DNA of 64,000 nt, taken from Sanghuangporus weigelae (Eukaryota; Basidiomycota; Agaricomycetes; Hymenochaetales; Hymenochaetaceae). The stretch covers positions 1,054,001 through 1,118,000 of the forward strand of contig CP137329.1 of the NCBI GenBank assembly GCA_033182465.1, given 5' to 3'. Shown here piece after piece: positions 1-64,000 of this stretch (position 1 is its first letter; each line of letters opens with the position of its first letter). The position numbers and the translations under genes are program-made. The notes below the pieces were generated by a model, which was given only the letters and a program-made list of their open reading frames with translations, did not search any database and had not been told where the DNA came from.

Positions 1-3000
1 GGTGAGCAGGGTTGAGCTGGCATTGCACAAGATCAGAAGCACTCGTTCTACCACCCTCAAGCTTGAGGAGTTTGAGAATGAGCTTGCATGTGCATGCCTG
101 ATATGTGCTCTTCCTGAGGACTATGCCTCCTTTCACTCTGCAGTGCTCCTTATGAAGGAATTCAAGTGGAATAACCTCAAGGAAGCATTTGCTCAAGAGC
201 AGCAGAACCGTCAAGAGCGTGTCCAGCTTCAGCCCCAGGCCATGTTCACATCCACCAGTAGTGCTGCTAAGCCTATCTCCTCTCAAAATGTCACTTGCAC
301 ATTCTGTGGCATTCCTAAGCACACTGAGGAGAATTGCCATATGAAGCAGGCAGCCTCTAAGGATGCACATGCCAGGGCTAAGAGAAACAGGGAAGAGAAG
401 AGGAGGAGAGGCTGGAAGGGCCAGAAGGCCCATATTGCTCAAGATGAATCTGCTGAATCTGCTGAATTTGCTGGCAATGCAAGTGCTCTTGACTTTACCA
501 ATCCCCATTCACCTCTTATCCCAGATGCAGGAACTGACTGGATTGCTGACACAGGTGCCACTTGCCACATGACTCCACATCGTCATTGGTTCACCAAATA
601 CTCAACAAATCACACCCCAATTCGTTTAGCCAACAACCAAGTTATTTATTCAGTTGGCATTGGCACAGTGCGCTTTCAGCCTGTAGTTGGTGGCAAACCT
701 GGACAGTTACTTGAATTTGAGTGTGTATTACATGTTCCTGATCTTAGAAACAATCTCCTCTCAGTCCTGTATTTGACTCGCTCCAAATCATATGTTGTCA
801 CCATTCATCATAACAAAATGCTTTTCCATCGTCATGGATCAGTCCTGTTCACTGCAAACATCACTCCCAACAATGCAGCAAGTCTCAATGGCCACATTGT
901 CCCCACTATTGCTTATGCTGCATTTACAAGCACCTGTCCACTTGACACTACACTTTGGCACAGGCGCTTTGCACACCTTAATCATGGTGATGTGAACAGG
1001 TTGATGACTGAGGAGTTGGTCAAGGGAATGGTTATCAAGTCCAAGAGCACTCCAGATCCTATCTGTGAACCTTGCATTGCTGGCAAGCAGCACAGGTCTA
1101 ATGTCTCCAAACTTGCATCTCACAGAGCTTCTGATCTCCTTCAATTGGTCCACTCTGATGTTCATGGTCCATTGCCTGTCCAGTCTAGACATGGCTTCAA
1201 GTATTGGATCACCTTCATTGATGATTACAGTCGCTACTGGGCTGTTCTCCCTTTGAAGAAGAAGAGTGATGCATTTGCTGCCTTCAAACAATTTAAGGCC
1301 TATGCAGAGAATCAATTGGGAGTGAAGATTAAGGCCACTCGTGATGATAAAGGTGGAGAGTATGTGTCTAAGGAATGGGACCAGTTCTGCATCACTGCAG
1401 GCATCCACAGGTAGCACACTATTAGAGATGAACCTCATCAGAATGGTGTTGCAGAGCGTGCCAACAGGACACTTGCAGAGGGCATCACTACTATGCTTAA
1501 TGAAGCGCATTTTCCCTCTACCTTCTGGTGGGATGCAGTTGCAGCATTTGTGCATGTGCACAACCGCTCTCCCACCTCTGCTGTGTCTGCTAGTACACCC
1601 TATGAGCTCTGGTATCAGTCAAAGCCAGATGTCTCTCACCTGCGTGTATTTGGGTGCACCTCCTATGTGCTTGTGAAGAAAGATCAACACAAGCAGCTGC
1701 AGTCCCACACACAGAAATGTGTGTTCCTAGGCTACCCCTCCAATTATAAAGGCTGGCTGTTCTGGAATCCTCTTACCAGGAAGGAAGTCATCAGTGACTC
1801 TGCTCAGTTTGATGAGAGAGTGTTCCCTGGTACATCCAGAAACCCAGTTGACCTGAGGGTGAATATGCCTGCACAGACAGAAGACCTGCCAGAACAGAGG
1901 GGAGTAGAGGATGCTATTGATGTTCTGCCAGCTCCTCCTCCTCCACCTGCTCCTGGACATCCAGCAGATCCTCCTATGCCTACACCTACACCTACACCCA
2001 GTCCTCCACCCAATCCATCACCTAGTCCTCCACCACATGGTCCTTTACATCATCCTCCTTCACCACCAGCTACTCATCCTCCAAAGCGTGAACATACTAC
2101 TTCACCTCTGCCATCTGAGCAGGCCTCAAAGAAACAAAGGCCTGCTTCTCCCTGGTGGCCAGATCCAATGTGGAGGCCTATTAGACGTCATACCACTGGC
2201 TGGTGGGATGTGGACTATGTTGGAAAGCACCTTCCCAGACGTGTGCCAGGCTCTCCTATTCCACCACAGCGCTTCAACTTCAACTCAGCAGAGCCAACTG
2301 CATCTGACACTGCACCTGACACTGCTTCTGAAACTGACTCTGCAGCACAGCCAGATGTTGTAGAGCAGCCAGAGCAGGATGTTGAGATGGACACTGATTC
2401 ACCTGATGAACTGGACATCATGTCAGAAGAGGAGTTGCAAGCTGAAGCACTGATGTTTGCTGGCCTGATGGATTTTGGTGCTAATGCAGGACTGGAGGAC
2501 ATCTATCTGTCTTATGAGGATGCTCTAGAATATGCACTTCAGACATCTCATTGCGCTGAGCATGTGTTCTCTGCACAAGGTGTGCAACACATCAGTCCTG
2601 AACCCTATCAGTGGAAGGACATCAAAGGACGCCCTGATGCAGACCTCTGGGAGAAGGCAGCCATGGAGGAATTTATCAGTCTGATTGAGAATGGCACATT
2701 TGAGCCAGTTAGACTGCCTCCTGGCAGAAAGCCCATTGGATGCAGATGGGTGTTCAAGCTCAAGCGCAAGGCAGATGGATCTGTGGACAGGTACAAGGCA
2801 AGGCTGGTAGCTAAGGGATTCTCACAGCAACCAGGACTTGAATTCTCTCAGGTGTTTGCTCCTACAGCCAAATGGGCTGCACTTAGAGCTATCCTGGCAT
2901 TGGCTGCATTTGAGGACCTTGAGCTGTACAGTGTTGACATCTCTACTGCTTTCCTCAATGGTGAGATGGAGCATGATGTCTACATGAACCAGCCTGAAGG

Positions 3001-4439
3001 ATTTGAGGACTACTTTGGCCCTGGATTTGTTCTCAAGCTGATCAAGTCAATTTATGGCCTTAAGCAGGCTGGCCACCAATGGCACAAGAAGCTTGATTCA
3101 GTGATGAAGAGCATGGGCTTCAAGTTAGTGCGCTGTGATTACAGCATTTGGGTGTACAGCAGGGATGAAGTGCGCATCATTATTCCAGTCTATGTTGATG
3201 ACATGACTATTGCTGCAAAGTCCAAGCAGCAGTATGAATCTGTCAGAGATGAGCTGGCCAAGCACTTCAAACTGCATGAACTGGGCCCAACCTCATTCCT
3301 ACTAGGAGTTCACATTGAGAGAGACCGCTCTAAGCACTCTATCAGTCTGTCACAGAGACAGTACATTATTGATGTGCTAGAGCGCTTCAGCATGAGCAAC
3401 TGTGGCACTGTTACTACTCCTCTCCCTGAGCAGAAGCTCAGCAAGAACATGGCTCCCAAGACCCCTGCAGAGATTGAATACATGAAGCAAGTGCCCTACA
3501 AGCAATTGGTTGGTGCACTCATGTATCTGGCTATAGCTACAAGGCCAGACATTGCATATGCAGTTGGTGTCTTAGGACGCTTTAGTTCTAATCCTGGTCC
3601 AACTCATTGGAAGGCAGCAAAGCATTTATGTCGCTATCTGCAGGGCACCAAGGATTTCAGGCTAACCTATGCACCTGATCCTAAGTCCTCTGAGCTGTTC
3701 ACTACCTTCTGTGATGCTGACCATGGAGGAAATGAGGATAACAGGCACTCCACAAGTGGGATGGTTGTCAAGATGGGAACTGGTGCTATCAGCTGGGCTA
3801 GCAAGCTACAGCCCTTTGTGACTCTGTCCACCACTGAAGCAGAATACATTGCTGCTGTCAGTGCAGGACAAGAGATTATGTGGCTTAGAAATCTGTTTAC
3901 AGAGTTTGGCTACAAGTTTGATGCACCTTCTTCCCTGTACATTGATAACCAGTCTGCTCTGTCTGTGGCAAACAATCCTGAGCATCATGGACGCATGAAA
4001 CACCTAGATCTGCGCTTCTACTGGTTGAGAGATGTTGTAGAGGCTGGTCATATCAATGTGCATTACTTGCCTACTCAGACCATGCCAGCTGACATCATGA
4101 CCAAAGCACTAAGCAGAGTGAAGGTTAAGGAGATGTGTAGGATGCTGGGATTATGTTGAAGGAAGAAGTGTCAGATCAGGGGGGAGTGTTAGAAGTGTGA
4201 TTCTGACACTGTTAGTATTTTGTTGTTTCTTATTCTGTTTATATTGTTTGTTATGTCCACTTTCTTGATCATGTGATGCTTATGTAATCTTCTGTAAAAG
4301 CGGCACAGTCCATTGGTGAGTACCCTACATCAAGTGTACTCACCACTGGACTCAGGTATGTAGTTAGACTGTTAATACTACATCAAGTGTACTCACCACT
4401 GGACTCAGTGGTCCATTGCTGGACTTGTGTGATCTAACA
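1..4439 (+). mobile_element. Ty1/copia LTR retrotransposon, copy A (5' part outside window)
   Basis: The element enters the window inside gag and runs to its 3' LTR. Parts in order are the gag CCHC zinc knuckle (about 291-345), an aspartic protease with DTGA (about 550-565), integrase zinc and catalytic domains (about 955-1400), a proline-rich linker (about 1920-2100), reverse transcriptase with YVDDM (about 3190-3205) and RNase H (about 3680-4100). A polypurine tract lies at 4179-4186, directly before the LTR. The pol order integrase before RT defines Ty1/copia. The copy mirrors copy B base for base as far as I can compare (position x corresponds to 10677-x). It is nearly whole, with about one break in the coding region. 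The identity to B implies a recent copy, gene conversion or an assembly effect. Confidence 0.95.
4187..4439 (+). repeat. 3' LTR of copia copy A (253 bp)
   Basis: It starts TGTTAG and ends CTAACA. It contains a 28-bp motif twice, 53 bp apart, so it is 53 bp longer than the 5' LTR of copy B. The flank at 4440 reads GTTC, which does not continue a target duplication of this copy but does match the flank of copy B at 12445. Confidence 0.93.
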
Positions 4440-5035
4440 AGTTCTCCACCACATGGTCCTTCACATCATCCTTCTTCACCACCAGCTACTCATCCTCTAA
4501 AGCGTAAACATACTATTTCACCTCTGCCATCTGAGCAGGCCTCAAAGAAACAAAGACCTGCTTCTTTCTGGTGGCCAGATCCAATATGGAGGCCTATTAG
4601 ACGTCATACCACTAGCTGGTGGAATGTGGACTATGTTGAAAAGCACCTTCCTAGACATGTGCTTAGGCTCTCCTGTTGCATCACAGTGCTTCAACTTCAA
4701 TTCTGCAGAGCCAACTGCACCTGATACTGTTTCTGATACTGGCTCTGCACTCAGCCAGATATTGTAGAGCAGCCAGAGCAAGATGCTGAGATGGACACTG
4801 ATTCATCTGATGAACTAGACATTATGTCAGAAGAGGAGTTGTAAGCTGAAGCACTGATGTTTACTGGCCTCATGGATTTTGGTGCTAATGTAGGACTGGA
4901 GTACATCTATCTGTCTTATAAGAATGCTCTGGAATATGCATTTCAGACATCTCATTGCACTGAGCATGTGTTCTCTGCACAAGGTGTGCAACACATCAGT
5001 CCTGAACCCTATCAGTGGAAGAACATCAAAGGACG
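4440..5035 (+). mobile_element. Old copia fragment (proline-rich linker to start of RT)
   Basis: The sequence follows positions about 2029-2630 of copia copy A with many substitutions. It is a fossil fragment with several breaks, clearly older than copies A and B. It ends at ...AAAGGA followed by CG, where an R1 element begins. Read in reverse complement, it continues the old copia sequence that starts at 12445, with GAAC shared by both edges. Copy B therefore inserted into this older element. Confidence 0.85.
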
Positions 5036-6237
5036 CTGTAGCAGGTTGTGTGTGTCTCTGAAGGCGCTACCAATGTCCGTCCTACTATGGGTGCTGAATG
5101 TATGAAGAAATCTCCAAAAACAAGATGCCAACGCTATTAGACTCTAAATTCCCACTACCCAGCAGGTGCTGAGGACCATTGGAGACATAATGGAGGGGTG
5201 TAGAGATGCCGAAGTATAAAGGGGATAAGCTAATATGGCTGCTGCTCAAAAGGGGGGATCACAGGAGGCTGCCGATATAGTGGAAACTCGGACACAGGGT
5301 CGGCAGGAGCGTATGAAATGAATATAAGGGATAAAATGCAGTGAGTGGATGGAGAAGGCACCACTGGGTTGTCTGGTATGATGCCTGTGTCACTGGATAG
5401 CCACCGACATTAAATAGAGGGCTGCAGAAATGAGGGGGAGGCCACACGAGTCCGCCGAAGTAGCGTAAACGCAATAGGTGAAAGAAAAGGACTGTATAAG
5501 ATGAGTATATAGACTAAGCTGGGGTGAAAGGCTGGAAAGGGTGCCGCAGAGGAGTCTGATAGGAGGCCTGTGTTGCTGAAGGGTCGCCGACATCAGATAG
5601 AGGGGCGCCGACAAGGTACAAAGTGCGGGGAGGAGGCTCAGGGTTAAATCCCAAGCCCTTCTCACTCACTGAATGTCAGAGCGGCCAAGGCGTATCAGAG
5701 GCGGCGAAGGCAAGTAGAATGATGAGTCAAGCAAGAGGAGATGTCAAAGATAGTATATAATTAAGGGGGGAGCTCAGTACATGAGGGGAGACTCAGAGTG
5801 AAGGATATCTCGAACTCTGGCGCTCGGTCTAGTACATGCTCACTTCCTCTAAGATGATCTATCATCTACTAACCTAATATAAGCTCTATATATACTCTGC
5901 TGCTGTTGCTGACATGTCCTACTGCCTGACAACATCTCCTAAGTCATCTGGGTCGCCAAGGGCCGCTGCCGGAGCGCCCAGGTGAAATCTGCAAGCGGCA
6001 ACGTGAGGGAGGCATCCAATGGCATAGAATATCGAGTATCTGCAATAATATGGGCACCAGCGGAGTTCGGCTTGGCGGCACAAGTTGGCGGCTTGGTACA
6101 CCAATGTACCACATGCCTACCTTCCATAATGGTCTAATGGGGGCCGCCGCATCGGGGGGAAGTTGGGAAACATCAGAGCTGATGATCAGAGGCTAATATC
6201 GCATATATGAGACAAGGGGTGAATCAGTCAGTGTTCC
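5036..6237 (-). mobile_element. R1 element copy 1 (CG-target, truncated by copia B)
   Basis: Non-coding repeat starting CTGTAGCAGG directly after CG (5034-5035). It is about 1.2 kb of the 1.8-kb R1 unit in reverse orientation, and ends where copia B begins. Many CG sites of the better-kept copies at 22086 and 33910 read TG or CA here. The intact site for the mariner-type MITE seen in copy 3 is visible near 6037 (GAGTATCTGC). No coding potential was recognised. Confidence 0.8.
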
Positions 6238-6490
6238 TGTTAGATCACACAAGTCCAGCAATGGACCACTGAGTCCAGTGGTGAGTACACTTGATGTAGT
6301 ATTAACAGTCTAACTACATACCTGAGTCCAGTGGTGAGTACACTTGATGTAGGGTACTCACCAATGGACTGTGCCGCTTTTACAGAAGATTACATAAGCA
6401 TCACATGATCAAGAAAGTGGACATAACAAACAATATAAACAGAATAAGAAACAACAAAATACTAACAGTGTCAGAATCACACTTCTAACA
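6238..6490 (-). repeat. 3' LTR of copia copy B (253 bp)
   Basis: Identical in length and sequence layout to the LTR at 4187-4439. Termini TGTTAG/CTAACA. It carries the 28-bp motif twice. Confidence 0.93.
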
Positions 6491-6517
6491 CTCCCCCCTG
6501 ATCTGACACTTCTTCCT

Positions 6518-9500
6518 TCAACATAATCCCAGCATCCTACACATCTCCTTAACCTTCACTCTGCTTAGTGCTTTGGTCATGATGTCAGCTGGCATGGTCT
6601 GAGTAGGCAAGTAATGCACATTGATATGACCAGCCTCTACAACATCTCTCAACCAGTAGAAGCGCAGATCTAGGTGTTTCATGCGTCCATGATGCTCAGG
6701 ATTGTTTGCCACAGACAGAGCAGACTGGTTATCAATGTACAGGGAAGAAGGTGCATCAAACTTGTAGCCAAACTCTGTAAACAGATTTCTAAGCCACATA
6801 ATCTCTTGTCCTGCACTGACAGCAGCAATGTATTCTGCTTCAGTGGTGGACAGAGTCACAAAGGGCTGTAGCTTGCTAGCCCAGCTGATAGCACCAGTTC
6901 CCATCTTGACAACCATCCCACTTGTGGAGTGCCTGTTATCCTCATTTCCTCCATGGTCAGCATCACAGAAGGTAGTGAACAGCTCAGAGGACTTAGGATC
7001 AGGTGCATAGGTTAGCCTGAAATCCTTGGTGCCCTGCAGATAGCGACATAAATGCTTTGCTGCCTTCCAATGAGTTGGACCAGGATTAGAACTAAAGCGT
7101 CCTAAGACACCAACTGCATATGCAATGTCTGGCCTTGTAGCTATAGCCAGATACATGAGTGCACCAACCAATTGCTTGTAGGGCACTTGCTTCATGTATT
7201 CAATCTCTGCAGGGGTCTTGGGAGCCATGTTCTTGCTGAGCTTCTGCTCAGGGAGAGGAGTAGTAACAGTGCCACAGTTGCTCATGCTGAAGCGCTCTAG
7301 CACATCAATAATGTACTGTCTCTGTGACAGACTGATAGAGTGCTTAGAGCGGTCTCTCTCAATGTGAACTCCTAGTAGGAATGAGGTTGGGCCCAGTTCA
7401 TGCAGTTTGAAGTGCTTGGCCAGCTCATCTCTGACAGATTCATACTGCTGCTTGGACTTTGCAGCAATAGTCATGTCATCAACATAGACTGGAATAATGA
7501 TGCGCACTTCATCCCTGCTGTACACCCAAATGCTGTAATCACAGCGCACTAACTTGAAGCCCATGCTCTTCATCACTGAATCAAGCTTCTTGTGCCATTG
7601 GTGGCCAGCCTGCTTAAGGCCATAAATTGACTTGATCAGCTTGAGAACAAATCCAGGGCCAAAGTAGTCCTCAAATCCTTCAGGCTGGTTCATGTAGACA
7701 TCATGCTCCATCTCACCATTGAGGAAAGCAGTAGAGATGTCAACACTGTACAGCTCAAGGTCCTCAAATGCAGCCAATGCCAGGATAGCTCTAAGTGCAG
7801 CCCATTTGGCTGTAGGAGCAAACACCTGAGAGAATTCAAGTCCTGGTTGCTGTGAGAATCCCTTAGCTACCAGCCTTGCCTTGTACCTGTCCACAGATCC
7901 ATCTGCCTTGCGCTTGAGCTTGAACACCCATCTGCATCCAATGGGCTTTCTGCCAGGAGGCAGTCTAACTGGCTCAAATGTGCCATTCTCAATCAGACTG
8001 ATAAATTCCTCCATGGCTGCCTTCTCCCAGAGGTCTGCATCAGGGCGTCCTTTGATGTCCTTCCACTGATAGGGTTCAGGACTGATGTGTTGCACACCTT
8101 GTGCAGAGAACACATGCTCAGCGCAATGAGATGTCTGAAGTGCATATTCTAGAGCATCCTCATAAGACAGATAGATGTCCTCCAGTCCTGCATTAGCACC
8201 AAAATCCATCAGGCCAGCAAACATCAGTGCTTCAGCTTGCAACTCCTCTTCTGACATGATGTCCAGTTCATCAGGTGAATCAGTGTCCATCTCAACATCC
8301 TGCTCTGGCTGCTCTACAACATCTGGCTGTGCTGCAGAGTCAGTTTCAGAAGCAGTGTCAGGTGCAGTGTCAGATGCAGTTGGCTCTGCTGAGTTGAAGT
8401 TGAAGCGCTGTGGTGGAATAGGAGAGCCTGGCACACGTCTGGGAAGGTGCTTTCCAACATAGTCCACATCCCACCAGCCAGTGGTATGACGTCTAATAGG
8501 CCTCCACATTGGATCTGGCCACCAGGGAGAAGCAGGCCTTTGTTTCTTTGAGGCCTGCTCAGATGGCAGAGGTGAAGTAGTATGTTCACGCTTTGGAGGA
8601 TGAGTAGCTGGTGGTGAAGGAGGATGATGTAAAGGACCATGTGGTGGAGGACTAGGTGATGGATTGGGTGGAGGACTGGGTGTAGGTGTAGGTGTAGGCA
8701 TAGGAGGATCTGCTGGATGTCCAGGAGCAGGTGGAGGAGGAGGAGCTGGCAGAACATCAATAGCATCCTCTACTCCCCTCTGTTCTGGCAGGTCTTCTGT
8801 CTGTGCAGGCATATTCACCCTCAGGTCAACTGGGTTTCTGGATGTACCAGGGAACACTCTCTCATCAAACTGAGCAGAGTCACTGATGACTTCCTTCCTG
8901 GTAAGAGGATTCCAGAACAGCCAGCCTTTATAATTGGAGGGGTAGCCTAGGAACACACATTTCTGTGTGTGGGACTGCAGCTGCTTGTGTTGATCTTTCT
9001 TCACAAGCACATAGGAGGTGCACCCAAATACACGCAGGTGAGAGACATCTGGCTTTGACTGATACCAGAGCTCATAGGGTGTACTAGCAGACACAGCAGA
9101 GGTGGGAGAGCGGTTGTGCACATGCACAAATGCTGCAACTGCATCCCACCAGAAGGTAGAGGGAAAATGCGCTTCATTAAGCATAGTAGTGATGCCCTCT
9201 GCAAGTGTCCTGTTGGCACGCTCTGCAACACCATTCTGATGAGGTTCATCTCTAATAGTGTGCTACCTGTGGATGCCTGCAGTGATGCAGAACTGGTCCC
9301 ATTCCTTAGACACATACTCTCCACCTTTATCATCACGAGTGGCCTTAATCTTCACTCCCAATTGATTCTCTGCATAGGCCTTAAATTGTTTGAAGGCAGC
9401 AAATGCATCACTCTTCTTCTTCAAAGGGAGAACAGCCCAGTAGCGACTGTAATCATCAATGAAGGTGATCCAATACTTGAAGCCATGTCTAGACTGGACA

Positions 9501-11059
9501 GGCAATGGACCATGAACATCAGAGTGGACCAATTGAAGGAGATCAGAAGCTCTGTGAGATGCAAGTTTGGAGACATTAGACCTGTGCTGCTTGCCAGCAA
9601 TGCAAGGTTCACAGATAGGATCTGGAGTGCTCTTGGACTTGATAACCATTCCCTTGACCAACTCCTCAGTCATCAACCTGTTCACATCACCATGATTAAG
9701 GTGTGCAAAGCGCCTGTGCCAAAGTGTAGTGTCAAGTGGACAGGTGCTTGTAAATGCAGCATAAGCAATAGTGGGGACAATGTGGCCATTGAGACTTGCT
9801 GCATTGTTGGGAGTGATGTTTGCAGTGAACAGGACTGATCCATGACGATGGAAAAGCATTTTGTTATGATGAATGGTGACAACATATGATTTGGAGCGAG
9901 TCAAATACAGGACTGAGAGGAGATTGTTTCTAAGATCAGGAACATGTAATACACACTCAAATTCAAGTAACTGTCCAGGTTTGCCACCAACTACAGGCTG
10001 AAAGCGCACTGTGCCAATGCCAACTGAATAAATAACTTGGTTGTTGGCTAAACGAATTGGGGTGTGATTTGTTGAGTATTTGGTGAACCAATGACGATGT
10101 GGAGTCATGTGGCAAGTGGCACCTGTGTCAGCAATCCAGTCAGTTCCTGCATCTGGGATAAGAGGTGAATGGGGATTGGTAAAGTCAAGAGCACTTGCAT
10201 TGCCAGCAAATTCAGCAGATTCAGCAGATTCATCTTGAGCAATATGGGCCTTCTGGCCCTTCCAGCCTCTCCTCCTCTTCTCTTCCCTGTTTCTCTTAGC
10301 CCTGGCATGTGCATCCTTAGAGGCTGCCTGCTTCATATGGCAATTCTCCTCAGTGTGCTTAGGAATGCCACAGAATGTGCAAGTGACATTTTGAGAGGAG
10401 ATAGGCTTAGCAGCACTACTGGTGGATGTGAACATGGCCTGGGGCTGAAGCTGGACACGCTCTTGACGGTTCTGCTGCTCTTGAGCAAATGCTTCCTTGA
10501 GGTTATTCCACTTGAATTCCTTCATAAGGAGCACTGCAGAGTGAAAGGAGGCATAGTCCTCAGGAAGAGCACATATCAGGCATGCACATGCAAGCTCATT
10601 CTCAAACTCCTCAAGCTTGAGGGTGGTAGAACGAGTGCTTCTGATCTTGTGCAATGCCAGCTCAACCCTGCTCACCAGGTTGGTGAGGGACTCATCTTCC
10701 TTCTTGGTGATGTTGAAGAACTCATCATAAGCATTAAAGCGCGCAGCTGGGTTGTCCTGCTCATTGATCTTCTGAAGCTCAGTCCACATCTTGACTGGAT
10801 CATCCATGTAGTCCTGCACCATGACCTGCATGCTATGCTCAATTCTCTGATAGATCAGGCCAGCAGCTTGCTCAGCCTTCTCTTCCCAGAGCTGAACAGC
10901 ATCATCTGGAGCACTAGGCTTAGCTTCCTGACCAGAGGTCAAGCGCCACAACTTCTTGACTTGAAGTGTAGCACGCATATCATGCTTCCAGACAGAGTAA
11001 TTGCTGTCATTGAGCTTGGTGATAGTGGATAGCGTCTCAGAGGTGACAGGATCAGACAT
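6518..11059 (-). CDS. copia copy B gag-pol coding region (fossil, about one break)
   Basis: The polyprotein starts with ATG at 11059 (MSDPVTSE...). The N-terminal part is a Ty1/copia-type gag ending in a CCHC knuckle (about 10332-10386). It is followed by the protease with DTGA (about 10110-10130), integrase with HHCC and DDE core (about 9270-9720), the proline-rich linker, reverse transcriptase with YVDD (about 7472-7488) and RNase H (about 6560-7000). The family makes capsid-like particles, reverse transcribes its RNA in them and integrates the cDNA. The span is given as a region and is not a single uninterrupted frame. Confidence 0.9.
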
Positions 11060-12244
11060 GATTGTTGGAATGAGGTGTGGATGAGAGTGGACAAGTGATG
11101 CTCAGAAGAAATAAGCAGTGAGGGAGTAATGAGGGAGAGAGCGCTAACAAATTTATGTCTGGAGGTGACAGATCAATGCCAACCAGTGCAGTCTTCTACA
11201 GTCACTGAAGTATACACAGATTTGCCGCAAGACAGTGCTGGTCTGTTGGTCTGCTAAGACCCCGCAGGCACCGCTAACTGAGAGAGGCTCTAGGCTTAAG
11301 TAGACACTCAAAGAGCGACTACAACCAGCGAACTAAGGCCGGGCAGGCAAGCTTCACGTCTGTAGGCTAGGCTGATCCAACAACAGTGATGGAGCCACAC
11401 ACCAATTAACACCAGAGCTGCCAGACACAAAATGCAGCGCAGAGAGGGAACGAATAGGCGGATTGGTGCGCAAATTAGCACGCAGATAGAGGACGACGAG
11501 CCGAGTCGAACGGTGTAAAGATCACGCGGATCGGATCGGCAGATCGGCGGCAATCAACGATTTCCGACAGAACAAGAACAGCCAGCAGCCCAGTTAAACC
11601 GCAGCCGATTAAGCTGAAACTTGGTGGAAGGGTGCAGAGGTATGGGAGCCGTATGCACACCAAAGGGCGTCTGGATCGGATCAACGGATGCCGAGAAAAT
11701 CGGAAATTGGCAAAATGAGGTTCAAAACAGAGAACCTGCAATAAGTCGGCGAGTTCTTGACCGATTTGGCTGAAACTTCGCGACAAAGGACGTTGCAATA
11801 GGCCAAATAGACGTGCCAAGTTTCGTGAGAAACGGATCAGCGGTTCCTCCGGAATAGGCAATAGAAGTTCGAAGATAGCCCAAATTGATAGGGCTGCAGC
11901 AGCGTCAAATTGCGACAGATCGGGCTGAAACTCGGCAGGACAGTAGGCCCATATGGGCCGAGTAAACGTGCCAAAGGGCGTCGAACACGGCTGGACGGTT
12001 GTGGAGCAATCAAGCGGCGAAGTTTTGGGGAGATTTGGCACTGATAACAGCCAAAGAAAGCAGCAGAGGGCTCTGGGACTGTGGAAACTGCACAGAAGGG
12101 TGCAGAAGGTGATGGGAACACTGGGAACACACCAAAAGGCCAGTCCAGAACACCAAAAGCTTCTCTGACAACAACAGCAGCTCTCCAAACCCAAAAACTC
12201 AAAAATGCGGCAGTGCAGACAGCTAGAGCTCAAGGCTCATAACC

Positions 12245-12444
12245 TGTTAGATCACACAAGTCCAGCAATGGACCACTGAGTCCAGTGGTGAGTACACTTG
12301 ATGTAGGATACTCACCAATGGACTGTGCCGCTTTTACAGAAGATTACATAAGCATCACATGATCAAGAAAGCGGACATAACAAACAATATAAACAGAATA
12401 AGAAACAACAAAATACTAACAGTGTCAGAATCACACTTCTAACA
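12245..12444 (-). repeat. 5' LTR of copia copy B (200 bp)
   Basis: TGTTAG...CTAACA termini. It has only one copy of the 28-bp motif found twice in the 3' LTR. A GGTTATGAGCC stretch follows it in the sense direction where a primer-binding site is expected; the primer tRNA was not identified. Confidence 0.92.
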
Positions 12445-14278
12445 GAACTAGGTGATGAATTAGGTGGAGGACTGAGTGTAGGTGTAGGTGTAGGTGTAGG
12501 TATAGAAGGATCTGCTGGATGTGCAGAAGCAGGTGGAGGAGGAGGAGCTGGCAGAACAATAGTATCCTCTACTCCCCCTTGTTCTGACAGGTCTTCTGTC
12601 TATGCAGGCATATTCACCCTTAGGTCAACTGGGTTTCTAGATGTACCAGGGAACACTCTCTCATCAAACTGAGCAGAGTCACTGATAACTTCCTTCCTGG
12701 TAAGAGGATTCTAGAATAGCCAGCCTTTATAATTAGAGGGGTAGCCTAAAAACACACATTTCTGTGTATGGGACTGTAGCTGCTTGTGTTGATCTTTCTT
12801 CACAAGCACATAAGAGGTGCACCTAAATACACGCAAGTGAGAGACATCTGGCTTTGACTCATCTTCCTTCTTGGTGATGTTGAAGAACTCATCATAGACA
12901 TTAAAGCACGCAGCTGGATTGTCCTGCTCATTGATCTTCTGAAGCTCAGTCCACATCTTGACTGGATCATCCATGTTGTCCTGCACCATAACCTGCATGC
13001 TGTGCTCAATTCTCTGGTAGATTAGGCCAGTAGCTTGCTCAGCCTTCTCTTCCTAGAGCTGGACAGCCTCATCTGGAGCACTAGGCTTAGCTTCCTGACC
13101 AGAGGTCAGGCGTCACAACTTCTTAACTTGAAGTGTAGCATGTATATCATGCTTCCAGACAGTGTAGTTGCTGTCATTGAGCTTAGTGATGGTAGATAGC
13201 ATCTCAGAGATGACAGGATCAGACAGAATTATTGAAATGAGGTGTGGATGAGTGTGGACAGATGATGCTCAGAAGAAATAAGCAGCGAGGGAGTAATGAG
13301 AGAGAGAGCGCTAACAAATTTATACCTGGAGGTGACAGATCAATGTCAACCAGTGCAGTCTACTACAGTTACTGAAGTATACACAGATTTGCCACAAGAC
13401 AGTGCTGGTCTGTTGATCTGCTAAGACCCTGCAGGCACCGCTAACTGAAAGAGGCTCTAGGCTTAAGTAGACACTCAAAGAGTGATTACAACCAGTGAAC
13501 TAAGGCCGGGCAGGCAAGCTTCACAGTCTGTAGGCTAGGCTGATCCAACAACAGTGATGGAGCCACACACTAATTAATACCAAAGCTATTAGACACAAAG
13601 TGCAGTGCAAAGAGGGAACGGATAGGCGGATTAATGTGCAAATTGGCTCGCAAATGGAGGATGATAAGCCAAATCAAACAGTGCAAAGATCACGTGAATC
13701 AGATCAGCGGATGCCGAGAAAATTGGAAATTGGCAAAATGAGATTCAAAACAGAGAACCTGCAATATGTCGACGAGTTCTTGACCAATTTGGCTGAAACT
13801 TTGTGACAAGGGGCGTTGTAATAGGCCAAATAGATGTGCTAAGTTTTGTGAGAAACAGATCAGCGGTTCTTCCGGAATAGGCAATGCAACTTTAAAGATA
13901 GCCCAAATTGATAGGGCTGCAGCAGCATGAAATCGCGATGGATTGGGCTGAAACTTGGCAGGACAGTAGGCCTGTATAAGCCGAGTAAATGTGCTAAGGG
14001 CATCAAAAACGGCTGGATGATTGTGGAGCAATCAAGCAGTGAAGTTTTAGAGAGATTTGGCACTGATAGCAGCCAAAGAAAGCAGCAGAGGACTCTAGGG
14101 CTGTGGAAACTGCACAGAAGGGTGTAGAAGGTGATGAGAACACTAGGAACACACCAAAAGGCCAGTCCAGAACACCAAAAGCTTCTCTGACAACAACAGC
14201 AGCTCTCTAAACCCAAAAACTCAAAAATGCGGCAGTGCAGACAGCTAAAGCTCAAGGCTCATAACCTATTAAGAGTTG
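12445..14278 (-). mobile_element. Old copia fragments (integrase/linker, gag and leader)
   Basis: Diverged copia sequence in the same orientation as copy B. It contains integrase-linker sequence, the first part of gag and the long leader, so it is rearranged. It is an old fossil with many breaks. It forms the target in which copy B landed (shared GAAC). The leader part can be aligned to 11060-12240 of copy B with frequent C-to-T and G-to-A differences. Confidence 0.85.
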
Positions 14279-14290
14279 AAAACAGGTGAC

Positions 14291-14363
14291 CAGCCAGACT
14301 AGGAATTGAACCTAGGATCCCCTGAGTATATACCAGATGCTTTCACCACTAAGCTATCTAGCC
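14291..14363 (-). tRNA. tRNA-like sequence (probable pseudo-tRNA or SINE head)
   Basis: The reverse complement folds as a 73-nt cloverleaf: 7-bp acceptor stem (two wobbles), D stem GCTT/AAGC, 5-bp anticodon stem with wobbles, and T arm CTAGG-TTCAATT-CCTAG. An A box (TAGCTTAGTGGT) and a B box (GGTTCAATTCC) are present. The anticodon loop reads TATATAC, so the base before the anticodon is A instead of the invariant U and the anticodon (TAT?) is doubtful. TTTT follows about 10 nt downstream. It sits inside a roughly 200-bp insert between old copia pieces, which suits a tRNA-derived SINE as well as a decayed tRNA gene. Confidence 0.45.
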
Positions 14364-14478
14364 AGGTTAATCATTTAGGTTGGCATTACCAGCCTATGAG
14401 TTTAGGGTCCAAATTGCAACTTAGGCAGAGAATAACTCATAGTCTAAGTAAGCTAAGGATCACATAATCCTAATATAA

Positions 14479-15379
14479 AATGTATATTTCAGAGCATCCT
14501 CATAAGACAGATAGATGTTCTCCAGTCCTGCATTAGCACCAAAATCTATGAGACCAGCAAACATGAGTGCTTCAGCTTGTAACTTCTCTTCTGACATAAT
14601 GTCCAGTTTATCAGGTAAATCACTGTCCATCTCAACATCTTGCTCTGGCTACTCTACAACATCTGGCTGAGTGCAGAGCCAGTATCAGAAGCAGTGTCAG
14701 ATGCAGTGTCAGATGCAGTTGGCTCTGCTGAGTTGAAGTTAAAGCACTGTGGTGAAATAGAAGAGCCTGGCACACGTCTGGGAATGCACTTTCTAATATA
14801 GTCCATATCTCACCAGCCAGTGGTATGATATCTAATAGGCCTCTACATTAGATCTGGCCACCAGGAAGAAGCAGGCCTTTGTTTCTTTGAGGCCTGCTCA
14901 GATGGCAGAGGTGAAGTAGTATGTTTACGCTTTGGAGGATGAGTAGCAGGTGAAGGAGGAGGAGCTGGCAGAACATCAATAGCATCCTCTACTCCCCCTT
15001 GTTCTGGCAGGTCTTCTGTCTATGCAGGCATATTCACTCTCAGGTCAACTGGGTTTCTAGATGTACCAGGGAACACTCTCTCATCAAACTGAGCAGAGTC
15101 ACTGATGACTTTCTTTCTGATAAGAGGATTCTAGAACAGCCAGCCTTTATAATTAGAGGGGTAGCCTAAAAACACACATTTCTGTGTATGGGACTGTAGC
15201 TGCTTGTGTTGATCTTTCTTCACAAGCACATAGGAGGTGCACACAAATACATGCAAGTAAGAGACATCTGACTTTGACTGATACCAGAGCTCATAGGGTG
15301 TACTGGCAGACACAGCAGAGGTGGGAGAGTGGTTATGCACATGTACAAATGCTACCACTGCATCCCATCAGAAGTTAGA
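14479..15379 (-). mobile_element. Old copia fragment (integrase to start of RT)
   Basis: A diverged copia segment, similar to about 8150-9160 of copy B. It is broken and old with many breaks, and separate from the fragment at 12445 because it overlaps that fragment's content. It ends abruptly at 15379, where unrelated sequence begins. Confidence 0.8.
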
Positions 15380-16942
15380 GGGCTGAAATGATTGATCTGC
15401 TCAAAAACTCACATCAGGATTGACACGATCAGCAGATCTACATGATCAGCTTTCTAAATGCGACTAGTAACCAAGCCAGCTATCACGGGCCCAAGTGATC
15501 AAGCGGCCTAGGCAACAGTAATCTGTTACCACCCAAGTGCTAGAAGCACCAAAATGGATATGTAATCCCACTAACAGCTAACACTGTCAACCGCCTATTA
15601 CCATAGACTACCACTCTAACAATGCCAACCAAACAACTGGAGCGACCTCAATTAAAGAAGCAATCAAACCTCTTAGAAGTCCAGAAGCACAACTACTAAA
15701 GCCTAAATGCTAAAAGACTAAAGGCTAATAAGGTTTATGAAGACCTCACTGGCATTTCAGCACTGTCAAGTCTGTGCATGTGTTTACATGGTCCTTTACG
15801 AGGTATACTACTTAGTATGCATGTCAACTGCTGGAACTCGTGACTGTCACATCAAAACCAAGTGACACTTTCAAGATACAATGCATTCCAATCCATCAAA
15901 TTCAGTAGTACCCAAGAAACGAGAGGAACTCACGATCATAACTCGTACCCCTCGAACTGCTAACCCAATAACTTGAAGAATGATTGGATGGTATAGACCG
16001 GAGTTGCACACACCATGTCTAGCATCTACAGTACAGGCAAACTTCTATTTACCAAGGGATGTGAACCTGGAGACCAAGCAGTTACAACTCCTTATACAAC
16101 AAAGGATATGACATTACATTCGAGACATACGTTACAAAGGCAAAGCATGGCTAGTCACCAGAACCCAGCAGAACCCGCCAGCAGAACTTATGCAGTTTAT
16201 GATATGCCTTGGACCATATGCTACACCAACCCGACACCTTAACACCAACGTGCAAGTTATGCTTACACTCACTGGACCTCGAGATGAATTCTGAAGAGTC
16301 ATATACTGAGCAGCCTACATCGCTCCAAGAGCAAGGATGCCACTCAATGATGGCAATGACATTGTTATAGAGTACTGACAGTGGAGCATTCCACATCGGA
16401 ACACCACCTCTATTATCTCAGTCAGTAACTCCACAGAATTCTGTCATAGTGGAGATAACCTTACAAAGATTGGAGCAAAGTGGAGCAAAGCATAGCAGGA
16501 TGACAAAGGAACAGATGTCATAGTGGAGAAAAGTGGAGTAAAGTGGAGACAGGATAAGTAAGAAATAGGACAGAAAATGGAATATCTGGGAGCATAAATA
16601 GCTGTAGGATTAGGCCCTCATTCTCCCATCTTTCGATCCTCTTAACACACTGGTGTAAAGCCTGGAACATGACTAATCACTGTGTTATCTTAACACACAG
16701 TGTAAAGTCCTAACCAGACTATTACTACGTGCTTTATACTATCATGCCTCTTGGAAATCCCAATCTGCTTTACTATTACCTCGTATCTGAAAGCATCTAT
16801 AACTTTGAACTGCGACTAGGAAGGCTAGTAAGGGACTGTGTGGTACAGCCAGACTTGGGTAGATAAGATCACCTCTGCACAACACACTGCTGCTTAGACA
16901 AAAGGATCGAACTGGTGTAACCCTGAGCCTACTCTCTAACAG
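15380..16942. other. Gene-free stretch, origin unknown
   Basis: No convincing ORF or known domain was seen. Around 16450-16550 a TGGAGYAAAG-like motif recurs several times. Near 16630-16720 two similar stretches with AACACAC and GTGTAAAG occur. The composition and the AACACAC/GTGTAAAG pairs could belong to a degraded LTR, but no ends or target duplication could be fixed. Confidence 0.5.
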
Positions 16943-17654
16943 TAGGACTCACAGAAAAAATTGCACATGCGAGGAAGAGGCAAAAAACGATATTTTTGCC
17001 ATTTTGGGGTCATTTTTTGCTCTATTTTCTCGATTGTTTTTCCTAAACAAAAGCCTTTTCTAAAAGATGAATTTAGCAACTTAGATGATATGAAACCGTT
17101 GAGATTTGAGTGAGATATGATTTTATCTGTGCTTTAAGACTCTCATGGCGAGAAAAGTGGTGATTGCCAACAATTTTACAACTAGCTGTATATCTAAAAT
17201 GAATTTACATGCATGAATCTGGCCTGTAAGAAATTTTCCTGGAGCCTGGGAGGCTAGAGGGAAATGATGAGTTTTGAGTAATTCAGGCATGCCTCAAAGC
17301 AGCACATTCTGGTACACAATTCAACTCAAACTCAGTCTGTAAATTCATTTTATAATCATATTATCATTCTGGGTAGCTTTGGGGAGGTGCTGGACTAGCA
17401 GGGATCACAGAAAAAAATGCACATGCAAGGAAGAGGCAAAAAATAATATTTTCGCCATTTTGGGGTCCTTTTTTGCTCTATTTTCTCAATCGTTTTTCCT
17501 AAACGAAAGCCCTTTTAAAAAGATGAATTTAGCAACTTAGATGATGTGAAAACGTTGAGATTTAGGTGAGATATGATTTTATCTGTGTTTTGAGGCTCTT
17601 ATGGCGAGAAAAGTGGTGAAATCACGTGATTGCCAACAATTTTGCAACTAGCTG
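16943..17654 (+). repeat. Two tandem half copies of the foldback repeat FB
   Basis: The segments 16943-17188 and 17191-17654 both match the right arm of the foldback element at 56806-57889. Both end in CAACTAGCTG followed by TA. They share GCACATGC...GAGGCAAAAAA and GATGAATTTAGCAACTTAG blocks. They look like one-armed remnants, the second containing the extra arm sequence that starts TATCTAAAATG. There is no coding potential. Confidence 0.75.
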
Positions 17655-18316
17655 TAAAGAAAGGTTATGGTGACTTGTGTGAAGAGGAATAATTTTTCAA
17701 ATAGTCTAGATGACCTACTTGGAACAAGGGTTGACAAAGTTATCTAATGGTTTCTGCACAAACATTACACAGAACAATGTGAGAGTTTGCCAGAGCGGTG
17801 CCATGTATATAGACTTATAGCTAATTACAAAATTGTTGGCAATTTGGAAAATCATGTGTATTTTTGATGCAAAGTGCATCCTGGAAGAGCAAAAAAAAAA
17901 AAAAATAGCGAATATCTCAGTCAATATAGCACATAAAAATCTGATACAACTATGTAAAAAACCTGCTCAAAAATGCGCTCCAATACATATAAAAATGTCT
18001 GGGTTTTGTTGAGTATATACTTTACTACTAAAAAAATAGCATCATAATGCTAAATCCTTGTCATGCCCTCTGTTCAGTGTAAAAATCGTAGCTTGCCCAA
18101 CATCATGTGGAAAAATCTGATTCAAGTTTGATAAATCAGGCCAGCCCAGTGGGCACCTGTATGCAACTCCTCAAGGCTCCCTGACATAATTGTTGTAGTG
18201 AAACTGGGTGGTTTGTTGTCACTCCTGCTCACAGAACTCTCCCCTACTTTATTGCATCTATCATAACTCACGCATTTAGACACCAAAAAATCTGATTATT
18301 TCTGCTAAAAAGACAG

Positions 18317-18770
18317 TGTTAGAACTCAATGCATTTTCCTTTTCTTTTCTTATGTCATCATTCATTTTAATATTCTTCATTTACATTACTCATCCATTTT
18401 TACTAACCTCATTTGCTCCGTCATGGCTTACTCATCTTTACTCATTCACTATAACTAAATCTGTTCCTTCCGACTAAGACACTCACTAATCACTCCACTC
18501 GTTCATCATGTGATTCCCTAATAGAGTAGACCCTTCTCACATTCAAAGTGTATATAAGTAGCTAGATTGACTCCTTTGTTTCCTTGTCTTTCTATTCTAC
18601 TTACCTTCACTATGACATAGGTATCTACTCTTGTACTCTAGTATTATTGAATTCTACTTACCTTCACTATGACATAGCTTACATCTAGCTCAGCAACTTG
18701 CGTTTAGCCTGTTGTTTGTTATTGTGTTGGCTGTCTCAAGATCGATGTCTGTTAGTCTCGCCGCCTAACA
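18317..18770. mobile_element. Solo LTR (454 bp), copia-type ends
   Basis: It starts TGTTAGAAC and ends GCCTAACA, flanked by GACAG (18312-18316) and GATAG (18771-18775). T2 has the uninterrupted site (rc near 56505: AAAGACAACAGC), which proves the insertion. A 27-bp stretch with TTACCTTCACTATGACATAG occurs twice inside. It is a fossil left by LTR-LTR recombination; no internal part remains. Confidence 0.85.
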
Positions 18771-20017
18771 GATAGCAGCATAGGTGCTTTTAGCCAAGAC
18801 AGTAGCTGAGCTGACTTAGGCTTGGGTGTGGCTACATTACATGTACTATCTACTAATCAGACTTGAAACCACCCCGGTGACCATCCTCTGCTGAAATGTC
18901 ACCCAAAATCATATCTGGGCGAGGGCAAACAAGGTCGGCTCGGCCATCATGCACTCCTGCTGCAACTAAACTGAGCATGCCCACCAGGGCCACAGAAACA
19001 TCTCTCAGAGAAATACGAGTGTATGCACATGACGGTAGTCTTTTGTATGCAGCATCTCCCTACACAGCAGCTCTCATCACTTGTCCACAGTTCCCTCCTC
19101 ACCCTCACCAATCTCTCATCACCCACAGGCATGAGGGAACCCCCAGTTGTTGGGGACAGATCATCATGAGAGATGAGGCACCACAGTAAAGAGATAGAAG
19201 GCAGCAACGCATGTGAGGACTTACGGTTGAGTCGCCACTTGATCTCAAGCTATCACCATCTTTACAGCCACCATCTCTACAGCTTATTTTGAGCATTCAT
19301 TCATGCAACCCCGGCGACGTGGCAGAAAGCTGTCCAACAATTTATAGGAATGAATCATCACTATGAACAAGAAACTCAGTGCCTCTCAGATTGCAGCCTT
19401 GATTGACATACCCAAGACAACAGTTTTCTGGATAATACAAGAGTTCAAGCGCAATGGGACTGTTGCTGCACATGAACTTAGTTTTAGTAGAAGGCCTCGA
19501 GTGCTTAATTATATCCACACTGAGGTATGCGCATGTTGAAACCTGTCCTGGTAGCTGTTGGTTCACACCACGTAGTTCCTTTGCGGGTCACTAAGCAATG
19601 TCAATGATCGTTACATCGATGAGTTGAGGCTACTGCTCCAGGGAAGATGGGAGAAGGAGGTCTTGGATGCGACTATATGCAGGTCCTTGCTGCACGCTGG
19701 TTTCACACTTAAGAAGGTGGCTGTCTCTGTTGCTTTGCTTCCTCACACAGTCCATGCGAACTGAAATTGTCGTTGTCTAGTTATTGAAAAGGGCTCTCGA
19801 GCGGAATGAGACTCTGCGTGCACAGTACGTTGCACGTATCGCCTCTCGGTACACGGTGGAACAGCTGGTGTTTGTCAATGAGAGTGCTTGCAATTGGCAG
19901 GCTTTTCTTTGCAACACTGCTTGGGCCCTTGAGGGTCACCGTGCGTGTCGCAAGCAGTTTTTCAATAGGGGGAAATGGTGATTCTGCCTCTTGTAGCGTT
20001 GTAGTGCGCCGCACTTG

Positions 20018-20041
20018 CCTGTACCGGTACGTCGGTACAGG
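20018..20041. repeat. Subterminal palindrome of Q1
   Basis: CCTGTACCG and CGGTACAGG arms around a 6-bp centre, 20 bp inside the left end. It is conserved in Q2 (40460-40483) and Q3 (35747-35770). It may be a transposase-binding site; this is inference. Confidence 0.75.
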
Positions 20042-20187
20042 CCCCTCAGTACTCTGTACAGTATACCATCATGCGGCGACCGCTACACCTCCGCCGCTCC
20101 TTAAGACCTTCCAAACCGCCGCTCCTTGATTCGCGGCTCAACCAATACGTCCGCCGCCTCCCGTCCTTCAAAGACTTCCCAAACCGA

Positions 20188-21689
20188 TGAAGAGTAAGAC
20201 TAAAGCTTAGGAGCATACAAAGTCGTTACGACCAGTTCCGCGGTGTTCCGACTGGTTTCGCCCAGTTCCGACTGGTTTCGCTGGAGCAAGTGGACTTAGC
20301 AAGAACGCCATAGTTCAAATGGCACGTGCACCGTTCCATGATCGGCCATCATATCAGACACGACGGAAGAATCACGCGACGATCCTACACGCGTCAATCA
20401 CAAGTCTCCGGATCCCGGATCCGTACTCCTGACAAAGAGATTTGACCCTGCAGCGTCGTCCACAGTCCCTCTCCCATTCAAAATGTCGCAGATTTGCCCT
20501 GTAAGGCTAGCCGAAGTCTTTCCAAGTCTTTTCCCCTAGTTCCGACTCGTTCCGCTCAAAGACACCCGGTTCCGAAAGCTTTGCTTATGATCTCACTTTC
20601 TATATGCGTCCCTTTTATTTCTTTATGCTCTCGTTCCGACCATGCTTGGTATTGTTTCTTTCTGTTTTATGTGTCCCTTAACCATTCATATGCGCCCCAT
20701 TCCTTTGTAGATAAGTGATATGCGTTCCCCTTTTTCTTATGACTTATGTTTTCTGACCAATGGGAGGCTCAGTTTGGACGTTTAGTATAAATTTAGCACG
20801 ACTCTCGTAGTGGGAGGGACAGCTGAGTGGGAGCGAAGGAGCTCTTAGATCGTCTCAAGTCCCCCAGCCTCGAGTTCTTCTTGTTCGTAGAAAACTCTCT
20901 CGTCTCTAAAGCCTAATATACGATATTTCGTGTTCTGTACAGTTGATCGGTGACATCTCTTCGCAGCAGAGCCGTTCGTACGTTCGTATAGTTCGCCTGG
21001 TTCGTATAAAGGACTCCTCCTGTCTCTGTCACCCGGATCGAAACCGCATTGCGTGTTCCGATTGGTTTCGCTGGTTTCGCTCGTAACCCAGTTACTTAGC
21101 GTGCCGCGTGCTTTCGGTCTCGTAACACCTTCCCCTCTCCACTGTCGTCGGAAAAGGGCACCATATTACCCCTTTCCATCACCGTAAAGTCCCTCCGTCT
21201 CTTGTATCACGTTTGGGTCACCCAGTTACCGTCCCCGTCCATCGTACCGCGTTCGAATCGTTACGCCGCGTTCCGACACTTTAGACTCCGAGTGAGATCG
21301 GCTGCCGTCGCTTCCCAGTGTGTTAGCACGGTCGATTAGTCACGTTCGAGTTGGTGGTTCGACTAGCGTAGCCTTAGTTAGATCAGTTCTTGTTCCTCGT
21401 GTTAGTCGGCTTTAGTCCAGAGCTCGCAGTTGAGCCGGAGAGTCGATTTAGCCTTCGCACCGCCACCATCAATCTCGGAAGAAGCCCATCCTCGGAATCC
21501 TTCCTCGAGCGCTTCCCACGCGTTTCCTCAGCCCTCATACTACCCTTCTCTCGTATATTCCAGTATCCCTTCGTGTCCACTTGCCTTTGGTCTAGGTGTA
21601 TCTCTCTGCTGACTATTCAAAGGTATTCTAGGGCAGCCCCTCGAACTTTATATTCCCTGTCCAGTTTCAGAACGCCCACAGGAGTTTCA
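20188..21689 (+). mobile_element. Solo LTR (1502 bp) inside Q1
   Basis: It begins TGAAGAGTAAG and ends CAGGAGTTTCA, flanked by CCGA on both sides (20184-20187 and 21690-21693). Q2 gives the approximate empty site (AAACCAAGTACTC). It shares termini and an internal block (AGCCTTCG..CGCCACC) with the solo LTR at 28659. It is rich in GTTCCGA and GGTTTCGC motifs, with TATAAAT near 20788. A fossil LTR of an unassigned retrotransposon. Confidence 0.82.
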
Positions 21690-22085
21690 CCGAGTATGCT
21701 TGGCCAGCCGCACTTTCTGATACGCGGGCGCCTGGAACGTTGCAGCGGATGTATCGGCTACGGTGGCGGAAGGATATCGAACCGTATAGCCGATGGAATA
21801 TTCGTCGGCTCCTGTTGATTGGCTTATCCGACGTTGGGTAGTGGTTTTACAAGGTTCCAGGTACCACGTTTCATGTTCATACTATGCTGCTTCGTGCGCC
21901 GAGTCCGATTGTCGGATGCGGCGGCCACTCGCGTATTCCCCTTTTAGTATTATTGCCTCCCCTGACGTTTCATATTCGTGTGGTGCGACCACTTAGCGAT
22001 CCGAGCGCGCCCGATGATGTGATGCGCCACGCCAATCACCGCCAGCCCGATCAGCGCGCGCCCATGTCTTGGCAGCTTTGCGGCA

Positions 22086-23900
22086 CTGTAGCGCACTGGC
22101 TCCTCCTGTGCCAGTACACTCATACTATGGCTCCCTCTTACTGCAGATACCATATCCCAGCACTGCCGACACCTGAGAGTGTGAGGGCACACTCCTATTG
22201 CACTCGGGACATCATTTGAGCACGTATCCATTGATTCCAGCACACGTACTGTACTGCGGCGCCCTCCTATGACCCAAATTGATCCGCCGATGGCTCCCCG
22301 ACACTCAGACAGGTCCGCCGACAGCTCCTACCCAGCACCAGGCACTATAGGACACATCCCTCAGTGACTACGTGCCGCCGATCTTATGATTTACCATACG
22401 TACAGCCGTGCGGCGACTCTGGATGCCTCCGAGTCGGCCCCCCTTGGCGCCGATCAATGCGGCGGACACTCAGACATCCTCAGGTACCCTCGCCGACGCC
22501 TCCTACAGCTTACCAAGCAGTCCCCCATTGTCTAGGGAGCTATATATTGTCATATGTGCTTACATGCCTCATTACAATGTATCTGCCACCAGTCCGGCAG
22601 TCCCCCACAGCACTGCCGCTCCGGCCACTCATATTAGTCACTAGGGATCGCCCACACTCTGTATTGAGTGCCGCCAATGCATCGGACACCTCAGGGACAT
22701 CGGCTGATGCGCCCTTTGTCTCATATACGCGATATCAGCCTCCAATCATCGGTTCCGATGTTTCCCGACTTCCCCCCGTTGCGGCGGCCCCCATTAGACC
22801 ATGTATGGAAGGTAGGCATGTGGTACATCAGCGTGCCAAGCCACCGACTCGCGCCGCCAAGCCTAACTCCGCCGGCGCCCGTGTTATTGCAGATACTCAA
22901 TATTTCATGTGATTGGATGCCCCCCTCACGTTGCCGCTCTCAGATTTCACCTGGGCGCTCCGGCAGCGGCCCTTGGCGACCCAGATGACTCAGGAGATGT
23001 TGTCAGACAGTAGGATGTGTCGGCGACAGCAGTAGAGTATATATAGAGCTTATACTAGCTTGTAGACGACAGAATTCCAAGCCTAGCGAGGGTTCCAAGA
23101 GCATGTACCAGACTGAGCGCCAGAGTTCGAGATATCCCTCACTCTGAGTCTCCCCTCATGTACTGAGCCTCCCTCTTGACTATATACTATCCTTGACATC
23201 TCCTCTTGTTTGACTCCACATTCTACTTGCCTTCGCCGCCTCCGGTACGCCTCTGCCGCTCTGACGTTCAGTGAGTGAGTAGGGCTTGGGATTTAACCCT
23301 GAGCCTCCTCCCCACACTTTATACCTGTCCGGCGCCCCTCTATTCGACGTCGGCAACCCTTCGGCGACCCAGGCTTCTCATCAGACTCCCCTTCGGCGTC
23401 CTTTCCAGCCTTTCACTCCAGTTTATCCCATATATTGATCTTATACGGTCTTTTCCTTTCATCTATCACGTTTACGCTACTTTGGCAGATTCCTGCGGCC
23501 TCCCCCTCAGTCCGGCACCCCTCTATTCGACGTCGGCGGCCATCCGACGACCCAGGCATCCTATCAGATGACCCAGCGGCGCCTTCTCCAGCCACTCACT
23601 CCATTTTATCCTTTATATTCATCTTATATGCTTCTTCCTGTGGCCGAGTTTATACCACGTCGGCAGCCTCTTGTGATCCCCCCTTTTGAGCGGCGGCCCT
23701 GTTATCCTATTCCCTTTATCCAGCGGCATCCTTAGACCCATCCATTACGTCTCCGACGGTTCCTGGCACCTGCCGGGTAGTAGGTCTTTGAGAGTCTGAT
23801 AGCGTCGGCATCCCATTTTTGGAGGTCCCTTCATACAATCAGCACCCTTAGTAGGACGGACATCTGTAGCACCTTCAGATACGACACCGCCGACCGACAG
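22086..23900 (+). mobile_element. R1 element copy 2 (full length, 1815 bp) inside Q1
   Basis: Ends are CTGTAGCGCA and CTGTCGGTCG (right end, reverse complement). Flanks are CA (22084-22085) and CG (23901-23902). The empty site appears in Q3 (rc near 33180: TTTGCGGCGTGCCCC) and Q2 (near 41270). A direct repeat of about 120 bp starts at 23327 and again at 23510. CpG-rich and well kept compared with copies 1, 3 and 5. No coding function was recognised. Confidence 0.85.
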
Positions 23901-24182
23901 CGCGCCCCGATCTTCGGGTCCGCACCGATTGCGCGCCTGTGACGCGCCATCACTGTCGCCGCCTCTGTGACGCTCTTCCCCAGCATTCCCCAGTATATAT
24001 AGACCTCATGTATGTAGTGTTCAGAAGCAGTAGTTCGGAATAGATCTCAGTGCACTCCTCTCGTCTCTGTTAGCCCCTTTTTGCTCTCTATCGCCTTCGC
24101 CGAAGACCGTGTGCCGACACAAGACGCCGCCCCCGTTTAAGGGAATAACAGGGGCACGTGCTCACTCACCACTGCGCAAGTG

Positions 24183-24357
24183 ATCGGCAGAGCTATCCCC
24201 CGTCCTGGGAATCGGCAGCCCCATCGCCCTCTTGACAATCGGCAACACCGCCGCTCTCCTGGGAATTGGCAGCGCCATCGCCCCCTTAACAATCGGCGAC
24301 ACTGTCGCTCTCCTGGTAATCGGCGGCACCGTCGCTCTACTAGTAATCGCCACTGCC
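24183..24357 (+). repeat. 27-bp minisatellite in Q1
   Basis: About six imperfect units of 27 bp (clear unit starts at 24211, 24238, 24265, 24292 and 24319) of the form ATCGGCRRCRCCGYCGCTC + TCCTGGKA. The same array, decayed, lies in Q2 (about 41560-41690) and in Q3 on both sides of the Tc1 insertion (about 31290-31420 and 32770-32890). Confidence 0.8.
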
Positions 24358-24786
24358 CACAGGACTCGACAGCGCCGTCGCTCTACTACTTATTCGCAAC
24401 GCCGACATCTTGACTCGTCGGCGGCTCTGTCTCGTACATTATCGGCGGCGCCCCCTCTATACGCGGATCATACCATAGCCCTTACGATTGAGCTCTCCCC
24501 ACGACTGAGCGCGCATCCCGATCGGCAGCAGTGCTTCCGGGTCAAATTGTCCGCCACGGCACCGAGCTGTCCAGGAGGTTTAGCCACGAGTTGGATCCCT
24601 TCTTACCTCTCCGATCTTTGACACCGCCGACGCCTCCCTGTGGTCGAATGCCGTCGCCTTCGCCGCTGCTTAAGAGGGTCTGATAGTCTACAGCGTGTCG
24701 CAAGCTTCTGATTCACTCCATTAGCTTCTCTGTCTTGCCAGCTATCAGTCTTGATGGGACAATTGACTGCACCATTGTACAGGGCA

Positions 24787-27275
24787 CTGTAGTGGGTGGT
24801 GTGTGTCTCTGAAGTCACTACCAATGTCCGTCCTACTAAGGGTGCTAAATGTATGAAGAAACCTCTAAAAATGAGATGCCAACGCTATCAGACTCTAAAT
24901 CCCCACTACCCAGCAGATGCCGGGGACCATCAGAGACATGATGGAGAGGTGTAGAGATGCCAAAGTACGAAAGGAATAGGCTAATAGGGCCGCCGCTCGA
25001 AAGGGGGGATCACAGGAGGCTGCTGATGTGGTAAAAACTCGGACACAGGGTCAGCAGGAGCGTATGAGATGAATATAAGGGATAAAATGGAGTGAGTGGA
25101 TGGAGAAGGCGCCGCTGGGTCATCTGGTACTATGCCTGTGTTGCTGGATAGCCACCAACATCAAATAGAGGGGTACAGGAATGAGGGGGAGGCCACACGA
25201 GTCCGCTGAAGTAGCGTAAACGCGATAGGTGAAAGAAAAGGACTGTATAAGATGAGTATATGGACTAAGCTGGGGTGAAAGGCTGGAAAGGGTGCCACAG
25301 AGGAGTCTGATAGGAGGCCTGTGTTGCTGAAGGGTCGCCGACATCAGATAGAGGGGCGCCGACGAGGTACAAAGTGCGGGGAGGAGGCTCAGGGTTAAAT
25401 CCCGAGCCCTACTCACTCACTGAATGTCAGAGCGGCCGAGGCATATCAGAGGCAGTGAAGGCAAGTATAATGATGAGTCAAGCAAGAGGAGATGTCAAAT
25501 ATAGTATATAGTCAAAGGGGGAGCTCAGTACAAGAGGGGAGACTCAGAGTGAGGGATATCTTGAACTCCAGTGCTCAGACTGGTATATGCTCTCTTCCTC
25601 TAAGATGATCTCCTGTCTACCAACCTAATATAAGCTCTATATATACTCTGCTGCTGTCGCCGACATGTCCTACTGTCTGACAACATCTCCTGAGTCATCT
25701 GGGTCACCAAGGGTGGCTGCCGGAGCGCCCAGGTGAAATCTGCAAGCAGCAATGTGAGAGAGGCGTCCAATGGCATGGAATATCGAGTACAGTCATTTAC
25801 TGGTCCTTTAAACAGTACCATTCCTTTAAACACTCAAATTTCCTCCCTCAACTCTTCTTCCCTTGTCACGAAAAAAATCACACAGATGTAGAGAATATGT
25901 ACTAATGATAATACCAAATTTCAGAAAATTTGAGTGAGGCGTTCAGTGTAGAGAAATTGTGCACTGGCTAATTTGGTTGTATTTGGTTGAGTTTAATTTG
26001 CAACAATTGCTCTTGAGCTTGTTCTGGCCGATTTACATAGAAGACAGCTGTACATATCACTAAAGTATTGTCATGGGTGCATCTGTGCAAAGTTTGAAGA
26101 GAAAAAAGTTACTCTACGAATTAATGCAGGGGAAACAAACAGAAAGTGTGACAGATGGGAGGAGGGATTTTTACATGCTAAGATCGGCGGTTGTATTGCT
26201 GTACTCGCCGTACCCGAGAACTAGCGCCGTGACGGCAAACTCTAATGTCACACTGTGTTCAAAGGAGTGGTTTTTGTGACATTCTTGCATTTTTTTTCTT
26301 TCACCGATAATAATTTTTCCTGTACAATTTACAGCTTGAAAAAAATGTCAAATGTTGCCCTCATCAAGGGCTATCAGAATATGTACTTGAAATTTATAAA
26401 TCGGCTGTGTGGTGAGCTGGGCGAGTGCATCTGTATTGGGTGTTCAAAGGACCGGTAAATGACTGTATCTGCAATAATACAGGCGCCAGTGGAGTTGGGC
26501 TTGGTGGCACGAGTCGGCAGCTTGGCACGCCAATGTACCACATGCCTACCTTCCATACATGGTCTAATGGGGGCCACCGCATCGGGGGGAAGTCGGGAAA
26601 CATCAGAGCTGATGATCGGAGGCTAATATCGCATATATGAGACAAGGGGTGCATCAGTCAGTGTTCCTGAGGTGTCTGATACATCGGCAGCACTCAATAC
26701 AGAGTGTGGGTGATCCCTAGTGGCTAACATGAGTGGCTGGAGCGGTGGTGCTGCGGGGGACTGCTGGATTGGCACCAGATACATCGTAATGAGGCATGTA
26801 AGCACATATAACTATATGTAGCTCCCTAGGCAATGGGGGACTGCTTGGTAAGCTGTAGGAGGCATCGGCAAAGGTACCTGAGGATGTCTGAATGTCCGCC
26901 GCATCGATCAGCGCCATGGGGGGCCGACTCGGAGGCATCTAGAGTCGCCACAAGGCTGTACATATAGTAAATTGTAAGATCGGCAGCCTGTAGTCACTGA
27001 GAGATGTGTCCTATAGTACCTAGTGCTGGGTAGGAGTCATTGGCAGACCTGTCTGAGTGTCGGAGAGCCATCGGTGGATTGATCTGGGCCCTAGGAGGGC
27101 GCCGCAGTGCAGTACATATGCTGGAATTGGTGGAAACGTGCTCAAATGGTGTCTCGAGTGCAGTAAGAGTATGCCCTCACACTCTGAGGTGTAGGCAGCA
27201 CTGGGATATGGTATCTGCAGTGGGAGAGAGTCATAGTATGAGTGTACTGGCACAGGAGAGGCCAGTGCACTATAG
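24787..27275 (-). mobile_element. R1 element copy 3 (full length) in T1 exon 4, carrying a MITE
   Basis: Ends are CTGTAGTGGG (left) and CTATAGTGCA (right end, reverse complement). Flanks are CA (24785-24786) and TG (27276-27277), the two possible deamination products of CG. Removing the element and restoring one CG gives in-frame ...IVQG-AFNTKLF..., as in related transposases. Net length without the MITE is 1811 bp, equal to copy 2. It has lost many CpG sites. Confidence 0.88.
25790..26465. mobile_element. MITE with TA target duplication (676 bp) inside R1 copy 3
   Basis: Inverted repeats CAGTCATTTACTGGTCC... and CAGTCATTTACCGGTCC... are flanked by TA at 25788-25789 and 26466-26467. The empty site GAGTATCTGC is seen in R1 copy 1 near 6037. 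The TA duplication fits Tc1/mariner mobilisation. The interior is AT-rich with no transposase. Its termini differ from those of T1, FB and the Tc1 at 31422, so its helper is not in the window. Confidence 0.9.
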
Positions 27276-28658
27276 TGCATTCAATACTAAATTGTTCACG
27301 GAATTTATCGCCGGCCTTTTGGACAAAATGCATCCCTTCCCCAGCACCCAATCAGTCATTGTGATGGACAACTGCCTGATACACAAGGCTCCCGAGATTT
27401 GGGAGCTCATCAAATCTTGGTCTGTCTCACTAGCAATGCAAGTCGCAGCATATACTGACCCCTTTACTTAGGGGTGTCAGGCTTAAATTTCTTCCTCCTT
27501 ACTTGCCAGACTACAATCCTATTGAACTTGCATTCTCTGTAATCAAGTCTAGGTTAAAATGGCAGGGTCCTGGTCCTCAGGATGATGCTTCAGTTGTTGA
27601 GCAACTCTGCAGGCAGGTGTATTCCATTAATTCTTTGGATAGTTATTCCTTCTTTTGCCACTGTTGCTATGATGTGCTTGTATAGGCTGTTGAATCTGAA
27701 GATAGTGTATGCTTGTGGACTTTGGATCATCAATCTCCAGAGGGCTATTAAGCGAGCTGGGAACAAGTTTATAAGCAGCTACCTTCTTCTTCGTTGCCAT
27801 ATTGCATTTTTTTTCATCTCTTACCATCATGAGTCCCACCCCTAGAAAACTTGCAGCTCGCAAGACTGCAGTTCACAAGACTGCAGCTCCTAAGACTGCC
27901 AGGACAAAGCAGGCATCTGCCGTCACAAGAAACTCCTCTCCCCAAAAAGCAGCAACGGCCCTGGAGCCCCAGTAAGCAAATGACCCTCATTCAAACTCTT
28001 AAAATGCAGATGTCATTGCTGAAGGACCACAGAAATGAGGTCGGCCAAGGAAGGCAGAGTGGCCTGCTGTCAACAAGAATGATGTTGAAGAGATGGTAGT
28101 ACTGATAGTCTTGTCTTCCGGTATTGCACTCATACTTCGTAACAGAATAACATAGAAGCAGAGCCCACCGTGACAAAAGCAAGGGGCCGGAGAGCTGCTG
28201 ACAAGGAGCTGACATATCAATATGAAGAGCCCTATGATGAAGAACTATCACAACTTGATATTGCCTGAATGGCGAATGATGATCCGCGTCAAGAGTCAGA
28301 TACTGATGATCCTTGGGACTTTGATAATCTGTTGCTTGCAGCCAGTGCATAGACCATTATAGGAGTTTGTCAGTCTCTAATAATTTGATAGACTATACTG
28401 ACAATTTGGACCAAGAGTATAGATGCGACTCGTCAGTTGTATCTTACGTGTGTTTCATGGAGAATCTCGAATGTGAAAAAGAGGAGCAGTAAGCTCCTAA
28501 AGAAATGCGATCAACACTTGTCACTCTGGTTGATGATGGGTAGGCTTTGCGCAAAATGAATGTCAAACCTCAACACAGCATAATTGATGTGCATCAGAAC
28601 GTAGCAAGTATTCTTCAGTGCTATCCCACCTCAGTTACATTAGGCTACACTAGTCCGT

Positions 28659-30002
28659 TGAAGAGAGTTCCGACACGCTAAGTCCAGAATCAGGCACATG
28701 ATACATGTTCCGCTGGGTTCTGCATCGTAACAGCGAGATCCTGTGCGGATCGACTCACCCAAAGTTGGAAACGGCCATTAGGACTACTCTCAATCGATTC
28801 GTAAATGGGGACGCGCATGTGGTACTCGAAAGCCCAACGAAGGCTCGCTTCGGACGTATGAGCCGCCCATTCGACCCTACAAGGACGATATGGCCGACTC
28901 GTCCTATCGCTTGACCGAACCGAAGAACTGAACCATAGGACTCGGAGCTGATCCCCGACGCCTCTCAACCAATCTAATGTGTTGCGCTCTTTACGCGCGC
29001 TCAACATTTTGTTTTATGCTCTACGACCCTTATGCCCACCCGATATACTCAGCTCGCCATTTGTTCTCCATGCTTGCCCTCATGATATGCCTTCCAACTT
29101 CTCTTCGTTATGCACATCTTGCCATTTGTTTCCATACTTACCCTTGTGATATGCCTTCCAATTTCTCTTTGTTATGCTCCCTGATGCCTCAAAGGCTCGG
29201 GTCTGGACAATGTTATAAATAGGCGTGCTATTCGTGTAGTTGGGAGTTCAGTTCAGTATGGACCAGAAGCCCAGTTCCAGTCCAGCTCAGTCTCCTCAGC
29301 TAGCTACAGTCGCAGTTCTACTCGACTCACTCTGTACTCACCCGACTCACTCGTCTCCTTCGAATATACAATAGTTCTGTGCCATACGTCTTGTGTCCCC
29401 TGCCCTGCAGTCGCACCCAAGTCCTGTGTGATCAGTTCGACTCGTGTTGCCACTAGGGACACTTCTCTATCATCTCTACACTCATAATGCTCAAACTCAG
29501 CCGAGCATTCAGCGTAACACTTTGTTCCGCACCGCATCGCCTCGCCTTGCATCGTAACGCCGCGGAACTCGTCGTAACTCGCTGTATCGCATCGGATCCT
29601 CATATAGGATCATTACCATATTGTCCTCCGCTTGGAGCATCACTCTCTAAGCTTCGTCTCATCGTCTCACCGTCCCCAGGGTTCGAATCCGCCGTTGGAT
29701 TACCTGGAGGAAGCCTTTAGCCTTCGTATCGCCACCGCCGATCCCCCTCGCTTCGACTTCTCCTGTTTGCTTCTTCGCTTCTCCCCTACTCCAAATCTCC
29801 ACCCTCGCATACACCAGCAGCCTTCCAAGTCTCAACTCACCCCTTCCTTCCAATTCGACTCCGGAACTCGTCTTGTCTCTTCGGAACCCCTTTATCTCTC
29901 GCCCAAGGTCACCCTCTTCCGGTCTCCTCGTCTTGACTTACAGAACAGCCCCAATTCGAACTGTGACACTCCTCTGCTAACAGACCGTTCACAGGAGTTT
30001 CA
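28659..30002 (+). mobile_element. Solo LTR (1344 bp) inside G1
   Basis: TGAAGAGAG...CAGGAGTTTCA, flanked by CCGT (28655-28658) and CTGT (30003-30006). Removal restores the G1 reading frame. It is related to the solo LTR at 20188 through termini and an internal block. Fossil. Confidence 0.82.
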
Positions 30003-31421
30003 CTGTGGTTTAAGAAGATTGGAACAAAGATTCAACCACGGTATCTCGAATCCAATGTAGATCTTGATGAGCTTGTGCAAGGGTTCAAGAAGTATCTTGA
30101 GGAGCTGAAGAAGAAGTGTAAGGTTGATAGTGCAGGCGATATTGTGCTTATGAACATGAATGATAAACAGGTAAATGTGATCATTTGCCTTTCTCTCTTT
30201 TATGTGTTGATGCATGAATTCCATTCTGTTTAGAAGGGTTCTAAATGCTCAGGAAGTGTACTTCAGAACATGACCAAACCAACCAGTGCGGCCAAAGCAA
30301 TGAAAGGTGACCTGAATGCAATGCTCACATCTCATATCAAGGAGATCAAGCAGAACCTATGGTGTAGCACACATCCGGAGGAAGTTTGTTATATTTATGC
30401 TGATGGCACCTATATATATTATACAATGAAGAATTATTTTGATCATGTAAGGCTCCTAGTACGTGTTTTACTCTTATCTATGTGATTCTGGAGGCTTATG
30501 AGCTTTTGTAGCTAAGTAAAGCTCCGGGCGTGACAGCCTCGCAGGTTCCCGGGCAGCTGAACTTGCTCAACTACCACAAATCAAAGCGATCTGTACAGAC
30601 CACCTTAGGTTCAACCGCTATAGGCATGCAGCAGGGGCTTGCAAACCAAGCTGGAGCTGGTCAAGCACAAGCAGATAGGGATCTGCAGACCAAACCAGGT
30701 GTAGAAAATTCCAGTGCTGGAAGGACTCGCCATGCATCACTATCGCCCACCTCCCAGCCTGCATGAGACAGGCCGAGGGATGACAGAAGGTACCGTGGAT
30801 CATCGCATGGAGGGAAGTGTCATTGTGGCAGAAGCCGATCCATCAGAAAGAGGGGTCATAAATGTCGCTATTGATCCTCGTCATCATTGGGGTGGGTGGA
30901 CTCCGAAAGCTCTGCAGAAAGGGGTTATCATAATTGCAGTTCGTTATCTGAGGATAACTACAGGTGCCACAGTTATCGGAACAGACACTCTGCATCGCAT
31001 CATAGTAGATACTATTGCAAAGGTCACCACAACAGAACTCGAGGCTCCCTGTCCACTGTAGACTATCAGACCCTCTTGAGCAGCAGTGAAGGTGGCAGTG
31101 TTCGACCACAGAGAGGCGTCAGCGGTGTCAAAGATCAGAGAGGTAAGAAAGGGTCCAACTCATGGCTAGGCCTCCTGGACAGCTTGATGCCACGGCGAAT
31201 GATTTGACCTGGAAGCACTGCCACCAATTGGAATGCATGCTCAGTCATGGGGGAGAACTCAATCGTAAAGACTAGAACACAGTCGGCCTATGAAGGGGTG
31301 CCGCTAATAGCGCATGGGACAGAGGTGCCGACAATCACTAAGAGAGTGACGTTGTCACTGATCACCACAAAGAGAACTCGGTCGGTGATCGAGTGTAAGG
31401 TCTCAGCGTCATGGATAAGTA

Positions 31422-32747
31422 CAGCTGGGTATCAAAAGTGACCATCACTGTCACACTTTCCTGTAAGTCGCGTCGTGCTCATGCAACTTCTATGCTGCAC
31501 CACTCACGCAAAACACAATTTTATACAAAATTAAGTATGTATATACATTGTTTAGCATCTAATAATATTCCTTCCACCATTAGTATTTCGTTGGTCCACC
31601 TTTAGCATTAATAATTGCCTGTGCACGGCGAGGCACTGATAAAATATAGTTATTGATATGATTGATTAGTATTACCTCCCAGGCGTCGAGAACAGCCTTT
31701 CTGAGCTCTTCAACTGATGTAGGGTGATGACGACAGGCCCATATGTTCCGTTTAAGGTCCAACCAGCAAGGTTCGATAGCGTTAATGTCTGAAGAAGTGG
31801 GTGGGTGTGGGAACAGTGAAATGCCATACTCTTCAAACCAGTGTTGCGTCGTTTTTGCCGTATGGCACCATGCATTGTCTTGTTGAAATGTAACAGACCA
31901 ATTGCGTCGACGGACCTCGTTGTAAAAATCCAAAAGACAGCCATCCAATACCTGCTCAATATATTTTTTCGCAGTCATTCCTCCTCCCTTGCCCCCAGGA
32001 TACTCGAGCACAATAAGCGGACCCTTCCTACCATACATGATGCAACCCCAGACCATAACACATACAGAGGACTTCTTAAAGGATGGTATAACGCAGTCCT
32101 CATGCCAGGTTTCATCAGAGCGACGTGTACAATAAATGGTGCCAGGGTTTGAACCAAGGTAAACATAGCACTCATCTGAGAAAATGACTGACTTCAACTG
32201 CCTCTTCGTAATCTTCACCAGTTCCTTTGCACGTGCTAGCCGTAAGACCCTATAGGCCTTGTTGATGTATGGAGCACGTCGGGCCTTCCTCCACTTGAGT
32301 CCTGCAGCGTTTAGCTCACGTCTGATAGTCTGACGGCTCACTTTGACATCAAGACTTTGTGCCAGAGTTTTGAGAGGTGCAAAATGGTTTTTTCTTGCAG
32401 TTCGTATGAGCAGGCGATGGATGTGATCACGGATCTTCTTCGGACGGCCAGTTCGGGGCGAGTTTTTCGTTGTACCGGTTTTTTTGTAGTGTGCAAAAAG
32501 GTCGTTTACGGTCGTCCGAGGTATGCCAAATGCCTTTGCTGCTTGAGACTTGTTTTTGCCGCCAATAATAGCCCCAATAATCTGGTTTTTCACCGGGGAG
32601 GCGAGCTGAGACCTTAGGGAGTGTGTTTGGGTCATGAAAGTAGGGAGGGGGGCAGGACGGAAGTGAGTGGAAACTGACAAAGTGAGACGACACACGACGT
32701 GACACACATTTTGTGTGACAGTGATAGTCACTTTTGATACCCAGCTG
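31422..32747 (-). mobile_element. Tc1/mariner transposon, apparently complete (1326 bp)
   Basis: Inverted repeats starting CAGCTGGGTATCAAAAGTGA match over about 35 bp with one mismatch. TA flanks lie at 31420-31421 and 32748-32749. It sits in the 27-bp minisatellite of Q3. It contains one uninterrupted transposase gene. It is the only element in the window that looks like a complete cut-and-paste DNA transposon. Confidence 0.95.
31580..32635 (-). CDS. Tc1-like transposase (351 aa), intact
   Basis: ATG at 32635 (MTQTHSLRSQ) is chosen because it gives the usual length of about 340-350 aa; the open frame extends upstream into the inverted repeat, which is unlikely to be coding. Domains are a paired HTH (GKNKSQAAKAFGIPRTTVND and SLDVKVSRQTIRRELN, with the linker motif GRPKK between them) and a DDE catalytic core with FSDE, QQDNAWCHTA and NAIEPCW, spacing DD34E. 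No intron is needed. It acts in the nucleus, binds the inverted repeats and inserts at TA. No disabling change was seen, so it could be active or very recently active. Confidence 0.95.
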   Translation of the reverse strand: MTQTHSLRSQLASPVKNQIIGAIIGGKNKSQAAKAFGIPRTTVNDLFAHYKKTGTTKNSPRTGRPKKIRDHIHRLLIRTARKNHFAPLKTLAQSLDVKVSRQTIRRELNAAGLKWRKARRAPYINKAYRVLRLARAKELVKITKRQLKSVIFSDECYVYLGSNPGTIYCTRRSDETWHEDCVIPSFKKSSVCVMVWGCIMYGRKGPLIVLEYPGGKGGGMTAKKYIEQVLDGCLLDFYNEVRRRNWSVTFQQDNAWCHTAKTTQHWFEEYGISLFPHPPTSSDINAIEPCWLDLKRNIWACRHHPTSVEELRKAVLDAWEVILINHINNYILSVPRRAQAIINAKGGPTKY

Positions 32748-33909
32748 TAGTAGAGCGATGGCGTCATCAGGTTGTGCGAGCGTTGGTGATCACCAGGAGA
32801 GTGACAGTGTCGCCGATTACCAGGAGAGCGACGGTGTCACCAATTGTCAAGAGGGTGATGGCGTTGCCGACTCCCAGGAACGGGGATAGCTCCGCCGATC
32901 ACTTGCTCAGTGGTGGGTAAGCACATGCCCCTGTTATTACCTAAACGGGAGCGGAGTCTTGTGTCGGCGCGCGATCCTCGGCAGAGGCGATAGGGAGCAA
33001 AGCGACTAACAGAGAGGAGAGGAGTGCACTTGGGTCTATTCTTGACTTCTTCTAGACACTACATACATGAGGTCTATATATACTAGGGAATACTGGTGAT
33101 GAGCGTAACAGAGGCAGCGACGGTAACGGCGCATCACAGGCGTGCGATTGGGGTGGGCCCAAAGATCGGGGCACGCCGCAAAGCTGCCAAGACACGGGCA
33201 CGCGCTGATCGGGCTGGCGGTGATTGGCGCAGCACATCATATCATTGGGCATGCTTGGATCACTAAGTGGTCGCACCACATGAATATGAAACGTCAGAGG
33301 AGGCAATAATACTAAAGTGGGGAATACGCTAGTGGCCACTGTATCCAACAATGGACTCAGCATACAAAGTGGCATAGTATGAACATGAAACGTGGTACCT
33401 TGGACCTTGTAAAACCTCCAGCTGACATCAGATAAACCAATTGACGGGAGCTGACGAACATTCGATTGGCTATATGGTTCGATATACTTCCGCCGCTGTA
33501 GCAGATACATTCGCCGCAACGTCCCAAGTGCCCGCATATCGGAAGATGCGGCTGGCCAAGCGTACTTGGTTTGGAAAGTCTGGAGGGTCCAGGTACCTCA
33601 TCTATGATGCCAAGACAGGTTGGGGAGGCCGCCCAGAGGTGCGAAGCGACGACACCGGGCACACGGAAAGAGGCAACTGAAAACGTGACGGTACATTGGC
33701 ACCGTGGAGCGGCGGCGGTCCAACGGATGTCGCCCGTCTGCTTGAACTGATGCCCGGAGTAACTTCATTTTTCTTGACTATCTGGAGGCTTGCCTAAGGG
33801 TGTCTGGTTCAAGAGAGGCCGAACCCGCTTTCAAATGAGGGGAGTCAGCGGCCCTATTGGTCGAGCGGCGAATCAAGGAGCGGTGGTCGGATAGTCATAA
33901 GGAGTGGCG

Positions 33910-35694
33910 GTGTAGCGCACTGGCCCCTCCTGTGCCAGTACACTCATACTATGGCTCCCCCTATACTGCAGATACTATATCCCAGCACCGCTGACACCTC
34001 AGAGTGTGAGGGCATACTCCTATTGCACTCGGGACATCATTTGAGCACGTATCCATTGATTCCAGCACACGTACTGTACTGCGGCGCCCTCCTATGACCC
34101 AAATCGATCCGCCGATGGCTCTCCGACACTCAGAAAGGTCCGCCGACAGCTCCTACCCAGCACCAGGCACTATAGGACAGACCCTCCAATGATTACATGC
34201 CGCCGATCTTACGATTTACTATACGTACAGCCTTGCGGCGACTCTGGACACCTCTGAGTCGGCCCCCTATGGCGCCGATCGATGCGGCGGACACTCAGAC
34301 ATCCTCAGGTACCTTCGCCGACACCTCCTACAGCTTATCAAGCAGTCCCCCATTGTCTAGGGAGCTATATATTGTCATATGTGCTTACATGCCTCATTAC
34401 GACATATCTGCCACCAGTCCGGCAGTCCCCCACAGCACTGCCGCTCTGGCCACTCATATTAGTCACTAGGGATCGCCCACACTCTGTATTGAGTGCCGCC
34501 GATGCATCGGACACCTCAGGGACATCGGCTGATGCGCCCTTTGTCTCATATACGCGATATCAGCCTCCGATCATCGGTTCCGATGTTTCCCGACTTCCCC
34601 CTGACGCGGCGGCCCCCATTAGACCATGTATGGAAGGTAGGCATGTGGTACATCGGCGTGCCAAGCCACCGACTCGCGCCGCCAAGCCCAACTCCGCTGG
34701 CGCCGTATTATTGCAGATACTCGATATTCCATGCTATTGGACGCCCCCCTCACGTTGCCGCTCTCAGATTTCACCTGGGCGCTCCGGCAGCGGCCCTTGG
34801 CGACCCAGATGACTCAGGAGATGTTGTCAGACAGTAGGATGTGTCGGCGACAGCAGTAGAGTATATATAGAGCTTATACTAGCTTGTAGACGAAAGGATT
34901 CCAAGCCTAGCAAGGATTCCAAGCCTAGCGAGGGTTCCAAGAGCATGTACCAGACCGAGCGCCAGAGTTCGAGATATCCCTCACTCTGAGTCTCCCCTCA
35001 TGTACTGAGCCTCCCCCTTGACTATATACTATCCTTGACATCTCCTCTTGTTTGACTCCACATTCTACTTGCCTTCGCCGCCTCCAGTACGCCTCTGCCG
35101 CTCTGACGTTCAGTGATCCGGCGCCCCTCTATTCGACGTCGGCGGCCATCCGACGACCCAGGCATCTCATCAGACTCCCCTTCTGCGTCCTTTCCAGCCT
35201 TTCACTCCAGTTTATCCCATATATTGATCTTATACGGTCTTTTCCTTTCATCTATCGCGTTTACGCTACTGCGGCGGATTCCTGCGGCCTCCCCCTCAGT
35301 CTGGCACCCCTCTATTCGACGTCGGCGGCCATCCGAAGACCCAGGCATCCTATCAGACGACCCAGCGGCGCCTTCTCCAGCCACTCACTCCATTTTATCC
35401 TTTATATTCATCTTATACACTTCATACCTTCCTGTGGCCGAGTTTATACCACGTCGGCAGCCCCCTGTGATCCCCCCTCTCAAGCGGCGGTCCTGTTATC
35501 CTATTCCCTTTATCCAGCGGCATCCTTAGACCCATCCATTACGTCTCCGACGGTTCCTGGCACCTGCCGGGTAGTAGGTCTTTGAGAGTCTGATAGCGTC
35601 GGCATCCCATTTTTGGAGGTCCCTTCATACATTCAGCACCCTTAGTAGGACGGACATCTGTAGCACCTTCAGATACGACACCGCCGACCGACAG
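33910..35694 (+). mobile_element. R1 element copy 4 (1785 bp) inside Q3
   Basis: Ends are GTGTAGCGCA and CTGTCGGTCG (reverse complement). CG on both sides (33908-33909 and 35695-35696). Removing it with one CG restores the Q subterminal sequence (GGAGTGG-CG-GAGGTG). It is very similar to copy 2 in the same orientation, with a short tandem duplication (GGATTCCAAGCCTAGC) near 34900 and one internal gap. Confidence 0.86.
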
Positions 35695-35746
35695 CGGAGG
35701 TGTAGCAGTCACCGCACGATGGTATACTGTACAGAGTACTGAGGGG

Positions 35747-35770
35747 CCTGTACCGATGTACCGGTACAGG
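35747..35770. repeat. Subterminal palindrome of Q3
   Basis: CCTGTACCG and CGGTACAGG arms, as in Q1; 19 bp inside the right end. Confidence 0.7.
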
Positions 35771-36308
35771 CAAGTGCAGCACACTACACCGTGAGGAATA
35801 AAATTTGTGATTATCCTTTGGTGGAGATTTGGCTAAAGATGTGCGATGATCACATGGAACAAGGGTGCGACAACATGAACTACTCAGTGCTGGCCAATGT
35901 TCTGAAAAGTAATGGATATCCGCATATCAACCCGATTCTACTCGGGTTGACAACCGACAAATTGATTTCAATGGCATCACAGTCAGGTGTTCACATCACA
36001 TACGGTCTTGCATCCGCCATGCTTTTCTATGCCCGGGAGGACATTGGCTAAACAGACAATTACATTCAATAATAAACATGATATGTTTTACATACAGTCA
36101 TGCACACAATAAATAAGGGTATGGAAAGAAAGTGAGAACAAACTCCTGGTTGGAGACGATCCGAAATCAATAATGTTCTCAGAAATTCCTATCAAAAAAC
36201 TGGTATGCATGTCAAACAAACTGCTGTAACAAAACAAGAATAAGTCAATTTCTAAAAATTCCACAAACTCAAGGCCCAAACACAAGGAGCAAATCTAGAT
36301 CATGTTAG

Positions 36309-37470
36309 TTACAACCATAAAAAATGGCGCGGAGGCCCAAATACCTTAAAATGTTTTGCAGAGCTTGCCACCGGTGAAGAACCATCCAACATTGAGGATT
36401 CACTCTCGTTGCTCATATACATGTCGGAAGTCTCAGCATATTCTCCATCAGAATCATCATCCGTATCACTATCCATGTTCGCTTGAGTGAGAATGAGAGA
36501 ACTACGATTTGGGTTGTCCAATTCCTGATCTTCAAATTTGACCCACCTGACCCGATCCTGCAGAATTGTGAACACTGAGGATTGACCAAAAGACCAAAAA
36601 CGCAGTTTCACTTCAATTGGTTTGTTGCCTTACTCGTCGTCATGCCTCGCCTTAGAGTCATGCGTGTCTCCTCGGAACTGATGGGAATTATGTTAATCCT
36701 TCATCGCCACCACTTTATGTTCAGTCTCACTACCAGAGGTCTCCAGTGCGAAAACCAGAAAGGATAGGATCTTAATCAAGTCACCATCATTTGGAAAACA
36801 TTGAAGTGCCTGCTTTAGGTGACAAAATTGATCCTCTGCCAGATCTATATCTGGCTTAAAGGCGCTGCACTCCTTGGTACTTTTGAGCTGATCTTCTGCA
36901 AGTTTAGCCCAATCAACCAGCTTTTGGCAGAAACACTGTGATAACCATGCCAATTCTGTTCTCTGAATGAGATCGTGCTCGAGTTTGAGAAATTTCCAGA
37001 GCTTCTGCATGAGAATCTCAGCATTAATACGTCCGTCGGAAGTCTTTGCTTCCTCCAGTCTCCAGTTGGCACCCTCAGGAATCTGCTGGTTCATAGATTG
37101 TAGACTATCTACATAAGTGGTGACTGCGTTATACACAATGGTCAAAGCTCTCTTGAGAAGTTCTGGATTTGCCTCGTTTGCTTTTATCCAGAGTACCTAT
37201 TAAACATAACATATCAAACCTCTGATTATACCAAAAAAAGGGGGAAAGATTCCTACGTAATTGAGGTAGCCCTTGTCTTTATTCAAATGCTCTCTCTGTT
37301 TTTGTAATTCCTCACGTATAAATGCAAAATTTTCTTTGGTATTCTTAACTCCAGATCCAATTCACTCATGCATGGACATAAAACATTTGTGCATGCTATC
37401 TGCAAACACCTTCTCCTTCTTCTTCACTGCTTCTGCGTCTGGAGATGCAGACTTCGCAGAAGTTACTAGC
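36309..37470 (-). pseudogene. G3: multi-exon fungal gene of unknown function (partial or decayed)
   Basis: The sense strand reads ...EAVKKKEKVFADSMHK...REELQKQREHLNKDKGYLNY, then a 60-nt GT-AG intron (37197-37256), then VLWIKANEANPELLKRALTIV... to about 36696, and an acidic block with DSDTDDDSDGE near 36470. An in-frame TGA at 37362 stands where CGA (Arg) is plausible. Further stops separate the last two blocks, so an unrecognised intron or decay must be assumed. No known domain; helical and charged. It may be the 3' half of G2, which lies upstream on the same strand. Confidence 0.5.
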
Positions 37471-38169
37471 CTAGATGCTGATCAAAAGAGTTCGAGAGTG
37501 TACATACTACAGCATTCAACTGAGGAAACGTACCCAGGCTGACTTTCTCCAGCTTGGGAATTTTTCTAGAATTTAAGGCTAGGTGGAGGCATTTAGTTGT
37601 TTTCAGTGCTTTGAACAATAACAGCTGATACTCACAGCCTCTAACAGTAGCTCGAAAGGAGTACATGACACTGCTCAGACAGAGTTTAAGTGGGGGGAGA
37701 TCTGTGTAGGAAGGGGGAGGAGTTACCAATGATAGTGGGAAGAGGCAAAGTGGGTACTGGGGAACATTCATCCCTGGCTCCCTTATATACAGAGACAACA
37801 AGCCGAATCTTACAAAGGCTCAGCTGACTAACATCTAGGGTCACCTGACCTAATCTCTATTTGCACTTTCTTTGAATCTTTTTGGAGCAAAGAATACAGA
37901 GCTTGGACTAAAGTACACAATGGGAGCAATCATCTCCTCTTCTTCGCTTCCCTCTCTTCCTCTACACTCGACACCTCTGTACTCGGTCTCGCCTTCTCTT
38001 TGTCCTTCCCCTCTACTACACTTCGTCACTCCCTTCTACACTCAATTTGATTGCTTCAAGCTCGCTTGGTCGAGGTACTCGGCGGACCACCCTCTTTGAC
38101 ATAAACACATCGCTAGTCCACATCAGGATTATGGGTGAGCATTTTTTTGAGTCACTGAGTAGACTGAAA
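37471..38169. other. Stretch between G3 and G2, no clear gene
   Basis: Contains TC/CT-rich tracts (37930-38040) and short open frames but nothing recognisable. A possible GT-AG intron of G2 lies near 38105-38170. If G2 and G3 are one gene, this stretch would be intron or inserted DNA. Confidence 0.35.
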
Positions 38170-38178
38170 ATCACGTGG

Positions 38179-38214
38179 CCCTTCCCCTTCCCCTTCCCCT
38201 TCCCCTTCCCCTTC
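38179..38214 (+). repeat. (CCCCTT)n microsatellite
   Basis: About six repeats of a 6-bp unit. On the minus strand it encodes alternating Lys and Gly in G2 exon 3. Confidence 0.9.
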
Positions 38215-38952
38215 TCTTTCTTTGGCTCCTTTGGCCCATACCCAAACTTGAGACCTCCGAACTGATCCTGATCTTTCTCCATATTGTAGGAGATTTTACA
38301 CAAAAGATGCCTATCCCTCTTGGATATTTCAACCTGCTCCACCAAGATGTCCATAGAATAATAAGACATTCCGATCTCTAAGGGATGCGCTGCATCGTTA
38401 CCAAGTTGTTGAATCGGATTCTTTTTTATGAAGAAATATAAGACCGCTATACAATCAACCCCTTCTTTCGGCGGGAACACCCGCAGAAAGCACTTGAATG
38501 CTCATATCTGATCTTCCCGCTGTGCCCGTAGGCTCATTGCCATAGTGTCAAGTGAGTGCTTCAAAGGACTTATACACGTTTGCATGGCCTTCTGCAGTGC
38601 CTTCACTATAGCTTTGGCTTCCGGTTCCTTCTCCTCCTCCACCGTAAGATCCCCGAGGGGAATAAGAAGACTCGCCAAATGCGAAAGGAAAGTAATTGGT
38701 TTGAGTTTGCCATACTGGTCAAAGCAAGTCAAGAATGCTCTTGGCCTCACATCATTGCCGCTATTGTCAAGAATGCCTCCATTCTCTCTACCAATCTCGG
38801 TGATTATACAGCCAATTTGTGCAAATATTTGAAGAACGATGTCCAAACCAACCCTTTCTTCGATGGCCAGATCTGCCGTCATCTCCTAAGAGAATTTAAG
38901 CAACTATAAGTCCTTGAAAGAAAGTGCTAAAACTCACTTCCGTTGTAGTGTG

Positions 38953-40448
38953 CTGTATGATCGATAGGGTGTGTGGACGATCGGACTAGGTCTGTAGGTG
39001 CAATCCTAGCAGACTAGGGTGTTTGATCCTATAGGGAGCAAGCGAGAACAGATCGGGGTAACCAAACAAGGAAGGGTGATTATGAAGACTTCCCTGCGAT
39101 TGACTGAGGCTCCGGCCTACTCTGTGAAAACCGTCGTCGGTTGGAATGCCTCCGGCCAGAATGGTCGGGGTGAACTATTGAAGAGGTGGATGTGAATAGG
39201 TGTCTAGGTCCGTACTTGTGTGACCAAGCAATGACAACCTATCTAAAAGGGGAAGAAAAGGGGGGGAGCAAATACACGTAGGCAAGATGTAATACTCAAT
39301 GGTCGTCTAGAGAGACTAATCCGGATGTGCTGCGGTGAACTGAGTGAATACTTCAGTGACTTGATCACCTTGGAGATGAGTCGATGGAGAAAGAAGACAA
39401 GCTGAGTGTATCCGAGTCACTCTCAGGATGTCCAGACTAGTCTAGACAAGGAAGACGAGACACCCAAAATAGGTACTACGTCTATCTATGAATGACAGAG
39501 TCGGTCAGGATGGTCTGAGGGGCTTCGGAGCAGAAGATGTGTGTGCTGAACAGATCTCTGATATTCGCTATCTGAAAACTACAACATCTGGGTGGGTTTT
39601 ATAGACTATGTGGGTCCAAAACATGTACAAAACAACTGATCTGGGACTAGGGGAGGATTGTGACAAGACGTGAGATGAAACACAATAAAACCGCAACAAG
39701 GAGCGTGAAACTGACAAGACAGAAGTCTAGCGGACTACAGAAACTGTAAAACAAGATGAAATCATAGTAAGGAGTGTGAAACTGACATGATAAGGGTCAG
39801 ATGGACTGCAAGGAACTGTGAAACGACATGAAAACTGTCCAGGAAGGGTCCTCCGAATGCCACACTCAAGTTGGCGAACAAACCAGACGGAGTGACCAAG
39901 CCGATGTACCAATCGGCGAACTCTGATTGGAAGTCCAAACCTCGGAGGCCACTTCAGCAAAGTCCGGACAATGGAGCGCACCTCGTGGAAAGTCTAGGTT
40001 GAAGGTACGCGACCATTTGGTACCTCAAAACAGGTGGGAACGGTCCCTGGCGATGTGAAACGTTGACAAAAAGGCCTAAGGTCCCCTCAGGAGTCTGGGT
40101 CCAGGCCTCGGAGTGCCAATATCCGCTCGGGTGAATAAAGTGGAGGTTGGCAAGTGGTAGTGTGACAAAGTATGGACAACGAAATATAGCACAGTATTAG
40201 CGGGTCTTCAGGGTCTCGGAGTGTAACATATGTGCAAAGGAAGGTGAAATAGCATGAACCGAAATATGTACAAAGTCTTGGGTGCGTCCTAGGATATGGT
40301 GGGGCGCTCGGAAGGATCGGATCAAGTCGTATATACCCTTTGTGACTGTTGGAGTCGCTCAGGCAGCTGATACACCAGTGTGTTAGACACTGGTGAAGTA
40401 TGTACAATACTCGACCGCTGACACCCAGAATAGCGGTGTGCGCTATAG
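38953..40448 (+). mobile_element. S: third CG-target element type (1496 bp) inside the end of Q2
   Basis: Ends are CTGTATGATC and CTATAGCGCA (right end, reverse complement). Flanks are TG (38951-38952) and CA (40449-40450). Without it Q2 starts TTGTAGTG-CG-CCACACCTGCC, as in Q1. It shares only the end motif with Q and R1, not its body. No coding region was recognised. Confidence 0.8.
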
Positions 40449-40459
40449 CACCACACCTG

Positions 40460-40483
40460 CCTGTACCGGCACGGTGGTACAGG
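40460..40483. repeat. Subterminal palindrome of Q2
   Basis: CCTGTACCG left arm with a slightly decayed right arm (TGGTACAGG). Confidence 0.65.
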
Positions 40484-42556
40484 CCCCTCAGTGCCCCATA
40501 CAGTATACCATTGTATGACGAGTGCCACACCTCTGTCGCTCCTTATGACTTTCAAAGCACTGCTCCTTGATTCGCCACTCAACTAATAGAGCCGCTGCCT
40601 CCCCTCATCCGAAAGCGGGTTCGGCCTCTCTTGAACCAGACACCCCTAGAAAAACCTCCAGACAGTCAAGAAAAATGAAGTTACTCCAGGCATCAGTTCA
40701 AGCAGCCTGGCGACGTCTGTCAGGCCACTGCCGCTCTGCAGTGCCAACGGGCCATCACTTTCGCAGCTGCCTCTTTCAGCGTGCCCGGCGTCGCCACTAC
40801 GTATCTCTGGGCGACCCCTCCAATCCATCTTGGCATTGCAGACAAGATGTACAGACCCTCCAGACTTCCCAAACCAAGTACTCTTGGCCAGCCGCGCGTT
40901 CTGATACACGGGTGCTTAGAACACTGCAGCGGATGTATCTGATACAGCGGTGGAAACATATCGAATTGTATAGCTGATAGAATATTCGTCGACTCCTGTT
41001 AATTGGCTTATCCAACATCGGTTAGAGGTTTTACAAGGTCCCAGGTACCACGTTTCATGTTCATACTATACTGCTTCGCATGCCGAGTCTATTGTCGGAC
41101 GTGGCAGCCGCTTGCATATTCCCCATTTTAGTACTATTGCTTCTCCTGACGTTTCATATTCGTGTGGTGTGACCACTTAGCAATCTGAGTGTGCCCGATG
41201 ATAGGATACATGGTGTCAATCACCGCCAGCCCGATCGGTGTGGGTGCATGTCTTGGCAGCATTGTGGTGCACCCCGATCTTCAGGCCTGCCCTGATTGCG
41301 TGCCTGTGACGCGCTGTTACCATTGCTGCCGCTATTACGCTCTTCACTAGTATTTTGCAGTATATATAGACCTCGTGTATGTAGTGTTCAAGAGCAGTAG
41401 TCCAAAATAGATCATCAGAGCAATCCTCGCTCACCTGTTACCTCTTCTGCTTTCCATTGCCTCCATCGAAGATCTCATGCCAACACGAGTTGCTGTCCCG
41501 ATTGAGTAATAACAGGGGCACGTGGTTGCTCCGCCGCTCCATAATCGATTGGCAGACCTACCCCTCATTCTGGGAATCACAACACTGTCACTCTCCTGGT
41601 AATCGGTGAAACTATCTCTCTTCTCGTGACCGCCCCCCCCTCTTGAACAGATCAACGGTGCTGTCACTCTTCTGGAAATCAGTGACACTGACAGCTTTGA
41701 AGCGACCACCAATTGGGTCCCCTTTGGGGTGATCGGTGATGACATCATCCTCTTTCTTTGTATCCGTCGGTACCTCTTTCCTCGACGGTACCAATGGCAT
41801 TCCCTTTTACGCCGACCACAACCTATTCATTACAATTGAGCTTTCCCCTGCAATGACGTACGTTGGCCGATCATCGGCAGTGCTTCCGGGTCAAATTGCT
41901 CCCCGCAGCGTTGAGTTCCCTAGGCACCTAGGCCCAAGTTGGTACCCTTCTTACCTCTCCGACCTTTGACATTGCTGACGCCTCTCTGTGGTCAAACGTC
42001 GCTGCCTTCGCCGCCGCTTGAGAGAGTCTGATAGTCTATACCATCCTCATGATGTTAAATTGATGTGATGATTCTCTGAACTCATTGACCTCAGTGCACA
42101 TTGTGTTGGCAAGCTGCAACGCATGCACGCTTGCCTTAAACAAAGTGTGAATGCAAGGCACTACATGCTCAACTGCATCCCGATACCCCTGGATGTAATC
42201 AACATTGCTGTCCTGAGCTCCCTCAACTTTCAATACAGCCTTGTTCCATTCATATATTACGCCTTCTAAATCAGACGCAATGACTTATACCCAATTATAA
42301 GTACAATGAGAATGAACTCTACATAAGAGAAGATACTTACATTCAAACTCTAGAATCCGTAGATCTAAGACAATTTTAGAACAAGTCAAGGAGAATGGAG
42401 GATGAGGACCCATATAATGCTGTGTCCTAGTGTTCGATGGACATGGCGGTCATGGTCAGAGGGGAACAGATATCAACATCGATCGATCTCATGGGAAAGC
42501 AAAGTCATGCCATGAGACCAAATAGATATTTATAGATGCTTCATCAAAAAGAAGCA

Positions 42557-43371
42557 TTGAGTATCTGCAATAATACGGGTGCTAGTGGAGTTGGGCTTGG
42601 CGGCACGAGTCGGCAGCTTGGCACGCCAATGTACCACATGCCTACCTTCCATACATGGCCTAATGGGGGCCGCCGCATTGGGGGGAAGTTGGGAAATGTC
42701 AGAGCTGATGATCGGAGGCTAATATCGCATATATGAGACAAGGGGTGCATCAGTCAGTGTCCCTGAGGTGTCCAATGCATCAGCAGCACTCAATACAGAG
42801 TGTGGGTGATCCCTAGTGGCTAATATGAGTGGCCAGAGCAGCAGTGCTGCAGGGGACTGCTGGATCGGCGCCAGATACATTGTAATGAGGCATGTAAGCA
42901 CATATGACAATATATAGCTCCCTAGGCAATGGGAGACTGCTTGGTAAGCTGTAGGAGGCATCAGAGAAGGTACCTGAGGATGTCTGAGTGTCCGCCGCAT
43001 TGATCGGCACCATGGGAGGCCAACTCGGAGGCATCTGGAGTTGCCACAAGGCTGTATGTACAGTAAATTGTAAGATCAGCAGCCTGTAGTCACTGAGGGA
43101 TGTGTCCTATAGTGCCTGGTGCTGGGTAGGAGTCATCGGCAGACCTGTCTGAGTGTTGGAGAACCATCGGCGGATCGATCTGGGCCTTAGGAGGGTGCCG
43201 CAGTACAGTACATGTGCTGGAATTAGTGGAAACATACTCAAATGGTGTCTTGAGTACAGTAGGAGTATGCCCTCACACTCTGAGGTGTAGGTGGCACTAG
43301 GATATGGTATCTGTAATGGGAGGGAGTCATAGTATGAGTGTACTGGCACAGGAGGGCCCAGTGCACTACAG
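42557..43371 (-). mobile_element. R1 element copy 5 (truncated) inside T2
   Basis: The right end CTGTAGTGCA (reverse complement) abuts CG (43372-43373), which lies in transposase exon 2 of T2 (T1 reads CA at 19692-19693). The other end stops at 42557, within 1-2 bases of the point where the MITE split copy 3. The remaining T2 sequence beyond it is missing, so a deletion joined it to the G2 upstream region. Confidence 0.8.
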
Positions 43372-43673
43372 CGCAGCAAGGACCTGCATATAGTCGCATC
43401 CAAGACCTCCTTCTCCCATCTTTCCTGGAGCAGTAGCCTCAACTCGTCAATGTAACAGTCATTGACATTGCTTAGTGACCCGCAAAGGAACTACGTGGTG
43501 TGAACCAACAGCTACCAGGACAGGTTTCAACATGTATATACCTCGGTGTGGATATAATCAAGTACTTGAGGCCTTCTACTAAAACCAAGTTCATGTGCAG
43601 CAACAGTCCCACTGCGCTTGAACTCTCGTATTATTTAGAAAACTGTTGTCTTGGGTATGTCAATCAAGGCTGC

Positions 43674-45212
43674 TGTTAGGACCAGTGTTTTTAGACGAGG
43701 TGGTCAGTCTAAGCGTACCGGAACAAGTCCCTGCTTATTCCTTCTGATGATAATTGATTGGAGACGGAACGAAGGTTATAGATGTACTACTTTAGAAGCG
43801 AGCGATAGGCTCAAGCTTGACCTCAGTAGTGGAACAGGGTTTCAATCAAAGGGTACAGTTTTCGATTGAGAGTACAAAATAATTTTGCTGAGGGACAATG
43901 CCCCGCTCAGCTGGCCCTTAAATAACCTATTTACTAAATAGTACCGACTACCTATTACTACCGACTACAGCCTTGCTATTGGTCTAGACAATATGTTTTC
44001 TCTGACACCAGTACTCTACTCTGGTGCCAACACCGATACTTTCCTCTAGTGTTGAATCACAATACTTCTACCATATTAGGAGGGTTTGTTTGAGTCCTAC
44101 TACCCCGATGCTTCGAGAAGCTTCTTCCGTGCTTCCTCCGATCTGCAATCGTTATCACATGTTAATCTCTCCTTATCTTTACCCCGCGATCCTTCTCCGT
44201 TCCCAGACGGGTTCCCATGATAGTTGCCAAGCTATCGCTTCTCTGGCGCTCCGTTCCCGGGCCGAGCTTCTGCCGCTTAATCCTCGATCATGGGGGAGAT
44301 AGTGATATCAGGGTTAGAGATCGGCAGAGCTTGCCGATCTTCTCCCGGCGAATGAGTGTACTCCGCTACACTCCTTCTGTGCCTCGCCGCGACTTCGATG
44401 TCCGATAGTTGTAGTCCTGGGCCCGTGGTTAGCCGTAGCCTCTGTCCAAAGTGCTCGCGGCCATTCCACTCATCAACTGTAATTACCCCTGGCTCTGACG
44501 CTCGCCAAGCCTGCATTAAGCGTTCTATCGCTTCTTCCGTAAGATGTTCAATGTCCGAAGGTGGCCGCTTGTAAACTGGCCAATCTACTTCCACTGCCGT
44601 GTGACTGCACAAGGTCTGGTGCCGATGCTGATTGATCCAAGCTCGCACGCCGACCTTTAATGCATAGACATCCCTATCGCTAAGCCATATGGATACCTCA
44701 TGGTCGTATGCATTCATTCCGTGGTTCGGTAATGGTTGGTCTTCGGTTCGTTCCGAGGGTCCGGGCTTATGCCGAATCTTGACATCGGCTGCTTCCCTTG
44801 ACACTAACCGTTCCGTGAAGTTCTTCATGAGCCATTCCGCAAGTACCCAGCTTCGTTGGTAGGCCAAGTAACAATTGGCGCACACCAAGCTCTCATGTAC
44901 AAATCTTCTAGTTGCACCACGCCGATAATGTCTTCGTTGCAGGAGTTCCGTATACCTTGCGACATTCCTTTCTTCCATCGCCGCCAGACTGCGTTCCGGC
45001 GGTGGAGTATGTCCAATGTGCATATTAGTTAGTCCTAATTGCAAATCATTAGAGTCCTCCGTGTCTTCTCCAGACGATCCGTGGTTTGCTACTCTTGAGT
45101 CGCCACCACTGTTCTGCCGTAGTAGCCTTTCGAAATAGTCTTGATTTGGCATCGCAACTCGGTGTGTAAAATTTAGCCCACGCCGCATTAGATAACCACA
45201 ATTTTCGTAACA
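43674..45212 (-). repeat. 3' LTR of gypsy (1539 bp)
   Basis: Sense strand TGTTACG...CCTAACA. Carries an ORF at 44277-45188. Confidence 0.95.
44277..45188 (-). CDS. ORF in the gypsy 3' LTR (303 aa), unknown function
   Basis: ATG (MRRGLNFTHR) lies 24 nt from the LTR edge, and the ORF fills about 60 percent of the LTR. The protein is polar, with arginine-rich stretches (RRHYRRGATRR), one CxxC pair and several W and H residues. No known domain was recognised. In the 3' LTR it lies directly after pol, the position of accessory genes in some retroviruses (MMTV sag and lentiviral nef overlap U3). Whether it is expressed is unknown. Confidence 0.6.
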   Translation of the reverse strand: MRRGLNFTHRVAMPNQDYFERLLRQNSGGDSRVANHGSSGEDTEDSNDLQLGLTNMHIGHTPPPERSLAAMEERNVARYTELLQRRHYRRGATRRFVHESLVCANCYLAYQRSWVLAEWLMKNFTERLVSREAADVKIRHKPGPSERTEDQPLPNHGMNAYDHEVSIWLSDRDVYALKVGVRAWINQHRHQTLCSHTAVEVDWPVYKRPPSDIEHLTEEAIERLMQAWRASEPGVITVDEWNGREHFGQRLRLTTGPGLQLSDIEVAARHRRSVAEYTHSPGEDRQALPISNPDITISPMIED

Positions 45213-45450
45213 TTCCTCCTCCTAAGATCCACTTCGGACTGCAAGGAGAGTGTGGATCCAATTAATTGTGGTAGCCATAATCTTGCTGTTTCGTTTGGTT
45301 CCTTACCGGGCCTCGATTCCGTGTCGGCCTCCAACATACTAGCTGCTTCCAAACAGGCTAGGATATAGTTAATGGATATATCATATCCTTCCAGCATCAA
45401 TTTCTGACGCTAGGGATAGTTTAACGACGTGTCCGGGTCGTACTTCTTCT

Positions 45451-48400
45451 CTAAGCCTCACTGACCTCGCTATCCGTCGAGTCAGCATGATACCAATCGT
45501 TATAGGAGAGTCCTTCCTCTAGTCCTTCCATCCTATCGTATCTTCGTATAGGTAAAGCGTTTGCTCGGGTGAATGGCCGTTTAGCAGCTCTCCAATGATG
45601 CTTGTGCCATTCTGGATAGGCAAAATCTCGTTGCTTTATACCTGTCTTGTTGTCGTATTTCCTTCGTTGTCTAGTTCTCTGCAGCACCTTTCTCCCATAA
45701 AGCGTGCTCAGGTAATAGTCGTCCGCTCTGCGTACATCCAGAAGTCTCTGCGCCAAAGCGACAATTCCTGCAACCTTCTTTCTAAAGGGAAGGTTCACGG
45801 CGTCCGGCCAACCGTTCCTTTCGTGATACTCTCGCAATTTTTCGGGGGCGTTGCGTAGCCCTTCTACAGGTTCCCAGGTATTTTCCTCTTCGGGGTAGCC
45901 GAGCCATTTAACCTGGTATTCCCATGTGTTGTGCCGTTTCCTCATGTCCCGAATTACTTCTACTTCGTATTCGGCTTCTCCAGCAATGACTTCTGGTGGT
46001 GGTCTTGTTCGTTGTGTCGGATCTTTTCGTTCTCGATAGGGAATTAATAGTCCTGCGTAAAACACCGGGTGGATCCTCAGTTCCTTTGGAAGGTCCAGCT
46101 CGTAGTTGACTGGCCCATGCTTCGCGACGATCTTGTAAGGTCCAATATTTCTGTCACCTAATTTCCTAGTAGGGACTAATAGTGTTAGATTTCGGCCATC
46201 TAACATGACCTTATCTCCGATCTCGAATTCCGGCATCGGGCCTCGGTGTTTATCTGCAAACTTCTTCATTGCATCTCGTGCTTTAGTAAGTGCTTCCAAC
46301 GCTTCTTGTTGATGCTTCATCCGCATTGCCACATAGTCTTGAGTACCTTGGATCGGAAGCTTAAATCCTACTTCCGGCTGAAACCCATAAACCATTTCAA
46401 ACGGTGACTTCCCAGTACTTGAGTGACTTCGACTGTTATAGGCAAATTCCGCCATAGGAAGATGTTCGTCCCAATCATCCTGTTGCAGACTGGAATAGCA
46501 TCTTAGCAGCTGTTCCATTTCCTGGTTCACTCGTTCCGTTTGTCCGTCTGTTTGTGGATGATATGCCGTACTAAGCTTCGTTTCGATTCCAAGGGCCTGG
46601 TTCACTTGTTCGGTAAATCGGCTTGCAAACTGCGGTCCCCTGTCGCTAATTACTGTTTTTGGGGTTCCAACCTTGCTGTAGACATGTTTGATCATCATGT
46701 CAGCAGTGGTTTTTGAGTTTGCATTTACAGTGGTAGGTATAAATGTTCCCATTTTTGAGAACCGATCTACTACCACTAGTATTGCATTGTTTCCTTTGCT
46801 CGTAGTTGGAAGTCCGGTGACGTAGTCCATAGTAATTTCTTCATAGGGCCGATTCATTACTGGCAGCGGTTGTAAAGGCGGTTGCGTCTTTCCTCGTCTT
46901 GCCTTCGTCCGTTGGCACGTATCGCAAGTGCGCACATATTCTTCGACCCATTCCCTAATCTTTGGCCACCATACTCTTCGTTCCAGTTTCGTGATAGTCT
47001 TGTCTATCCCCGGGTGTCCTGCTGCTGGAGCGTCATGGCACTGTCGTACTAATTCTCGTTTAATTTCATCAACTGGTGGGATTACCAATTTTCCATCCCT
47101 CCACCAGTATCCTTCTTCGAAAGTCCCGATTTCTTGCTCCTTGGACTTTTCGTATCCTGCTCGAATCTTTTCTCCCAGTTCCGAACCTCCTGTAATTTCA
47201 AACACCCGTATAGTGCGCATGGGCAGTTCTTGGTTCCGGAACAGCTCTGGGGGAAGTAGGACTTGTTCTGGTACATCTTCAACGCCTTGTTCGTAGTCAG
47301 GCCGTCGTGACAGTGCATCCGCTCTTGAATTCTTGGTTCCTGGTCGATACTCAATTCTGAATCGAAATCTGCTGAGAAAAGTAGCCCATCTCGCCTGGCG
47401 TCCACTGAGTTTTCTAGCTCCCATGAAATACCGGAGGTTTGCCTGATCACTAATTACCCGAATTTCATGTTTAGCTCCTTCCAAGTGGTGTCGCCAATTG
47501 CTCAAAGCTTTGACAATTGCCAGCAATTCCTTGTCCATTACTGGGTAGTTGTTCTCGGCGTCTCGATAGGTATTCGACCAATATCCAATAGGATGCAAAA
47601 TTCCATCGTCACTTTCTTGCGAGAGCACTGCTCCCATCGCAAAGTTAGATGCATCTGTTTCCAGTACAAATTGTTTCTCGTGATCGGGTCGTACAAGCAT
47701 AGGTGCAGATGTGAAGGCTTCCTTCAACTTGACGAAGCCTTCTCGTTGACGATCTCCCCAAGTAAATGTCTTCTTGCCAGACATGAGTTCCGTTAGCGGC
47801 CTAGCGATCTTGGCGAAGCCTTCGATAAATTTTCGGTAGAAGTTCGCAAAACCAATGAACTTTCGAATGTCTCGCTTGCTTGACAAATCTGGCCATTCTT
47901 GAACTGCTTTTACCTTGTAGGGATCCATCTGCATGCCCGATTGGTTAACAACAAATCCTAGATAGTCGAGCTCCTGTTTGGCAAAGTAGCACTTCTCTGG
48001 CTTGCAAAAGAAGTCTGCTTTCCTTAACCTGCGCAATACTTCTGCTAGCAGGTCCCAGTGTTCCTGTTTTGTTTCCGCATAGATAATAATGTCATCTAGA
48101 TAAATGAGTATGCCCTGCCCAATCATGTCCTGAAAGAGCTCGTTCATTGCACGTTGGAATACCGCAGGTGCATTCATTAGTCCAAACTGCATTACCAGCG
48201 GCTGGTAAACCCCCATGTGAGTTCTGAAGGCGGCATACTTTTCATGCCCTGGATGGATTCGCACATTGTTATACCCGCTTCGTAAATCCAGTGTAGAAAA
48301 CCATTTTGCATGAGCCAAATCGTCCGGTAGCATATGTAATAGAGGCATTGGCTGGTGATCCGGTATGACCACCGCATTCAATCCTCTGTAGTCGATTACG

Positions 48401-50604
48401 ATACGATACTCTGGTTTGCCATCCTTTCCTAGTGTTTTCTTGGCTATAACGAATACTGGTGCACAAGTGCTTGCTTTTTCGTTGGCAGGGACGTTGTTCC
48501 CTACAACACGAATCCATCCTTTCTTCAGGTCATCGCGAATCCATTCTTCGACCGCTCGTTTCTCGGCAGGAGCGAGTGGATATACTGGTCCGGGTTTGGG
48601 TAGCTCTGCATTGGGTAGCAGTTCTATCTTCATATCCCATTGGCTCGAGTTAGGTAGCCGTCTAGCAGCATCCTTGTCAAACCTATCCCGGAAATCCCAG
48701 ATTTCTTTTGGAAGAATATCTTCGAGGGTTTGTGTTCCTGCATGGTCTGCCATCCTTTCGTCGAGTGCTTTCTCCTGAGCATACTTTTGAGCTATGCTGT
48801 TGTATTTGAGGAGTCGTTCCCTTCGTGATGCGACTTGTCGCTGCTCTAGTCGGCGAATCCAGGTAGAAGGCTTGGGTAGCGCTTCTAATCGAGAGCCATC
48901 CTCCACCCGCATCGAAGTGGTGGGCTTATGCGATCCTAGGTTACCCTTGAACACCGTTTCGGATCCAGCTTTTCTCTCTAGCACTTTTCCTTTCACCCTT
49001 TCGTGCGGCTGCTTAACCGAGTCAACAGGCGGAAGCCATTGGCGACTCTTTTGCCCCTGCGAGAGCTTCTGCTCTATCGCGGCATATCTAATTGACCTGC
49101 TACCTTTACCGTTTGTTTTCCCTGTCGGAGCAGGGCCCTGCATTTTGGCTTCTCGCCATGGTCTTCGCGGGCGCACTTGAGCTCCCAAAGCCAGCCTACT
49201 TGATGCTTGCGGTGTACTGTCTTCGGCTCTGTGCCGGAATGGGACTACCCTCCCTTTGGGGTGGACCATTTCTCCAGGCCTTAGTCTACCCTTGAACGAC
49301 GTCTTGGGTCTGGTCGCTCCCTTTTCTCTCGAAGTGGGAGATCTCGCTAGGTGGCCGAACCTAGTGCGCTGCAGAGCATTAGTTCTCTGAGGCTCCCGAC
49401 CCCGCATACTCCTGCTAGTACGCTTGTTTCGTGTGGTGAAACTAACCGACTGCTTCTGCACTGCCAGGGTTGAGTCATTTTCTCCCTCGTGCATGGATGG
49501 AGGAGTCCACTCCACCCTAATACTCCTTATTACAGGGTTCGAATCGGTACCACTTCCCCCACTGCGTTGTCTTCGAACTCGTAGCGGATCAGAGGCATAG
49601 TGCCCTGGCTTTCCTGCCTTTGGTGGCACGCTCGGCCTCTTTCCTTTCTTCGTATCCGATCCTTCTGAGTCGACAGACATTTGCCCTTGAATCTCGGCTT
49701 GCACTCTTGCTTGTGCCTCGTGTGTCGTGGTTGAAGTTTCCTCTTGTCGTGCGGCATTCTTCTTGATCTCCTGCAGCTGTAAATGCGCTCCGTACATGCT
49801 TCCATACCATTGGTAGAGCATTTCTGAGTCGGACCCTTTGTCTATGTCCCTCATCATCGCATTATACACTGCTTGATCTGCCTCTTCTAGGGAGTTAAAA
49901 TCGAAAAATTCCCTACGGTCAAGGGTTATCCTGTGTATGTCATCCTTCGTATAGAATTGCCATTTTCCGACTTCCTTGTGGAGGACGGATTTGGATTCTG
50001 GATGCATGTCGCTTAGAAACACTATTGGTGGTTCGATTTCGGTTTTCTCCATTGGTACTCCTTCTGGTGGTAGATTCGCGGGTTCCTCGACTTCTTCCTC
50101 ACTTTCGGTGTAGTGTCCTGAATCCATATCGCTGTGGTAGTAGACCCTAGTTTCCCATTCTTCTTCCCGTTCGTCTTCTGCGTCCCTTCCCCAATTCTGG
50201 GGATCGTATTTGGGAGCCTTTCGCCATCGTTTGCGCTTCCTGGTTCGTCTCGAGGCAATAGTTAGTTCGATCATACGCAGACGTGCCGTTCCATTGAAGT
50301 TAACTTCTTTGCTTCCTTTGCTGAGCGTTCCTTTGGTCCAATCGATGGTTGGCTTATACTGTTCAAGCCAATCATTCCCTATGAGAAACTTGTCTTCATG
50401 AGTGTCTACCACGGCGATGTCCATTAAACCTCTAGTAATCCCTGTATCCACTATTGCTCGAACATTCCGAGTCCATCCACCATGATTAATCGATCCATCG
50501 GCATTCCGGATGGTATAGTTACCTTCCGCCGGCACTGTTTTTAGTCCTAGGCTCTGTACCACCGTTGGACTAATAGTAGTGATTGCGGATCCGGAGTCAA
50601 TCAT
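45451..50604 (-). CDS. gypsy pol polyprotein (1717 aa in this frame)
   Basis: Aspartic protease (DSG at the N-terminus of this frame), reverse transcriptase with YLDDII (about residue 830), RNase H (about 970), integrase zinc finger CHDAPAAGHPG...CDTCQ (about 1188), DDE core (from about 1277), and a chromodomain with WEYQVKWLGY and ENTWEP (about 1543-1590). The aromatic cage residues look present, so binding to methylated H3K9 is plausible for this family. The ATG at 50604 is only the first in the open frame; expression after gag probably uses the usual gag-pol fusion. Confidence 0.95.
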   Translation of the reverse strand: MIDSGSAITTISPTVVQSLGLKTVPAEGNYTIRNADGSINHGGWTRNVRAIVDTGITRGLMDIAVVDTHEDKFLIGNDWLEQYKPTIDWTKGTLSKGSKEVNFNGTARLRMIELTIASRRTRKRKRWRKAPKYDPQNWGRDAEDEREEEWETRVYYHSDMDSGHYTESEEEVEEPANLPPEGVPMEKTEIEPPIVFLSDMHPESKSVLHKEVGKWQFYTKDDIHRITLDRREFFDFNSLEEADQAVYNAMMRDIDKGSDSEMLYQWYGSMYGAHLQLQEIKKNAARQEETSTTTHEAQARVQAEIQGQMSVDSEGSDTKKGKRPSVPPKAGKPGHYASDPLRVRRQRSGGSGTDSNPVIRSIRVEWTPPSMHEGENDSTLAVQKQSVSFTTRNKRTSRSMRGREPQRTNALQRTRFGHLARSPTSREKGATRPKTSFKGRLRPGEMVHPKGRVVPFRHRAEDSTPQASSRLALGAQVRPRRPWREAKMQGPAPTGKTNGKGSRSIRYAAIEQKLSQGQKSRQWLPPVDSVKQPHERVKGKVLERKAGSETVFKGNLGSHKPTTSMRVEDGSRLEALPKPSTWIRRLEQRQVASRRERLLKYNSIAQKYAQEKALDERMADHAGTQTLEDILPKEIWDFRDRFDKDAARRLPNSSQWDMKIELLPNAELPKPGPVYPLAPAEKRAVEEWIRDDLKKGWIRVVGNNVPANEKASTCAPVFVIAKKTLGKDGKPEYRIVIDYRGLNAVVIPDHQPMPLLHMLPDDLAHAKWFSTLDLRSGYNNVRIHPGHEKYAAFRTHMGVYQPLVMQFGLMNAPAVFQRAMNELFQDMIGQGILIYLDDIIIYAETKQEHWDLLAEVLRRLRKADFFCKPEKCYFAKQELDYLGFVVNQSGMQMDPYKVKAVQEWPDLSSKRDIRKFIGFANFYRKFIEGFAKIARPLTELMSGKKTFTWGDRQREGFVKLKEAFTSAPMLVRPDHEKQFVLETDASNFAMGAVLSQESDDGILHPIGYWSNTYRDAENNYPVMDKELLAIVKALSNWRHHLEGAKHEIRVISDQANLRYFMGARKLSGRQARWATFLSRFRFRIEYRPGTKNSRADALSRRPDYEQGVEDVPEQVLLPPELFRNQELPMRTIRVFEITGGSELGEKIRAGYEKSKEQEIGTFEEGYWWRDGKLVIPPVDEIKRELVRQCHDAPAAGHPGIDKTITKLERRVWWPKIREWVEEYVRTCDTCQRTKARRGKTQPPLQPLPVMNRPYEEITMDYVTGLPTTSKGNNAILVVVDRFSKMGTFIPTTVNANSKTTADMMIKHVYSKVGTPKTVISDRGPQFASRFTEQVNQALGIETKLSTAYHPQTDGQTERVNQEMEQLLRCYSSLQQDDWDEHLPMAEFAYNSRSHSSTGKSPFEMVYGFQPEVGFKLPIQGTQDYVAMRMKHQQEALEALTKARDAMKKFADKHRGPMPEFEIGDKVMLDGRNLTLLVPTRKLGDRNIGPYKIVAKHGPVNYELDLPKELRIHPVFYAGLLIPYRERKDPTQRTRPPPEVIAGEAEYEVEVIRDMRKRHNTWEYQVKWLGYPEEENTWEPVEGLRNAPEKLREYHERNGWPDAVNLPFRKKVAGIVALAQRLLDVRRADDYYLSTLYGRKVLQRTRQRRKYDNKTGIKQRDFAYPEWHKHHWRAAKRPFTRANALPIRRYDRMEGLEEGLSYNDWYHADSTDSEVSEA

Positions 50605-50744
50605 AGCCGAGAGATTAACCTTTCTCTGTCCCTGAATGACGTCAATGGGTATAGTGGGATGGTTGGAATTTGGTCTAGCAATAGTCCATCGGCGCTTTAC
50701 TTCCTTTGAGCCCTTGTCAGTACCCGATGGTGACTGACTGCTCT

Positions 50745-51797
50745 TTAAAAATCCTCCTCGGAATCCTCCTCGAGGGTGTGCGAAGCCCGTTCCTTCCGCC
50801 TTGGTAACTTCGCCCGTTTGTCCAGTAATTCTTCCATTTCGGAATCGCTATCAATCCCAACTTCCCGGCGTTTTAGGAAGCGGCCAGTCTTGCCAGATCG
50901 TTTCTTTTGCACCCGTCTCTTGTAGTTGGTTCGGTGTCCACGGCTTCCCTGTTGTTCTCGCCCTACATTGTTGCAGTCCCGTGCAAAATGACCTGTTTTG
51001 CCGCATACCCAGCATGCCCCGGAATTTTCCCCTCGGGACCCCCTAGTAAAGCGCCTAGACATATCAATGTCCATAGGCTCACCCTGAAACTCAGCTGGAT
51101 GACGAGCTTCAGGGGGCACCGGCGTGTACGATACCGCCTGCCCGTCTTTAAACATAGGGGTATACTTCTTATTACTGCCAATTACTTTGGCTGCTATTAG
51201 ACTGTCCTCCAGATTTTTCGCGTTATCCTGCCATTGGGTCAGGTCCCAATTAGGGTGTTCCGTATTTGTAAGGAGTGCCTTTAGGATGGTCTGGTTCAGT
51301 CCACGTTTGAACTCGTAAACCAGTGCTTGTCCATTGTAATGCTTTGGTAGTCTCATCCTGATGTCGTTGAAGGCCCTACTATACAGCTTTACCCGCGCCC
51401 GTTCCTGATAAATCGTTCGTATGTTTCGCTCGGCCTCTTCTTCTAGTCCAAAAATGCCATTGTGGTTGAGCGCTAATTCGTTCCATAGATCTGTCTCGGT
51501 GTCCCATCCACCCTTTTGGTCAATAATCCAATTATTCGTGACCGGTTCTTGCTTCCAGGTGGAGACTAATCGATTCCTATTCACAGCCCATTTGCCGTTA
51601 ACCCAAGTCTGAGCTTGTCCTCGTAAACATTCCAAAATGATCTTAACCCGTTTTTCTGGATTGTCGGGATGTTTCTCGTTCAACCGACTGATCATTTGAT
51701 TCTGAAAGTTTTCAAGCGACTCATATGGGTTTCCCTTAAACAAAGGGTACTTCATGATATCTTTGTTAGACATATTGATCTGGACGAATGCAACCAA
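50745..51797 (-). CDS. gypsy gag (350 aa)
   Basis: Caps-like gag region (FKGNPYESLENF, ERNIRTIYQERARVKLYSRAF) followed by a CCHC knuckle, CWVCGKTGHFARDC, and a basic tail. The length is usual for fungal chromovirus gag. It builds the capsid particle in the cytoplasm. Confidence 0.92.
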   Translation of the reverse strand: MVAFVQINMSNKDIMKYPLFKGNPYESLENFQNQMISRLNEKHPDNPEKRVKIILECLRGQAQTWVNGKWAVNRNRLVSTWKQEPVTNNWIIDQKGGWDTETDLWNELALNHNGIFGLEEEAERNIRTIYQERARVKLYSRAFNDIRMRLPKHYNGQALVYEFKRGLNQTILKALLTNTEHPNWDLTQWQDNAKNLEDSLIAAKVIGSNKKYTPMFKDGQAVSYTPVPPEARHPAEFQGEPMDIDMSRRFTRGSRGENSGACWVCGKTGHFARDCNNVGREQQGSRGHRTNYKRRVQKKRSGKTGRFLKRREVGIDSDSEMEELLDKRAKLPRRKERASHTLEEDSEEDF

Positions 51798-51975
51798 AAA
51801 TTTGTGAGTATCACTCTCATTCAGCGCATTTAATAATACATGGTTAAGTAGTTAACTATCCAGCGAGTTCCACCTCCGCTTTCCAGCTAACCACCTTACC
51901 CTTCCTGCCCGGTCGGTTCTTGGGCGTCTTCCTTATCTTGGCGAGCTCTCCGCTCTGAGCCAAGGCCTATCTCCT

Positions 51976-53769
51976 TTATTCCCGAGCTTCAACTCTCTCC
52001 TCGCCACTCTCATGCTCTTCGCTTTCCTCTTCCGTTTCCCAGTCGTCGTTATTCGATGTGAGATAGTCGTAGTCGCTTGTATACGGAAATATACCAATAT
52101 CGGGACCTCGTACCCAAACCACCCGTGTCATGTTCGCTACCCCCTGCACCGGTTCTCCCACTACCACTGTGGTAGACTCCGGCCGTGGAGGGCAGCTACT
52201 AGGACGCAAGATAGGATCATAAATGAATTCTGATTCTGGGGAATACTCACTCGCTGCCTGAAGCCTTTCCTCCCTTTCCCCAATTGTCTGGGCGCTAGGG
52301 GTTGGAGTTCCAGGTGGCGAGTTTTTGTGAGGGCCTTGGAGTCCATTCCGTTCGAAACGATATCCGTTTGCCCCAAGTCGTTGGGGGCGAACCTCGACTA
52401 ACACTCCTTCTTCGTTCCACATCAGCTCAGGAAATGCTTCTCCTCCGAGCCCTGGGTTTCGCCAGCCATCTCCCGTAGGCCACGGTCGATTTTCCGTGGG
52501 TATTACCTCCCTCAGCAGCTCTTCGGCTTGCTGGTCAAGGTCTTCTGTCTGGCTGGCGGTGGAAACATAGTCCTCGAGTTCCTCACTATCGAGCTGGGCG
52601 ACGACTGACTGTTCTTCCAGTACTTCCTCTTGTTCTAGCGTTTGCGGAGGTCCTGTTTCGGTTTGATCGTTTGCCTGGCGTTGTCCTGCATCTTGGAGAT
52701 ATTCGTCGATCAACCGTGCAATACGTGGCCTGCCTTCTCCATGTATTGGAGTGAGAGGTGGTGGCATGTCGTCGGAGTCAGCTGTTAAGGTTGCGAAGCG
52801 ACTAAACAGCTGTCCTCTCCCGGCGAGTGGTGATTCTGGGGAAACCCTTCCTTCACGTCTTGCTTCTCGCATTCGGTAGGACTGCCTAGACCGGATTGTT
52901 TGCTGGATTCGACGAATACCTTCGGTAATGGAGTAGTGGCTCGCGGTTTCTTCTTCGGCGTTGCTGATTCGCGCTCGGGTAGCTTCGACTTGCTCGATCA
53001 GATAGGCGACCTGCGTATGAAGCTGCAGGAAGTCTACACCACAAAGTCGGACGATCTCTTGTTGGGCATTGACAAGTTGTTGAGTCATGGCTGATTGACT
53101 GCCATTAGCCGTCGCCGTTATTGCACCAAGAAGTCGTCCTTGCAAAAGTCCAAAGGCGAAGTTCAGCCTTGTGTCCTGCATCGTGGTGACTCGATCTGTC
53201 TGCTCGTTGATCGTCGTTACCATTCCCTCCAGGGTGTGTTCGAGGGTGTGGTGTAGGAATTCTCCCAGAGTCTGTCCTTCTACTGTGATGTGTTCGGAAA
53301 ATTCTGAACCCATGTCATAGAGTCGAGAGACAGTAGCGGTGAGAGTTCGCATGGACCGATCAAGGCTTGTAAGTCGGAGATCGAGGCTGATGATGGAATT
53401 CCGTAGTCGGGCGAGAGCTTCGTCAGCATTCCCGTTAGTGCCGACCATTCGATCCAGGCGTCCATGTAGACCGTCGAGTCGTTCTCGGATGCGGTCCAAA
53501 ACGGATTCCAGGTGTTCTCCAGCTCCGTGCTGAGGTATCGCCAGTCGTTGAGCGTAGAGTAAAACTCTCCGACCGGTTTGACGGAGTGAGGACATTCCTT
53601 GGATGATTTCCCGTTCCAGCCAGACCCGTACCGTTGCAAGGCCGTGAAGTACGCCTCCTCTACCTCCGCATTGTTGAGTAAGGACGTATACCAGGGAAGA
53701 AAACCAGAGGACGCTTGATGCAATCCAGAAACTAGTCCAACAAGCTTGCCACAGTTCCATCGGTGACAT
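51976..53769 (-). CDS. Extra ORF upstream of gypsy gag (597 aa), coiled coil with membrane-like segment
   Basis: N-terminal hydrophobic segment (about residues 10-32), long heptad-like coiled coil (about 80-290) and an acidic, low-complexity C-terminus ending EERVEARE. It lies between the 5' LTR and gag, where fungal gypsy elements normally have only a short leader. The layout recalls a fusion or tethering protein but no homology was recognised. The sequence between it and the 5' LTR (53770-54336) is leader. Confidence 0.6.
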   Translation of the reverse strand: MSPMELWQACWTSFWIASSVLWFSSLVYVLTQQCGGRGGVLHGLATVRVWLEREIIQGMSSLRQTGRRVLLYAQRLAIPQHGAGEHLESVLDRIRERLDGLHGRLDRMVGTNGNADEALARLRNSIISLDLRLTSLDRSMRTLTATVSRLYDMGSEFSEHITVEGQTLGEFLHHTLEHTLEGMVTTINEQTDRVTTMQDTRLNFAFGLLQGRLLGAITATANGSQSAMTQQLVNAQQEIVRLCGVDFLQLHTQVAYLIEQVEATRARISNAEEETASHYSITEGIRRIQQTIRSRQSYRMREARREGRVSPESPLAGRGQLFSRFATLTADSDDMPPPLTPIHGEGRPRIARLIDEYLQDAGQRQANDQTETGPPQTLEQEEVLEEQSVVAQLDSEELEDYVSTASQTEDLDQQAEELLREVIPTENRPWPTGDGWRNPGLGGEAFPELMWNEEGVLVEVRPQRLGANGYRFERNGLQGPHKNSPPGTPTPSAQTIGEREERLQAASEYSPESEFIYDPILRPSSCPPRPESTTVVVGEPVQGVANMTRVVWVRGPDIGIFPYTSDYDYLTSNNDDWETEEESEEHESGEERVEARE

Positions 53770-54336
53770 AGTTGTTTCGCGAATGAGTAGTTGCCTCGGT
53801 AGACCAGTGCTAGTACTTGGTGTAGGAAGTGTCCGTGTTCCAAGAGGGTGTATTCGAAAGCTTTATATTGTTGGGTGAGAGCGTACAATTCCTTTTCTTC
53901 AGGTGTTTGTCCTCGCAGTACTTCCCAATTGACTTTACTGCCGTCTAGCAGTTTGTCTACCTGCTGACACAGGAATCTTCTCCCAACCCCTTCTTGTTGG
54001 GCGGCGGCGAATTGAAGCTCCAGGGCGGATAGTATAACCGACCTGTAGGGTTCTGGTATAGGGGTTGTTAAATCCTTCTTACCTCGATAGAAGTTAAGCG
54101 TGCGAAAGGCGACAGTTAACTCTTCTTCGAAGCTTCGAAGGGCTTGAACGAATCCCTTGTGTACTTGATAAGCCTGCTTGAGCTGTTGTCGCCACGCTGG
54201 CGTGTGTCAGTCTCAATGTGTCACAGGCACAAGAAGAGAACCCTCCTGAGGCAGAGCAATACTTACTGATCGTTAGTGGGTATTTGCACTACGAAACAGC
54301 AAGATTGGTTACCCCAAGATTGGAGCAAAATTATAA

Positions 54337-55875
54337 TGTTAGGACCAGTGTTTTTAGACGAGGTGGTCAGTCTAAGCGTACCGGAACAAGTCCCTGCTTA
54401 TTCCTTCTGATGATAATTGATTGGAGACGGAACGAAGGTTATAGATGTACTACTTTAGAAGCGAGCGATAGGCTCAAGCTTGACCTCAGTAGTGGAACAG
54501 GGTTTCAATCAAAGGGTACAGTTTTCGATTGAGAGTACAAAATAATTTTGCTGAGGGACAATGCCCCGCTCAGCTGGCCCTTAAATAACCTATTTACTAA
54601 ATAGTACCGACTACCTATTACTACCGACTACAGCCTTGCTATTGGTCTAGACAATATGTTTTCTCTGACACCAGTACTCTACTCTGGTGCCAACACCGAT
54701 ACTTTCCTCTAGTGTTGAATCACAATACTTCTACCATATTAGGAGGGTTTGTTTGAGTCCTACTACCCCGATGCTTCGAGAAGCTTCTTCCGTGCTTCCT
54801 CCGATCTGCAATCGTTATCACATGTTAATCTCTCCTTATCTTTACCCCGCGATCCTTCTCCGTTCCCAGACGGGTTCCCATGATAGTTGCCAAGCTATCG
54901 CTTCTCTGGCGCTCCGTTCCCGGGCCGAGCTTCTGCCGCTTAATCCTCGATCATGGGGGAGATAGTGATATCAGGGTTAGAGATCGGCAGAGCTTGCCGA
55001 TCTTCTCCCGGCGAATGAGTGTACTCCGCTACACTCCTTCTGTGCCTCGCCGCGACTTCGATGTCCGATAGTTGTAGTCCTGGGCCCGTGGTTAGCCGTA
55101 GCCTCTGTCCAAAGTGCTCGCGGCCATTCCACTCATCAACTGTAATTACCCCTGGCTCTGACGCTCGCCAAGCCTGCATTAAGCGTTCTATCGCTTCTTC
55201 CGTAAGATGTTCAATGTCCGAAGGTGGCCGCTTGTAAACTGGCCAATCTACTTCCACTGCCGTGTGACTGCACAAGGTCTGGTGCCGATGCTGATTGATC
55301 CAAGCTCGCACGCCGACCTTTAATGCATAGACATCCCTATCGCTAAGCCATATGGATACCTCATGGTCGTATGCATTCATTCCGTGGTTCGGTAATGGTT
55401 GGTCTTCGGTTCGTTCCGAGGGTCCGGGCTTATGCCGAATCTTGACATCGGCTGCTTCCCTTGACACTAACCGTTCCGTGAAGTTCTTCATGAGCCATTC
55501 CGCAAGTACCCAGCTTCGTTGGTAGGCCAAGTAACAATTGGCGCACACCAAGCTCTCATGTACAAATCTTCTAGTTGCACCACGCCGATAATGTCTTCGT
55601 TGCAGGAGTTCCGTATACCTTGCGACATTCCTTTCTTCCATCGCCGCCAGACTGCGTTCCGGCGGTGGAGTATGTCCAATGTGCATATTAGTTAGTCCTA
55701 ATTGCAAATCATTAGAGTCCTCCGTGTCTTCTCCAGACGATCCGTGGTTTGCTACTCTTGAGTCGCCACCACTGTTCTGCCGTAGTAGCCTTTCGAAATA
55801 GTCTTGATTTGGCATCGCAACTCGGTGTGTAAAATTTAGCCCACGCCGCATTAGATAACCACAATTTTCGTAACA
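54337..55875 (-). repeat. 5' LTR of gypsy (1539 bp)
   Basis: Same length as the 3' LTR; no differences noticed. The internal ORF is at 54940-55851. Confidence 0.95.
54940..55851 (-). CDS. ORF in the gypsy 5' LTR (303 aa), copy of 44277-45188
   Basis: Identical protein to the 3' LTR copy. The open frame extends upstream to 55923 into flanking T2 sequence, which is chance read-through. Only 24 nt of LTR precede the ATG, so any promoter for this copy would lie in flanking DNA. Confidence 0.5.
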   Translation of the reverse strand: MRRGLNFTHRVAMPNQDYFERLLRQNSGGDSRVANHGSSGEDTEDSNDLQLGLTNMHIGHTPPPERSLAAMEERNVARYTELLQRRHYRRGATRRFVHESLVCANCYLAYQRSWVLAEWLMKNFTERLVSREAADVKIRHKPGPSERTEDQPLPNHGMNAYDHEVSIWLSDRDVYALKVGVRAWINQHRHQTLCSHTAVEVDWPVYKRPPSDIEHLTEEAIERLMQAWRASEPGVITVDEWNGREHFGQRLRLTTGPGLQLSDIEVAARHRRSVAEYTHSPGEDRQALPISNPDITISPMIED

Positions 55876-56805
55876 GCTGCAATCTGAGAGGCGCTGAGTT
55901 TCTTGTTCATAGTGATGATGCATTCCTATAAATTGTTGGACAGCTTTCTGCCGCGTTGCCGGGGTTGCATGAACAAATGCTCAAAATAAGCTGTAGAGAT
56001 GGTGGCTGTGAAGATGGTGATGGCTTGAGATCAAGTGACGACTCAACATGTGAGTCCTCACATACGTCGCTGCCTCCTATCTCTTTACTGTGGTGCCTCA
56101 TCTCTCATGATGGTCTGTCCCCAACAACTGGGGGTTCCCTCATGCCTGTGGGTGATGAGGGATTGGTGAGGGTGAGGAGGGAACTGTGGACAAGTGATGA
56201 GAGCTGCTGTGTGGGGAGATGCTGCATACGAAAGACTACCGTCATGTGCGTACACTCGTGTTTCTCTGAGAGATGTTTCTGCGGCCCTGGCAGGCACGCT
56301 CAGTTTGGTTGCAGCAGGAGTGCATGATGGCCAAGCCGACCTTGTTCGCCCTCGCCCAGATATGATTTTGGGTGACATTTCAGCAGAGGATGGTCACTGG
56401 GGTGGTTTCAAGTCTGATTAGTAGATAGTACATGTAATGTAGCCACACCCAAGCCTAAGTCAGCTCAGCTACTGTCTTGGCTAAAAGCGCCTATGCTGTT
56501 GTCTTTTTAGCAGAAATAATCAGATTTTTTGGTGTCCAAATGCATAAGTTATGACAGATGCAATGAAGTAGGGAAGAGTTCTGTGAGCAGGAGTGACAAC
56601 AAACCACCCAGTTTCACTACCACAATCATGTCAGGGTGCCTCGAGGAGTTGCGTACAGGTGCCCACTGGGCTGGCCTGATTTATCAAACTTGAATCAGAT
56701 TTTTCTGGATGATGTTAGGCAAGCTACGATTTTTACACTGAACGGAGGGCATGACAAGGATTTAGCATTATGATGCTATCTTTTTAGTAGCGAAGTACAT
56801 ACTTA

Positions 56806-57889
56806 CAGCTAGTTGCAAAATTGTTGGCAATCATGTGATTTCACCACTTTTCTCGCTATGAGAGCCTCAAAACACAGATAAAATCATATCTCACCCAAAT
56901 CTCAACCGTTTCACATCATCTAAGTTGTTAAATTCATCTTTTTGAAAGGGATTTTGTTTAGGAAAAACAATTGAGAAAATAAAGCAAAAAATGACCCCAA
57001 AATGGCGAAAATATCGTTTTTTGCCTCTTACATGCATGTGCATTTTTTTCTGCGATCCCTGCTAGTCCAGCACCTCCCTAAATCTATCCAGAATGATAAT
57101 ATGATTATAAAATGAATTTACAGACTGAGTTTGAGTTGAATTGTGTACCAGAATGTGCTGCTTTGAGGCATGCCTGAATCACTCAAAACTCATCATTTCC
57201 CCCTAGCCTCCCAGGCTCCAGGAAAAATTCTTACATGCCAGATCCATGCATGTAAATTCATTTTGGATATAATAGACTAGGTTTATGTGCTAGCTAGGTC
57301 CTCAGCATCCACTGGTGAGCTGGGAAGATGCTGTCTAAAATGATGCATACAACCAGAATCACTTGTTCAGCCCAGCTCACGAGTGGATGCTGAGGCCTTA
57401 GCTAGTACACAAACCTAGTCTATTATATCTAAAATGAATTTACATGCATGAATCTGGCCTGTAAGAATTTTTCCTGGAGCCTGGGAGGCTAGGGGGAAAT
57501 GATGAGTTTTGAGTGATTCAGGCATGCCTCAAAGCAGCACATTCTGGTACACAATTCAACTCAAACTCAGTCTGTAAATTCATTTTATAATCATATTATC
57601 ATTCTGGATAGCTTTGGGGAGGTGCTGGATCAGCAGGGATCACAGAAAAAAATGCACATGCAAGGAAGAGGCAAAAAACAATATTTTCGCCATTTTGGGG
57701 TCATTTTTTGCTCTATTTTCTCATTCGTTCTTCCTATGCGAAATTTCTTTCGAAAAGATGAATTTAGCAACTTAGATGATGTGAAAATGTTGAGATTTGG
57801 GTGAGATATGATTTTATCTGTGTTTTGAGGCTCTCATGGCGAGAAAAGTGGTAAAATCACGTGATTGCCAACAATTTTGCAACTAGCTG
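56806..57889. repeat. FB: foldback element with arms of about 450 bp (1084 bp)
   Basis: The left arm from 56806 (CAGCTAGTTGCAAAATTG) returns inverted as the right arm ending at 57889. TA flanks lie at 56804-56805 and 57890-57891. The loop (about 57270-57430) is itself partly inverted (CTAGGTTTATGTGCTAGCT versus AGCTAGTACACAAACCTAG). The termini match the left end of T1, so T transposase may have moved it. It could form a large hairpin. Non-coding. Confidence 0.88.
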
Positions 57890-57891
57890 TA

Positions 57892-58317
57892 GCTGTAAGC
57901 AAGGCCATGGGATTTTTACTGTCGCCAACAGGATCATGAGAAAGTTCACTCCTAGACTAAATTTATAGGCATATTGTTGCATTCATTGTTGTCTTTGACA
58001 TTTGTCACAGAAAGGTATGTTCCATATGATACGAAGAGACCGAGCTAAACACATAATTCCATGTGTATGACGCACAGAAGTGATAAATGAGTAGAATACT
58101 AGAAGTGTGAACTTTAAAAAGAAGTATGTGGGAAAAGTTGCCGATAACACAGACTCCGATAATCAAGAAGATACAAATAAGCACAGAAACGAAGGCACTC
58201 GTGGAGAAGAGTAGCTTACAACATTTATCATAAGCATTAAGAGTCATTTCAGTAAGATGCGGATGGACGAAGGTGAGTACAGGTAATATATTATCATGCA
58301 TCAGGCTGTCCCGGTTG
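57892..58317. other. Gene-free stretch downstream of G4
   Basis: AT-rich; contains only a short hydrophobic open frame (58005-58301, -) that I do not accept as a gene. Probably G4 3' flank. Confidence 0.5.
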
Positions 58318-59857
58318 TCATCGATTCGGCGACCTTGGGCCTTCCTGGGCTTGACGGTTCATCCAACTCTCGGGTGTCTTTAGGACTGGAGTAATTATCC
58401 TTACATCATCGGCGTCAATGTAAATGGACACGCGTCGTGTTGAAGTTGAAGTACTCACGAGCAAACTCGGGTCGATCACCCCCAACTCTACGCGATCGAT
58501 TGTTTCCGCTCCTCCAACCGTCTGGCCAAGTACACTACCATCTCCCTGGCATAGACTGTTTTGAAACAACGCAGTATCATGATTTTCCACTACTACAGGA
58601 TCCTGCGATTTCTTTACAGGCTGCTTTGGTTTCTTCTGCCGCTTGCTCCGGGAATAGAACAAATTTTCATCATATCGATTCCTAACCAGCCGCCTGCTAT
58701 TGGATGGAAACTCCCGCCTCGCCCGACCTTCGTTCAGGTTCAATTGATAAGGTGAGCCCCTACCGGGATGCCAGAATGCCTTGTGCTTTTGAAGCACGTC
58801 ATTAACCATGCGCTAATCAGATGAAATAAGACGAGTCTAGAAAAGGAGCGAGAAGATTCACCTTGACGCCTTCGAAATCTGCGTACTGACCAGTATACAT
58901 CTCACTGACTCGCTTCGCAATTTCGGGCACAGTCCGATTATCCTGATCTTCAATTGATAGAAAGGCCTTTACCACCTTCGCGAACCTACTGTTATCATGT
59001 AATAGATCTTCCACAGTCAGAGGTCGTGTGTTCCGCTTATCAACTCGCGTCCTTTTAGCTGATGTATCCGCCGGAGGAGGCGGAGGATCTTGAAAAGCAC
59101 GTTGTTCTTCATAATCGTGGAGGTAGTTTCCCAGAGCTGGGAGAAGTGGAAGATGTGTCCCTCCATCCAGCTCTGGCTGGCCAATGTGCAGTCCCCGGTG
59201 ATGTGATTGAAGCATGTCCATTGCGCCCGTCTCATATGGGAATGGTGATAAAGGTGCGAATGAATGCAGCGGTGGCAAGGTGGGTCCCGGGATATTCAAC
59301 CCTGGAGGGTGCCCGAGCATCTCATCGACACCAGGAAATGGACCAGGAAATCCCAGGGAAGGAAGAGTGGGCGCGTCATACCCTAATTTAGATCAGTGAA
59401 TGTAGACAGTTGGTTACTGAGCCGAACATACCCGGTATTGGCTGCTCGTCCACACGTGCACCCCAGTCATCCAGAGGAAGCGGCGAGAAACCTGCACAAG
59501 GATCCATCATATTCGGACCATAATCACCGGACCACAGGAAGGGACTTCTACTATTGCCACGAACATTCAATTCAAAGGCGTCCGGAAATGGGTCTGGCGA
59601 TAGATAGCGCGAGTTTTCTGGATCTGTATATGGTCCTCCAAGGGGATCTTGGATGCCCGTTATGTCGGCGTCTGTTTCCTGTCGAATGAGGTATTCTCTT
59701 GACTGCAATTGTCCGTCGTCTCTATTTTGATAGTCCAGAGTCAATTGTCGTGGCTCGATAAACCCTTGGTACCCGTCTAAGGGACGTCGTTCCTCAGTCT
59801 AGAAGCATCGTTAGAAATACCTCAGTATCTATGGGAGATCGTAGTCACACCCACCAT
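58318..59857 (-). CDS. G4: winged-helix-like (divergent forkhead-type?) protein, 461 aa, four exons
   Basis: Exons 59857-59855 (ATG only), 59798-59432, 59382-58862 and 58812-58318; introns 56, 49 and 49 nt, all GT-AG; total length divisible by three. The N-terminal 250 residues are acidic and proline-rich. A nuclear-signal-like basic stretch (KRTRVDKRNTRP) precedes a helical region VEDLLHDNSRFAKVVKAFL...VPEIAKRVSEMY and MVNDVLQKHKAFWHPGRGSP, which resembles recognition helix and wing 1 of forkhead domains (NSIRHNLSKHKAF...GRGSYW). The C-terminus is basic, then polar. Likely a nuclear DNA-binding regulator. The fold call is by eye and moderate. The first exon ending right after ATG is inferred from splice phase and less sure. 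Confidence 0.6.
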
Positions 59858-60314
59858 TAGCTCGCTTGCGAGGGATGACCGGCGCGGATGACTGCAATGG
59901 ACTGACTTGTAACAGTTGCTCAATACACCCCGAGATTTAAGTATGGGCAAACTTGGGGAAGTTTGCGAGAGGACCCATGGGTTTTAAGGAGGCAAAGTGA
60001 CTAGCTCAGATGAGAATGTGTCGCCTTCCCTATGGAGCAAAGACTGAAATGGATCTCTCAGTTGTTGGTCAACGCTAGGTTCGCCACACTGACACAAGCA
60101 GCGGTCTCGCCTAGAGACGCCACCATGGCTGTAACCTGGAAGATACGAAAGAACTTGGAAGCGTCGCACGACCCTCATAGTGGGCGCTAAGGCTACGTTT
60201 AACGCGAAGAGTTCATCGTAGCTATCCAAAGGTGTACGTACCACGAGCTGAGTCTGAAGTGAAGTATCAAATCATGAAAACAAAGTCATGTGACGTCCTT
60301 TCATCCCGACTATC
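59858..60314. promoter_or_regulatory. Divergent promoter region between G4 and G5
   Basis: 457 bp separate two divergently read start codons. No TATA box stands out for either gene. A minus-strand open frame at 59984-60244 lacks an ATG and may be 5' UTR or an unrecognised upstream exon of G4. Confidence 0.55.
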
Positions 60315-63300
60315 ATGTCTGTTCAAAGCCCAATATTCAGATTCTTCGAGCGTCAGCTGGAACTGTTAAACGACGAAAGGGAGGCGGAAATCGCACAAAA
60401 TACCCTCCTGTTGTCGAAATGCAGCTTAAAGTTGTTGGAACAAAAGGGTCTTGCTTTACTCAAACTTACCCCTGTGAACATCCAGGTTGGTATGGGTGGT
60501 CGCAAGTGAGTTACGATACGAGCTTGTAGCCGCTATACTTTTGGTCACTGTCGTCATAGTCTCATCGAACTCGCACGCTCCCCTGCTTTCGCAGCAAGTC
60601 AGGACGCCCCTCTTCACCCGCATACTTTCCGGTACGTCGGACACTGATGGTGCGTTACTCTTTGCAGTAACTCATAACAGCGCTATAACGAAGGCCGGGT
60701 GATCTGGGGAGATTGGAAAAATCAGTTCCAGCCAAAACAGTAACGGCGAAGAAAGAAACACGACAAAAAATCCAAGATGCAAGTCTCGTTGAAGGGGTTG
60801 TGTACAAAGCAAGCACTAATAGATACCTGCTGGACTTGCGTGCTGACGAAGATCACCCTCCTGTTAGGTGACAGATTCTAGGATTATACTGGCAGTTGAT
60901 CCCCAGGACCGGCAGGGTAGCGAGGATTTTGAATTACCGAGTGCATGCAACCTGTAGGGCTGCTAGTAATCCTTCTGTGTCAAGGCTCACGGAGCTTCAG
61001 AATTAAGCTGGCCAACAACGTGACAAGTGATCGGTATGTACTCGAATCTATAATGCCCATGTAATATGTGTAAATCATATTTTCAGGATGACGAAGGCTA
61101 TGCTTTCCCTCCAGACAAGTCTCTCTCACGAGAAGGCTACCGACAATGCGAGTAGACATCGTCCAGCATCTTATCGCGTCAAGCAATTAACTTTCTGCTA
61201 GAGAGGCGTGATCATTCACCCAGGTGCAATGTCGGTGGTCAGTGTCCTGCTCGGCTTAAGTGCTCCTTCGACTGGCGCGAACGTTGATGCCTTGGAGTTC
61301 TATGATACGTCTTTAAACGAGAGTCAAAAACAGGCCGTCCGCTTTGCTGTTGGTTCTAAGGAAGTCGTTTGTATCCATGGGCCACCAGGTAAGCAGACTG
61401 AGGATATCAGCATTCAGTCATTAAAGATCTACCGAAGGAACTGGAAAAACTCACACACTTTTGGAAATCATTCGACAAAGCCTGCATCCGCGATTTAACC
61501 ACGGGTCTGTAAACAAACCTTCAGCAGGAAAGATCTTGGTCTGTGGAGCGTCGAACCTTTCGGTGGACAACATATTAGAAAGATTACTGCTTCCCCCATT
61601 ACCTGATATGCAGCCAATAAAATGTACGAGAGTAGGCCACCCGGCAAGGGTGAGAGGCCAGGCATCCTTGCTGGATGCGACACTGGATGCGCAATCCACT
61701 CGCAGTGAACAAGTATGCAACTATACCGTTATCTGTAGAGCTTGGCTATTGATTATTTGGACAGGCTGCGCTTGTGAGAGATATCAAGGACGAGTTATCC
61801 GAATCGCTTCTAATCGCGGCGGGAAAGGCGAAGGGGCAAAAGGGAAAGAAACCGAGAGGTGAAGAACGGAAGAAACTGTGGGACGAAATTAAATCACTAC
61901 GACAAGAGTTCGTTTCTACTGGTCTTTTCAACGGCACATCGAGCTAATTCTAAACTAGATTTCGAAAGCGGGAAAAAGGAATTGTTGATAATGTTATTGC
62001 AGACGCGGAAGTGAGTGAGCGTGAGCAGTTCGTTGCCGCTGTCAACCATGTCGACTAATTTCGGGGAATGGATTGAGAGGTTGTGCTTGCTACATGCCAC
62101 TCAGCAGGTGGTCGAGCACTTCAGAATACATCGTTCGATGTCGTCATTATTGATGAAGCAACACAAGCTCTCGGTGAGTAGATGCGAAGACTTTCCTGGC
62201 AGCCGAGCTGATTGCGAAACCTATACTTTGTAGAGGCGGTTAGTATTTTTTCTTACTTTATTCGGATGAAAAGTATAATCTGAATTAACTATTACCTCTG
62301 CTTTGAAAGGCCTGTTGGATTCCCACCATCAAAGGCAAAAAGTTAATTCTAGCAGGGGATCCCTTGCAGTTACCCCCTACAGTTCTTGCAGTGTCCCACA
62401 CATCGAATGCGCCCAAACAGACTCGGTCTGCCAAGGCAAAGAAGAGCGATCCTGGCACTGTGACCCAAGCGAGCAGCAAAAACGACGCCGACGATGAATC
62501 ATCTGTTGAGTCTGGTGCCGAGTCATCCGAGAATGAAGAGCCCAGAACGAAAGCGAATGCGAAAGCCGTTCGTCCGCCGAAAAACCTTTCAGTGACTCTA
62601 TTCGAAAGACTTGAGAAAATGTACGGCGCGTCTATCAAGAGAATGCTCGAAGTACAGTATCGGTGAGCAAATCAAACTTCTGCGTCTTCTTCGGCCCTCA
62701 TGATTATCAGAATGAACGGTAAAATTTGCGAGTTTCCTTCGAAAGTATTGTACGGGTCGCGTCTACGCTCAGATGATTCAGTTGTCAATCATCTCCTTAC
62801 GGACTTGGAGAATGTAAACAAAGATGCTTCTGATCTTGCAACTCCAGTTGTGTTTCTCGATACTTCCGGATGCGAGTACTTCGAGAGGACTGTCGAAGAG
62901 GGCGATGAAGGCAGCAAGTATAATGAGAATGAAGCCGTGCTGGTAAAAGCGTGGCTAGAGAAACTGGTAGGAGTTATCCCACATGTGGGACGAAATGATA
63001 TGAAGTAATGCATCGCTCGTATAGGTCGCTGCGGGTATCTACCCTTCTCAAATTGCAATAATTACACCGTAAGCCGACTAAAACAACCATCGTTACCTCT
63101 CTCGCATACCTGAATTTATACCGACAGATATCAAGCTCAAGTGACATATATCTCATCACTACTTTCTGGCACATACGGTGGCGAACTAGAGATCGGCACA
63201 GTTGACGGGATGCAGGGCCGGGAAAAGGAGGCAATAATTATCAGCCTTGTACGCAGCAATGATAAAGTGAGCCTTTTTTAATTCACTATTTCCACCTGAT

Positions 63301-63622
63301 ATACTGAAGCACACTATTTTCAAGCGAGAAGTAGGTTTTCTGAAAGACAAGCGACGCCTGAATGGTATGTTGTTATGATAGCTTCAAGAAGTTTATTCAC
63401 ACATCTTTCAAACCCTGTTTTAGTCGCAATGACACGAGCGCGCAGGCACATGGTGAGTTTATCTGATCAGATTAGAGCATCAAGGCAGATACTGACCGTG
63501 AACAGTGCGTAGTTGGCGATTCTTCAACCATACAACACGGAGGTAAATTTCTAAAGGAATGGATGACATGGCTGGAAAATTCGGCGGACGTATACTATGG
63601 CGGACTGGAGGAACTACCTTAA
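60315..63622 (+). CDS. HCS1: G5: HCS1/IGHMBP2-type superfamily 1 helicase, 757 aa, 19 exons
   Basis: Exons: 60315-60505, 60560-60631, 60694-60822, 60882-60953, 61001-61033, 61087-61151, 61224-61388, 61438-61712, 61765-61907, 61959-62010, 62080-62173, 62234-62238, 62310-62662, 62711-62966, 63025-63068, 63128-63266, 63325-63364, 63424-63452, 63506-63622 (2274 nt). The N-terminus has the family pattern FxxxQLELLxxEREAEI and HTFRPGD. The helicase core has Walker A GPPGTGKT (split by an intron), [11 protein letters not shown], Walker [48 protein letters not shown] and [10 protein letters not shown]. Relatives unwind DNA/RNA 5' to 3' and associate with DNA polymerase alpha (yeast Hcs1) or ribosomes/tRNA (IGHMBP2). 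Length is usual. Odd points: intron 60823-60881 begins AT, and exon 12 is only 5 nt. Confidence 0.9.
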
Positions 63623-64000
63623 TGTATTCCTCGTAGGAAACAGTCATTCATGCTGTGCATTCTGCCTAACATAGGCAACTTGTAAACTGGTGGTCGTGTC
63701 TTGATTGTACTTTCCTGACAACAATGCTCTGGTTTCTCAAACACCATTGAACATAGATTGCAGGCTAGGATATCCCTTTTTGCGACAACAGCAGAATACA
63801 CAACACAGAAAATCAGTAAACGTATCCCAGAAGCTTCCCCCCAACGTTCTTTCTGCGAGCTTCTTCATGGTCCAGGATACCAGAAGAGGTCGTCTGAGCA
63901 GCATTCAGGAAATTGTAATATGCAGAGTCTAATCATGCTTACAAGAATGATAATTCCGAACCCACGGGCTGGCAAGAGCAAGTTGACCCAGGATTCAATC
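63623..64000. other. 3' flank of G5, nothing recognised
   Basis: No clear coding region or repeat; likely 3' UTR and intergenic sequence. Confidence 0.5.

Follow-up and report, generated by a model that had tools for sequence, protein, structure and literature searches.

The stretch of DNA analysed here (the window) comprises 64,000 nt, C12:1054001-1118000, of a 33.87-Mb genome in 13 contigs, and is made up of repeats nested in repeats. The three bodies R1, Q and S that the original prediction had recognized are real, with seven insertions of them placed within 19997-42043, and one insertion from each of two further families, T1 and T2, was added in this work. Q1 (20000-24692, plus strand) lies between two copies of GCGT and contains both T1 (20188-21689, plus), a unit of 1502 bp that runs from TGAAGAG to GTTTCA between two copies of CCGA, and R1-2 (22087-23899, plus), which is flanked by GCAC and GCGC, one CG having decayed. 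R1-3 (24788-27274, minus) has the flanks GCAC and GTGC, and 0.67 kb of inserted DNA (about 25790-26464) divides it. It is followed by T2 (28659-30002, plus), a 1344-bp unit with the same TGAAGAG..GTTTCA ends and the flanks CCGT and CTGT, and by Q2 (31057-35788, minus; ACGG and GTGG), inside which are nested a Tc1-type element and R1-4 (33911-35693, plus; GCGG on both sides). Q3 (38944-42040, plus; CCGT and CCAT) encloses S (38954-40447, plus), which is 1494 bp long, has a putative TATA box on its minus strand and is flanked by GTGC and GCAC. Further pieces of R1 were confirmed on either side of this cluster, namely the left half R1-5 (42556-43370, minus), with GCGC at its single surviving end, and a fragment at 5030-6239 (minus) that combines the right half with part of the left, with a right-end flank reading ACGC on the plus strand. 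As had been predicted, the centre of the flanks is CG, CA or TG in all seven pairs belonging to the placed R1, Q and S insertions.

The window has other residents as well. A chromodomain Gypsy element at 43674-55875 is still full length, its two 1.5-kb LTRs being identical and its target-site duplication (TSD) of 5 bp, GCTGC, containing no CG; its polyprotein shows 80% identity to a Sanghuangporus sanghuang protein. A search for RNA families produced one match, to a snoRNA and below threshold, at 28197-28242, which falls in none of the elements.

The bodies R1, Q, S, T1 and T2 share their ends and not their overall sequence. In R1 and Q the ends are of the TGTAG or TGTNR kind, and S read on its minus strand starts TATAGCGCAC, close to the R1 counterpart TGTAGCGCAC. 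The proposed group with shared NTGTAG ends thus stands as regards the sharing, and is wider than TGTAG, given the TGAAGAG..GTTTCA ends of T1 and T2; the N, as shown below, does not belong to the element. The units have TG...CA ends with a short inverted match, which extends over only about 3-5 bp when the first 20 bases are compared without gaps; a few copies start with TATAG or end with ATA, which we take as mutation. Unit length is 1.3-1.8 kb, with R1 copies being uniform (1754-1836 bp) and T1 copies mostly spanning positions 1-1502. In all five bodies a TATAWAW word lies 40-57% of the way along, where we estimate that about 0.37 such words per strand would be expected by chance, and R1 contains another at 26%; the words of R1 and Q are self-complementary, so that a strand can be assigned in S, T1 and T2 alone. 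The units appear to lack genes. A 266-aa open frame in R1, seen in 8 of the 40 rows examined, has a mild codon-position skew (177/131/207) and had no match in a Pfam search.

To determine the length of the duplication, the four bases preceding TGTAG were compared with the four following GACA in 30 genomic copies of R1. Over 4 bp the match was exact in 23 copies, differed by one CG-to-CA change in five and failed in two (L021 and L032), and no copy showed an exact match over 3, 5, 6 or 7 bp. Twenty correctly paired copies of Q gave 13 exact duplications, six with one CG-to-TG or CG-to-CA change and one mismatch (L005); this tally counts five duplicate loci once and leaves aside three rows that had been paired wrongly and 12 in which the right end is missing, and two copies with the same flanks (L053 and L055) may represent a single event that was copied. 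Among the seven paired copies of T1 and T2, one wrongly paired row having been excluded, six were exact and one had a single CG decay, and the five left ends lacking a right end were all preceded by NCGN. The TSD is therefore 4 bp, NCGN, and not the 2-bp CG originally proposed, for which a longer duplication, for example of 4-5 bp, had been named as the contrary outcome. It also follows that the terminal N of NTGTAG is a target base, as one copy after another has the identical base behind the CG on the right.

The genome-wide tabulation of flanks confirmed the predicted enrichment of CG. The exact left end of R1 occurs at 168 places, and in 164 of them the CG positions are occupied by a YR step; the first 100 listed of these 164 comprise 93 CG, 3 CA, 4 TG and no TA, against a background of CG among dinucleotides of 3.8% in the window and 5.4% in all the DNA compared. 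The first 100 listed of 110 R1 right ends comprise 97 CG, 2 TG and 1 CA, in a count whose search pattern left the second flanking base free but allowed only purines as the third, so that ends with a pyrimidine in third place lie outside it. At all 64 places of the right end shared by the T units, where the pattern also barred T from the seventh flanking position, we counted 50 CG, 6 TG, 6 CA, 1 TA and 1 GT. The neighbouring positions are also restricted in R1, T being the first TSD base in 2 of the 100 listed right flanks and A the last in 1 of the 100 listed left flanks; the 36 exact TSDs of R1 and Q likewise include a single one with T first and a single one with A last. The target of R1 and Q is thus V-CG-B, which matches a palindromic V-YR-B with a 4-bp stagger. 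Such a V-YR-B target is described for PFV, and T first or A last is disfavoured for four retroviruses with 4-bp TSDs (PMC4422553). The T sites are looser: of the 64, 16 have T as the first TSD base and 10 have A as the last, and the V...B part is absent. This speaks against a single enzyme shared by the five bodies.

Sequences that lack the insertion bear out both the single site and the decay of its CG. When the flanks of 36 chosen R1 and Q insertions were joined over one TSD copy, 21 had an uninterrupted sister among the compared sequences, and none of the alignments examined for these, up to two each, showed a doubled site; at the site itself, a few of the sisters have a decayed CG, different substitutions or short indels. 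In the window, eight of the nine insertions (Q1-Q3, R1-2 to R1-4, S, T1 and T2) have an uninterrupted sister with a single site, in keeping with the predicted empty sites bearing one CG; the exception is Q3, for which no empty sister was found among the compared sequences. The sister of Q1 (L064) reads GCGC, those of R1-2 also read GCGC, and those of R1-4 read GCGG (L054) or GTGG (L043 and L006). Where the flanks of the insertion have decayed, the sisters retain an intact CG, reading GCGC for R1-3 (L064) and S (L052), GCGG for Q2 (L027) and CCGT for T2 (L027). This supports the earlier view of the CA and TG flanks as a CG decayed by C-to-T change on either strand, and when 30 R1 copies were compared with one another in pairs, CG-to-TG or CG-to-CA changes made up 36% of the base differences. 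Since the strictness of the site makes the original base known, each insertion has a gauge of CpG decay built into it.

We also searched for paired or autonomous copies. Only 4 of the 168 R1 left ends lack the YR step, a count that would miss an inside region ending in YR. When 100 of these left ends were compared with the listed exact right ends, for 65 of them a right end lay no more than 20 kb away, and for the other 35 there was none; the 65 intervals include 49 of 1.58-2.0 kb, seven of 3.1-3.45 kb and nine others, and no autonomous R1 copy was recognizable among those that were read. Within the class of 3.1-3.45 kb, two intervals (C1:3301287 and C5:2689701) contain a listed Q copy, two (C5:450243 and C2:1658507) a listed T1 copy and one (C5:388604) another R1 left end, and they were rejected as autonomous elements. 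Two of the longer intervals, 14.06 and 14.08 kb in length (C1:1726592 and C2:1102946), each hold an rve match belonging to a Gypsy group with a 1534-aa frame, and were read as nested Gypsy insertions because the rve orientation is opposite to that of R1. This group accounts for most of the 150 rve matches scored out of 248 candidates, which by eye show no consistent pairing with R1, Q or T positions. With 40 of 127 candidates scored, T1 yielded 17 full-length copies at 98-100% identity to the query, the window copy included, of which none forms an LTR pair by coordinates; the right flanks known for 13 of them read CG in 12 cases and CA in one. In the nearest listed same-strand pair of full-length T1 copies (C2:311787 and 315807), the first is followed by a target-type flank, ACGC. 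The 64 T right ends have no constant primer-site flank, CCAATCA being seen twice. Searches with S and T2 (40 of 163 and 40 of 63 candidates scored, respectively) returned single or nested places, and no paired Q or S copies were apparent from loci and coordinates. In sum, no full-length two-LTR gag-pol relative was found for the R1 and T ends among the copies examined, and no internal Gypsy sequence tied to R1, Q, S or T ends was found, which agrees with the original view of the group as non-autonomous, at least as far as the examined copies of R1 and T go.

The TG...CA ends, the lack of long inverted repeats and the putative TATA box at mid-length point to LTRs. The retrovirus-like V-CG-B pattern, together with the CG-centred 4-bp TSDs of Ginger1 and Phygy, both of which use Gypsy-type integrases, leads us to infer an integrase of the rve type. 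This combination of LTR-like anatomy with an integrase-type target favours the interpretation that all five bodies represent solo LTRs, derived from one CG-requiring Gypsy-like group or several, to which we would give about an even chance. An integrase of the retrovirus/Gypsy type would have inserted the units with a 4-bp stagger, demanding CG at the centre of the target; integration at NCGN would have come first, recombination between the two LTRs would then have deleted the inside, and the full-length Gypsy-like parents would now be extinct or very rare in the genome. The strongest point against solo LTRs is that no full-length partners were found for families this young. We further note on this side that the chromodomain Gypsy family of the window, with LTRs of 1.5 kb, is still full length.

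It is this failure to find full-length partners of young families that keeps alive the possibility of single units mobilized in trans. Such units would be non-autonomous, LTR-like DNA transposons that never had an inside or a partner and were cut or copied, and then inserted, by a Ginger- or Gypsy-type integrase with its gene at some other place; we regard this as quite possible, short of probable. It accords with the checked R1 and T copies being single, each with its own target flanks, with the young T1 copies being unpaired and with the lack of a recognizable autonomous copy in the R1 intervals examined, and Ginger1 itself is described as having TGTNR ends and 4-bp CCGG or CCGT TSDs (PMC2836005). 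However, the inverted repeats given for Ginger1 in that description measure 40-270 bp as against about 3-5 bp here, the autonomous partner was not found, and the alignments examined, up to two each, for the 21 joined flanks with a spanning sister contain no excision footprint. It is also possible, though less likely than not, that there is a whole class of gene-free LTR-like units, their several unrelated bodies having just ends and target in common, and that the integrase acting on them in trans tolerates almost nothing but CG at the target centre, possibly by sensing CpG or its methylation, in a genome with visible CpG decay. We consider it unlikely that the units represent PlavakaA or some other superfamily of DNA transposons that does not belong to the rve lineage: the genome has eight Plavaka-domain matches and PlavakaA ends are reported as TGT..ACA, but its reported TSD is 2 bp rather than 4 bp (PMC12730594), T1 and T2 do not start with TGT, and the V-CG-B pattern is integrase-like. 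A 2-bp CG duplication with NTGTAG ends, which would account for CG being the sole constant part of the flank, is highly improbable and was rejected, as 23 of the 30 R1 copies match exactly over 4 bp and the uninterrupted single-site sisters mostly have the same bases.

If the units are indeed solo LTRs, they would resemble those of other Ty3/gypsy elements, which are single units within a TSD of 4-6 bp, here 4 bp. In the S. weigelae genome paper, 1360 pieces amounting to 1.62 Mb appear as 'LTR/others' (PMC10803629); families such as R1, Q, S and T are easily filed under this heading, and we infer that they are among these pieces. A CG duplication had been thought to fit no nameable superfamily, whereas CG-centred 4-bp TSDs are in fact published for Ginger1 (PMC2836005) and NCGN for Phygy (PMC6317226). 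Ginger1, whose TSDs are given as CCGG in 75% and CCGT/ACGG in 24% of cases, is similar in the CG-centred 4-bp TSD and in its TGTNR-type ends, seen here in R1 and Q; it differs in that our units have no inverted repeats of 40-270 bp and no transposase that we could find, and have TSDs beyond CCGG and CCGT (PMC2836005). The Phygy Ty3/gypsy LTR retrotransposons of Physcomitrella share the preference for NCGN at insertion and the LTR-type element; they are known to include full-length polyprotein elements (PMC6317226), in contrast to the single LTR-like units seen here in a mushroom. We found no description of NCGN targeting in fungi in the open-licence literature searched. PlavakaA is comparable in its TGT..ACA ends and its occurrence in Agaricomycotina, and is set apart by its 2-bp TSD (PMC12730594). 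Retroviral integration with a 4-bp stagger, as described for PFV and MLV, shares the V-YR-B target of R1 and Q, but here the YR is narrowed almost completely to CG (PMC4422553). This near-absolute CG in a retroviral-type 4-bp target is far stricter than the retroviral preference for YR. Should the enzyme be found, it would constitute a natural integrase needing CpG.

In the vicinity of a match to a Plavaka domain on contig 9 (C9:2115910-2116251), the right end of a copy of R1, one of the LTR-like insertions with TG...CA ends, was detected just a few bases past the match (G000:C9:2116256), and R1 therefore probably lies within this Plavaka-type transposase gene. T1, a 1502-bp LTR-like unit, is itself split by R1 at the same internal position (~1331-1334) both at the locus L030 and at G000:C2:2379942 on contig 2. 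Given that R1 runs in opposite orientations in these two T1 copies, the two insertions probably arose independently. At C6:611846, a further T1 likewise ends at T1 position 1334, and no R1 left end was found at this break among those listed.

Two R1 copies adjoin at the locus L016, with a single 4-bp NCGN separating them, and at L032 a Q copy adjoins R1 in the same manner, as if the newer copy had entered the target-site duplication of the older one.

Within the window, Q2 harbors a Tc1/mariner-type element (31421-32747), whose reading frame of 417 aa gives matches to HTH_Tnp_Tc3_2 and DDE_3. R1-3 is interrupted by a 0.67-kb insert (25790-26464) with inverted ends ACAGTCATTTACYGGTCC adjoining TA, which looks like a mariner MITE. 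A different R1 copy, a broken one at 5030-6239, is flanked by a perfect 4.4-kb inverted pair of Copia sequence (1-4439 and 6238-10676); this arrangement may have arisen by palindromic duplication in recent times or may stem from the assembly. The window also contains a Gypsy element with a chromodomain (43674-55875), whose 1.5-kb LTRs are 100% identical and whose target-site duplication is 5 bp (GCTGC); in contrast to the R1, Q, S and T units, this element is full length.
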